Position numbers and translations under genes: made by a program. From Branchinecta lynchi (Eukaryota; Arthropoda; Branchiopoda; Anostraca; Branchinectidae), in NCBI GenBank assembly GCA_023053575.1, contig JAKZAP010000005.1, positions 5,518,001 to 5,582,000 on the forward strand: DNA of 64,000 nt, given 5' to 3'. This document shows positions 1 to 64,000 of this stretch, piece by piece. The notes beneath the pieces are model-generated. The model was not told where the DNA came from. It did not search any database and saw nothing but the letters and a program-made list of their open reading frames with translations. The stretch's first letter is position 1, and each line of letters begins with the position of its first letter.

Positions 1-768
1 TAACTTTGCTCCAAAATTTTTTGAGAGGGTATTTCTGCGGTCAGTCAATTTAGGAACGTCCAGTTTAATGAGAGCCTCTTCATATGAAATATTATGATCC
101 CCAGAATGATTCTCTCTGCTCTCTTTTGGACATCTTCCAGGCGATCAGAGAGCTCTGTAGAAAGAATTTGATTAGATGTTAGATTGAGGGGTTAGAATGC
201 TGAATCCGAATATGAAAATTAGTTTATCATCGGATAAGTATAGTTCTCCCGGAATCCGGCCAAAACTGGAAAATTTGTAATAGGTAAAAATTTTATTTGA
301 ATTCGATTAGATGTTCGATTAATTGGTAAGAAGACATGCCGAATCCTTATACGACAATCATTTTCTCTCCAGACGTACAGTTCGCCCAGAATCCGGAAAA
401 TTTGTTAGCAGTTAAAGTTTTTCCTGTAGTTGATTAGAGGTTCGATGTAGGGGTAAGGAGACATGCTGAATCCGTTTGTGAGCTTTTTTTGCCAGGCAAG
501 TACTTCGCCGGGAATCCGGCCGAAACCGGAAATTTGGTGGAAGTAAGGCAGGAAGTTTTGATCAGTTTTGACAAAGTGGATACGACATAGGATATAGGGG
601 TAAACACACTTGCTAAATCTAAATCCATATCTTAACTTGTGTGTCTTCTCAGATGATTACCATTGTCCTTAATCTGTTTCTAAATTTTAGTAGTAAAATG
701 TTTAAGGAACTGGATGCCTGGACCAGATATTGCATTTTTGGGATCTCATCGAAACCTTTGGTCTTGTT
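1..768 (-). repeat. GGGATCCC-ended minisatellite element, copy 1 (cut by window edge)
   Basis: Read on the minus strand, the start near 768 carries the same opening as three other copies in the window (AAGACCAAAGGTTTCGATG then a GGGATCCC-like palindrome). It then holds units built around GGCCGGATTCCGGGCGAA and ATCTAATCAA. The other end is outside the window. No coding capacity is seen. It is probably a non-autonomous transposable element with an internal minisatellite. Confidence 0.7.
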
Positions 769-3227
769 TCATCATAGGTACTGCACAGTGCTGCTGTAAA
801 AGTCGTTTCCAGCTTTCAAAAACGACACCATGCGGACTTGTTAAACCGCGCATTCATCTGTAAACAAAATTAGTAAGTTCAAGATTTTGTTTATGAAAAG
901 AGCAGCACCTGTACAAATTCCTCTGGTCTTTGAAATCTTGGCTTAAAATGAAAACAGTACCCGTAATTACGCTTTACCGCCCCCTCAAAGAAACAGAAAA
1001 AACGAACCTGATATGATGCATTGTTGTAGTCGTTTGCGCCACGTCGCAGCCTCATCGCCGCCACAAAACACACCTCAATGTAAAGCCTCAAGACTCCGCC
1101 CACGTATCGTTAGCCTATCCCTTCTCCGTTCAGCCAAGCGCGTTTTTGGAAAGTCTGTCGCACTTAGGCAAGCGAAAACCAAAGTAAAAACCGACTACCA
1201 GTAGCAGTAAAAAATTACTAATATTTGCCACGCAAAGATTAAAAAATCCAAGTGATGTCGTTGAAGTGTACTTGTGTTTTTAAAGGACCCAGTCTCCCAA
1301 ATTGTATCTTAGGCTGTATGCCGCTTCCACCGAACTCTTGTGCGCAACCTTTTTGGCACGCAAGAGATGCTTTAAACCAAGAGCGGCGGTAAACCAGTTA
1401 ATCAGTATACGTTATTGCCTGTCTTGATTTTTGTTGAGAGTATAATATGTAACAGCAAAGGGTCCGTGATGTCTCGTTCACAGTCATTCACAAGGTCCTT
1501 CCACTAGCATGATTCTCAGCCATCACCTTTCGCTTTTACAAGTTTATTCAGACTCCAGTGCACTGTAAAAAGTTTTTCCGAGTAAGGATTAAAGTTAACT
1601 GCATAATTTGCTGCATCTCTACTAAGATAAGATTAATCCGATCACCTTTTTAGAGACAAGATTAATCCCATGCAGTAGCAAATACTGCAAGTTTCTTTTT
1701 TACAATGGAATGGCGTCTAGCTACGAAAACAGTCAACGATGGGATGCGCTCTGTACTTAGGGCAGGGAGACTAACTTTTTCTGTTCGAAGGCCAACGAGA
1801 ATGGACTTAGATTAATGAACTAGATCAATGGATCCCTCCAAAAAAGTGCCCTTATACGACACATCAGGCAGTAGAAAGGAAGGGACCACCGAAATCAAGA
1901 AAGATGAATATCTCTCTGTTTAAGTTCAGGCATGGAGGCTAACTTGGAATAGTTACGCTTGTGTAAAGTTTGTTAAGGGCGCTTGGTATAAGTTAGTTGC
2001 TCGTCTATCAGTTGTTCGTCGTGGCGCCAGAGGACGCATGCTCAGAAACCAGCAGTTTGTATAAGATAAAACTGCAGAGTCACCTGATAAAATTTGGAAA
2101 CTTTTTATCATTCTATTTAAGAAGAGGTTGAACAGTTAAAATTATTGCTCAATTTCCTAAGCATTTGGTATGGTGATATTTAGTTTATGTTGTGTCTTTT
2201 GTCTAAGTTCCAGCTTTGCATGTAAATCGTGCTTTCTGGAAACCTGGAGCCATTTCCTTTGGATAGACTACTACTTCTGTACAAAAAAATGTGTGAAATG
2301 ACCGTTGGCTTAAAGTTGCAAAAAAAAACTAATTACGGTTTTTTTTTTCAGCGGACATGGGGAGACTGTTGTGAACATCCTCATGGATCTGAATGGCTTC
2401 TGGAACTACGAAAACAGAGAGGCGCTTGTTGTTACACAAGAGAAATATGAAAAGGATAGCTGACCGTTCTAACCGCCCTTCACTGCGCACTGTTCCTGTT
2501 TTGCAAACTAGACTTGACCGCTACGTTCGGAGGTATGGATCTCACTGAAAAACGGACTCCGCTATGCGTATCGGCCGTTTCTCCTGTTCAAGAACCATTT
2601 GATATAGCTCGCAGCAAAAATGGACGTAAATTTTACCGGAAAACACGCTCGGATTTTGCGGGGAATGTAAATGCACGGCAGGATGTAGACGAATAGTTTA
2701 GTACGGGTATGCTTATGTGGACATTCGAACTTTGGAAAGTGTCAGTTTCGCCTTCCTTTGGTCTAAGTCAGCTGTTGGTGAGTCAGGTTCTTCTAAGAAC
2801 ATGAGTGGGTAGTTAGATTTCTATTTTGCCACTTACATGAGTGAACGCACGATCAGGACTCCACTTTCATCAAGTTGAAAAAATCTCAACTCTTCCAGAC
2901 GGAATTGATGGTGCTAGAAATCCGGGCAGGAATCCCAAACCGCGGGCATCCAAACCTGATCGTCTCTTCAAGGCATTAATTAAAGAAATCACCGTCCGAA
3001 GTTGAACAACCTTTTAAGTAACATACTTGAAACTCTGTTGTACCTTTTGTTCGACAGCTCCCATGCGAAGGACCGATTTTCTAATTTGTCTCCCGATCCT
3101 GGTTCTGTCGGCTATAATGCAAGCCTCTATCCTCAGGAGAAGTGTACGATAAAATTTGGTTTTACTCTATGACGGATTTAACAATAAATGGTTCTATTCC
3201 AAGCCCATAATATGAACCAGCTGGTAA
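769..3227. other. Intergenic stretch downstream of NDUFA10
   Basis: This is the 3' flank of NDUFA10. Short open frames occur at 1013-1204, 2229-2450 and 2514-2696, but none resembles a known family or has convincing flanking splice sites. I see nothing else I can support. Confidence 0.4.
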
Positions 3228-3296
3228 TTAGATCTTGAAGAGAACGCTATCTCCCTGCTCTGGGTTGAACCCTCGGGAGTAGCCGCGACCAGTCAT
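3228..3296 (-). CDS. NDUFA10: NDUFA10 last coding exon
   Basis: Acceptor TTCTCTTTTCAG, phase 0. It encodes MTGRGYSRGFNPEQGDSV and four more residues, then TAA at 3228-3230. It matches the conserved G-R-x-Y-S-x-G-[FY]-N tail of the family. Confidence 0.93.
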   Translation of the reverse strand: MTGRGYSRGFNPEQGDSVLFKI

Positions 3297-6200
3297 CTGA
3301 AAAGAGAAAACTGTTAGATGGGCCTTTCTTATCGGACAGGCCGGAACGTGAGGAAAAAGGTCATCTTGCCGACTAGCTTATTTTGGTCTCATTATCATCT
3401 TTTTACAGCAGATAGCTAAGAGTAGGCTATCGTTTTACGACTCTTTTTGCCATTTCCTAATTAATTGGTTTGTCCCGAGCCCGTCACTTTCTCAGACGTT
3501 TTCATTCCTGTACGCATTTGTTCTTTAACCCTTATACCTCTTTTCCATTAGCAAGGTAATAACAAGCGCAATAAATCAAATGCTAGCAATCTAATACCCC
3601 TCCCACCCCCCCCCCCCCACCCCCCCTCGTCAGAATTTCATTAAGAACGGCATATCATCGATCATATGACAAAACCGTCCAGTTTCCAGCTTTTCAATAG
3701 GGATTGAAGACTAGACATATATCTCCCCAAGTATACAAGAGTCGAACTTGAGACCTGTCATAGAGAAACTTAACTCATGGTCAATTGGGCCCACTTGCGC
3801 ATGAGGGTGGTAGGGTGTAACTTCACATATATATTCCCAGCCCTGAGATCTAAAAGCATAAGTTTATCGCCCTATCTCCAGTCACTGTCAAGTTAAAAAC
3901 ATTAAAAATGGGGAATCTGGGCCCGATTGCCCCTGTACCAAGTGGGAGTGGGATTTGGAACCATCAAAAACCAAAAACAGGCCCCAACGCTGACAAGCCA
4001 ACCAAGTTTCAACTCGATGCCTCTTGATTCCTGTCACGGGTCACGAACTTTAATCTTGGGCAATCTGGGCCCAGTTCCCCACGAACTGAGTGGGTGGGGG
4101 AGGTGCAACCTTAAAAGTAATTTTGCAGCCGTAAGATCTACAAGTACAAGCAATTTCATCATACTCTAGGTCTGGTCAACATATTCACTGGGCAATCTGG
4201 GCCTATTTGCCCCTGAACCGGGTCGGCAGAAGTAGACTAGGTACAACTAGACCCCAGTACCCACAAGTGTACAAAATTTGGACATGAAACCTGCACCGGT
4301 TCACGAGTTATGAGCTCCATAAAAAACGGTCAAAACCGTACACTGAAAACTGCTATAGCGCTCGCAATAGTGGAGTGTTCCAAGGGACACTCCACTAAAA
4401 ACTCCTGTGTGCGAGCTTAAGGGCGGAAGATTCAGGCGATTCGGAATGAATCAAACACAGTGTAAGCCCAATGAGTCACGATGTCAAGTCGCTAAACGGC
4501 TAAACCAATCCCAGTCGAAAGAGTTTGTCTGGTTATATGGAGCAGCAGCCTAGTGACAAGAAAGTCCGCAGAAAACGAATCTGTGTCTTCTTCTGACCTT
4601 CTAAACGAACCATTCGATCTATTTTTTCTCCGGTTCAAACCCTGAACTAATTGTAAGTGGAGAGTATCGTGTTATTAATGAGTGCGTGCTATTTACCGTA
4701 AGAATAATAAAAAAACTTGAACCTTCTTCGAGATAAAGTGAGCGATACTGGAAAATACTTGTTAAACTGTAAGCGAAATTCTTCTTTTCTTTTACCGTCT
4801 TTTTCAAACGAACGTTCCACGAAGTTATCAGTTTCGTACTATGTAGTACAATCGGGCCAACCTCAGAGCAAAATAACACTAGGGAGTAGCGCCAAGACCT
4901 ATGCTTTCCATGCTTCATAATCGGGCCGTACCTGTAGCGCCGCCCACTACCATTGTGGCATTTAAAGCAAGAAACACTCGCGGGTTTAGATATTTTTAGT
5001 AAAGCTAAGATCCGATTTACACACATCGAAGAAACAGGGGTAAGTAATTTATTTATAACCCGCCGTATCTTTCTCTTGCTGTGTTCAGAATTTTAAGTTA
5101 CTGGAACCAGCGCTGATGCACGACTGATTGAGTTTCAGTGGGGACGTTTTACATCACTAGTGGTGCTAGTATTGCTGCCATTCGAGTGTGTCACTTTTTT
5201 CAAGTTTTGGCGGTACTCCCTAGGGTTATTTTGCTCTGGCCAATCTTAAACACAATCCGGTATTTGCTTGTAACGCTATCGACTCTTTCCGAGAAAGTTT
5301 CCTCTGCTGCGGCTACGTCCGAAACGCGCCACTGATTCTTAGAAAGAACAAGAAAGGTCACCTAAACAAATTATCAACTCAAACCCTATGTGAACTAATC
5401 AACAACGTCTACTATGGTGACGTTTCTGGTTCTTCGCTATGCATACGGCGACTCTTCGTCGACATGAGAGAGTTAGTCACCAGGAGAGAGACACGAGATA
5501 CATCAGACATGCGCTAAGAAGCGGTAACAACGGTGACAGAATTCACCCTTCTCCAAAGATCAGCGTAGAAAGTTAGTCTTCAACTTATGGTATTTTAAAA
5601 TATTTGAATACTTTAAAACTAGGTTGTGCTTTCAACAAATAACCCACGGTTTTGGCTGTTTTAAGCCTTTTCCGAGACCCGTTTACTTGTAGAGAAAACA
5701 GGGAAACAATTTGTGAGGAGTTGAAAGAATTAAGAAAGGAATTATGGGAAGTAAGTGTTTTGGTGAGATCCGAAGGCTGGGTAGATTCCTGAAGCTAGCT
5801 ATGGCCACCGTGAACTATTTTTATAGAAGTTGATTTTTTGGTTTGTTGTTGGAGTGTATGATATTTTGTTTTTGTTATTGTGTTATGTTTCCCGCCATGG
5901 CCCTTGGGCTTTATTGGGAATAAATTCATTCATTCATTCATAACCGATTTATTTCTCTGATATAAAACTTCTCACAGACAATCGTCGACATCGTGATACA
6001 CATCGAAGGTAGCAAAACACGGCGAGTGAGAAAAGCAGCGTGGTTTTGTAAGAGGGGTTAGAATGTACCGTACGACATTGGGGTTTCCGGGTTTAGAAAT
6101 ATATAGAGTGGTTATGGAAGTAGGTTGCGTTAGTATTACAGGTAAGACAGCTCCTTTAGGCTGGTTTCAGAAAACTGACGATGGTGCCAAGAGGTCATCA

Positions 6201-9200
6201 CTGACTCCCTCAGTATCAGGCCTGGTTCGGTTATTAACCTACCTATCGTAGGGACTGTCCCTACTGCCCCTCAGTTTTTCAGTGTCGCAACTAAAGCTGG
6301 CGTCCCTGACATATACCCGACCAATTGTAGAGTATGCTTGCCCCCGCCAAAGTAATATTGTGTGAAGCATTTACTGATTATGAATCAGCATTATCAACCT
6401 TACAACTACCAAGGGACCGTCGGTTCAATTTGATATGCAAATTTGGTCAATTCCTTCTACGAAGTGACAAACATAGGGCAATACTACCACCGGTCATGTC
6501 GAATCGAGTTGACACTAGGTCTAAAAACAAAGAAAAACTGGTACGGCCTACCACACGAACAAATCGGTTTTCAAACAGGTCAGTGTTTAATAAGTGCTGA
6601 AGTTTCTGTTCTTTTTTTTTGTGTCCTCTTTTAATTGGTAAGCCCAAGTGCCATTTAGTTGAGTTCTCTTCTTGACTATGATAGCTTGTGTAAATAAATG
6701 ATTCTGATAAATGATTCTGATTCTAGGTAGTTATTTTGAAAAACTACTTCTTGAAAGTAAAATTTCCAATGTTGATTATGGCCAGTCACATATGAACGTC
6801 TAGTATACAGAAAAAAATTGGTTCTTTCGCTCACTTCAAAGCGAGTCCAGCTGAGTCACGAGCACTACGTACCTTATTCCGTACTTGCTGCAAGGCTAGC
6901 CTCTCCTCCTCTTCAACGAAAAGCTCCGGCACCCGATGAGTTGGCAAATTGAACAGTCCTTCTAAGGCAAACTTCTTGGCACCAAACCTGGAAAAACGAA
7001 AGTTACGTCAAAAAAGTTAGATTCTTTAAATTTTTTCGAACCTAAAAGAAGGACCATGGCAGTGGCAGAAGTTGATTCATTTGCTTAATAAGGCAAAGGT
7101 AAAAGCACCCACAATTCTGAGATGCTTTTTCCAACTACTTTTCTACTCAAACAGTATCAATCTACTATAACAAAATGACTGCCCGTTTGACCCATGCAAC
7201 CCACTGAGAATTTGCCAATACACCTGGTCTCCTAATCCGTATGTTCGTTTTTTAGTTGCGTTTTTGCAGATACCATGGTATCTGTTACCACGGTAACTGG
7301 ATCTCCAATTAGTCGTTTTTGCAGTAACCGTGGTATCTGATATACGGTTGCTCTGCAAAAAGGGTTGCCAAAATTGCGCTTTTCGAAGTCATCCCAAAAG
7401 AAAAACTGATATTATATTGAATCGTCACATCACTAAGTGACAAACTTCTTTCCCACCAATTTGACAACAAATGGCGAAAGTGAGATGACTTTTTCAGATA
7501 TCACAATCAGTTACCACGGTCGGAACGTGGTATCTGAATTGACCAGATACCACGATAACTGCAAAAACGCCTTTTGGCCGTGGTATCAGATGCCACGATA
7601 ACTGCAAAAACGACTTTAGACCGTGGTATCAGATACCATGGTATCTGCAAAAACGCAACTACTGATGGTCTGCGACAGATAAACGCTACGAACGGGCGGT
7701 AGAATCTCGCCAAGCTTTCTTCGAGACACAAGACAGCGTAGCTCAAGCTAACATACGGAGCTGTCGGTTGATTCTGCGATTTCGGGCATGACTAATTCTA
7801 CAGCTTTGAAACTTTGGTAAAACGAAAAGAAACCACTATTTCTTGAGAAATATGCACAGCTCCGGTGCCGAAGTGACTCAAGTGACACGTATCAATACAG
7901 TCGGTTACCCCCCCCCCCCCTCCCCACATGCAATCGACAAAGAGGGTTTCCTGAACTCGAAGATTCAATTCTTGGAACACGTCTCTAATGGCGTTATATG
8001 CCAAACAGTTTTGATACAGTCCCAAAACGTTTCAGCACAGATACAGAAAGTTTTCGACATAAAGGTTTGATTGAATCGTTAATTATTTTTATTTTTTAAA
8101 TTGTGAAAGTGAAGTTAAGTGGAATAATGCAGCCGGGAAACGAAGTCTCTGAAGTCATTACAAACTATAAGATTTGACACTACCTGTAGCGTAGGTCGTT
8201 CCACTGGGATTGATGCTGCAGCCGTCGCCAGTCTTTGAACATTTTGCTCTCCGGGTCCAAGTTTCGGTCAAAGTTGATTCGTTCGATGTCTTCGACTACC
8301 ACCTCCTCGTCTCCCATCTCGGTCCAGTCGTAGACTAGTAATTCAGCGGCATTGCTTAAAGTATACAAAACATTCCCATAAGCATTTTCAAGAGATAAAA
8401 ACGATGTCTGTTTCTCAGGTACTTTCGCGAACGACGATATTTTATGGCACTTGTGTAGCGATCGCAATTTCTGTCCGTCCGTAGGTCGGTCCGCGTTTTG
8501 CTAGTTCGGGCACTTACACATAAGCTAGAACGATGGAACTTGGCAGGCATATCGGGAACCGAAAAGATTAACCTGGAAAAACTCACTTCCCCGATTCAAC
8601 CTTCATAGGGTGAGTGGAGGGAGGGGGAATCAGAAATCTTGAGATACTTCTAACTTTTGAACAGATGACCGGATCTTAATGAAACTTGATATTGGGAAAG
8701 ACCTAGTATCTTAGACGACTCACTTCAAATCCGGACCGGGTCCGGTGACTTTGGGGGGAGCTGGAGCGGGGAGCCGAAAATATTGGGAAACGCTTAGAGT
8801 GTTTGGATCGGGATGAAACTTGGTGACAAGAGCAAGCACAAGTCCTAGATACATCATTGACATAACCAGGACCGATTCGGGCACTTTGAGGGGAGTTGGA
8901 GGGGGGGGGGGGTCCGGAATTGTGGTGATCCAGGCGAATCCGGAACTTCCTGATGTAGTAGGACGTGAAACTCGGCAGGCATATGAGGATCAGAATAGAC
9001 TAACTTGAGAATAGTCGTTTGCCCGATCCGACCATCGTAGGGGGAGTGGAGGGGTGGGGCATCCGGAATTTAGTGTCATTCATAACTTTTGAAAGGGGAC
9101 CGGATCTGAATGAATCGTGGCAAGCTGAAACAGCTATCATCTCACATGTTCCATTTCAAGTCCGGACCGGTTCCGATACATATGGGGGGGGGAGGAGGGC

Positions 9201-12200
9201 ACCGGAATTCTCGTGAAACGTTTACCGTCGAGGGGTGGGGATGGGATTCGATGGGAAGAACAAACATAAGCATTAGAAAAGTTTCTTGACGGAACTAGAT
9301 CATTTCGGGGCTCTTTGGGGGCAGTCGAAGGGAGTTTCCCAGAATTATGGTGATTGCGAGTTAGGATACTTCCGGATGTGCTAAGGACGATAAAACCTGG
9401 CAGGCATATTAATGACCCGACTAAATAGACTTAAGGGTACAACACAATGCCCTAGGAATAGTTCTGTTCCTGGGTCTGACCCTTTTTGGGGGAGTTAATG
9501 GAAGGTGAATCCAGAAATCACTGACTTCCGTAGGTTCCGAACGGGTGGGCCGATTCGAGTGAAACTATGTCAACGGGATGCGAAGATGCGAAGTTTATGT
9601 GTACGAGTCGTATTGCCCCACAGCGAGGGGGGTTTGAGCGGGAGTCCCAGAAAATGTGTGCTCGGATAGGGGTCAAACGAGTGGAGTGATTTCAATGAAA
9701 ATTGGTTAGTAGAGAGAAAAAAACGCCCTAGATGACATATTTTAGGGTCCGGGCAGGATCCAAGCACGGGAGGGGGGGGGGGGGGGCTACTGCAGATTCC
9801 TGAAAAACTCTCAGATTCGAAAGTTGATAGGCGGTAAGAGAAGACGCTTTGGATGATCCATTTACGTGCCCGAACCAGAGTCGGCCGCGGTAGGGGGAGT
9901 TTGAGGGGGGTTACAGGAAAATGTCTAGGGATCAAACGAGTGGATTTAAATTTGGAAGATCACTTGTATTAAGCCCATCTCCAGCAAAGTCACTGTTTTT
10001 CACTGCATGTTTGTCAGAAATAAGCACTTCGGTGAGCATTCAGACAGCATAACATGTAATGTAATTTTTTTTTGCTCCTGTTTTTTCTATATTAGCCTAA
10101 TTATGACAATGTCCTACGACATGTTCACAACTTGGTTATACCACAACGGCCTTCCTCTTTGTAACAGATCTGTATAGGGATACTGTGCCCTTGCTCGGCA
10201 TGGTGCCCTCACGTTGGCCCTGAAACTGAGAATTGGTATGACAGGATCGTTGTTCCACCTTTTTAGGGTTACCTTGGCTACTGCCGGACCTGCCGCCTAA
10301 GCAATAGTTCTTTTTATACATTATTTTGTACTCCTCAGTTCTGAGGGAAATAAATGAATAAATAAATAAATAATATTCTTGGGCACTTTTCTACGAAGTA
10401 TTTGATTCACATAAATCTGTTTTACTTCGAATTACCCAGTAAATTTCTATCTCTCCAAAAGAGATTGCACGTTTCGTAACTGCGAGCTTACTCACGAAAT
10501 CAAGAAAACTTGTAAGGAGAGAACAAGACACACCGTGAATTTATTGTAGTAAAAGATCCCCGGTAACAGTAAGAGCTGTTAACGAGGTACCAGAATCCAA
10601 TTTTTGATAGACTATGGTTGCGTTCCCCCAACTTAACAATTGTTAACAGTCGTTAACTTTACTTTTGGGCGGAGCCACTGCAGTTTTAACAATCGCTAAC
10701 TTTTCCCAGTTCTACAACTGTTAACTATTTTTAACGATACTCACCGACCATCGTTACAAAATAGTTAACAATCGTTAAGCTCTGGAACGGAAATTGTAGG
10801 TGGGCGGAGCTTAAGTTTCGAAATCAGAAACGTGGAACGCAAAAAGTCAACTGTTAAAAATTCGTTAACGATCGTTAAGTTCGGGTACGCATCCTATGTC
10901 CTCACCTCATATCCGGAAGGTAGCTTTGCTTCAGGTTCTTGTCGAGAGCTTCAAGGAACTTCCGATTCAAAGCAGGGGGCAACGATCCATGTTTGGAAGT
11001 AATCCTTTTCTCAGTTTCCTCAACTGGTACGTCCAGGTAGATGACTAAGTGAGGGTGGAGGATCTCAGCATGAGTGCTGAGTATCAAAGCCTTGTACCAT
11101 TGTTCGACTGTAAGCAAGAGATAAATGTGTAATGCCATAGCATAATGAAAGATTGCTGGGATACGATCGAACGGAGGTACTTACTGACTTACTTAAGTAA
11201 ATAAGTACCTCTCTCTCTCTTACTAACTTAAGTAAGTAAATAATTAAGAAAGAGGATCTTGCTAGCGACCCCAGCTGTCAAGAGAGGGGAAATCTCCTTC
11301 ACTATATGTCTCAACTCTTTTCGTCTCCCTATGTGGTCTATGAAGTGCCTTCGTTCTTTTTTGTTCTATTTCTTTTATCCTCTAAATTTCGCTGGTCAGT
11401 TGATAAATTAGGAAAAAAAAAATAATTGGTGGTAACAAAAAATGCATCTGCTATGTCATTTAGATATCTTGGATGTTAATTAACCTTGAACAGATGCCAT
11501 TTTCATTCACATGATGTGACCAAAGTAAACTATCAGTTATCCAAAGTCTCAAAATAAGGGCTCCTATGAATACCTGAATGAGTGTTTTCATTTTACCATT
11601 TAGCCCAAAGCTTCACTGACAAAGGTTATTTAAAAAAGCATACCTCTACTGTATTTCGACAGAATCATAGTCTAAACTCACCTCTTTTGGTGAGATACCC
11701 ACACTCTACCATGGCCTGGGTGAACGCAACATCAATGTATGGATTTTGCTCTAGCACGACACCTTGCCCTGGAAAGTAGAATTTTTCAATATACGTTACC
11801 ACCTGCCGAAGCACAGTCAGTCTCAAGCCTGTATAAAGCAAGGGTTGGGACATCGGTTTGAACCCCAGGCCTGGGACTCAATGACATCAAGAAAACAAAT
11901 TAAGCATCCAGGAAGAAAGGGACTGATCTCCATAACAACCCTTGCATCATCTTCTCAGATGGGCAGCAGCTGATATGAGAGATCACTAGCAGGTCTTCTT
12001 CGATGCCCTAATTGCCTCTGGAAGTGCAGGAGAGACTAAGAAGGTTTCCCAGGGGCGTCCCGAGCCTTTCTTCAAGGGGGGGGGCGCACTGGGTAAAATT
12101 GGCCAAATCAGTACCTGATTTTTACTGAATTTATTTTAAAACAAATTGTAAAAACACAGCGAGTTGCCTTCATGAAGCTACACCGTAAAAAGTAGCAGAG

Positions 12201-15200
12201 TATATACAAACAAGTGTAAAGAGAAAAATTGACGCGTTTTCACGCTTTTCTGCTTCTGTTTCTTTTCCATGGATAGGCTACGCCGTCAATAGCCTTTTAC
12301 CTTTGGAAGACCTTTCCAGTTTTGCCAACAGGACTTGAAATAATCGCAAAAACCGGTGTTGCTGCATTGGCACAACGTCGCTAACAGCTGCGCCCATGAT
12401 TAGTTAAGGCGCCACCGGCGAAACGTTTTGAATCCGCCTTTTTTTCTGGCAAAATTTAACAACTTCCCATGCAAATTCTAGTTTTTAACATAGTTCAAGC
12501 CCCCCAGACTCCAAGCCTCAAACGCCAACTAAATGAGGCAACCTTTGTCTAACTAGTGAAGGCAGGCGAAATTTTGTGGAAACACTGATGATAAAAGTGC
12601 CTTTCTGCGATTATTCAACCCAGAGTTGTCTGGCAACGAAAGGGGCGATCCAGGGTAACTTGGATACAAAGTACACTTGTTCGGAATTTACAGCAAACAA
12701 AAGTAGGCTAGTTTTCACGTCAAGAGACGTGCTTCTTTCTGAAGTACTGCAATCCTAAGAAGTAAAATAATTGACAGCAACCAGCTGAAGCTACCGTAAA
12801 TGGTAAAGAACGAGAGCTCAATAAATGGCACTTAAATTACCGAGCTCAGTAACTGGGTTGAGGCAAATAATGAATTCGTAGTATACCAAAAAAACATTGA
12901 AAAAATAAGCAACAGATCGAGAGCGGCATTACAACCGGATATCGTAACGGAATAAAACTCTTGTAGAACCACCTAAAACAACCGAATTCGGCAAGTCTAG
13001 TAATAAAAACGGGCTAAAGAAAAATCCGTAACAAATCAGAATCAAATGAATCTGACCGGATTTAATTATGAAATTGACTACCGAATTCGGTAGAGAATGG
13101 ACCAAATAATACAGGTTAAATCACCGAATTTACGCACGGACGGACCAAATGCTGCGAAATCGATGCGGACTCAACAAAAGTTGGATGAATTATCCTATTC
13201 GGTCACGGATCAGAACCAAATGAATCTGATTAATGACCGAATTATGAAATGGACTGACCGAATGCGACTGAAATTCGGTAAAGAATGAAACGAAATAAAC
13301 AGGTTCAATCACCGAATTTACGCAAGGACGGACCGAGTGAGGCGAAATCGATGGGGACTGAACAAAAGTTGGATGAATTATCGAATTCGGTCACAAATCA
13401 GAACCAAATGAGTCTAATTAAAGGACACCTGAATGAAGAGTACCAAGTATCATCCCTCTCTGCATGACTTCCGTTAACATTGCCTGTGAAAACCCAATCC
13501 AAATACGAAATAGTATTTCCAAGCTATGATTTTTGCTCCATTTTGCATCTGTCCTTATTTCAGTACGGAACAATTTTAGAAATGAACAAATGTCTCCAAT
13601 CAACCCTTCTTCTGGAATATTTTTTAACCAGTTAAGCCCAAACGTATATCTAGAACGTATATCCGTGGCAATGTCTGTAAATGCATTCTCCATGGTGTGT
13701 TTAAGTATGGTTTCATTGTTCAGGTGTCCTTTAATGACCGAATTATGAAATGGACTGACCGACGGAACAGATACGGCCTTGAGAAAAGTCCGTTGAATTA
13801 CCGAATTCGCTAACGAATGAGACCGAATAAACAGGTTAAATCACCGAATTTACGAAGTGACAGACCGAATGCGGTGAAATCGATGCGGAGTGAACAAAAG
13901 TTCGGTGAATTAGCAAATTCGATAAGGAAAGGGGAACCAATAAACACGTTAAGCCACCCAATTTCGAAATGCGGGGACAAACTATGCTATGAAAAGGGCA
14001 TCACGGCTTCGTGATTCCAAGTTTTTCGCTTTCGGCGAAAATTTGACCAAATGCCCTAAATGGGGGGGCGCTGCCCCCCCCCCCCCTCGGGACGCCCCTG
14101 AGGTTTCCTACCAAAACCCATAAAGGAAGTTAAGATTATACCAACAAGCTGAACAAACATTCCCTTACTTCTAACATTCCACACTTTCTCCATCCAATCT
14201 TCTTGAAATCAAAATTCACTGGATCAGTATTTATCTGAAACCCACAAAATATTTTGTTTTTCTGAGCTGAAGCTTCTTTCTTTTTCACACACACGTTTCT
14301 TTTCAGCTGCTTTTTGTCCTCTACTCCACTCAATTAAGCCAATATTCGATTTTGGTGCGAAATATTACAATATGTTTTCTAGAAATGCCTTGACCTATTT
14401 GATAACCAAGTTCCCCAAACCCAACCAGTTTTTTTCATACTTTCTTTCACAGCAGATCCACAGGATAATAAAACCAGAACTGGTAAAAAAAAAAAAAAAA
14501 AGAAACAAGAGCTACGAGCTCGTATGGCACTTGTACGTGTAGGCTGTACAAGAAAGTAGATGAGAACGTCACAAAATACACCCGCCATCCAAAAAGGGGG
14601 TTCGGAAATAGAAACAGGATATTTAGTTTCACTCATTTCTGAGCAGTTCCGGCATCGTCTCGATTGCAAATGCACATGACTGTTCAAACTTTCATCCCAA
14701 TAAATCCATTTGTTTGATCCCTAGACGTGCTACACGATTTCCGGTACTCACTCTATTTCCACCTACCGTGGCCGAATCTGGTTCGGAATAAAAAAAAATC
14801 GACCACCTAAAGCATCTTCGTTTATACCATCTACCAAGTTTCACTCGAATCTGAGCATTTTTGGAAAGTTCCGGTACCCCCCCCCCCTTCCCACCAACGT
14901 TGTCGGAGCCGGTCCGGGCCCAATCTCTTAATTCCACCATCAAGTTTGACAGAAATTGGAGCATAGCCTATCTGCAAGTTTCCAGTACCCCCCCCCTCCT
15001 ACCTTGGCCGAATCCGGCCCAGACGCCAAATAACAAATCTAGGCCGCATAAACTCGGCAATGTCGAATTGCATCTCATTCGGTCCATCCGTTTGGTTTTT
15101 GTGCATGTCAAAAGTCCCCCCACCCCCAATTCCCCTAATCGTGGTCGCATATGGTTCGAACGCATGTTTTACATGTCGAGGCCATCGATTCGTATCACCC

Positions 15201-18200
15201 ATGAAGTTTCACTCGAATCAGACCACTCGTTCGCAATTTTATAGAAGTCCATATTTCTCTTCTCTTGCTCCCCCAAAAATGCTCGGATCTAGGAATGGAA
15301 GTTTCCGGGGGTATGTTGTGTCAGGTTTTTAAGTCAAGATAATTCGGGTCGCTAATATGCCTGCAAAGTTTCGTTGTCGTTTTACATCTGGAACTATTCT
15401 AACTCACGACTACCGGAATTCCAGGAAACCCCCTCCAACTCCCCCCACAAAGCCCCGAAACCATCTGGCTCCGTCAATCTCATCTAGGCCTAATGCTTGT
15501 TCCATCCATTAAGTTTCGTCCCAATCCCTCTGCTTTTAGAGTTTCTTGAGTTTCCCCCCCCCCCCATCCCCACAGGTATCGGACCCGACCCGGACGTGAC
15601 ACTGAACGTCCGAGGCGATAGCTCACCAGACAAGTTTCATTCAAATCCGATCACCCGTTCAAAAGTTATGTACGCCACTAGATTCCGGACTCCCCATCCA
15701 CCCACTCCCCCCACGATGGTTGGGTCGGGAAAACGGCTGTTCTCAAGTCAATCTGTTCGGATCCCTGACATACCTGCCAAGTTTCATCACCCTAGGACAT
15801 CAGGAAGTATGCCGAACTCGCGGGATCGCTAGAAATCCGGACCCCCACCCCAACTCCCCCACAGTGCCCTGATCCGGTCCGGTTATGTCAATGACGTGTC
15901 GAGGACCTGTGCTTGTTTTTCCCACCAAGTTTCATCCCGATCCCTCCACTTTAAGCGTTTCTCAAAATTTCCGGTTCCCTCCTCCAACTCCCCCCAGTGT
16001 CATCGGATCCGGTCCGGTTATGTCAATGACGTGTCTAGGACCTGTGCTTGTTTTTCCCACCAAGTTTCATCCCGATCCCTCCACTTTAAGCGTTTCTCAA
16101 AATTTCCGGTTCCCTCCTCCAACTCCCCCCAGTGTCATCGGATCCGGCCCGGATTTAAAGTTAGGTGTCTGAGACACAAGGTCATCCGAAATATCAATTT
16201 TCATCAAGATCCGATCACCCGTTCAAAAGTTATGCACGCCACTAGATTCCGGACTCCCCATCCACCCACTCCCCCCACGATGGTCGGGTCGGGGAAACGG
16301 CTGTTCTCAAGTCAATCTTTTCGGATCCCTGACATACCTGCCAAGTTTCATCGCCCTAGGACATCAGGAAGTATACCGAACTCGCGGGATCGCTAGAAAT
16401 CCGGACCCCCACCCCAACTCCCCCACAGTGCCCTGATCCGGTCCGGTTATGTCAATGACGTGTCTAGGACCTGTGCTTGTTTTTCCCACCAAGTTTCATC
16501 CCGATCCCTGCACTTTAAGCGTTTCGCAAAATTTCCGGTTCCCCACCCCAACTCCCCCAGAGTGCCCTGATCCGGTCCGGTTATGTCAGTGACGTGTCTA
16601 GGACCTGTGCTTGTTTTTCCCACCAAGTTTCATCCCGATCCCTCCACTTTAAGCGTTTCTCAAAATTTCCGGTTCCCTCCTCCAACTCCCCCCAGTGTCA
16701 TCGGATCCGGCCCGGATTTAAAGTGAGGTGTCTGAGACACGAGGTCATCCTAAATATCAATTTTCATCAAGATCCGATCACCCGTTCGCAAACTAAAAAT
16801 ACCTCAAATTTTGGCTTCACCCTCCCTCCACTCCCCCCCCCCCCCCAGATGGTCGAATCGGGGAATTGATGATTTCCTATTTAAGCTGGTCGGGTCCCAG
16901 ACATGCCTGTCAATTTCCATCGTCCCAGCACATCAGGAAGCACGGAACTCGCGGGATCACTACAAATTCGGACTTCTCCCCCCCCCCCCAACTCCCCCAA
17001 AGTGAGCGTATCCGTTCCGGTTATATCAGTCACGTATCTAGGACTTTTGCTTGTACTTTCCACCAAGTTTCATTCGGATCCCTCCACTCTAAGTGTTTTC
17101 CAAGATTTCCGGTTTCCCCCTCTAACTCCCCCCAGTGTCACCGGATCCGGTCTGGATTTAAAATGAAGGGTCTGAGACACGAAGTCCTTCCATGTATTAA
17201 GTTTCATTAAGATCCGATCACCCGTTCGTAAGCTAAAAATATCTCATTTTTCCTATTTTTTTCGGATTCCCCCTCCCTCCACTCCCCTCCAGATGGTCGG
17301 ATCGAGGAAGCGACAATTTCTAATTTAATCTGTTCCAGTTCCTGATATGCTTGCCAAGTTTCATCGTCCTAGCTTATCTGGAAGTGCCCGAACTAGCAAA
17401 ACCGGGACCGACAGACCGACAGACCGACTGACGGACAGAAATTACAATCGCCATATGGCACTTGAGTAAGCTCAAGTGCCATAAAAAAGAACTGTAATGA
17501 CTTCCTGACCACAATACAGAACTGTACGACTGTACGGTACTGAATCCTAAGTGTTTTAATTCTTTTTTGAAAATTTCATTATGTGTGGTATGAACTGCTG
17601 ACGATGACACTCTGAAGGCTATATCAAAATTTTACAATAACAAGACTACAATGTAGCATCAACAAAGCTTCTGAGTAGCTGAATGGTAGTAATGTGTTCG
17701 CTGAGTAGTAATGGAATGTATGTCAAGTTGGGTGTTGAATGATGGCACGAGAATTATAAGAGAAAATATGTATCCGGTCTTTAAGCAGTAAGAAATACAT
17801 ATTCTAAAACAAAGTTTAGACTGAGAGAGCAAGTTGTTTAATGGAAGATCACACCATTAGTATGTAAAAATCTACAAGTCACAAGTCCCTCGGCATAAGT
17901 CACCACGATTAAGGTTTTGATGATGAGTGCAGAATTATGGTTTCACGTAGGTGAAAGATTGCTAAATGTATACACAATTAAGGTAAGCAATATTGGGTTC
18001 ACATAGGTGCAAGACTGCTAAATGTGTACACAATTAAGGTAAGCATAATTACCAAGATTAAGGAAAGATATATAAGCCAGGAGTTGGGAATCGCAGACCT
18101 CTTAGTCACTTTTAGTCAGTTTTTACTCGGAGTCAGTCTTAACTTGGAGGAGTCAGCGCTTGGAAATCAGGATGTAAACTAGACCTACGTTGCCCGGGCA

Positions 18201-21200
18201 ACGTGAAGTGTTGCGGCAACCTTTGTCCGGCTTCACCGGCTAAAGTGTTGCGAGAGCAACACTTTGGTTTTGTTTCTTCGCTGTCGGTTAAATGCTGAAA
18301 TTGTCAACTTATCGAAGCTTTTAAAACGGTATGTTCTAAAAAGAATAATCACATAATCAAAGGCTGTTGTTTAGCGTTGTAAAACCAACAACAAAACAAT
18401 ATCGGAAGAAGGCTATCCGTAACGTTTCAGGATTAAAATACCATAGATGACACTAATAATTATTACAAAACTACCTTCTTGGTTTACATTACCGTATCGT
18501 TTGTACCCGTTGCGTAAACAGTTAATCCTAGGTTATAGCGATAGACCATCGATACAAACTTTCTTACTGTCATATTTACAGAAATCGAATACAATGTGCA
18601 CCAATTTTCAAAAATTTCTAGCCCCTCGTGAACCGATCTTACTTACAAGTCCCATGCATGTCTTACAATTGGGAACAAAATTGTTCTTACCATCGAATAC
18701 ACCTGAGACAAATAACAGGTATACCAGCTAGCAAAAGCTGCAAACTCCTCGTTGCCGAAGATGATTATGAGCTAACAGTCGACTGTTGCTTACAGTCGAC
18801 TGTTGCTTACAAGTCCTTTACATGTCTCGCAACTGGTATCGCCTATTTTTGGTTTCAGTGTGTACCTTACTCCTGAAGTTGTCAACCCCTTGAAACTTTC
18901 AAACTGGTTTATCTCATGAAGGATTTTTGTTCAAAAGAATGGATGGCATATATTTTGATCAGCTCTTCAAGGGCTATCGATTGCCATAACCACAACAAAA
19001 GCATATCGGAAAAAGGGACTAAATTGACTTTGCAATCAGTTGAACTTTATCCTTTTCAATCGTAGACATCGTGACGGATGAAAACTTGGAATAATATCCT
19101 ATATAATCTAGTTGGTATTATAAAGCTATCCGTAACTTCTTAGGATTAAAATACCATAGATGACACTATTAATTATTACGAAACTACCTTGTTTTACATT
19201 ACAGTATCGTTTGTACCCGTTGCGTTAACAGTCATTCCTAGGTTACAGCGATAGACCAACGATACAAACTTTCTTACCGTCAGATTTAGATAAATCGAAT
19301 ACAATGTGCAACAATTTGCACAAATCTCTAGCCCCTCGTGCACCGATTCTACTGACAAGTCCCTTTCCCGTGATAGACATCAAGTTCACCGGATAAAAAT
19401 AATGGGTACACCGACTAGCAAAAGTTGAAAACCTCTCATCGCTGAAGATTTGTGTAGCATAACAGCCGATTATTACTTACAAGTCCCTTGCATGTTTTAC
19501 ATTTGGGAACCAAATTGTTCATCAAATGACAGGTACGCCAACTAGCGAGAGCTGCAAACCCCTCATTGCCGAAGATGATTATGAGCTAACAGTCGCCTGT
19601 CGCGTACAAGTCCCCTAAATGTCTCACAACTGGTATCGCCTATTTTTGGTTTCAGTGTGTACCTTACTACTGAAGTTGTCAACCCCTTGAAACTTTCAAA
19701 CTGGTGTATCTCATAAAGGAATTTTTTTTACCAAAAAATGGATGTCATATACTTTGATCAGCTCATCAGCGGCTATCGATTGCCGTCGAAGTTGAACTTT
19801 ATCCTTTTCAATCGTAGATATCGTGATGGATGAAAACTTGGAACAATATCTTATATAATCTAGTTGATATTATAAAGCTATCCGTAACTTTTCAGGATTA
19901 AAATACCATAGATGACACTATTAATTATTACAAAATTGCCTTATTGTTTTACATTACCGTATCGTTTGTACCCGTTGCGTAAACAGTTAATCCTAGGTTA
20001 TAGCGATAGACCATCGATACAAACTTTCTTACTGTCATATTTACAGAAATCGAATACAATGTGCACCAATTTTCAAAAATTTCTAGCCCCTCGTGAACCG
20101 ATTCTTACTTACAAGTCCGTCTCCCGTTATTGACATCAAATTCACGGGAAACAAATAATGGATACACCAGCTATCAAAAGTTGCAAGCCCCTCATCGCTG
20201 AAGATGATTATTGCATAAGCTTTTTAAACGGGATGTTCTAAAAAAATTAATCATATGATCAAAAGGTATTCTTCAGCGTTGTAAAAACAACAACAAAATA
20301 ATATAGGAAGAAGGGACTAAATTAACTTTGCAGTCAGTTGTACTTTATCCTTTTCAATCGTAGACATCGTGACGGATGAAAACTTGGAACAATATCTTAT
20401 ATAATCTAGTTGGTAATAGAAACCTATCCGTAACTTTTCAGGATTAAAATACCATAGATGACACTACTAATTATTATGAAACTACCTCATTGCTTTACAT
20501 TTTCGTTTGTATCCGTTGTGTAAACAGTTAATCCTCGGTTACATTGATAGACCATCGACACAAACTTTCTTACCGTCAGATTTATAGAAATCGAATACAA
20601 TGTGCACCCATTTGCAAAAATTCCTAGCCCCTCGTGAACCGATTCCTACTTACAAGTCCCTCTCCCGTGATATACATTAAGATAACCGGAAACAAATAGT
20701 GGGTACTCCAGCTAGCAAAAGCTGCAAACCCATCATCGCAGAAGATGATTGTAGCATAACAGCCGATTATTACTTACAAGTCCCTTGCATATCTTGCCAT
20801 TGGGAACCAAATTGTTCTTACCATCGAATACACCGGAAACAAATAACAGGTATACCAACTAGCAAAAGCTGCAAACCCCTCATTACCGAAGATGATTATG
20901 GGCTAACAGTCGACTGTTGCTTAAAAGTCCCCTATATGTATCATAACTGGTATCGCCTATTTTTGGTTTCAATGTACCTTACTATGAAGTTGTCAACCCC
21001 TTTGAAATTTTCAAACTGGTGTATCTCATGAAGGAATTTTTGTACCAAAAAATGGATGACATATACTTTGATCAGCTCATCAATGGCTATCGATTGCCGT
21101 CGAAAAAAAAATTCTACCTGTCTTAGTTCAAAAGTTGACTTTTTTGCCGTAGGCCAACTTTCTAACGTCACGACTTAGAAAGGAGCAAAGGATAAGCTCT

Positions 21201-24200
21201 AGTTTCTTTAGCAATGAGAGAACTTTTAAAGTTTAAGAGGCTCATCTGATACCGTTACTCTACCACAAACCAAAGTGCAAAAAAATTAAACTCAGCTGAA
21301 ATCGTCGCAGACATGGACAGAAACAATAGATGGCAGCACTTTCGGACCCGTGGGAAAAAGCCACTTTTTTGTCTCTGTAGATTTTTCTATTCATCACTCA
21401 AAGAAGATATGTTGGCTGTGGGGCCGGGTAACTGCCGCATATATTTAACACTTATAGATTTTAGTCCATCTTCAATTTGAAACTGGTGCCTGCCTGCTTG
21501 CGTGCTAGAACGGAGCTTTCCACTGGAAAGCAGAAACATCTTTTGATGAAACGAAAGGTTCGCTACACAACTTCAGATAGTCCTCTCTGACATAGGCTAT
21601 ACAACTCCACTTCACTTCGCAAACCGTAGGCTCTGGCTCGATGACAAGCAAAAACCATCCTTATTGGCCCCAGGCAAGAGTTCTACGGAGCTTTCCAAAA
21701 TGTAATGTCATATTCATCAATCCGGCCTAAGGTCCACACTTCCCGTAAAAACCGCACAGGTTAGACCCTTCTCAGTTACCAGGAATAAAATGAAATCGGA
21801 GTCATAGGAAAAAAAAAAAAAAAAAAAAAAAACGAGGACAAAACCAAAGTGTTGCTCTCGCAACACAATAATTTATGCCGAGTTCACCCATAAATGTAAG
21901 TGTGTTCTCTATGACAGTGTTTACCGGAGCTAGAACCTAGGACAACCGGCCGAACTTCCCTATCCACAGCCACGAACCTTAACCTTCGAAGAACACCGCT
22001 CGGAATAATATCAGCTTCCGGATAGTACAGATAGGGTCTAGCAGAGACCTGACGGAAACACAAACTGCGACAAGTATCATTTTATAATTTTTCATCTGCT
22101 TCTTGTCCTCGATACTAACAAACTTTTTAACCAAGTTCAGTTATATTTTTAGAGCTTGATAAACTTGTTAAATAAAAAAATATAAGCACCTTGAATGTTT
22201 TTTATTTTGCTGTTTTAAATAAGCAATTCAGTCTGGAATACTAAGGTCTAGCTCAAAACTCTGTGGAAGCAGCTGTTGCTGCTACAGATAAAAAAAAACC
22301 CAATGAAACAGGAGACATTTAAGCTTAGCGCCATCTAGTCTTTTTTTCCTATTCTAGTTCCCGAACGTCCTACCTCTCAATGAGTTTGATGTGCGGAAAA
22401 AAAATAAAAAAAACCTCTAGCTTCTGATTGCACGCTGGGATAAAATTTTCAAATTTGCGCTTATTATCACTCAGTAATAGTGCGTTTTTGTCCTTACTCG
22501 TTCCGCTCCTCCGCCAACTCGCACTCGAAAAAAAGAAAAGAACCCGAAAGTAAATCTGATACTTGGAAAGAGGTCTTCTTCAATTCGTTTGCTTCCGTTT
22601 TGCTAAGTTTTAAAATGAAAAATTTGACACCATTCGAAAGAGGGCATCTTTCTGTGCAATACGTATATCACATTTTATTGATGTCGCATACTATAACATA
22701 TTTATACGATTTTTGCCGAGGGGACTTTAATTCAGAAACTGGTTGCATGCGTTTTCTAGTTTCGGAACGAATCCCTATTTCTGTGGTTTCCACCTGTTTT
22801 TTTAGATTCATCGCCTAGGACCGCTCTAATAAATCGTTTATCAAATTATTTTGCTTATTGTTCAGGCTTTAAAGCAAACGGAAAGATTGGACGTCAATCC
22901 GACCGACACATTTCTGGTCCCCGAACGGTCGAAGAAGAATCGTTCGGAAAAAAAATCCCAGTTCTCGAACGTACGGTCTATGAATCCGAACGAGAAGAAT
23001 ATGTGGGATGAACATTCTGGGAAGTTGTTGTGCCAAGTACTTCTATGTTTCACTGAAGTATAAGTACCAAGCTGACTCCAGCCAGATGGGCCCTGTAAGC
23101 CAAGATTTAGTTTACGCGTGAGATAGGATCGAAAACTACGATAAATCTGTTTTGATCCCGGAATATTAGTTCATATGAAATCTGGTAAAAAAACGACTTA
23201 TCGGTACTGTTTATAATTTCTTCCTTCCTTAAAAATATGGCGTTGGGTTCCACAGTTCTGCAGCTCCCTTTCCTCCTTCCTGTTGCTTCGACTGGTTTAC
23301 TGCTTTCGGACTAAATGGCTTCAATCGGTTGGAGAATCTTGATCATTTCACTGTAGATGATTCTTTCTTGGGCTTTGGACAGCGGAGTTGTTCTTATGCC
23401 TTCGAAGCTGTGGCGGATTCTATTTCTCTCGCAGAAAAGGGTGATGTTGTCTCTTCCACTGGAGTTCGTCGGCATTCGAACAGCAGGTGTTGGGGAGTTT
23501 CGTCGTGGGAGTTGCAGAGTCTGCAGCGGGGGGTTGTGGTGGAGTCCCCATTCAAACAGTCTTGTTCATTAGGGTAGCGGCTGTGGTCAAGTGGTTGGAG
23601 TTTTGAAGATCTTACATTCTGAATTGATCTTTTTGTTTTACTGTGCTTGGTTCATACTATGGATAAAGTCAGGTGACAACCAGAAATTCAGTAGGCCTTG
23701 TGTATTCAGTAGGCCTCGTGTTGTAACTTCGTCGAACAGAGGTCATCTCTGGAGACTGATGACTTCATTTCATCCTCTCTGGAAGCTGATGACTTCATAT
23801 CGTCCTCTCTGGAGGCTGATACGACTTCATATCATCATCCCATTTTCACCACTAATTTTCTGTGTGAACATTATCGTAACAATATTTACCGTGTGTCATA
23901 GGAGTATATACATTACATACCTGTTAGAGAAAAACGAAACTTGGTTAAATTTTTTTTTTTTAGAACATGGAAATTTCGCGCCTAATTACCGAAACAAAAT
24001 ACTGAAACATACTTTCCGCCTTAGTTTGTCGTTTCATTAACGATGAATGAAACGTCAGTTCAACCGAACAAAGAAAAAAAATCTTATTCTCTCACCAGAC
24101 TTTTTGGAGAATTCCTCTCCACAGGGGAATCCCCTGCACAGGTGAAAAAGAATCCCCTGTGGAGGAGATAGTGTTGGGGGAAAAGTGTGAGCAGTTGGGA

Positions 24201-25261
24201 AAAGTGTGAGCAGTTGGGAAAACTGCACTTTACCCCCAACACCATCTCCTCCACAGGGGATTCTTTTTCACCTGTGCAGGGGTTTCCCCTGTGGAGGTGA
24301 ATTCTCCAAAAAGTCTGGTGACCAACAGCTGAACGGACAATCAGTCTCAGTTTTGATTCTAAATTCGATAACTGAGAAAAAAAATTCGGGAACTGGAACA
24401 TGGGTTCCGAACATTGGTTTCCGAACGGTTTTCTGATCTCTTGGCATTCGGAAACTGAGAAATGCTACTATAGTTTGGAAAAAGTACTGTTATGACCATC
24501 CGCTTCAAACTAGAAAGGTGGCACGTACCAGTAAGTAAGCCAGTTTTACAGAGAATGATCAGTTGATGAGAGTTTTTTTCTATATGCTCGTGGAAATTTA
24601 TTGCAATTTTTTTAAAAGAAATCTGCCAGTAAATTTGAAAATCGTTCGGGAACTAGGATAGTTACCCTATACAATCTGAAAATTGGCACATCAGCAAGGG
24701 AATTCTAGGTAGGTAAAAAGATCATTAATTACCAGTGCTCATGAGGTGTAGGAGCGCTTCAGCATACTGCAGGTACTTCAACTTGTATAGTTCAATCTGA
24801 AGCCTTGCATTGTGGGGGCTTGTGGGATTCTTCAGGAAGTCGCTAATATCCCATGGGTATACATTCCCTGGCAGCTCTTCTTTGTAATTGCGAAAGTCAT
24901 CTCCATGATCATTTTTATAGATGGTGTCTAATGAAACAGTTGGGTAATGCTTCATTTCCAGCTGCTCAGCCAAACCAGCAGCAAGTTTTGATTTCCCAGC
25001 GCCTGGCATCCCATCAACAAATAACACAGCTGAGTTCTCATCAAACCTTGTTAGACAGTCATCAAAAATTCCATGGGGGAAAGGGTAGAAATGTTTCTTC
25101 TCATATGGGAAGGGTGCTGGCTTGTCTACCTTTTTCTCCCTCAAAACTTTTCCACTAATGCATCGTTTTGCAACTGCAAGAATTCCAAAAGAGAAGCCAT
25201 TCTGATCCCCAGGGAATTCAGGAATCCTAAATATTCCCACAGATCTCTTGATCACATTCAT
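3228..25261 (-). CDS. NDUFA10: NADH dehydrogenase [ubiquinone] 1 alpha subcomplex subunit 10 (complex I 42 kDa subunit)
   Basis: This is an accessory subunit of mitochondrial respiratory complex I, on the matrix side, built on a deoxynucleoside-kinase fold. Six coding exons (24733-25261, 11682-11768, 10906-11107, 8184-8354, 6873-6987, 3228-3296) join with matching phases (1,1,2,2,0) and GT-AG borders to 1173 nt, or 390 residues plus stop. That is close to the family size of roughly 350-410. The N-terminus is basic, as in a mitochondrial presequence. A clear P-loop G-MPGA-GKS lies at residues 84-91. QGVVLE then PHLVIYLDVPVEETEKRI are the family's kinase-like core strands. The usual E-R-S motif reads E-Q-N here, consistent with loss of catalysis. 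The splice acceptor seven bases before the ATG shows that a 5' UTR exon lies upstream. The introns are stuffed with transposons. Confidence 0.96.
3700..4400 (+). repeat. Minisatellite element ending in a stem-loop
   Basis: Repeats of GGGCAATCTGGGCCC lie near 3910, 4059 and 4190, with A/G-rich linkers and a 'cacgggtcacgaac' phrase. Its right side is closed by the hairpin AGTGGAGTGT-TCCAAGGG-ACACTCCACT at 4369-4396, followed by AAAAA. The layout resembles the two larger stem-loop families elsewhere in the window, but the sequence differs. The left boundary is approximate. Confidence 0.5.
4864..5238. mobile_element. hAT-type MITE with 8-bp target duplication
   Basis: Terminal inverted repeats of about 33 bp begin CAGAGCAAAATAAC and end with its complement. 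The flanks are GCCAACCT (4856-4863) and GCCAATCT (5239-5246), an 8-bp duplication with one mismatch, typical of hAT superfamily insertions. A related copy is at about 38.10-38.73 kb. It has no transposase. Minus-strand open frames crossing it are incidental. Confidence 0.75.
5565..6155 (-). mobile_element. Decayed MITE, reverse copy of the 41.17-41.55 kb element
   Basis: The reverse complement matches the element at 41174-41543 over long stretches (for example the phrase around GTACGGTACATTCTAAC and AACCCACGTTTTTTTGC). It is split by the SINE-like insertion at 5687-5940. Its ends are eroded, so no clean target duplication is visible. Confidence 0.6.
5687..5940 (+). mobile_element. SINE-like element with ATTC tail
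   Basis: It ends GCCCTTGGGC...GGGAATAA followed by (ATTC)n at about 5925-5940 and interrupts a MITE. A second sequence with GCCCTTGGGC and an ATTC tail lies on the minus strand at about 37690-37870. No A/B box promoter was convincingly found. Confidence 0.55.
6873..6987 (-). CDS. NDUFA10: NDUFA10 coding exon 5
   Basis: Acceptor TTTTTCCAG, donor AAG|GTACGT. It enters in phase 2 and leaves in phase 0. It encodes (R)FGAKKFALEGLFNLP then an acidic helix ending VRNK, the C-terminal part of the subunit. Confidence 0.92.
6988..8183 (-). other. NDUFA10 intron (1.2 kb)
   Basis: It holds a mariner-like MITE (7255-7659) and a poly-C run at about 7908-7924. Otherwise nothing is recognised. Confidence 0.7.
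7255..7659. mobile_element. Mariner-like MITE flanked by TA
   Basis: Perfect inverted ends of about 29 bp start GTTGCGTTTTTGCAG and contain the self-complementary core CAGATACCATGGTATCTG. TA dinucleotides flank both sides (7253-7254 and 7660-7661), as after Tc1/mariner insertion. The interior repeats ACCACGGTAACTG-type motifs in both orientations, so one strand can fold extensively. A partial second copy lies at about 32966-33100. Confidence 0.78.
8184..8354 (-). CDS. NDUFA10: NDUFA10 coding exon 4
   Basis: It enters in phase 2 (AG|C) after TTTGTATACTTTAAG and leaves by CTACAG|GTAGTG. It encodes (S)NAAELLVYDWTEMGDEEVV then VEDIERINFD and a WRRLQ-WNDLRYR tail. The VEDIE...FD phrase is diagnostic of NDUFA10. 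Confidence 0.94.
8450..9960 (-). repeat. TATGGCACTTG stem-loop minisatellite element, copy E
   Basis: On the minus strand it ends ACGGACGGACAGAAATTGCG then CACAAGTGCCATAA, so only one arm of the usual terminal hairpin remains. Inside are units with GTTTCAT, GGATCTGAATGAA-type phrases and poly-G runs shared with copies A-D. It ends about 95 bp from the NDUFA10 exon at 8354. The distal limit is approximate. Confidence 0.65.
10617..10893. mobile_element. Short palindromic MITE next to a splice donor
   Basis: The ends GTTGCGTTCCC and its near complement GGGTACGCATC are followed inward by AACTTAAC and GTTAAC repeats on both sides. CTATG direct repeats flank it (10612-10616, 10894-10898). The insertion begins 13 nt inside the intron that follows the exon at 10906-11107. 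Confidence 0.68.
10906..11107 (-). CDS. NDUFA10: NDUFA10 coding exon 3
   Basis: Acceptor CTCTTGCTTACAG, donor ATGAG|GTGAGG, phases 1 and 2. It encodes (V)EQWYKALILSTHAEILHPHL, VIYLDVPVEETEKRI and a segment ending SYLPDM(R). The PHLVIYLDVP strand is a hallmark of the kinase-like fold. Confidence 0.95.
11108..11681 (-). other. NDUFA10 intron (0.57 kb)
   Basis: It holds a hairpin-prone stretch at about 11166-11260 (GAGGTACTTACT...AGTAAATAAGTACCTC, a CT run, then ACTTAAGTAAGTAAAT). Nothing else is recognised. Confidence 0.6.
11682..11768 (-). CDS. NDUFA10: NDUFA10 coding exon 2
   Basis: Acceptor TTCTACTTTCCAG, donor AGAG|GTGAG, phase 1 on both sides. It encodes (G)QGVVLEQNPYIDVAFTQAM then VECGYLTKR. 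The family's L-E-R-S motif is L-E-Q-N here. Confidence 0.94.
12050..14100. mobile_element. Non-autonomous hAT-type element with internal array
   Basis: The ends read CAGGGGCGTCCCGAG and CTCGGGACGCCCCTG. Perfect 8-bp duplications AGGTTTCC flank it (12042-12049, 14101-14108). Poly-G and poly-C tracts lie just inside both ends. The interior carries degenerate repeats of about 190 bp built on ACCGAATTCGGT and GACCGAATTATGAAATGGAC (about 12.9-13.9 kb). Small hairpins near the right end include ATCACGGCTTCGTGAT. No transposase is seen. Confidence 0.85.
13422..13730. mobile_element. piggyBac-like MITE nested in the hAT-type element
   Basis: TTAA at 13418-13421 and 13731-13734 flanks 12-bp inverted ends AGGACACCTGAA. 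The host repeat reads straight through if the insert is removed, so it jumped in after the array had formed. No recognisable transposase. Confidence 0.8.
14502..17486 (+). repeat. TATGGCACTTG stem-loop minisatellite element, copy A
   Basis: It starts AAGAGCTACGAGCTCGTATG then GCACTTG. It ends with AGACCGACAGACCGAC, an AATCGCCATATGG phrase and the perfect hairpin TATGGCACTTGAG-TAAG-CTCAAGTGCCATA (17454-17483). The interior is an array of units with GTTTCATCCCGATCCCTCCA, TTTCCGGTTCCC and ATCCGGTCCGG. One 139-bp subunit is duplicated at about 15.87-16.15 kb and again near 16.44-16.70 kb. Open frames here follow the repeat and are not genes. Confidence 0.75.
18242..21866. mobile_element. 3.6-kb element with hairpin inverted ends and long direct repeats
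   Basis: The left end (18242-18273) and right end (21838-21866) are perfect inverted repeats of at least 29 bp. Each contains the stem-loop GTGTTGC-GAGA-GCAACAC followed by TTTGGTTTTGT. Inside, a unit marked by CTATCCGTAAC...GGATTAAAATACCATAG recurs at about 18413, 19126, 19878 and 20423 (spacings 713, 752 and 546), with shared phrases such as GAAGATGATTATG. A 24-base poly-A lies before the right end. It has no convincing protein-coding gene. The CGTTGCCCGGGCAACG palindrome at 18188-18203 lies just outside. Confidence 0.72.
23735..23835 (+). repeat. Short minisatellite
   Basis: Three to four roughly 30-bp units of the form CCTCTCTGGAGGCTGATGAC followed by TTCAT. No function inferred. Confidence 0.6.
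24093..24320. repeat. Large palindrome with 88-bp arms
   Basis: The left arm 24093-24180 and right arm 24233-24320 are near-perfect inverted copies around a 52-bp spacer. The spacer itself contains a direct repeat (GTGAGCAGTTGGGAAAA). Each arm contains the smaller palindromic motif CCACAGGGGAATCCCCTG or a close variant. It may be a fold-back element or a structured transcript in the NDUFA10 intron. Confidence 0.85.
24733..25261 (-). CDS. NDUFA10: NDUFA10 first coding exon (start codon)
   Basis: It encodes residues 1-176. The ATG at 25259-25261 lies seven bases after the acceptor TTTTCTGTTGTTTCAG, so the exon continues five untranslated bases to 25266 and an upstream untranslated exon must exist. 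The basic N-terminus suits mitochondrial import. The P-loop G-MPGA-GKS is at residues 84-91. The exon leaves by CACTG|GTAATT in phase 1. Confidence 0.95.
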
Positions 25262-25843
25262 CCCAGCTGAAACAACAGAAAAGCTGGGACCAAACTATTT
25301 TGTAGAGAACAAATCTTTTCTTCTTCAAATCAATCTTAGTTTTAAAAATTGTTGCTAAACTTATATTCCGCTAGATAACGCCCTTGCCGCAGGCGTACGA
25401 TGAACTGCTATTGGCCCATTCAAAGTTTGTCTGTGAAATCCGCATACACCCAATTTAGATAGCGTTCCAGCAACTTATTATTAGGTACGATCCTTACTAT
25501 TCTTGTTATTATTGCCGTTCCCGAGCCTGCTGTAATAAGCAACTTGGCTCCTCCGACTCAATGTTGCCAGATGGTTTTAGTGGAATTGCGTAGCCTCTTC
25601 CAAAAATTGCGCCCAATGGAGCATTTTTTCGTAAAACTGATTTCGGCCGTAAAGCCTATTTTTTTTGAGAAAATGCGCCCAATTGGGCGCATTTTTGGCA
25701 AAATGCGATTTTTTTTATTTTATAAACGTGATATAACTTCTAGCGTATACGGTTGTGGTCGACTAGACTACCCACATTTTCCCAATTCTCCAGTTGCCAT
25801 TGACTTGTTGCAACAGACTTTTCAACCAGACGCTCACGGAAAT

Positions 25844-27091
25844 CAGGGTTGCCACCACGGTCAGTTGCGAGAGTGCTACAATTGCCCGAATTTCCGTGCT
25901 ACACAGAGATTTTCGGTGCTACAGTCGAAATTTTTTTTGCGCGTGTCGCGGCTGTCGCCGCGACACGCGCACGGTCCGTATTTAAGTGTATTTAGATTAT
26001 TTTTATGTCAATTTTTTGTCTGTTTTAATGTAAAAGAACAAAAAATGTATCCTGAGCTAATCCGACTTTAATCCGCTAAGAGCGCTGAATGGGAAAATCC
26101 CAAATCTTCGTGCTGAACAACGATAATCGGTGCTACCGTCGGAATTTTTTGGCGCGTGTCACGCGCTCGGCCCGTATTTAAGTGCATTTAGATTATTGTC
26201 GTGCATAAAAAATTTTAAAAAATTTGGTCTAAAAAGAAATCTATTTTTATAATTTCCGAAGGAAGATCCAAATGCGATAGCAAGGGTTAGCCGCGGTTTT
26301 GCTTGCTACTCATTTCTCTTTTTTTTTTGCTCGTGTGAGGAGTTTGCAGCGGACAAAAGCTCTGTTTTCGTGATGCATTTCCCTACAGAGACTATGGAAC
26401 TTGAACTATTTTGTTTTGCCGAGACGAAACTTGAAGTTTCTATAAACAAAACATTTTATTGGACAATGACGATTCCTTTAAACCGGTCGGTGCAAAGGGT
26501 AACCCCCACGGGATATTTCTTCGTACAGTACAGATCGGTTTTTGCATTTCTGCACACGAAAATCTTACAGTATTCCTTACTATTCCCGTTCGACGCTAGC
26601 AGACGGCAGACGTTGGCAGAGCACGAGCAGGACAAAAAAATTTCTTCCATCGGAATCAGATACATTTTATTAAAACAAAAGAAGCTAGCTTCAGATCACT
26701 TGGGAACAGCCAAAGACAGAAAACTCCGTTAAAATAACTGACTCGCACTTGGACGGACACTAGGACTAACCTACACTAGAGCAAGTCCTTTGTGTTCTTT
26801 CGTTTTACTTGCTACTTTCTAACGACTTTGTCGATTTCTTTCGACTGCGAGATCACAAATTACTGGGATATGCAAAAATTGAAAGTCTAATTTCCATAAA
26901 AGCACAAAACTTTGGTGCTGCAAATTTTCACTGCAACTAATCTACTTATTGCCTCGCTTATTATCACTTTGATTCAAATCGACTAGTAATTGCACGAAAA
27001 AGTGCTACATTCAATGTAGCACGTGCTACAGTGCTACACATGATGAAATAGTGCTACATTTAGCACTTTCGTGCTACAGGTGGCAACCCTG
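25844..27091. mobile_element. Second hAT-type element nested inside the first
   Basis: The ends CAGGGTTGCCACC and GGTGGCAACCCTG are perfect inverts. A perfect 8-bp duplication ACGGAAAT flanks it (25836-25843, 27092-27099). The interior has repeated GTGCTAC motifs near both ends and a 14-bp-stem hairpin GCGCGTGTCGCGGC-TGTC-loop at 25939-25970. No transposase is recognised. Confidence 0.9.
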
Positions 27092-27282
27092 ACGGAAATA
27101 CGGTAGAAAATGCAGCGATTCTTCAATTGCGGGTTGTTAGCGGTAAACAGTATGACAGTATAACAGTATAACATTTAAACAAATTAGACAGACAAACTTA
27201 AAAAAAGCTCAAACTAATCATCGAAGCAGCTAAATACGGCTTCGTCATTTCCCCGTACTTCAGCAGGGCTTTCCGGACATTT

Positions 27283-27507
27283 TTAGGTGAAGCGCCTCAT
27301 AGTGGAGGAGGAAAAATCATTATCCTTGCAACATAGGTCCTGGTTATGAAACCAGCACCGAACAATCAGAATACTGTTCAACATTCCAGTTTGCATTCCG
27401 TTTCTCAACTTGGTCTTTGCGATGTTCATCACTGAGAACACCCGTTGGACGAAGGCGTTGCTTAGCGGCAAACTCATCATCGACAAAGCTGCACTCGCTA
27501 TGTTCAA
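27283..27507 (-). pseudogene. hAT transposase dimerisation-domain remnant
   Basis: The translation LPLSNAFVQRVFSVMNIAKT followed by KLRNGM...LN..L.VR fits the hATC consensus (L-S-x-A-x-x-E/Q-R-x-F-S then K-x-R-N-x-[LM] and a closing L-x-[IV]-R). Only about 75 codons survive. The upstream transposase is missing or replaced by the nested element. It belongs to the hAT at 25559-27747 and matches its strand. Confidence 0.75.
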
Positions 27508-28173
27508 AAATCACATATTACATTCAAAACACGCGATTGTTCTTTTGGGAAAAAACAAAACAAGGCAGGAAGCATGAAATTCGGGTTCTGATGGGTTTGT
27601 AGCAGGCAACCAAAAATGCGCCCAAAAGCGCCAGTTGAGTTCCAGATTACGCCCAAAAGTGCGCAGGCGCATTTCTGGAAAAAATATGCGCCACGGAATT
27701 TCAAAATGCGCCCAAATGGCGCAATTGCGCCCAATCTGGTGACACTGCTCCGACTTATTATTTTCGTTCCACGACTGTTAGTTACGATTGTTTCAATTTA
27801 CTTATGATGGTCGCGAGCATCATAAGTTATAATAACTATCGGCTCTACAGGAACTCCCGTAAGAGTGATGACGTATGTCCGCGCTGTTAGTATTTTCGTT
27901 CCAGAGAGCGTGGTAACCACCACAATACGGCGCTCGTCCCTCCTCTTATCATCGTAACTTGTAATAACTTCACTGGAACGCTACCTTGATTTTAAAAATT
28001 ATTGCTAAACTTATATTCCGCTAGATGCCGCGCGCGAAATAAACGAAAGATGAACTGCTATTGGCCCAATCAAATTTTGTCTGTGAAATCCGTGAAGAAT
28101 ACACCCAATTTTAAACTCTTGATTGTCCTGAGCCTCGTTTTCATCAGTCAGTTTTGGAGAGCAAACTGAGGTA

Positions 28174-28485
28174 GGGTTCCAGCAACTTATTATTAGTTAC
28201 GATCGTTACTATTCTTGTTATTATTCCGTTCCCGAACCCGCCGCAATAAATAAATTGGCTCCTCCCATTTATTATTTTCGTTCCACGACTGTTACGATTG
28301 TTACAATTCACTTATGATGGTCGCGAGCATAATAAGTGATAATAAATATCGGTTCTGCAGGAACTCCCGTAAGAGTGATGACGTATGTTAGCGTTGTTAA
28401 TAGTTTCGTTCCAGAGAGCGTGATAACTATACGGCGCTGGCCCCTCCTCTTATCATCGTACCTTGTAATAACTTCACTGGAACGC
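28174..28485. mobile_element. TA-flanked MITE copy 2 (312 bp, intact)
   Basis: The ends GGGTTCCAG and CTGGAACGC are flanked by TA (28172-28173, 28486-28487). Its body matches the two halves of copy 1. About 180 bp of left flank also match copy 1's flank, so the whole segment was duplicated in tandem. Confidence 0.75.
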
Positions 28486-28972
28486 TAGCTTTGTATTGTC
28501 AGCTTTGCGAGGCGGTACTTCCTTGAACGTACACACGTACACTAGTAACCCTGCCAAGATTATATAAACGAGTAACATTTCACTTTCAGAAAACATTAGG
28601 AACTGTGGCAGGACCGAAGGGGGAAGTCCTGGCGTCACAAGGTGCATAGGGTCATGCACCTTCGTTTCTGCTTTGGTGCTTCTGTTCCTGCCTCTTGGGG
28701 TACATCAAAACGTCCAGTGGTCTACCCCTCGGGCAGGATCTCACTCCATCCGGCTAGTCTTTCAATAATTTGAGCACGAATATCTATAAAACATGACTGA
28801 TTCTTCAGGAAAACTCGGGCGACCAAATGCCGATTTTTTTACCCAACGCCATCATACCACTGTCAAATCAAAGCCGTGCCCTGCGTATAATGCCCTTGCC
28901 CTTCCACTGTCCGACCAACTTTGTCTGGTCAGCCCCTTTCTTTCCTTTCATATTTTTGCTTCCAACGGTTGG

Positions 28973-30668
28973 CAGGGGTGGTTCGAAGGGGGGGGGGGGG
29001 GTGACTCACCCCCCCATGCTCCAGAGAATCTAGTCTCAGTCGCATGTTTCGACCATGTCTGTATAACAGTCGTATGTTTTGAGCTTTTCATAATGACATA
29101 TAGGCAGTTGCCAAACACGAATTTCACTCCTAAATCACATGTTTTAGTCGTATGGCTACGAAGAAATTTCTATGTATGTTTTCATATTCATAGTTGTGTG
29201 TTCTGAGTTTTCCAGAATGAAGTGGTATGTTCGAGCTTGCCAGAATGGAATCAACCGCGAATTTTGCCTGAAAACCTTGCCGGATAAAGCTAATCGTGAA
29301 CTTCGCCTTCAAATGACCTTTTTCTGGTCGTATTGTTCCATGGAGATTTTAGTAGTATGTTTTAAGCTTGTCAGATTCACACTTTTGTGTTCTCGGTTTG
29401 TCAGAATCAGTCGTATGGAACTTGCCAGAATGACATCAACCGCGAATTTTCCCCGAAAATTAGCCGTTTCTTGTCGTATTTTAAGAAGAGATTTTCTAGT
29501 CGTCTATTAGAGACAGTCTTAACTTTCGAGCTTGCCATACGAGGAAGCTAAGTGAACTTCAACAGCAAATGACCTATTTCTGGTCGTGCGGGTGTATAGA
29601 GATTTTCTATGTCAATGTCATTACGTTACGAAATATCGTGTGTTTTGAGCTTGTAAGAATGACAGTCACATGTTTCAAACTTGCCAGAGCGATGTCATTA
29701 CCAAGTCGTGATTTTCACTGTGCGGCACTGAAAACAGGCTGATTTTCGAAAATTCGTCTGCGGCGCGAAGTTTCAACATTATCCTACCTGGTTTCATGCA
29801 AAAATCTCCTTATCTTAAAAAGAAACAGGCACAACCTCCTGATGATTGCACTGTTTTTTGTGCAGTCTAAATTCAAAGTGGAAGCACTACCGCGTACCAA
29901 CTTCCGGGAAAATATCCCACTCCGTTTGCGAGTAATCGGGGTACCGACAGATATATGATATGGCAGGCAGCCTTTAAAATGTTTCTCAAAACTTTACCTT
30001 CGCCGTCTTTTACGGTCGCCTACTTGCTATCTGGCTGAACGATCCGTAATTTAGGCGAGGTGTTAGGCCTAAGATTTCAGCCACCTTAAAAGCTAGAAAT
30101 ACCAGGAAAAGGTCTGAATACAAGAAAATCGCCTGTGGTGCTGAGTTTAAATCTGTCTTTGGTACAGACGGTAAAAGCTACTGCTTGGGATCTGAGCCAC
30201 GTTTAAAAGCAAGAGTTTGTGTGGAAAGTAGTCGAATATTGACGAATAAAGGCCGATTTAACAAATTTTGCCTGCAGCTCATTCGTAGTCCCACTCAATT
30301 TCTTTTTAGTTGAAGTGTGCATCATTTATGTGCAGTTTTACGGTTGAGATTTGGGGCCCAAGCCGTAGAAGTTGTAAAGGAGAAGTTGAACTTTGCTCGG
30401 ATTGAAAAAAATTCACAACTTTAGTTTGTCTTGAGTAGATTATGTCAGAGCTCGTACCGAAGCTTATCTTCTCTCCAGCGAAATCTGATATGAACTGCAT
30501 CGCCTAAGTCTTGTTACTTATTTGTTTATTATATTACTACAATGGCATTTTCCGTAACGTTTTAGAACTTATAACGTTAATATTTCTAGAGCCTGCTGAT
30601 GCTGTGTTTTTGGCCAGTCGTATATTGTGCAGCCCTCACCCCCCCCCACGCCCTTGGAACCGCCCCTG
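28973..30668. mobile_element. CAGGGG-ended element with internal repeats
   Basis: The ends CAGGGGTGGTTCGAAGG and CCTTGGAACCGCCCCTG are inverted and have poly-G or poly-C just inside. The interior repeats TCGTATGTTTTGAGCTT, GCCAGAATGACATCAACCGC and similar phrases (about 29040-29720). The flanking octamers match at only 5 of 8 bases, so the insertion is old or the boundary is shifted. No transposase. Confidence 0.65.
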
Positions 30669-30902
30669 CCGATAGGTTGCCATCCACTTGACTTGCAGGT
30701 TTTTCCAGGAAGGGATAATGATAAGAAACATCCCAATGCGCAGAGAAGAAATCCATCATCGTGTTCCGTAGATATTTAGGTTGTAACGGATGTTTTGCAA
30801 AGTGTCTGACAGCGTTTTGTACTGGAGGTTGGAGAGGCACGAGAATACAGAAGTTTCGGGTAGTGATAACGCTCATCCAGGTCTGGCATTGTATATTACA
30901 AA

Positions 30903-32316
30903 CAAGACCAAAGGTTTCGATGGGATCCCAAAAATTCAATATCTGATCCAGACAACTGGGTCTTTTCTTAGCCAGATCCAGTCTTCGCCAGACTCCTTGA
31001 ACATTTTTACAATTAAAATTCAGAAACAGATTAAGGCCAAATAGCTAATCACCTGAGAAAACCAAGTTCAGATTTGGATTCAGCATGTGTGTTTACCCCT
31101 ATAAGTCATATCTGTTTTGACGAACACTTCCTGCCACTTCTGCCAATTTCCCGGTTCCGGCCGAACTCCAGAACTACTTGTCCGGCGAAAAAAGAAAGCT
31201 CAAAGACGAAATCAGGATATCTTCTTTCCCCAGTAATGAACATCTAATCAACTTCAAATAGAAATTTAGCTTATAACAAATTTTCCGATTCCAGCCGGAT
31301 TCCGGTCGAACTATATGTCCGGGTAAAATACGATTGTCACACAGGGACTCAGTATCTCTTCTTACCCCTAAATCGCTTATCTAATCAACTAGAAATAAAA
31401 CTTTGACTTCCAACAGTTTTCCGGTTTTGGCCGGATTCCGGACGAACTACATGTCCGGGTAGAAACTTGTTTTCACATAAGTGTTCAGCATGTCTTCTTG
31501 CCCTAAATCGAACATCCAATCAACTCCAAATTAAACTTTTAATTTTGACAAACTTTCCGGTTTGGGCCGGATTCCGGTCGAAATACTTGTCCGTCGAGAA
31601 AATAGTTTTCACCATCGTCTTCAGCATGTCTCCCTACCTCTAAATCGAACATTTAATCAACTTCAAATAAAACTTTTACTTTCAACAAACTTTCCGGTTT
31701 GGGCCGGATTCCGGGCGAAATACTTGTCCATCGAGAAAATAGTTTTCACCATCGTCTTTAGCATGTCTTCTTACCCCTCAATCGAACATCTAATCAATTT
31801 CAAATAAAACTTTTACTTTCAACAAACTTTCCGGTTTGGGCCGGATTCCGGGCGAAATACTTGTCCGTCGAGAAAACAATTTTCACCATCGTCTTCAGCA
31901 TGTCTTCCTACCCCTAAATCGAACATCTAATCAACTTCAAATAAAACTTTTACTTTCAACAAACTTTCCGGTTTTCGCCGGATTCCGGGCGAACTACTTG
32001 TCCGATGACAAAATGGTTTTCACCATCGTGTTCAGCATGTCTTCTTACCCCATAATCGACTATCACATTAGCTGTTTCAAAATATTTTGCTTGTCCCTTA
32101 ATTTCAATCCCCTCCCCCACCCCTAAATGTAGAGCTACAAAGCCCATCTACGAACTTGACTGGTCCGACGACCCAACGAACCGTCTCACCAAGTTTCATC
32201 AAAATATCTCATTCCCTTCGAGAGTTATCGTGCTTACAGACGGACGGACGGACAGACGGACAACTTTTGCGATGTCATAGGTATCCCTCCACTTACGTTT
32301 TGGGATCCCAAAAAAA
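30903..32316 (+). repeat. GGGATCCC-ended minisatellite element, copy 2
   Basis: It starts AAGACCAAAGGTTTCGATG plus GGGATCCCAAAAA and ends TTTTGGGATCCCAAAAA. Between about 31.4 and 32.0 kb, four to five units of about 136 bp repeat AACTTTCCGGTTTGGGCCGG, then a TTCCGGGCGAA phrase and CATCTAATCAACTTCAAAT. Before the end lies AGTTTCATCAAAATATC and a (GACG)n run (32236-32260). Confidence 0.8.
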
Positions 32317-32965
32317 GATGAATGAAGGGAAGGCGGAGATGAATGTTTCTAGTAAAACTTGCTATCTTCAGTAGCACGACAGGCTTTATAATGTGCACTG
32401 TCGAAAGTTTAAGTAAGCAAATAATTTATTCTTAACCTGCCAGTTTTCAAAAGTGGATTAAGTGAAAGTAAAGAAACAATCATTAGCAATTTCACGAGAC
32501 AGGAATTTTTGAATGTTATCTACAAATATTATAGAATATTTGCGTTGTGAATTTGAGTTATTTTTTTGTTTGAAGTAACACCGCAAACCACCTTTGGGCA
32601 GAAGCCCGTCATTCTGTTACCGCAATCCAGCTTCGCTCCGACTATACAGTCCCAGACGTGAACGGGTGCTGTCATTGTACCTTTCTATTCCCATTTCCAG
32701 GGAATTCCCAACACGTCACGGATTAGCTCAGGGTGTTACCACTTAGGTTCTAGTATTAAACTTTTTTATATTCAACGCCCCATCGAGACTCGAAATAGCT
32801 TCCTATATGAGCTGAAGCTACGAGCCCAGAGAACGCTAAAGACGTTCATTATGCTGCTATGCTCCCATAGACTCTTTCCAATTGCCTGCTTCACGAAAGT
32901 TATAACATAAATATTTTCGGAATCCGTAATAACATTCAACACAGGGATGCGAATTCGTATGTATA

Positions 32966-33100
32966 ATAGTTGCGTTTTTGCAGATACCATGGTATCTGTT
33001 ACCACGGTAACTGGATCTGCAGTTTGTCGTTTTTGCCGTTACCGTGGTTACTCTGCAAAAACGACAATTACCGAAATCGCGCTTTTTCAAGTCATCCAAA
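32966..33100 (+). mobile_element. Partial mariner-like MITE
   Basis: It has the same start AGTTGCGTTTTTGCAGATAC as the 7255-7659 element, preceded by TA. It is truncated where stem-loop element copy C begins. Confidence 0.6.
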
Positions 33101-33102
33101 AA

Positions 33103-34154
33103 GAACAAGAGCTGGAAGCTCATATGGCACTTGCAAGGCCGGGTTAGATGGAACTGATGGAAGTGACGGTCAAAATTATTTTTTTCACTTTTCGGTTAAG
33201 ATGCGTCAAAACTTGCAAGGCTGGGTCAGAGGATGGAAGTGATGGTCAAAAGTTTTTTTTTTACTTTTCGGTTAAGATACGCACTTTAAGGGTGATTAAA
33301 ACTAATTTCTAAGCAAAACCCTTGAGTCAAAAGGATCATGTGCTCATGGCGATCGTGAAAAAGTAAATTTTGCTTAAAAGTATATTTTGTATTTTGCGGT
33401 TAAGATAAGTTCTTTGAGGGATGGTTGGATCACAGAAATGACGATGTCTAACCCAATGATGTCAAGTTTCTGATGCTCCAGCAAAAGTTTGATTGTCTAG
33501 CACATCTGGAAGTAACTTAACTCACGATCACCCGAATTCTGAACACCCCCCAACAGCCCCCCCCCCCCCCCCGGTCCAATTCTGTCACTGATGCACCTAA
33601 GACTTGTGCCTGTACTCTGTACTTATCACCAAGTTTCATCCTGATCGCTCCACTCTATGTGTGTCACAAGATTTCCGGTTCTCCCCTTCGACCCCCCCCC
33701 CCCTGCAAAGTTGTATCATCCTAGCCCACCTGGAAGTACATTAACTACGGATCGCCGGAACCCCCCTCCAACTCTCCCACAGTGTCCGAATCCGATCCAG
33801 CTCTGCCAGTTATGTATCTAGAGCTTGTGCTTGTTCTTCCCAGCAAGTTTCATCCCAATAGCTCCACTTCATGAGACACGAGGTCTTTCCAGATATCAAC
33901 TTTGATTAAGATCCGATCACCCATTCGAAAGCAATGCATGCCCCTATTTTCTGGATTCAGCCGACTCCCCCTCCCCCCAGGATGGTCGGACCAGGCAAGT
34001 GACTATTGCCAAGTTAGTTTGGTCGGGTCCCTAATACTGCCAAGTTTCATCGTCCTTGCCCTTCTGGAAGTACCCTCACTCGAGAACAGTGGACCCACAG
34101 ACCGACCGAAAACTGATCGGTATATGGCACTTGAGCGGAGCTGCAAGTGCCATA
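33103..34154 (+). repeat. TATGGCACTTG stem-loop minisatellite element, copy C
   Basis: It starts AAGAGCTGGAAGCTCATATG then GCACTTG and ends in the hairpin TATGGCACTTG...CAAGTGCCATA (34123-34154). It is directly followed by the start of another copy that fades out near 34275. Confidence 0.75.
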
Positions 34155-34720
34155 ACAAGAGCTGGAAGCTCATATGGGACTTGCAAGACTGGGTCATATG
34201 GAAGTGACCGTAATTATTTTTCTTTCACTTTTTCGGTTAAGATGCGCACTTCAAGGGTGCTAAAAATTACCGATTAAGGTTCACACAGCGCAGGTCTCGA
34301 TCTCATGAAACTCTGCCCTCGACTGGGAGTGCCATGTGTTGTTGGGGGCAAATCATCCGACGCTTCCCGTGCTTCTCCCTGTGTTTCTCTAGGTACCCAT
34401 CTGAAGCTTTGTTGACTTTTGGCTTGTCTTACGGAAAACGCCACCAACCCCGCCCTTAACCAAACGGTCAGCACCACTTCAGCGATCATACGCTTGAGAG
34501 TTCTTGCACTCTAACCACTCGGTGAGGATGGACCAGTGATGCGGCAATGAGGAAAATCGAACTCAACGAATCACAAGAAGCGAGTTAACCCGTGGAAGTC
34601 CACGTTCTGTTGACACTTAACTTTTACACTGAGAAACGGCGGTTTAGGTTTGTTGGATTGCCGCACGGCCCTGAAGGCAACAGCAGATGTACTTCTACCA
34701 ATAGGCTATCTATACCGGAT

Positions 34721-34726
34721 TTTAAT
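34721..34726 (-). promoter_or_regulatory. Possible poly(A) signal of ELYS (ATTAAA)
   Basis: On the minus strand, ATTAAA lies about 95 nt past the ELYS stop. No canonical AATAAA is closer. A weak call. Confidence 0.4.
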
Positions 34727-34818
34727 ATCATACTAAAATATGCAATACGAAAAAGGCACGACTTCAACGTTTGCGAAGAGCTCGAGATCTGCAATGATAC
34801 AGTAGGCCTACTCCATTT

Positions 34819-34921
34819 TCACTTATCTGCGCGCTTTCTGGTTATCCTGGACCTTGGTTTCATCAAAAGGACTGGCTTCTTGAGCGCTGCAGCTTCCTCC
34901 TCAGAATCGCTGTCGGTTTCC
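34819..34921 (-). CDS. AHCTF1: ELYS last coding exon
   Basis: Acceptor TTGAACTTGCAG. It encodes (R)ETDSDSEEEAAALKKPVLL then a basic tail ending RKRADK and TGA at 34819-34821. The acidic-then-basic end suits a DNA- or nucleosome-binding tail. Confidence 0.85.
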
Positions 34922-37900
34922 CTGCAAGTTCAAAATTGATTTAAAATTTAGTATTCATTCGTATACTGGACGATCAGAGGTTTTCACATTTTTGATAGAA
35001 CGGGTGCAAAATATTCTTATATATAAAAGTATGAACAACAAATGCTAATCCGAAGAAAGATGTCGAAGTGATCAAGTCGAAAGAAAGAAGGATACTGACC
35101 ACTCACACGATTACTATGACTGCAGGTGTCGAGCCTTTCACATTACCCAGAGGCAAGGAGCACAAAGCGTGGTTGGAAGCCACCCACACCTTCTAGTCTT
35201 ACAGAACCATGCCCAACATTCCGTCGCTATTCAAGTGTCCAGTCGGGACTCGAACTCGTGACTAGCGTCCTTCACAGAAAGTCCACCCCCTTTAAAGTTT
35301 AACCGAAAATGAATGGGATATGACAATATAGTGACCCATCACTTATTCACTAAAAATTGGCTTGAAGACCGGCTGAAAATACGCTATTTCGTTGTTCCGC
35401 TATTCACAAATAATCAATTTTCAAATAGTGGAATTTCCGTGTGATTTGTGGTGCCCCTATGCGCCTGTATTTTTGTTCTATGCCTTACGAGAAAGATTTA
35501 TGACTTTTTTTTTGTTCAGGCGCTAAGCAATCTTCACCAATCTCACCTCTGCCCACTGAAAAGCAGCGTTTGTGTTGAGATTGAAATTTCCCGCGTCATA
35601 GTAGAATTTTCGTTGTGGGGACGGCCGCAGATATTCTGAACGTCGTAAACGGAGAAGATAGTGAAAAATAAAGAAAACTCCCTTTGCAGAATCCAAATAC
35701 TTCACTGTACCCAATTAAATGACACACAAATAAGCTGGCTTTTCAGTTAAACTTTAATCACTGAAAAGCAGCGTTTGTGTTGAGATTGAAATTTCCCGCG
35801 TCATAGTAGACTTTTCGTTGTGGGGACGGTCGCAGATATTCTGAACGTCGTAACCGGAGAAGATAGTGGAAAATAAAGAAAACTCCCTTTGCAGAATCCA
35901 AATACTTCACTATATCCAATTAAATGACACGCAAATAAGCTGGCTTTTCATTTAAACTTTAACCACTGGGATAACCGACTTATAAGGGAAGCAAGCAGGG
36001 TTGCAGATTTGCTGATCCAGCAAAGTGTCTGCAGGAAACAGAAACAAAATCAATGGTCAAATGGCACGACGACACAGGACGTACCTCAGAGTCTTCAAGG
36101 CTGTTGCAACTGAAATCCTCCGTTTTGGTCTCGCTCCTGATGTTTCTCCATCGTCAGTGGTCCCGACAGACGACCTTAAAGAAAAGAAGAAACGACTGAA
36201 AGTGTATCCCTTTTTCATACATGTATGTTACAGTTCCAATTTTCAAAAATAACCTCCCTCTCATGTTTAGTGTTACGCACTGAGCATTCTGCAACATATA
36301 TTATCTCGGAGATTACAAGGCTGGAATTCTGGCGACTTTTCGTCTATACCGATGATGGAGGACTTGGTACTTGGTGAAGAAGGTGCGGAGGGGGGGGGGG
36401 GGGAGGAGGGCGATTGCTAGCATACCCCCCCCCTCCCACTTCCTTCTGTTGTGCACTACTTATCAAAGTCTTATTGATCGAGTTCGAGTTCCTAGACCGT
36501 AAGCTGAATTCGACATGTTTGCTTTAGAAACCATATAGTCAAACGTACAATGGAACATATCTTTTCGCCCCTATGAAACCGAATACCTCTGCTGATGCTG
36601 GGGGGGGGGGGGGGGAGATCAACGGCATCTTAATCCATGCTAAAATTAAAGCGCAAGCAAAGCCGTCGACCAGTACTTACTTTTTTCGAGATACTCGTTT
36701 CTTCTTTGGCTCTTCGGTCGTCTTGGAGACTGGTGGCTCTGTCAGAAAATAATTCACTATTAGCAAACAGAAGCTGCATCTTCAACTACACCTAAAACAC
36801 AGAACGGGCTCACCCAGCTGGAGGACTTAACCTGTATGACTGAGAATGGGGAAACCGTTAACATACGATAGGAATTTCTATTGTGAACCCTACTGTACCT
36901 TTTCTAAAGCAAATCCTAACACCAGACAGCATTATTCACAACTAAGACAAACTGAACCGACTCTTTATGACAAAGAGTGTACTTTTTTTCATTTACTGAC
37001 TGCCTCGGATTTCTAGAGGTTTTATGCCCCAGCCAAGGAGAAACGGGATTACGAAACGTACTTGAGGTGGAGATTCCTTCAGAACAAATTCAAGTTCAAA
37101 TTAGCGTGAAGGAAGATTGTCTACCAGTAGGATGCGAAGGAACTATTAGGGTCAGGCTGGAGTGCTACGTGGTTCTTACTTTTGTCACTGGGAAAAGAGA
37201 TGAGTACATTTTCCACTGAACGGGCAAATGTCACGAAACAGAAGACCTGAGGAAGAAATTTCTGGGGAAAGGGCGTAGGGGGGAGGAATAAATTAAGCAA
37301 ATACTTGGAAGTAAAAGTTCTATAGGGATATACAAAGTTGGGAAGATTCGTTAAGGTGGCCGTGAGTCACGGGGATGGTGAGGTTATGGTTTGGTTTTGG
37401 TGTTCACATGGTCCTTTGAACACAGGGGTGCTAAATGCTTTCCTTTTCCTGATTTTCTCGAATGGATCTAGTTTGGGCTTGCCCACACGGGTGACTTCAA
37501 ATCGGCCCATTAGATGACACGCACGCTTGTATTAGTTTGAAGGATGACGCGACTTCACACTACAGCCTTTCCAAATGCTAGCATGCTTAGACTCAACTCT
37601 TTCAATTGCTTCGAAGTGAGGATTAAGGTAAAGCTGAACGACCTGTAGCTCTGGGCAAGGACTCGATGGTGTGAATGCAATAAGCTCGCGGATTCTGAAT
37701 GAATGAATGATTTATAAACGCAGTGCCCAAGGGCGTAAGTGCAGTAGAAAAGGACAAAGAAATATAAAGCAACTGTAAAACACTTAACAAATATTTTCCA
37801 TAAAGATTAACTAATTTAGAATCACATTGATGGGATCGTGGACAGGTAAGTTTCCGATCGGAGAACACGAATTAGAGGAGAGGGCTTCAAGCGTCAACAA

Positions 37901-40900
37901 TCAACGATTTTGCTATTCTCCAACCTGTTGTGTAATGTGGCATTGCGAGTTTCTACACATTCGTCTTTCTTTCAGTCAGCATTAAGCCGGCCTAAAGTAT
38001 CACGCAGTAGAAACCAACATTCCTCGTTCTCCAAGATCGCTGATTCCTTTGAAAGAACGCTCGTTTCACACCAAATCTAAAGTCGCTCCAGCCCAGAGCA
38101 GAGTAACACTAGGGAGTAGCGGCAATACTGAATTTGGAATTTGAAAAAAAAAAATTAAATCATTTCATTAAAGCGATTTCTTTTTTGTTTTATAAGTTTT
38201 TGGCAAAATGGTCGCCGAATGAGTCTTTCGTGTAAATTGTGGTAGATAAGTTTTGTATCGATTGATGACTTTGTTTATGAATTGTGTTGCAAATATTATC
38301 GAACTGACAAATTGATTCGAGTGTTTAGTCATGTTTGGACGTAGAAGTCAAATTCGGCGTTCACGCTGTGAAAGTTACTTTTTAGAATTAAAAATCTACT
38401 CTACTCTACCTATGCTTTTCATGCTTTGCAAACGGGCCATACTCATAGCGTCGCCCACTACGTTTGCGCCATTTAAAGCGAAACAAACTTTCGGGTTCAG
38501 AAATTTCTAGTAAAGCAAAGATGCGGTCTGCACACACCAAGAAAACAACAGCGGCTGTATCATTTGTTTGCAACGTTCAGGATGTGAAGTTATCGGAGCC
38601 GGCACTGGTGAAAGACTGACTGAGTTTCAGTAGGAACGTTCTATATCGGTACTGGAGCTAGTGTCCATGCTATTCGAGTGTGTGTCAGTCTTGTCAAGTC
38701 TTGGCGCTACTCCCTCGTCTGATTTTGCTATGCTCCACCCACTGCACTCGCAGGAGACAACTCGCCAAGAGGCCAAGAAGCTTCCAGGAAAGCAGACCTT
38801 TGCAGATGGAGACAAGAAATTCGACGTTTTCGAAACAAGAGATAGTTGAGTGGTATTATTACCACAGGAACTTCAAAGAAGACGAGGTTCCACACTCGCT
38901 GCGTTTCACTTCTACTCATCTTCGATAAGGCCAACAAAAGCAGGACTTACCTTCAGTTGTTGCTTCATGGATAGTCGATAATCCGACAGCAGCCGAAACG
39001 CGAGATCGCCGCTTGCCCCGCTGTGAAGAAACAGAGTTTTATCTTGAGGACCTTGAGGTACAGTAGGACAAATTCATAAGACTCTGCGATGCTCGTCTTC
39101 CTTAAGCCTCTTTCACATTGACGCGTTGAGCCTTTCACACTAAGCTACGTAACCTCTGTGTCGTGCTTGCGCGTCGACGCAATGCAGAGCTTACGCAGAC
39201 AAATAAAACGCAAAGCAAGAACAGAACCAAGTTCTATTCTTGCCATGCGTCGACGCGTACGCATCAGATTAGTAGAAATGGAAGTTTTTGAAAAAAAAAA
39301 AAAAATGCTGATGGTGAAGAAAAACTTGCTACTAGTGAAAGAAATTAAAATTTAGCAGAAGAAACCGAGAAAGGAAAATGTAAATGAGCATCCAGCGAGA
39401 AAGCTTCTTGCGCAGGTGTGAAAGATACTCTGCACAGCCTGTATGCAACGCAAGATAAACGCATACGCAACCCATCGCAACGACGCGTCAATGTGAAAGC
39501 GTCTTTAATGTACGTGCACATGACGTGCCCAAGCAATCGATTTTCGCAGCCACATGCGAACCTTCGCTCCGACATTTGGATGCGTTGCATCAAGAACAAA
39601 CAATCACAAGAGCCTCGTCTCGCTATCGCTGTAATACGGCCATGCGGCGTGGAATATATTCTCATACCCTACCCGACGCAAACGAGCGGAGGCAGGAGCT
39701 AAGCACAGCATTATAATTTGTTACCTCTAGAAACAGCTAAGAAGACCGCCAAGAAGAAATGTCCTTTTACTGACATCCTCTGAGTCGTCCTTTCCAGCTG
39801 ATTGGTTGTCTACCACTGTGACGTCACGACTGACTCGCTGCAGACCGAATTTTTCACGCCTGCAGACATCCTACAGTTTTTCATCTAGTATGCGCAGCGG
39901 CGAAGAGAGGAGTAGACGGGCATCAACTCCAAACTCACAGCAAGTACCTTTAGCTCAGCTCAGTTTTATCGGGGTATCCATAGTCGCTGCATGGGACCAA
40001 AGACGGAGGTTCTATTGGATTATTTGTTCTTGATTGCACGCAGGTTTCCCCACAGTGATGCAGATTTTGCGTACATTTCATCCCATGCAAATGCGCCCGT
40101 TTTGTTGAATCTCGTCAAAAAAAACAGAAAGCCATGGGGAAGAGGCTTGATGAAACAAATCTGACCAAACCATTGGAGAGGTCTGGGCAGGAGAGAAATC
40201 TCACTAGTCGCGAGTCATTCCAGAAGAGCAAATTACAAAAGTAAAGCTAAGGTTCATCGCACTAAGGTTCGAGCGTGGGTTGTGGATTTCGTCTACTTCG
40301 AACTGAGGCTACACTATTTAATCAAAATAAAAAGCTAATGACTTACTATATGCGATTTTGGCCGCCTGCTTTAACTAGCACTGTTTCTTTTTAGCCATAA
40401 AGGGGTAAATCACTTTTCCGGTTCACAAAAAACCTAACATCATCAACCGCTTATCTCTGATCACGATAACTTCCGGAAGGATTTGAGTTGAAGTTCTCAT
40501 ACAGGCTCTGCCATTCAACATTTATGAGTAGGGGAGCGAAAGCGAGGGAATTTCCCTATCAAATTCAGTAAAAGGTCGCTTTAGGGGTGACAAAAAAAAA
40601 ATATGACAGCGCTACGGAAGAAGTTCTGCTTCTTTTAACACTTCTCCAAATTTAGATCATCCTGGTTTTGTTTTTTACCCTAAAAAATGTCAAATGCCGG
40701 AACGAAAAAAAAAACAAAAAAACTTGACATCAGCTAAGAATCAAGTGTTTCAGCTTTCTTTTGACATGAAGAATGAAATCAAAGTCCCTTGGTGCGATCT
40801 GTTATTTCTTTTTGAATAATCTTTGTCTCCTGTTGGAATATTTTCGTCGGACGGCGCCAAACTGGCGGAGAAAGGGTGCAGAATAAACTGTGCAACAAAG

Positions 40901-43900
40901 AGCAAAAAATTCAAAAGAATAGCGGTTCGGGCTTTCAGCTATCGGATAAATAATAATATAATTATAAAAATACAAATTTTTGGTATATATTTTTTTGGTG
41001 TGAGATAGAGTGAGAAGTGTGATGGCATCCGTTTCTTATGGGTTTGTTTGTTTATCCCGTTTGTCGCCCGGCTTTCGAGCCAGTCTCCCTGCTGGGGACG
41101 TTATGTGAATATTGTTAAATATGTATGTTTAAATAATAAAAGAACTTGAACGTGTTTGTTCTTCGCTTCTTAAAGGACCAGTCTTACCTATAATACTAAC
41201 ACAACCTACTTCCATAATCACTCCATATATTTCTAAACCCGGAGACCCCAATTTCATACGGTACATTCTAACCCTTCTAACGAAACCACGCTGATTTTCT
41301 CACTGGCCGTGTTTTTCTACTTTTGATCTGTATCACGCTGTCGACGGTTGTCCACGAGAAGTTTTTTCATAAGAAAAACCGGATATGTAAATTGTTTCCG
41401 TTTTCGCTACGGGTTTCCGAAAAGGCTTAAAACAGCAAAAAAACGTGGGTTATTTGTTGAAAGCATGGCCTCGTTATAAAGTATTCAGATATTTTAACGT
41501 TTTAACGTTTTTAAGTTGAAGAGTAAGTAGTGCGAGGGGTCCTTTAAATTTCTGTTTCCGCTCACTCCTGCGCACGGATATTTGCTAGGTTTGATTTTCA
41601 TCTTATTCTTCGGCACCATTCAAAGTAAGGCAACGTTCAAATAAGCACACCTCTACTGTACGGCGTAGGAACGACAGGAAAAAAACTGCCAGGATTCGTG
41701 GGGTGGTGATCGCGCTGGGTGTATAAGGATTACTCAGTTTAGCTTTCAGCTCCACTTAAAATAGCGTGCGATAAGGGACAGCGAGCTGCACAGATAATCG
41801 CCATACAAAATATTTGAAAAGAAACAAAACAAACCTTTTGAGCTGGCTTTTCCTCTGCCTCTTCGACCTCATCGTGCGACGACACTGCAAGGGACCTACA
41901 ATATATTTAATGTCATTGCCAGCGGAGGACGTCTTCCTAGGAGCCCAAATCCGGAAGGGGGCCTAAGTGGTAATTATGAGCGTAAAAGAATATAGTTGGT
42001 ACTTGTCTGCTTAACGATCGAGGCCCCGACATAGTGGCTCTGCATCTTTTTGTCCTGGTCTGATCTTAGCCTTGACACAACATACTTGAGTATTTCGTCT
42101 ATTGCAAGTTTCTTATTTAAACGTCAGCGTCACTACTATGTACATCTCGTCATCCTGGTCATCGAGTACATGATGTTTTTCATGAATATTTCACGTCGAG
42201 TTAGAAATTTTGCCTAAACTTAGTGTGTTTATACTGTTATTTAGCTTGTGTTGTTTTTCGTTGTTCTCTTTACTCCGCTATCACATTGTGTATTTGGCGG
42301 GTTGCACATTAAATATATATATATATTTGTTTGCATGAACAAAAAATTGTTCTTCACTTCTAACCCTTGTCATCTATATACAGCCCACAACTCGTACTCA
42401 AACCCATTCAAACAAAGATAAATTAACTAATTAGCCATTACATGAAAATAAAAATATGTAAACTCGTTTCTGCGGTACTTTCTTCGTTCGTTTAATAGTT
42501 CTTGTCTTGCTTATTTGATATTATTTCTCATTGAACACTTTTTTTTTTTGTTTTTTTTTAAGTTTCACGTTGACTTACTTTTCTGAGCATTCTTTGCTAT
42601 TTAGGTCAATATACGATATATATACTTATACATATGTAGGGATATAATATATATAGGAGAAGGGCCACGATCTGCATGGCACAGGTTCGTCTTTTTTTTA
42701 TTTTAAGACGAATCATCGTTCGGAAAATTCTGAAAGTATGGCTAGGACTATCTCAGTTATTGCGATGCGGATGTTTTGATTGTAGCTTTAAAAAGTAAAC
42801 AATCTTGTAATGTGAGATTAGTCGGGAAATTCCTAAGGATTGGTTTGAGCCACCGTGATTTATTTAATTAATAGTTATTATTTTTTCTTTCTCCGTTGTT
42901 AGTGCTTATGCTTATTCAAACCAATGTCAACACTATGTGTTTTAGCGATGGCTTTCGTATAAATATATTCTATTCTATTCATAACAGTAATTTTTCAAGT
43001 TCTAGTTTGCATTCGATCTTGCAGTGTGAAATAAAAATAAATAGCTTGTTTTGTCATCAAGTAGCCATTTTCTTTCACAAATATTCCCTCAGCCCAAGCT
43101 GACTGCGAATCATATTCGATGGTGCAAAACGGATACGTCAGCTGACGTATCCGTATCCGTCAGTTGACGTATCCGTATCCGTCAGTTGACGTATCCGTTT
43201 TGCACCATCAAATATCATTTTCTTTCAGCTCTGTTTCTTAATTATGAATTGTTTCCAGCTATTCTATTACTTCAGATTTTTTCTAAAAATCAATCTTACT
43301 TATGATTCTAATTTTCATAATATTTCTGCACCCTACAGAATTTTACATGTCCTGTAATCCGCAACCTAACACGGAAGATGTATTTAGTTTGGATACAGTG
43401 TAACATAATAATGTTAAATCTGGCTTTTCCGTCATGTCAGTAATGTCTGATATGACTAAATTACTTTTCTGAAACATAAACTTTAATTTTACACTCTTAG
43501 ACATTACAAGAGCACCTGAAAGATGGCTCTCCATTGGTCCTAGTACCGAGATAGCGATATGCCGAACGTGGACCAATTTATGCCGATCTTGGACAGCGCT
43601 GGGCCAGGCAGGGAATAATTTGACAATCCCGTGCATTTCGTGTTATCAGAATTTTGGGAATAAATGAATTCTCATGAAGAAACAACACTAAATCGCTAAA
43701 ATTCATAGACATACTGATGTGTCCCGCAGAAATATTAATCCAAAAAAGGGCCGAACTTGGGCCCTTCCCGCTACCCGTTTAAAGTACAGAAATCAATGGC
43801 CCAACAGGATTTGGACTTGGACTTACCGAAGTCTGCCAATTCTTCTCTTTGGTAGGGCATCATCTGACATTTCTGAAGCCGAATCGGTAGCTTTGGCCTC

Positions 43901-46900
43901 TGAAAAGAAAAAGTTGTGTACAGGAACGACCGAGAGCGCACTGTTGTTGCAGAACTTGCGCAGACGAACAGCTCATAAGCAATCCAATGTTTCCCAATGT
44001 TCTAAAAGAAGAGCTGGAAGCTCATATGGCACTTGCAAGGCCAGGTTAGATGGAAGTGATGGTCAAAAGTATTTTTTTCGCTTTTCGGATAAGATGCGCT
44101 AAACTTGCAAGGCCGGGTCAAAGGATGGAAGTGATGGTCAAAGGTTTTTTTTTCGCTTTTCAGTTACGATGCGCACTTTCTGTTGCTTAAAAATAATTTC
44201 TAAGCAAAACTCTTGAGGCAAAAAGGATCCTGTGCTCATGGGAATCGTGAAAAATTAAATTTTGCTTAAAAGTATTTTTTGTATTTTGCTGTTAAGATGG
44301 GTTCTTTAAAGAATGGTCGGATCGGAGAAGTCATGATGTCTGACCCAATGATGTCAAGTTTCTAATGCTCCAGCAAAGTTTTATCATCCTAGCACATCTG
44401 GGTGTACCTTAACTCACGATCACCGGAATTTCGGACACCCCCACCCCCTCGGTACTCAAATCCGGTCCGATTCTGTCACTGATGCACCTAGGATCCCACC
44501 AAGTTTCATCCTGATCGCTCCACTCTATGCGTATCACAAGATTTCTGGTTCTCCCCCCCCCCCCCAGAGAGTTCTTTTAAGATATCAAGTTTCATTAAGA
44601 TCCGATCACCCCAGTTATGCATGCCCATATTTTCTAGATTCCGAAACCTCCCCCTCCCCCCACGATGGTCGGATCGGGCAAGTGACTAATTCCAAGTTAG
44701 TTTGGTCGGGTCCCTAATACGCCTGCCTGTTAGGGAAGTACCCTAACTCGCAAACACCGAACTGACCGACCGACCGACCAACCGACGGAAAAGTGATCGG
44801 TTTATGGCACTTGTCCGGAAGGCAAGTGCCATAAAAACAGGTAAGAACCTGCAGAAGAGTGAAAGAAATCTAGTTTACTGGGATTAGGCCTTCAAACTAA
44901 CACCTCAAAGTCGATGAGAACGAAAAGGATACCAAGGACTTGGCGTACTACTGACTGCAAACTGTGGCACCTAGGTCGACTAGAAAGTGGCATTACCTTC
45001 ACGTTTTCCAGCGCCTTTTCTTGTTGATCTAGGGGTGCTCGGAGGCAGCTCGGAGGGAACAGCGGGCTCAGCGCTAGAAGCGCGCATGCTACGTCTGGGC
45101 CTTGTTGGCTCGGCTGACTGGCTTCTTCCCTCATGGTCTGCGAAGAGATCTGGACTTACTGACATCCTACTCCGGCTCCGCAAAGTCATCGATAAGGACA
45201 GGGGCTCAGGTGAGGCAGGCTCTTGGGAACTGATACTCCTGGCTCTTCGAGTCTTGGATGGTGTGACATTGACTTCTTCTGAAAGAGCTGCTTTCTTTGA
45301 AGGTGTCTGTCTCCTCGATGGTTTATTTACTTGGTCAACATCAGGCGGAGTTTCCGGCAGTTCTATTTCCTTTGCTTTCCCGGATTCTTCAGATGTTTCT
45401 ATGTCTCTCTGATTTGAAAGCCTGCGGGTCCTCATTCGTTTCGCTGGCTGAGCAGCGATTGACTCAGACACAGACTTCCTCTTGGGCTTAGACTGGCTAC
45501 GGACTTCCGGAGCAATCTCCTCCGACAATTCAGACTGGTCGATGACAGTCGGTCTCTCTGATGGCTTTTCTTTACTTTTGTCTTCCTGCGATGCTTTGTC
45601 TGTTCCTTCAAGGTCGTCCTTAGTCGCGTTGGCTGCGATATTAACCAGCGTTTGATTCACTTGAGGTGGATCTTCTGGACTGCTAACATGATTATCTCCT
45701 ACTGAAGATATTTCGAGTGTGAAATCCTCTTTACCTTCTTCCGTTCGCGGAGTGATAATGTCCGTGAGTTCAGTTTGGACGGCAGTAATAGAAACAGATG
45801 TGGTGGATGTGGTCGTTATGTCAACGCTTGCAGCTGTCGATAATATCTCTTCAACGACTGACTCAGCAATCTCATTAGCACCGGGCTGGCTCTCCTCCAT
45901 CTCACCAGTAGGACTGCAGGGCAAGTTAACGGCGTCAGCTTGCGGCAAAGGTGTTGCCGATGGCTCCATTTCTTCCTTCTGGCTGGGCATTGGCGTTTTA
46001 GTGACATGTTCATCCTCTGGAACAGACACCGTAACTTCCCTCTCGCTCGTGTTCATTGTGTCAGTCGTGCTAGATTTTTCTGTATCTCTTTCCTCATGTT
46101 CGACTTCTGGAGATGGCTGATCCACTCCCATCGAAACTTCTTCAGTTGAGCTGGTTTCGATCTCTGATACCTTTCCGGTGGATTCAACATCGAGTTTTCC
46201 TGGTGGATTGACAGGAGGCAACTCGACTGGGCTGCTGAAGACGTGATCCTCACCTAAGGAGACTTCCAGGCACATACCTTCTTCAACTTCTTCAATATAA
46301 GGAGCAGTGGCGTTCGCAGCGTCTGGCTGGGTAGAAGTAACGGAAACAGACGATGTTGATAGCGTCGATGTTTCAACAGAGTCAGATGTCAACAACAGCT
46401 CTCCAGTAACTGAGTCAGCTGCAGCCGACTGGCTGGGGTCGGTTCCATTACTAGGGCTCGAAGGCAAACGATCCGCCTCAGCTTCTGGTGAGCGTTTTGT
46501 CGACTTTTTATTTTCTTCTGTGTCTTCGTCCGAACTGGGCCAGTCGTCCTTGAAAGCGCGGAAGACGGAACGGGTTTTCCTCGGCTTCGGTGTCGGTAAG
46601 AAAACACGCTCCTCTTCAGGGCTCTGTGGGATTACAATCTGAGAAAGTCTTCGATATTTCGCCATACTTTTAGCGAACGACACTTTGGGGGAGGAGGGGA
46701 CTTTGCTACGCCTTCCCCACCGCTTTGCTCCCGATCCACCATCACCAGAAGCTAATGAATCTTCCAATGTTGTTGTTTCAGAGGAAGTCTCTCTAGGCTC
46801 AGAGATAACTGATTCCTCCGGTAATGTTTCATTACTTATTTCCCCCTTTTCAGTCTTTTGGAGAGCTGACTGTCGTTGTCCCTCAGAATCGCGAGTATCT

Positions 46901-49900
46901 AGCTTTGTCGGCTTGCACAGATCTTGTTCTTCTGATGAGCTTTCTTGAGTCAAGTTTCTACTAGAAGAGGCGTCAGGTAGAACGGGAGAAGATCTTTGGA
47001 ATTCCGTTTCCTCCATTCCTGTGGCCTCGTAAATACTGTCCCTGCCTATCTCCGATTTGTCCGAATCTATTCCTGATTCTGAAATTTTCTCTTTAAGCTC
47101 AGAGATGACTGATTCCTCCGGTAACGTTTCATCACTTACTTCTTCCTTTTCAGGCTCTCGGAAACCTGACTGTCCATTTCCTTCTGAGTCGGAAACGTCC
47201 AACTTTGGCTGCTGGCCTAGGTCTTGTCCTAGTTCTAAGGAGCCTTCTTGAGTCAAATTTCCACTGGAAGAGGTGTCGGGGAGAACGGGATAAGTTCTTC
47301 GGAATTCCGTTTCCTCCATTCCTGTAGCCTCATAAATACTGTGCATGCCTATCTCGAAGTTGTCCTTGTCGACCTTTTCCGAAACAAGTGTTGTACGCGG
47401 CTCATCTACGAGAACCTCAAGTTCCAAATTCTTGCTAGAGATAACACAGGGCATATCGATAACCTCCGTTTCTTCCATTGCCATCTCGTGGAAGACTGTA
47501 CCGTGACGGATGTACGAGCCATCGGTATCCGACCTTTCCATCTCGTGCCTGCTCGGCCCTCTTGCAGCTAAGGCTTCCGGTGTCGAATCCCCACCAGTAA
47601 CGTCAATGGGAGAAGTAAAAGCCAACTTTTCCACATGTGTTTTCCCCGTCACCAAATCATGAACAGTAATATCATGAGTGCCTTCTGAAGCTTGGGTCTC
47701 AGAGCGGTCGACTCCGTACGTAGGTTCAGGTGACGATTCCCTGCAACTAATCATAATAGGAGATGCATCGGGTGACAATTCAAGACACATTTCATCCTCT
47801 TCGTTACCTTGAAAAATAATAGCTCTGTCGTTTTCAGAAGTTTGACTCTCCAAAAGATCCACAACATTGGCGATCGGCTCTTGACGAGGTGAGGCTTGGC
47901 ATGCCGGTTCCCTCATCGAAACATCAATGGCAGAAGCAAAGAGAAAATGTTCAACACATGGTTCCTCTGGCGTCATTTCCTGGAAAATACTCTGCCAGGC
48001 GCCTTTCGAACTATAAGTCTCTGACTGATCCGCAATGCGAACGACTGCCTCTTCTCCAGGTGAAAACTCGTATGCCGGTTCAGGTATCGACTCTCTGTAG
48101 ATAATTTCAATAGGAGAGGGAAAGGGCAACTTTAGAACTCTTGTTTCTTCCATTCCGATTTCTTGGAAAACGGTATGCCCAGCATCTTCCGACGCGTCAA
48201 TCTTTGACTGGTCAGCAACAGCACCGACTGATTCTTGAACGAGAACATCTTCGTACGTCAATTCAGGTGTGAACGTAACAAGGTTAGGAGCATCTTCTGT
48301 TCTCCCGACACGTGTTTCCTCCATCGGGGCATCTTGAAAAACAGTATCTTTCTCGCTCATCCAACTGCGAGCCTCAGACTGCTCAGCAATACGGGCGGTC
48401 GATGGATGAACGAGTGCAGCTCCATACAGCGAAGCAGGTGTCTCTTCGCTGCTGAAAATGACAGCAGGGGAAGGATTTCGTGACACGAGTGCTTCGTCCG
48501 CTGCGGCAACTTGGAAGACTTTATCCCTTACGCTTCCCGGCGTGTCCCTCTCGGACTGGTTGACTACAGGGGCAAGCGAATCATGAGCATCTGGAGCTTT
48601 GTCGGTCGGTCCTCTCTTGGTTGCATTAGAGAAGATGTGGGTTTCCTCCATGTCAGTTTCTTGCAAAATCGTTTGTCTTCTCTTAAATGAAAGTATCGCA
48701 TTGAGAACAGGATCAACAGGGCTTACATCTGGGGCCGTAACTGTTAAATCCGGCTCTACATCAAAGCCAGGCAATATACCACCCGGCTTCCAAACATTTG
48801 TTTCCTCCATCTCAGTATGCTGGAAAGTTGTTTGCCTGCGGCTCCAGAATGCGTCAGTACTTAAGGAAGAAACCGATTTTCTGGCAAAATTTGGAACTTC
48901 AACTTCATGTTTGGCTGTAGTCTCGACACGTTGTAGCTCAGCTGGTTGTGTCCCTGCGATCGTTTCCTCCATGCCCACCTCTTGGAAAGTAGTAATATCC
49001 TGGTTGTGGGAGCTCTCATCCTCCGGAAACACGTCAGCACCTAACGAGATTTCGTGGCTTGTGCGCAATTGAGAGATGGCTTGGTCAACGGGCAGCAGTA
49101 TTCTACTGGGCAAGGTCGCGACGTTGGTTTCGTCCATCTCGGTTTCCTGAACAGTAGTATGTCTGCGATTGTATGCTGAAATCGCCAATGAGAACGCATC
49201 GTTTTGTATATCGTCTTTGCTTACAAATTTCTCAGGTTCTGGAACACTTCCGACGGACGGCAGCACCTTCTGAGCTGGGCTCATCTTTACCATACCGCTG
49301 AAAGAAGCCCTTCCACTTATTAGCGCTTTCTTGTCCCTCTTTGATAACTTTGCTAACAATCATCGAAGTATCTGTGAAGCTCGAACCAAGATCGAGTCTG
49401 GATCTGGTACCGGAAGAGCCATCTAAACTGTGGAACGACTCCGTGTCGCTAACAGTCGACTCAAGGACTAGCTGGCCGGGGGCCACCTTCGTCATTTCCA
49501 TCCCAACGGATGTCAACTCGTCCATTATCTGAGGAGGCTTGACTGCTTCCATGTCATGAAGAAACGACACCTGCTCTTTCTGGATCTCACGCAAGGCCCA
49601 ATCTCTAGTCTCTTCTATAGCCCTTCTGACATGACCACCCATAGCAGTTATATCCATCTGTGTAGATGTCGGTTCCTGCTCGAATATATTGGCCGTCACT
49701 GCTGCTGTCATGTCCACTGAAGTCGAAGCAGTTGACTGGCAAGACCTCTCCGAGGCTTCAGGACTCTGGAATATAACAGGGGGCAGCGTGCTGAACCGTA
49801 AGTGCTTGGATCTAGAAACGGTGGTGTCTTCACTAAAACTGTCGTTTCTCGGTTTCAAGATTGACGAAGGCGGGAGCGCGGCCGCTCTACTACGTCTCTG

Positions 49901-52900
49901 GGCGTGCACTCGTTGCAAAGTAGGTGTTCGCAGTACAGCTCTAATATCAGGGGCAAGGATGGAGTCATCGAATCGGTTACTTGTCGCTTCAGAGATTCGG
50001 AGCTTCTTCGCGGAAGGAGGAGCTGCTGGCTCCTTAACTGGAATTTTTCTGGCGAAAGATACGGGGGAATGCTGAGCATCGTCGTTAAAGTGGATGCTTT
50101 TTAAGAAAGGGATTCTCTCTTCCTGGTCAAGTTTTCGCTTCCTGTTTGGCGTTGGCGTCGCTAGCAACACCTGCCTAGTCCCTTCAAGGACATCGTTCAT
50201 GTACTTATCAGCGTTCGTCGTAACTCTCACGGTGGAAGGCTTCACGATTGTCGACAGTGGTTTTGGGTAGGCTTTACCAGTAGCTGCAAGAACGGCCGGC
50301 TTCAAAGAACTGCAAGCCTTGGTGAGCTTAACCGTCAAAGGTGGAAGGGCCTTCATGTACGCAGCTACCAATGCGTCTCTAGTCGGGTTAGACATATTCT
50401 GCGCTTTCAGCTTCTTCTGAAAGGCGACGGCGTCTGCAAACTTCCCACGCTGGAGGTAAAAGGCAAGGAGCAAGTCTAAGCTCCTCGGGTTTTCCCACGC
50501 TTTCAGAAACTTTATAAATGCCTCTTCTTCGAATGAATCAAAAGGCTTGTTCATCATCAGGTCAAGCCGACCTTTTTCCGCACACGCAGTGAACATGTTC
50601 ATTAACAGCCACTCTCCATTCTCTCTTGTCCTCTTCTGTCTCTGGTACATAAAAGCATCGCCGACAAACCCATTAAGAAGAAGAAGACGAAGGTGCATCA
50701 GCCTGTCTTCGGGTTCGGGTTCACCACACTGTCGGAGAGAGACGAACCTAAGGGCGCGCTTGGGTTCATTGTCGTATATCATCAGCTTGATTATGCTTCG
50801 ATAGTCCCTCAACCCGATATCAGGATACCGGACGGTTGGATGGAGAAGGTATGAAAGGGCGTCCTGAAAGAAAATAAGGAACTTAGTGGCTTAGAATCGA
50901 ACACCCCATCTTGGCCCCGGAGATTCTGCAATCGAAGAGTTGAGCGCACATATATGAGAAGTCACTTTTTGCTCGTTTCGAGATAGTCGCGGTTAAGGTT
51001 TGGGAAGTTCATAGCAAAGACTAGTTATCACCTCTGTTGACTGAGTATCTCAGTTGGGGGGGGGGGGGGATCTGGCTAAAATTTTGATAGACAGGGAGAA
51101 AGAGAACAAATATACGTCCTAGATGGTGCTCTTAACTCAGTTTGTCAAAAAAGGTGAGTTATCACCTTTGTGCGCTAAGCTCTTCAATTGTCCCACTGAT
51201 CTACATAAGATTAACACCTTTCAGCATAATGAGAGCACTGGGATCAGCCTAACCTGAAAACTTGATTACATTCAATGGTTGACAGGCGATAATTGTCCTG
51301 ATGACCTCCGATTGCGAAACAAAAGACTGCCATGGCAGAATCCCGCAGACTCCGAACGAAATTCAAGTTACCGAAGTTGCAAGTGGTTAGTCAACAAACC
51401 ACAGGGCCAGACAGTGTTAACGGTCGATTCTGTGGCAACAATAACGAGAAAATGATCGGATTTCTTTCAAAAACAAGACAACTCAATGTAAGTTTTTATT
51501 TTACTTAAGTGCAGACCTAAGATCATTATCCTAAAGTATCTTAACATTTGTGTCGTAGTGATCTCGCCCAACAAAGCCCCGCAATGAATCCGTTTAGATA
51601 TGGAGGATGCAACTACTTGAAAGCATTCGTGCCAGTAACTATTCCCATTCATTCTTTGTCTCCACTTCTGTTAGTAATATTCTGTTTATCACAATTTCTA
51701 TTTTACCCAGAATCGCAACTGATTTTAGTTAACCTCTGCACGTGGACGATCAAAATATTTGGGCCTGATCAGGATCAGACTAAACCAGGTAGGAGAATCT
51801 GGAAGCAAATGATGTCAAACGACTTTCGGGTTTTGTAGAAGAGGACACCTGTTTACTTTGTCAGTTTAATATTATGTGGTTACGGACAGGGAAAACGAAG
51901 GAAACAAGTGCGAAATGATTCTGACCAAATAAAAGTCGCCAATGTCTATATCACGCACCGTCACTGACTTCTCAAACATAATTAGAAAGCAGGGGCGTCA
52001 CTATGGGGGGGGGGGGGAGGGGGGGGACTCCCCCCCCTAAAGGTCCTGAGAAAGTACTTTCGTCGGGCGAAGCCCGGCGAAAGTTCACTTGTTTGTCACA
52101 GAAAAAAAAAATTTTTTTCTTTTTATCAGGCATCGGTCGATTCGTCGGCACATCGGATGTTTTTATATGCAAGAAATAAAATCCTGCAAACGTTTGTCGG
52201 GCAAAACACGGAAGAAATCAAATTCTGCATGCTTTTGTCGTTCCTCGGTATTCTCGTCGGCACATCGGGTTCTTTTTATACAGAAGGAATCCAGAAGAAA
52301 TAAAAACAAACTAAGTTTTTGTCGGGCGTCGGTCGACTCGTCGGCACATCGGGTTTTTTTATACGCAAGAAATGAAATCCTGCAAACATTTGTCAGGCAA
52401 AGCACTGGAGAAATCGAATTCTGCAGGCTTTTGTCGGGCCTCGGTTCATCGGCACATTGGGTTCTTTTCTTACATAAGAAATCCAGAAGAAATATTTGTT
52501 TATGCTTTTGTCGGGCGTCGGTCAACTCGTCGGCATATCGGGTTCTACTTATACGTAAGAAATCAAATTTTGCAAACTTTGTCGGGCGCACCCAGGAAGT
52601 TTAAGTTTCATTGGCACAAGGGGTTATTTTTACACGTCTGAATCAAGTTCTGTACAGTCTAGTCGAGCAAAACACAGAACAAATCAAATGCTCGATGGTT
52701 TTCTCGGGCGTCGGTATTCTCGTCGGCACATCGTGTTCTTTTTACAAAAAAAAAAAAAAAAAAAATCAAATTCTGTAACTTTTTTATCCGGCGCATGCCG
52801 AAAGTTCAAGTCTCGTCGGTACATCGGCTTCTATATACGCGTAAAAAATAAAGTTCTTTACAATCTTGTCGGGCAAAACACAGAAGAAATCGAATTGTGA

Positions 52901-55900
52901 ATGCTTTTGTCGGGTGTCGATGTTCTTGTCCGCACACCGGGTCTTTTATACGTAAGAAATCAAATTCTGCAAAGATTTGTCGGTCGCAAATTTTTCCGGA
53001 AAAATACAGATTAAAAAAAAAATCGCCGGCCTTGCTTAGTTCAACTTGTTCTGGGTACAGTCGTTGGAAGCTTCGCTTCTTAGCAAAAGTTGAAACGAAA
53101 AGCCGAATATGTGATATATGTATTTACATCAAAGGAACAATGTCAACTGACGCATTACAGTAAGTTTTACACAAAATTTCGCCTGCGGCGCATTTTGTAG
53201 TATTCCCTATTTTCCTGTTCCTATTCCCCCTATTTTTATGGTGTATCATTTAGTTTTCCTTTTAGGATAGAAATTCTTGGGGTTTGAAAAACGTTAAAAG
53301 CCAGAAATTGTATGGTACTATAGCTGAATTTTCCGCAAAAAAAAACAGATTAAAAAAGTTTCGCCTGCGGCGCTTGGTTTAACTTGCCAGGTACAGTCGT
53401 TGGAAGCTTCGCTTTCCAGCGAAAGTTATAATGAAAAGCCGAATATGTGAACTTTAAAATTCGAAATTATACCAAAGGAATAACCTCAATTGATGCGTTG
53501 TTACAGTTAGTTCACACAAAATTACGCCTGTGGCGCATTTTGTAGTATTCTTTATTTAGAAGAACAGTGTTTCATTTAGCTTGGCGTTTTAGGATTGAAA
53601 TTCGCTGAAACACGTTAAAAGCTAGAATTGTATGGTAGGTATAGCTAAATTTTTCCGGAAAAAAAGGCAGATTTAAAAAATTTCGCCTATGGCGCTTAGT
53701 TTAACTTGTTCTTGGTACAGTCGTTGGAAGCTTCGCTTTGTAGCGAAGGCTAGAATGAAAAGCCAGATATGTGAACTTAAAATACGAAATTACATCAAAG
53801 GAATAATCTCAACTGATGCATTACAGTTAGTTTTACCCCGATTCTATTCTGAGCTGGCGGGAAATGTACGCCGTTGCCGCGAAGCGGCAACGGCGTGTTT
53901 TGTCGGCACATTTTTTAGTCCGTCGGCACAAACCGGACGTCCCTCCCCCCCAAAGGTAAAAGGCTAGTGACGCCCCTGGAAACAACACTATTTGATATGT
54001 TGACATACAGTTTAATTTTGTTACAAGTTATGAAGTCGTACAAGTTTTAGAACGAATTGTATATATCAATTATATTTTGTTTAAGTTGACAGTCCTATGC
54101 TATCATGTTGTGAAACGGTTATTCAGGATTAAAAGCGATGATTGATTGAAAAAAAATAAAAAATAAAAAAATAAGCTGCGCCAGACGCGCATCAAAATTA
54201 CTGGCAAGAATCATTGCCTTGACCTAACATTTAAACCAAAACAAGAACTACGAGCTCATATGGCACTTATTACGAGTAGGCACGGCTCGGTTATGTCAAT
54301 GATATATCTAGTGTTTGCTAGGTGTCTTCCCACCAAGTTTCATCTCGATCCCTCCACTCATAGCGTTTTCCAATATTTCCGGTTCTCCCCTCCAGCTCCT
54401 CCCAAAAGTCACCGGATCCGTCTGGGTCGTCTGAGGCATGAGGTCTTTCCAAATATCAAGTTTCATCGAGATCCGGTCACCCGTTCAAAAGTTATAAATA
54501 CCTCAAGATTCCGGATTCCCCCTCCCTTCACTCCCCCCACAGTGCCCGAATCGGCTCGGTCATGTCAATGATGTATCTAGTGTTTGCTAGGTGTCTTCCC
54601 ACCATGTTTCATCTCTATCCCTCCACTCATAGGGTTTCCCAAGATTTCCGGTTGCCCCCTCCAGCTCCCAAAAAAGTCACCGGATCAGGTCCGGATTTTA
54701 AGTGGGTCGTCTGAGGCATGAGGCCTTTCCAAATATCAAGTTCCATCGAGATCCGATCACCCGTTCAAAAGTTATAAATACCTCAAGATTCCGGATTCCC
54801 CCTCCCTCCACTCCCCCCACAGTGCCCAGATTGGCTCGGTTATGTCAATGATGTATCTAGTGTTTGCTAGGTGGCTTCATACCAAGTTTCATCTCGATCC
54901 CTCCACTCATAGCGTTTCCCAAGATTTCCGGTTGCCCCCTCCAGCTCCCCCAAAAAGTCACCGAATCCGGTCCGGATTTTAAGTGGGTCGTCTGAGGCAT
55001 GAGGTCGTTCCAAATATCAAGTTTCATCGAGATCCGGTCACCCGTTCAAAAGTTATAAATACCTCAAGATTCCGGATTCCCCCTCCCTCCACTCCCCCGA
55101 CAGTGCCCGAATCGGCTCGGTCATGTCAATGATGTATCTAGTGTGTGCTAGGTGTCTTCCCACGAAGTTTCATCTCAACCCCTCCACTCATAGTGTTTCA
55201 CAAGATTTCCGGTTGCCTCCTCCAGCTCCCCCCAAAAGTCACCGGATCCGGTCCGGATTTTAAGTGGGTCGTCTGAGGCATGAGGTCTTTCCAAATATCA
55301 AGTTACATCGAGATCCGATCACCCGTTCAAAAGTTATAAATACCTCAAGATTCCGGATTCCCCCTCCCTCCACTCCCCCCACAGTGCCCGAATCGGCTCG
55401 GTTATGTCAATGATGTATCTAGTGTTTGTTAGGTGTCTTCACACCAAGTTTCATCTCGATCCCTCCACTCATAGCGTTTCCCAAGATTTCCGGTTGCCCC
55501 CTGCAGCTCCCCCCAAAAGTCACCGGATCCGGTCCAGATTTTAAGTGGGTCGTCTGAGGTATGAGGTCTTTCCAAATATCAAGTTCCATCGAGATCCGAT
55601 CACCCGTTCAAAAGTTATAAATACCTCAAGATTCCGGATTCCCCCTCCCTCCACTCCCCCCACAGTACCCGAATCGGCTCGGTTATGTCAATGATGTGTT
55701 TAGTGTTTGCTAGGTGTCTTCCCACCAAGTTTCATCTCGATCCCTCCACTCATAGCGTTTCCCAAGATTTCCGGTTGCCACCTCCAGCTCCCCCCAAAAG
55801 TCACCGGATCCGGTCCGGATTTTAAGTAGGTCGTCTGAGGCATGAGGTCTTTTCAAATATCAAGTTCCATCGAGATCCGATCACCCGTTCAAAAGTTATA

Positions 55901-58900
55901 AATACCTCAAGATTCCGGATTCCCCCTCCCTCCACTCCCCCCCCCCCCCACAGTGCCCGAATCGGCTCGGTTATGTCAATGATGTATCTAGTGTTTGCTA
56001 GGTGTCTTCCCACCAAGTTTCATCTCGATCCCTCCACTCATAGCGTTTCCCAAGATTTCCGGTTGCCCCCTCCTGCTCCCCCCAAAAGTCACCGGATCCG
56101 GTCCGGATTTTAAGTGGGTCGTCTGAGGCATGAGGTCGTTCCAAATATCAAGTTTCATCGAGATCCGATCACCCGTTCAAAAGTTAAAAATACCTCAAGA
56201 TTCCGGATTCCCCCTCCCTCCACTCCCCCCACGGTGCTCGGATCGGGGAAGTGACTATTTCCAACTTAATCATTTGGGGTCCCTGATACGCCTGCCAAGT
56301 TTTATCGTCCTAGCTTATGTGGAAGTGCCCGAACTAGCAAAACCTGGACAGACCGACAGACCGACGGACGGACAGAAATTGCGATCGCTATATGGCACTT
56401 GGCCGAAGGGCAAGTGCCATAAAAAACACCACAGTTTTCAGAGACCGTGAGCCTTCTACGTGGTTAACTGAGGAATGTGTTTGTTCGTTAATATTACTAC
56501 TTTCATATATTGAGTGCATAAAGGGCAAATACAAATCAGCTGACAAAAAATATGGCATGGGCGCTTTAAGGGGTTTATCGTCATTTGTACGTCAAGTAGT
56601 TCTTCAATGTCTAAGCATCAGTCGAAGCTTTCTTTACAGACGGCATTCATGGTTGTTGCGGTCCTCGTGTCAACAGTCCTCGCAGCTCCAGCCATCAACG
56701 TCATCCCCGTACCTGTCACGGCAGCAGAGGCTGGTGCCGCTACGTTGGGAGTCATGCATGTAGCTCCACTGGTCCTGGGAGTCCCCATAGCGTCATCAAG
56801 AATCCCAAGCGCCCCACTGCCCGTACCGGCTCCTGTACCAATGCCCCTAGCTGCTGTGCCCTTCTCGAGTCCGCTGGCACAGCCCATTAGCGCCGCTAGT
56901 GATTCTCTCTCTAGCAATAAATTAATGATGCAAATGATGTGAGCCAGCCGAGTCTTCTTTGCAAATGTACATCCTATTTATACTTGTGAGAAAGTGTTCT
57001 GGTTCAAATAAATCGAGGTTGCTGAATGTTGACTTCTAAGCAACCCCATCTTCTAACGATGAGTACTAATCCGTCACTAAAAGCTACACAGTCGCTCTAC
57101 CCTGTACATCCCCCTCCCCGGTTCGAACGAAGAACTGGTTGGGGGTTGCAAAACAACCCAAGTTTTTATAGAACTGAGGAAGGCGCTATGGAGCCGGAAA
57201 AAACTGATGTGTGGACCAAAATCAGAATTTATCAAGACAGCAGCCTTCACCGATTCTTCAAAAATGATTCAAACCGTACCTTCTAGTCCACGGTACCAGG
57301 TATTAACGCACAGTTTGAAAACTTATACTTCAGAAAAAAGGGTGGGGGCAAATATAGCTGAAACAGCGAGTTTCACAACAGATAACACAGAGATGCGCGA
57401 TTTCAACAGATATAACAGATAACACAGAGATGCGCGGTTTCAACAGATAACAATTAGGAGGTTAGCTTTTATGTTTTTCGTTACGCATTAAAACGTTATG
57501 GACACAAGAAGAGACAAAACCCCACAGAAAAAACATCTGCTAACTATTCTGCTTGTCATCATGTCATCGGAATAGTCAGCAGATGCTTTTTCGGTTTTTT
57601 TTTGCTCTTCCTGGCAACACTTGCCATGCATAACGTTTAAAGTTTAGCCGAATAGAGCCAGAAAGTCTTGTTATACCTCACTTATTCTCTTAATTAGGCC
57701 TGCAAAACCAGATAAAAATTAGTTACTCCGTTTGTCCACTGACCTACAAATAATCGATTTCATCGAATGAACTTATTCCTTCGGATTTGTGATACCTCTG
57801 TGCACCTGTTGCTGGATGTCTGAAATATTTATAACTATATATACAACTAAAAAAAGTTAAGCCATGCCATTATAACTAAAAAAGTTAAGCCATGCCATTA
57901 GAACTAAAAAAGTTAAGCTTTTGCCGAAAATAACTAAAAATGGCAGATTCGTCCTAAGACCTTCCATCATGTTCCTACTTTCTCCAGCCGTGGCTTTTCC
58001 GACCATAGTGTCTTTAATCACGGAAGTCCAAGCTTTTTACGAAATAAAAATTCTCCGCGTCTGGATGAATTTTGGGTTGTCGTGCGAGCAGCGCACATTC
58101 TGAACATTATTGCTATAAAGCCTCGGGTGAAAAAAATCACCTTACATGGGTCAAAATATTCCAGGTATCCACATATCAGATGTAAGAAGACCAAACGTGT
58201 CGATGGGATCCCACAAATTTAATATCTCATCCAGAGAATTGGGTCCTGTCTCCAGACTCCCTAAGCATTTTTACTACAAAAATTCAGAAACGGATTTAAG
58301 TCCAAATACCTAATCATCTGAGAAAACCAAGTTCAGATTCAGAATGTGTGTTTACCCCTATAAATCATATTGGTTTGGACGAAACTGATCGAAACTTCCT
58401 GCCTTAGCCTACTTCTGCCAAATTTCCGGTTTCTACCGAATTTGGGAACTACTTATCCGACAAAATAGCAAAGCTCAAAAACGAATTCATCGTCTCTCCT
58501 TACGCTTATATCGAACAACTAATCAACTTCAAATAAAGCTTTAACTCAAGACAAATTTTCCGGTTTCAGCCAGATTCCGGGCGAACTATGCGTCCGGGTA
58601 AGACACGATTATCATGTACAGATTCAGCATCTCTTCTTACCCCTAAATCGGAATCTAATCAACCACAAATAAGACTTTTGCTTTTAACAAATTTTCCGGA
58701 TCTGGCCGGATTCCGGGCGAATTACTTGTCCGGCGGGGAAATGGTTTTAATAATCGTGTTTTGTATGCCATTCTACCCCTGAACCGAACATGTAATCTAC
58801 TTCAAATAAAATTTGTGCTTTTAACAAATTTTCCGGTTTGGGCCGGATTCCGGGCGAACTACTTGTCCGGCGACGAAATGGTTTTCATAATCGTGTTCGG

Positions 58901-61900
58901 CATGTACTTTTATCCTTAAATCAAACATCTAATCAAGTTCAAATAAAACTTTTACTTTTTTTAAATTTTCCGATTTGTCCGGATTCCGGGAGAACTACTT
59001 GTCCGGCAAAAAAAAGGTTATCACCATCGTGTCTAGCATGTGCTCTTACCCCATAATCGACTACCACATTAGCTATTTAAAAATATTTTGGTTGCCCCTT
59101 AATTTGAACCCCTACCCCTCTACGAACTCGACCTTACTATTGACCCAAAGAATCCTCACACCAAGTTTCACCAAATATCCCATTCCCTTCGAGAGTTATC
59201 GTGCTTACAGACGGACGGACGGACAACTTTTGCGATGTCATAGGTATCCCTCCACTTACTTTTTCGGATCCCAAAAAGAAGCTGCCTTTTCAGCTAAAAC
59301 TTTAGTGCATAACCTTTGAAAAATCATAACACATAACATCTCAAATTGTATCTGTTAAAACAGAGCATATCGTCTCTGTTATGAAACTTATCACCGTGTA
59401 GACAGCCTAATCGCTGTAGGAACGTCCCATGGTGTCTTAATGTAAGTTCTCATTCTTGCCCTCATGAACTGGAAGGAGGCAGCTATTTCTATTTATTTTT
59501 TACCAAGTTGCAAGCAAAAGAACTTTCAAATCGTTTTCACGGGATTCAGATCAACATTGGATTCTAGATACTATCTGATCAGCAATGCTTACCTCATATT
59601 TCCTATGATCCATCATCCAGTAAGCAACGGTAGCCTTGCTGACTGCCTGATTTAAGCTTACAGCGAGAGGGAACTGCTGCAACATATCCAGAACATCAGG
59701 GCTACGCTCTTCACTCAACGCGGCGGCAACGTCCATCAGTAAGTATTGGACGACGCGATGTTTCAATTTAAGAGCTCCATCGAGTAGGTATATCTCCAAA
59801 AGGGACTGAAGGCTCGGGGGAGGGTAAGGGTTGGTCTGCTCACTACCCCACACTGAGACTACTTGCTCACCCAGATCTTCAAGGAAGTTGTCGATGAGAA
59901 GAACTTTCTGTGGATCGGCAGAGCTGCCTTCGGCGAGCGATTCTCTCCTGAAAAGAAACTTTGCCGTCAAGGTACTAGATGGCGTGTGAGACACTAACTT
60001 TGAGAGAGGGTAACAACGATAGATAAGCTTGACATAACGTGGGGCTAAGTTTTCACAGGAATTACTTACTGAGACCTCTTAAGAAACAAGACCAAAGGTT
60101 TGGATGGGACCCCAAAAATTTAATATCTCATCCTGTATTCTCATCTTTTTGTCCACTACCTTGCTCAGCACTACAACGCCAAATAATGTGCGTCTTGTTT
60201 TTTTTTAACTATGTCTTGACAATGCCAGTGCTATTTTGTACAATATTCTGGCAAATACAACGATTGATTGATTGATTGACTCCTATAGCATTTTACTACA
60301 AAAATTCAGAAACAGATTAAGGCCAAATAGCTAATCATCTGAGAAAACTAAGTTCAAATTTGGATTTACTATGTGTGTTTAACCCTATAAGTCATATTTG
60401 TTTTGACGAAACTGATCGAAACTTCCTACCTTAGCTAACTTCTGCCAAATTTCCGGTTTCTGCCGGATTAAGGAACTACTTATCCGACAAAATAAGAAAC
60501 CTCAAAAGCGAATTCACCGTTTCTCCTTGCCGCTATTTCGAACATCTAATCAACTTCAAATAAGGCTTTAACTCGTGACAAATTTTCCAAGTTTCAGCCG
60601 GATTCCGGGCGAACTATGCGTCCGGGTAAAACAACGATTGTCATATGTATTTTTAACTCTGATCAGTTCGACTACTCAAAATTTCTTAGAGTTATTTAGA
60701 GGCAAAAGCCTTTTCTCTTGCTTTGTATTATTATGTACGGATTCAGCATCTCTTCTTACCCCAAAATTGGGAATCTAATCAACTACAAATAAGACTTTTG
60801 CTTTATACAAATTTTCCGGTTTTGGCCGGATTCCGGGCGAACTACTTGTCTGGCGAGAAAATGGTTTTCATATTCATGTTCAGCATGTTCTTTCTACCCC
60901 TAAATCAAACATCTAATCATCTTCAAATAAAACTTTTACTTTTAACAAGCTTTCCGGAATTTGGCCGGATTCCGGGCGAACTACTTGTGTTCACCATGTC
61001 TTCTTACCCCTTAATCGACTATCACATTAGCTGTTCAAACATATTTTGCTTGCCCCTTAATTCAAACCCCCTCCCCCAACCCTAAATTAGGGCTACAGAA
61101 CCCATCTACGAACTCGACCTTTTGACCTAAAGAATCCTCACACCAAGTTTCATCAAAATAGCTAATTCCCTTCGAGAGTATCGTGCTTACAGACGGACGG
61201 ACCGACAACTTTTGCGATGTCATAGGTATCCCTCCACTTATGTTTTGGGATCCCAAAAAAGCGTAAAGGTTCAATGCAAATGCTGTACTCGTAGTACCGA
61301 TTCCCTTTTCTTTCATAATTGCTCGACCCATCATGCACGGAACCTCGTAGCCTACGGTTTTCACTGACCCTAATATTTACGTTTACCCCTTTTCTTCTTA
61401 TCCCCCTTGCAACAAGCCCATTGACCGCCTGACGAGGACCCTTGCCAAGAAGGGCCGAAATATCGCTGATGAAGAATCATAGCTGACGTATCCGTTGTAA
61501 ACATTGTTTGAATAAATGTTTCAAAGTTAGCTTGCGCTCAAAGAATATTTAAGCCCCCTCCCCCCCCCCCCCCCATCAGAAACAAGACGACATGAACGTA
61601 GCAATTCTGGACACAAGCAAGAGGTTTCCTGCCTACAACCTTGCTACAACTTAACAAACGCTACGAAATAAAACGCGAAAAACGTACCTTGATGCATAGA
61701 AACCTCGGAGTTTGGCAATCGGGTAAGGTAAACGGCTACTGGGAAGGTCTTCTGAATCGTCCTCATGGCCTGTACCCGGCTCCCTGTGCTCTGCCTCAGG
61801 AAGCAGGCCTGAATGCACGAACCATAACAGTACTTCCAGATGTTCCGTTATGAGTTTCGTTGCTTTTGCGCGTTGTCTCAAAGCTGAAAGGTTCAAGTTG

Positions 61901-63278
61901 ATTCAAGGCTCTATGTCTCCGTTACCACGTTAGGTTCTCGTAGTACTTTTCTCGTCCCTCGTAGTACATTTTCTCGCAGTACTTCATATGTACTCAGTAC
62001 TCAAAACTATCTCGTGGTACTTTAAGACACTAATAGTTAAAGAACCGAATTCGGTGGTGTTGAACGGATTAGTTATCTGGAATTTATATCCGGGCCGTAG
62101 CCGGAAATTTAAACTTGCGATAAAACAAAAGAAGGTACCAGCAACTTCAAATATGGATCATAGGCAAGTTTACTAAAAATTTACTAAAGCACAAGAGGAA
62201 GTGTTCTATTACCTTTAAACACACACGTAATGACGTAATGAAGTCTGACGGAGCTGGTCGTTGGTCACGCTGGTGAGAAACAAATTGGATTCCCCTAGTC
62301 TCTCGCTACCTTCTACACACGTTACGACTAAGGTAGCTTACCTAGTAGAAAGTTTTCATCGGTTTTCGAGTTGCTGCCACAGGAATCCAGAACTTCGAAA
62401 AGACTCAACAGAAGTCTTAACTGAGCCGAGTTCTTGTGTAAACTCTCAAGCGTTACAGTTTCGACCATGTCTGCTGACATGTTGAACAAAGGAACACCTA
62501 AAAAATGAACAAATACATAAATGTATTTGTATATAAAATATATATATATTTGTTTGTATTTGGTCTGCGAATCATATTTGACGCTGCAAAACGGATACGT
62601 TAGGATACGGAACTTTAAATCGCCCAGACATACCGACAATTATCATCTTAGCTGGCAAAGAAAAGACAGGTGATTCTTATTTTTGACGTATCCGTTTTGC
62701 AGTGTAAAATGAAAAAAAATTCATAATTCATAAAGCGGATGCGCAGGCTCAAATTCTTGAACCTATTTTTTAATTTTCTATGGTTCAGGTCTCAGTTGAC
62801 GATGATTTTTTTTTCTATTTATCGAAACATCGCGTGGGCTACTCACCAAATAAACCGAAAACAAGAAATAAACAGGAAAACTGAGAAACCTTCGTTTGGT
62901 ACCACTCCTACCAACTTCGGTTTCCAACGGTCGGCTTGCTTTAGATGACAGATGAGGCATATACGTAAGCCTTTCTGACACTGTTTCTAAAGTTTACTGG
63001 TGGAAGCAGTAGGTCTACAATTACATTTTTGTACAGCGCTTAACCACTTGCTCTAACAATGAATAAATAGAAAGATAATGAAAGAGGAACTTACAGAGGA
63101 CGTCGTTATTCGTCTTCAAAGCAGAGACCTTGGCCCACATCCAATTCATTAAATCGCATAAAGTGAGATCATCAAAATCACTTCCGGCGGCTAAAGCCTT
63201 GATAAGGTGTTTGAGTGGAAAATCGCAGCCATACTCGAGCAAGATTCCGAGTAAACATTCACGATAGACCGTAGTTGG
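34819..63278 (-). CDS. AHCTF1: ELYS/AHCTF1 nucleoporin, C-terminal part (5' end outside window)
   Basis: ELYS binds chromatin, recruits the Nup107-160 complex to start pore assembly and goes to kinetochores in mitosis. Twelve exons with matching phases encode 2424 residues here, counting one +1 frame change; the N-terminal beta-propeller is missing to the right. Residues 1 to about 460 are the helical ELYS domain: phrases such as AYWMMDHRKYE, RLLLLNGFVGDAF and LLAFYLQRGKFADA are characteristic. Then follow SILK (631-634) and KHLRF (650-654) PP1-type motifs, and VDMT, MDIT and MEMT. Next come about twelve T-x-F-Q-x(3)-M-E-E-T units (about residues 865-1585), a KVSF motif (1690-1693), acidic S/T-rich stretches and basic AT-hook-like patches (e.g. 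RGKRRSR). The identity is firm; the frame change and one small exon are not. Confidence 0.93.
34922..36084 (-). other. ELYS intron
   Basis: It holds a tandem duplication of about 205 bp (35556-35759 and 35760-35963). A sequence with a B-box-like GAGTTCGAGTCCC lies on the minus strand near 35235, possibly a tRNA-derived SINE remnant. No gene. Confidence 0.6.
35556..35963 (+). repeat. Tandem duplication, 2 x about 205 bp
   Basis: Both copies start CACTGAAAAGCAGCGTTTGT and run to AATAAGCTGGCTTTTCA..TTAAACTTTAA with few differences, so the duplication is recent. Confidence 0.85.
36085..36174 (-). CDS. AHCTF1: ELYS coding exon (GARPKRR)
   Basis: Acceptor TTCTTTTCTTTAAG, donor CTGAG|GTACGT, phases 2 and 2. 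It encodes (K)SSVGTTDDGETSGARPKRR then ISVATALKTL. The GARPKRR patch is AT-hook-like. Confidence 0.85.
36175..36680 (-). other. ELYS intron
   Basis: Contains G/C homopolymer runs at 36389-36404, 36425-36433 and 36600-36615. Nothing else recognised. Confidence 0.6.
36681..36738 (-). CDS. AHCTF1: ELYS coding exon (KKKRVSRK)
   Basis: Acceptor TTTTCTGACAG, donor AAAAAA|GTAAG, phases 1 and 2. It encodes (E)PPVSKTTEEPKKKRVSRK(K), a basic NLS- or AT-hook-like piece. Confidence 0.86.
36739..38950 (-). other. ELYS intron
   Basis: It holds SINE-like sequence (about 37250-37420 plus, 37690-37870 minus with ATTC tail). It also holds a second copy of the hAT-type MITE (about 38097-38729) with an inner insertion ending CTACTCTACTCTAC near 38397-38410. 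Confidence 0.6.
38097..38729. mobile_element. hAT-type MITE, second copy, with inner insertion
   Basis: It matches 4864-5238 (CACTAGGGAGTAGCG near the left end, TTGGCGCTACTCCCT near the right). The flanks GCTCCAGC and GCTCCACC look like an 8-bp duplication with one mismatch. About 280 bp of foreign DNA lie inside its left half. Confidence 0.6.
38951..39020 (-). CDS. AHCTF1: ELYS coding exon (RGKRRSR)
   Basis: Acceptor TTTCTTCACAG, donor GAAG|GTAAG, phases 0 and 1. It encodes RGKRRSRVSAAVGLSTIHEA then TTE. The RGKRRSR start is the most AT-hook-like patch of the tail. Confidence 0.87.
39021..39774 (-). other. ELYS intron
   Basis: Half of it is a MITE (39106-39504). Otherwise unremarkable. Confidence 0.6.
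39106..39504. mobile_element. MITE with TTAA-like flanks
   Basis: The inverted ends share CTTTCACATTGACGCGT and are flanked by TTAA (39102-39105, 39505-39508). The interior is rich in GCGTCGACGC-type palindromes. It could equally be PIF/Harbinger-like with a shorter duplication. Confidence 0.65.
39775..39837 (-). CDS. AHCTF1: Possible small ELYS exon (weak splice sites)
   Basis: The 63-bp stretch is in phase 0 on both sides and encodes RVSRDVTVVDNQSAGKDDSE(D), similar in character to its neighbours. The donor GAT|GTCAGT is weak, and the acceptor CTGCAG has little pyrimidine in front. The neighbouring exons also join in frame without it, so it may be a cassette exon or not real. Confidence 0.45.
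39838..41834 (-). other. ELYS intron
   Basis: It holds a piggyBac-like MITE (41174-41543) and a SINE- or LINE-tail-like stretch (about 40930-41155). No gene recognised. Confidence 0.6.
41174..41543 (+). mobile_element. piggyBac-like MITE
   Basis: TTAA at 41170-41173 and 41544-41547 flanks AGGACC-type inverted ends. A reverse, decayed copy is at about 5565-6155. Confidence 0.7.
41835..41895 (-). CDS. AHCTF1: ELYS coding exon (acidic)
   Basis: Acceptor ATTGTAG, donor CAAAAG|GTTTGT, phases 2 and 0. It encodes (R)SLAVSSHDEVEEAEEKPAQK. Confidence 0.8.
41896..43826 (-). other. ELYS intron
   Basis: AT-rich DNA with (TA)n near 42310-42330 and 42610-42660, then a palindromic MITE-like cluster at 43121-43207. 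No gene recognised. Confidence 0.6.
43121..43207. repeat. Nested palindrome built on TGACGTATCCGT
   Basis: Outer arms GATGGTGCAAAACGGATACG and its complement enclose three CAGYTGACGTATCCGTATCC-like units. A related longer element with TGCAAAACGGATACGT ends lies at about 62584-62699. Confidence 0.75.
43827..43899 (-). CDS. AHCTF1: ELYS coding exon (KRRIGRLR)
   Basis: Acceptor CTTTTCAG, donor CTTCG|GTAAG, phases 1 and 2. It encodes (E)AKATDSASEMSDDALPKRR then IGRL(R). Confidence 0.87.
43900..44996 (-). other. ELYS intron
   Basis: Filled mainly by stem-loop element copy D (44008-44833). Confidence 0.7.
44008..44833 (+). repeat. TATGGCACTTG stem-loop minisatellite element, copy D
   Basis: It starts AAGAGCTGGAAGCTCATATG and ends with (GACC)n followed by the hairpin TATGGCACTTG...CAAGTGCCATA (44803-44833). 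It is closely similar to copy C in its left half (GGTTAGATGGAAGTGATGG). Confidence 0.78.
44997..50863 (-). CDS. AHCTF1: ELYS giant exon (5.87 kb) with a +1 frame change
   Basis: Acceptor TTATTTTCTTTCAG at 50864, donor GAAG|GTAATG at 44996. Frame A runs from 50863 to a TGA at 49232-49234. It encodes the end of the solenoid (DALSYLLHPTVRYPDIG...), then SILK, KHLRF, VDMT, MDIT and MEMT. Frame B is open from 49359 to the donor and encodes the repeat array, KVSF and the S/T-rich acidic region. The two frames overlap for 128 bp and differ by one base. No GT-AG intron of suitable length reconciles them, so an indel (mutation or sequencing) or a recoding event is implied. Confidence 0.9.
46675..46686 (-). 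other. RVxF-type PP1-docking motif (KVSF) in ELYS
   Basis: The context SSPKVSFAKSMAKYRRLSQ fits [RK]-V-x-F followed by basic residues. The Ser inside and the nearby S-P sites could allow phospho-control of PP1 binding. Prediction only. Confidence 0.55.
47005..49158 (-). repeat. ELYS protein repeat array, MELT-like (M-E-E-T) units
   Basis: About twelve units, mostly 50-60 residues apart, each contain T-[TV]-[FVIL]-Q-x(3-4)-M-[ED]-E-T-x-[VI]. Intact M[ED]ET cores are at 49126-49137, 48961-48972, 48799-48810, 48640-48651, 48313-48324, 48142-48153, 47467-47478, 47308-47319 and 47005-47016. Degenerate ones lie between (for example VFQVAAADEA, IFQEMTPEEP and IFQGNEEDEM). Linkers share PSPIEI, RES-PEP-Y and ADQSE phrases. 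The unit resembles KNL1 MELT repeats. Confidence 0.85.
49490..49717 (-). other. Three canonical MELT-type motifs in ELYS
   Basis: VDMT (49706-49717), MDIT (49646-49657) and MEMT (49490-49501) fit or nearly fit M-[DE]-[ILMV]-T. Each has Phe or Thr residues upstream (NIFEQEPTSTQMDIT). They lie between the PP1 motifs and the M-E-E-T array. Confidence 0.65.
49793..49864 (-). other. SILK and RVxF-like PP1-docking pair in ELYS
   Basis: SILK is at 49853-49864 and K-H-L-R-F at 49793-49807, 16 residues apart. KNL1 and MEL-28/ELYS are known PP1-docking proteins with such pairs. The second motif has Leu where Val or Ile is usual. Confidence 0.6.
51990..53978. mobile_element. CAGGGG-ended element with GTCGGGC repeats
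   Basis: The inverted ends CAGGGGCGTCACTA and TAGTGACGCCCCTG are adjacent to G/C runs. Subterminal hairpins with GAA loops lie at both ends (52056-52084 with stem CTTTCGTCGGGC, and 53868-53896 with stem ACGCCGTTGCCGC). Inside are about ten units of roughly 70-85 bp containing TTTGTCGGGC, TCGTCGGCACATCGGGTT and ACGTAAGAAATCAAATTCTG. Three larger units of about 330 bp follow (ACAGTCGTTGGAAGCTTCGC at about 53059, 53393 and 53719). No clear target duplication and no transposase. Confidence 0.75.
54240..56421 (+). repeat. TATGGCACTTG stem-loop minisatellite element, copy B (7 x about 280 bp)
   Basis: It starts AAGAACTACGAGCTCATATG. Seven units begin with GGCTCGGTTATGTCAATGAT near 54277, 54554, 54833, 55113, 55393, 55675 and 55963 (spacings 277-288). 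It ends with (GACC/GACG)n, ATTGCGATCGC and the hairpin TATGGCACTTG-GCCGAAGGG-CAAGTGCCATA (56391-56421). The units are highly similar to each other, so this array is young. Confidence 0.85.
56607..56942 (+). CDS. Small secreted Ala/Pro/Val-rich protein, nested in an ELYS intron
   Basis: Open frame of 111 residues ending in TGA, with AATAAA 65 nt later. A hydrophobic leader MVVAVLVSTVLA is followed by A-P, a good signal-peptidase site, then low-complexity APLPVPAPVPMPLAAVPF. The acceptor-like TTTCTTTACAG at 56629-56639 suggests that the ATG at 56649 could be used, or that a short upstream exon supplies the start, with a mature peptide of about 85 residues. I do not recognise the family. It has no cysteines in the mature part, so a knotted peptide is excluded. 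It lies opposite to the host gene. Confidence 0.6.
   Translation: MSKHQSKLSLQTAFMVVAVLVSTVLAAPAINVIPVPVTAAEAGAATLGVMHVAPLVLGVPIASSRIPSAPLPVPAPVPMPLAAVPFSSPLAQPISAASDSLSSNKLMMQMM
57007..57012 (+). promoter_or_regulatory. Poly(A) signal AATAAA of the nested secreted-protein gene
   Basis: TTCAAATAAATCG lies 65 nt after the TGA, a normal distance for a compact mRNA. Confidence 0.55.
57545..57595. repeat. Short inverted repeat
   Basis: CATCTGCTAACTATTC and GAATAGTCAGCAGATG pair with one mismatch around a 20-bp loop, flanked by A-rich and T-rich runs. Probably a tiny MITE remnant. Confidence 0.6.
57848..57915 (+). repeat. Short tandem repeat AACTAAAAAAGTTAAGCCATG
   Basis: Two full and one partial unit of about 31 bp (core AAAAAAGTTAAGCCATGCCA). 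No function inferred. Confidence 0.7.
58186..59279 (+). repeat. GGGATCCC-ended minisatellite element, copy 3
   Basis: It has the same start (AAGACCAAACGTGTCGATGG then GATCCCA) and end (AGACGGACGGACGGACAAC then a GGATCCCAAAAA palindrome) as copy 2. The CCGGATTCCGGG units are about 120-140 bp. Confidence 0.8.
59593..59947 (-). CDS. AHCTF1: ELYS coding exon (core of ELYS domain)
   Basis: Acceptor TTTCTTTTCAG, donor TATGAG|GTAAGC, phases 2 and 0. It encodes 118 residues including LLEIYLLDGALKLKHRVVQY, FPLAVSLNQAVSKAT and AYWMMDHRKYE. These are the defining helices of the ELYS solenoid family. Confidence 0.94.
60086..61260 (+). repeat. GGGATCCC-ended minisatellite element, copy 4, with SINE-like insert
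   Basis: The start AAGACCAAAGGTTTGGATGG and end TTTTGGGATCCCAAAAAA match copies 2 and 3. The left part is interrupted at about 60130-60285 by a foreign sequence ending (GATT)n, a SINE-like tail. A second interruption lies near 60640-60730. Confidence 0.75.
60130..60285 (+). mobile_element. SINE-like insert with GATT tail
   Basis: It breaks the copy-4 element between 'atctcatcc' and 'tatagcattttactac' and ends GATTGATTGATTGAC. The head is not identified. Confidence 0.5.
61688..61883 (-). CDS. AHCTF1: ELYS coding exon
   Basis: Acceptor ACCTTTCAG, donor TCAAG|GTACG, phases 1 and 2. It encodes (A)LRQRAKATKLITEHLEVLL then WFVHSGLLPEAEH, and a segment ending GFYAS(R). Part of the helical domain. 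Confidence 0.92.
61884..62341 (-). other. ELYS intron
   Basis: Repeats of TCTCGTAGTACTT-like phrases (61930-62030). No gene. Confidence 0.6.
62342..62497 (-). CDS. AHCTF1: ELYS coding exon
   Basis: Acceptor CATTTTTTAG, donor CTACTAG|GTAAGC, phases 1 and 1. It encodes (C)VPLFNMSADMVETVTLESL then LHKNSAQLRLLLSLFEVLDS. Helical-domain segment. Confidence 0.9.
62498..63094 (-). other. ELYS intron
   Basis: (TA)n near 62540-62552 and a MITE-like element with TGCAAAACGGATACGT and ACGTATCCGTTTTGCA ends at about 62584-62699. No gene. Confidence 0.65.
63095..63278 (-). CDS. AHCTF1: ELYS coding exon (most 5' exon in window)
   Basis: Acceptor CTTTCTTTTCAG, donor CTCT|GTAAG, phases 0 and 1. It encodes PTTVYRECLLGILLEYGCDF, PLKHLIKALAAGSDFDDLTL, then CDLMNWMWAKVSALKTNNDVL(C). 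The preceding exon is outside the window. Confidence 0.9.
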
Positions 63279-64000
63279 CTGAAAAGAAAGAGGTAAATCA
63301 TTACCTCCCCAGATACTAGTTGCGGTTTTGTTCGACTTTTCACTCGCCTTTTCGACGGCTTTTTACTTTTTTTGCGTTTTCGTAAAATGGTCCTACAGGA
63401 GTGCTGCGTTAAGCCGCCACCCTAAACTCCTATTTTTGGGAAATGACTTAGGGAAAAAGAGTAAAGGTTGAGATAAAATTCAGTGGAGTATCCTGAAAGG
63501 AAGCTTAGAACCTTCACTTCTGCTGGTACCATAGTTTACTTGAAATTGTTCAAGGCTAAGCTGGAAAACACGAAAGAAAATAGGCACCCAAGTGATCATG
63601 AAGTCGCCCACTTTGCTAAAAATAGTATTTTGCTACATGGTGAAGTTAGAGGCCAGCTGTTTGGTCAGAGAGGTTCCTTGACCTTTTGTAAATAACAAAA
63701 TTTGCTGTTTTCTTGGAATTTGCATAATTTTTCTGGGGGTGGCAGCTTCATGATCCAAGGTGGCAGGATCATGTACCATGGCCAATTGGGGGGCGGGCGG
63801 TGCCGTAGTAAGGGCAGCTTCATGCAACACTCCTGTAAGCACTGTTTGACAATTTCCTCTTTTTGTCAATAAGGCAAACGCAACTTTCGCCTTTTCCCTC
63901 GGCTTTTTGCAAAAAGGCAAACTTGGGTCACCAAGTTACGCTCTCCTTTTGGCTTTTTGCCTCGCTACTTTAGCCAGTTTATCCCAAAATCCAATAAAAG
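63279..64000 (-). other. ELYS intron running off the window
   Basis: No exon is recognised. Contains TTTTTGCCT-like short repeats near 63850-63970. Confidence 0.55.

Follow-up and report, generated by a model that had tools for sequence, protein, structure and literature searches.

A repeat array resembling MELT motifs in the tail of the nucleoporin ELYS of Branchinecta lynchi

Described systems and the ELYS gene of Branchinecta lynchi

The logic of the checkpoint platform, in which a kinase writes, a BUB3-type reader reads and PP1 erases, is known from KNL1. In KNL1/Spc105 the MELT motifs are written by MPS1, read by BUB3-BUB1 and erased by PP1. The motif has been given as M-[E/D]-[L/I/V/M]-T, residues 1 and 3 of which enter a hydrophobic pocket of BUB3 (PMC3779320), and as [M/I/L/V]-[E/D]-[M/I/L/V]-T with an upstream TxxΩ element and an SHT step thought to be vertebrate-only (PMC7614552). 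Bound to BUB3, the methionine occupies the hydrophobic pocket while the acidic residue and the phosphothreonine lie on arginines (PMC3779320), and MELT turnover in KNL1 is rapid (PMC7292645). Most of the MELT-binding residues of BUB3 are identical in RAE1, whose pocket is nearly the same and which was put forward in 2013 as a protein that might read phosphorylated motifs (PMC3779320). In a pocket described as the same as that of BUB3, RAE1 holds a methionine that has acidic residues on its flanks (PMC9376891), and it reportedly binds BUB1 and localises with it at kinetochores (PMC4695854). ELYS/MEL-28 is reported to bind PP1 through a dock near its FFAT-2 motif (Hattersley 2016, as cited in PMC6406801 and PMC11094025), and human ELYS binds VAPB via FFAT-2 in a phosphorylation-dependent manner (PMC11094025).

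The window analysed here, a stretch of 64,000 nucleotides, carries on its minus strand a genuine ELYS gene, in agreement with the first-pass annotation of this DNA, and the array described below sits within it. The ELYS helical domain (Pfam PF13934) is spread over two exons. The first half (PF13934 positions 2-104, E 3e-15; solved ELYS chains, E 6e-13) lies in an exon at 59593..60078 that ends at the donor GAG|GTAAGC inside a surrounding open frame of 59551-60078, only its 3' end being fixed. The second half (positions 100-218, E 1e-13; solved ELYS chains, E 1e-17) lies in an open frame at 49232..50863 with the acceptor TTTCAG|GAC, which also holds a SILK + RxF region and three MELT-type tetrapeptides. 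An exon further upstream (L002) matches the ELYS beta-propeller PF16687 at E 1.6e-5 and 24.2 bits, below the cut-off of 25.8; the exons were partly traced. A second open frame of 1,459 codons (44980..49359, minus strand) contains the array and the ELYS C-terminal tail up to the stop. The two frames overlap in different phase and must be joined by a short intron or an assembly indel. There are 131 phase-compatible GT-AG pairs that could join them, none clearly best by a crude score; some would excise unit 1 of the array, and units 3-13 are independent of the join in the best 8 of the 131 pairs by score. A candidate splice at 49290/49176 is probably wrong, because to the eye NDAFSLAIS (49203..49177) looks like the stretch leading into units 3 and 4.

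Nine ELYS orthologues obtained by protein searches served for comparison, namely six insects (Colletes, Nasonia, two rows grouping with them, the beetle Brassicogethes and the mosquito Armigeres) and three vertebrates (the marsupial Dromiciops and the lizards Euleptes and Tiliqua). All nine were kept in motif counts, alignment and tree, P0003 being without its N-terminus. After the helical domain of the B. lynchi protein, the alignment places the PP1-docking-like motif SSILK (49853..49867, minus strand) opposite SILK, GILK or SILR in 9/9 orthologues, and the RxF motif KHLRF (49793..49807, minus strand) opposite [IVL]RF in the six insects and [RK]ISF in the three vertebrates. These matches are in line with the PP1 dock that has been reported for ELYS/MEL-28, and the B. 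lynchi protein presumably binds PP1 as well. The motif VIFQSPEAS (49751..49777, minus strand), of the form F-[FYVQ]-[SG]-P, follows the RxF motif in the alignment; it is shared with the six insect rows (P0001-P0005, P0009), where it reads F-[FYV]-[SG]-P, and is possibly a phospho-FFAT-like site. In the tree of the helical domain the B. lynchi row stood with the three vertebrates against the six insects (94/95, not starred) on a long branch that the tree program flags with a warning, and no placement is claimed.

Further down the tail, a motif search found a strict RVxF-type motif, KVSF (46675..46686, minus strand), and a motif count found basic R-x-R..S elements at the C-terminus (SKTRRARSISS and RPRRSMRASS within 45073..45258, minus strand). 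The last 400 residues hold 4 such elements against 0.13 expected, and the nine orthologues have 5, 4, 1, 5, 2, 3, 1, 0 and 1. The sequence ITDDES occurs in the ELYS tails of P0001, P0002, P0003 and P0004 (Colletes, two further rows and Nasonia) in 2, 2, 2 and 1 copies, and is absent from the other five orthologue tails and from B. lynchi ELYS. Like ELYS/MEL-28 (AHCTF1), the B. lynchi protein combines a candidate propeller exon (the match below cut-off), the helical domain, SILK + RxF and a basic C-terminal tail, but the nine orthologues, from insects and vertebrates, have no array in their tails.

The thirteen-unit array and its constraint

Just after SILK + RxF, in the same unbroken frame as the ELYS helical domain, the open-frame translation reads VDMT (49706..49717), MDIT (49646..49657) and MEMT (49490..49501), all on the minus strand and all as named in the first-pass annotation. 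Further along this strand, between 49158 and 46996, come thirteen units in register: unit 1 TTVQETEMDETNV (49120..49158), unit 2 TTFQEVGMEETIA (48955..48993), unit 3 TTFQHTEMEETNV (48793..48831), unit 4 TILQETDMEETHI (48634..48672), the decayed unit 5 KVFQVAAADEALV (48484..48522), unit 6 TVFQDAPMEETRV (48307..48345), which is the most FFAT-like, unit 7 TVFQEIGMEETRV (48136..48174), the decayed units 8 SIFQEMTPEEPCV (47953..47991), 9 IIFQGNEEDEMCL (47782..47820) and 10 ITVHDLVTGKTHV (47632..47670), unit 11 TVFHEMAMEETEV (47461..47499), unit 12 SIYEATGMEETEFR (47299..47340) and unit 13 SIYEATGMEETEFQ (46996..47037). Successive units are 55, 54, 53, 50, 59, 57, 61, 57, 50, 57, 53 and 101 residues apart, which bears out the earlier description of a spacing of mostly 50-60 residues, with a range of 50-61 before the last interval. 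The same description had counted about twelve units of the form T-x-F-Q-x(3)-M-[ED]-E-T-x-V; thirteen are in register, but M-[DE]-E-T is intact in nine, the other four being decayed (ADEA, PEEP, EDEM, TGKT), and few have the full pattern. Exact T-x-F-Q-x3-M-E-E-T is found in 4/13 units, three of them with Val at +5.

Across the thirteen units the best-kept positions are Glu at position 3 (12 units, Lys in one) and the acid at position 2 (12), followed by Thr (10), Met (9), an aromatic residue at -5 (10) and Gln at -4 (9). The residue at +5 is hydrophobic in 12/13 units and Ala in one; Met is lost in four units, and three have no aromatic. The leading Thr stands within R-R-x-T in 3/13 units, a context that could suit Aurora-type kinases. 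The element PSPIEI, earlier said to be shared by the linkers, exists as S-[PA]-I-x-[IV], but at 4 places only.

The repeats are real and far beyond chance. The 1,590-residue tail contains 11 instances of M[DE]xT, where 20,000 shuffles average 0.60, peak at 5 and never reach 11, and the longer pattern [ST]x[FYLV][QEH]x3M[DE]xT 9 times against a mean of 0.004. In the tail after SILK, M[DE]ET occurs 9 times against a shuffle mean of 0.07. The broad MELT consensus is found 5 times in the tail (VDMT, MDIT, MEMT, IDVT and VDIT) against 0.92 expected. The first three of these lie within 72 residues, a clustering that 16 of 20,000 shuffles reproduced. In the nine orthologue tails the counts of M[ED]xT are 0, 0, 0, 0, 1, 0, 0, 0 and 1, and the broad consensus is absent from eight and present once in one. 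A search of the 576-Mb genome with a DNA pattern for T-x-F-Q-x3-M-E-E-T, which detects just 4 of the 9 intact units, gave five matches, four in the array and one stray on another contig inside no listed open frame of at least 60 codons, against none for the reversed control. The array protein, searched against the same genome at E <= 10, matched no gene besides its own ELYS.

The codons show constraint on the core and little in the flanks, as the first reading of the array had proposed from its conserved cores and divergent linkers. Over the 78 pairs of the 13 units, which are non-independent, pN/pS is 0.43 at the nine core positions and 0.85 in the flanks; part of this core conservation is ascertainment, because the units were recognised by the motif. 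A cleaner comparison comes from a 300-bp tandem duplication with units 12 and 13 (46788..47355, minus strand), which TRF found without the motif. Its overall dN/dS is 0.40 over 100 codons, and nonsynonymous sites are changed at 0/32 in a 13-codon core, a window picked with the motif known, versus 41/202 elsewhere (Fisher p 0.002).

Comparison with MELT motifs and with KNL1

Like the MELT array of KNL1/Spc105, the array recurs many times along a long tail, spaces its Met, acid and Thr in the same way with a Thr and an aromatic upstream of them, adjoins PP1-dock-like motifs, and includes decayed as well as recently duplicated members. Its multiplicity, decayed units and recent duplication recall the rapid turnover of MELT motifs in KNL1 (PMC7292645). 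It is unlike KNL1 in its carrier, ELYS, in the acidic position 3 of all intact units, in having T-x-aromatic in place of TxxΩ, and in lacking both SHT and any match to the Pfam MELT models. The first-pass annotation had called it a KNL1-like array of MELT-type motifs, a description that fits in part. The published consensus [M/I/L/V]-[E/D]-[M/I/L/V]-T fits VDMT, MDIT and MEMT but 0/13 repeat units, all nine intact ones failing at position 3, where the annotation had itself noted Glu as unusual for MELT. No unit has Thr at -8 as TxxΩ would place it; [ST] at -7 together with F/Y at -5 is found in 7/13. Neither MELT (PF19221) nor MELT_2 (PF15402) matched ELYS at E <= 10 in a genome search, and a Pfam search of the array protein returned no family. 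We do not file the array as MELT, because no unit has the consensus and neither Pfam model matches; this lowers the claim of being MELT, not the claim of working like MELT.

Pfam models found no KNL1 in the B. lynchi genome, all matches being below cut-off: one for the KNL1 C-terminal RWD domain Knl1_RWD_C (PF18210; E 5.3, the same level as in control genomes), three for PF19221 (E 2.8-5.8) and one for PF15402 (E 6.1). The open-frame listings covered, those of L003, L004 and L010 and not of L009, L011 and L012, held no recognisable KNL1 gene. L010 (G000:C12:12999374-12999409, minus strand) is a single sub-threshold match to Pfam MELT (E 3) that reads IYDNEMNITQSHS and stands where a 113-codon frame begins; the surrounding 3-kb locus holds no array. 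A genome search for the array geometry with NTN (hydrophobic) at position 3 gave 29 matches versus 39 in the reversed control, none less than 0.8 Mb apart. This failed search does not show that KNL1 is absent, as the models may be too distant or the repeats spaced differently. The stray MEET match of the genome pattern search (G000:C9:15908892) and the position-3 matches C17:24049749, C20:3374383 and C21:7301616 look like copies of one dispersed repeat, because their DNA is nearly the same.

The annotation had known of no ELYS with such an array, which accords with the nine orthologue tails and with the literature: no report of a MELT-type array in ELYS was found in the text available, and in the ELYS papers PMC4920428 and PMC12239628 the word 'melt' has an unrelated sense.

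Candidate readers and rival explanations

We regard the observation itself as sound and unusual, and a mechanism of BUB3 and MPS1 as possible but unproven. The reading that we favour, tentatively and as something short of probable, is a lineage-specific ELYS tail in which a multivalent MELT-like array follows the PP1 dock and has a BUB3-type propeller, BUB3 or RAE1, as its reader. ELYS may have gained a docking platform in the style of KNL1, and on this reading the array would be a docking array, probably a phospho-regulated one. Multivalent short docking motifs would have been gained right after the ancestral PP1 dock. The Met of a unit would enter the hydrophobic pocket of the seven-bladed propeller and its acidic residue or residues and (phospho-)Thr would meet the basic patch, the upstream T-x-aromatic assisting. 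A mitotic kinase, MPS1 or PLK1, would write the Thr, and PP1 docked next door would erase the phosphorylation. The reader would be BUB3 with BUB1/BUBR1, or its paralogue RAE1 with NUP98; the phosphorylation, the reader and any mitotic function are predictions from the protein's motifs.

RAE1-NUP98 is a candidate on account of the Glu at position 3 and of a carrier that is itself a nucleoporin. The clear mismatch at position 3 speaks for RAE1 or another reader no less than for BUB3, and M-E-E would be compatible with the Met-plus-acid pocket of RAE1. Like the array units, the viral ligands of RAE1-NUP98 have Met followed by acidic residues, but they are described as having Pro before Met (PMC9376891), as does 1/9 intact units (unit 6), and the array differs further in belonging to a host nucleoporin and in having Thr at position 4. 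The bolder proposal, that ELYS is a KNL1-independent scaffold whose roughly twelve phospho-switchable MELT/MEET motifs and PP1 eraser recruit BUB3-BUB1 at kinetochores or RAE1-NUP98 at pores and chromatin, seems to us unlikely. Were it true, the MELT-type pocket would have, beyond KNL1, a ligand array native to a host protein, and RAE1 would possibly have the motif ligand long suggested for it. Against the favoured reading as well stands a review's statement that the Nup107-160 complex does not appear to regulate the checkpoint (PMC4695854). A constrained Met-acid-acid-Thr array beside a conserved PP1 dock on a nucleoporin is a concrete candidate for the RAE1-reader idea; it would be an example of such a platform arising on a different protein that links pores, chromatin and kinetochores.

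A short-linear-motif array for a partner outside BUB3/RAE1, such as a kinase or phosphatase dock, an importin or a chromatin factor, with a convergent likeness to MELT, is a serious possibility that we nevertheless lean against. It would suit the failure of consensus and Pfam models, the best-kept pair of acids with a Glu unlike MELT, the kept Gln at -4 and hydrophobic +5, neither of them MELT features, and the R-R-x-T context; yet none of the known motifs considered is a better fit, the combination of Met, acid and Thr with a Thr-aromatic upstream keeps recurring, and tetrapeptides of canonical MELT type adjoin the array. LIR, PP2A-B56 LxxIxE and TRAF2 motifs failed by eye in unit after unit, and a regex search found no KI-like motif. 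Rather improbable is an FFAT-like array, whose units would bind the VAP MSP domain and, at mitotic exit, anchor chromatin coated with ELYS to the membranes of the ER and nuclear envelope. Its precedent is FFAT-2 of human ELYS, a VAPB site which likewise lies near the PP1 dock (PMC11094025) and whose EYQDAPS is resembled by unit 6 (VFQDAPM), the one unit with aromatic-Q-D-A-P; an aromatic stands at FFAT position 2 in 10/13 units. Against it, FFAT positions 4 (D/E/S/T in 8/13), 5 (A/C/S/T in 7/13) and 7 (acidic in 1/13) are not kept and the six residues upstream hold 0-2 acids; the E-F-F-D-A-x-E core and acidic tract do not extend across the thirteen units, and the kept M-E-E-T is left unexplained.

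The recent duplication of units 12 and 13, the four decayed units and the absence of the array from nine orthologues would also fit a tandem expansion, neutral or almost so, in an acidic disordered tail with no specific partner, but the lower pN/pS of the core and the duplicate core free of amino-acid change make this very unlikely in our judgement. Barely credible is an artefact in which misassembly or a faulty gene model attached an array from another gene, for example KNL1, to ELYS. The frames do overlap in different phase with no single best splice pair; yet if the second frame were dropped, about 210 residues would follow SILK, versus tails of 839-1,291 in the nine orthologues, that frame ends in R-x-R..S elements found in most orthologue tails, and Knl1_RWD_C has no Pfam match in it or on the 29.7-Mb contig. 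We rejected a KNL1-ELYS misassembly because one open frame holds the ELYS domain, SILK and the three MELT-type motifs, and because the contig is 29.7 Mb long.

Elsewhere in the window, an exon of NDUFA10 (complex I) lies at 24725-25294 on the minus strand, matching PDB chains 8esw and 8b9z, which we take to be from fly, at E 1.5e-33 versus 1e-11 for other chains, a difference suggestive of an arthropod. Tandem arrays at 54283-56246, 15850-16775, 31212-32059 and 58514-59052 repeat with periods of 134-137 and 281 bases, and their C-rich units look related. An open frame of 132 codons at 56544-56942 on the plus strand has a signal-peptide-like start followed by an Ala/Pro/Val-rich stretch.
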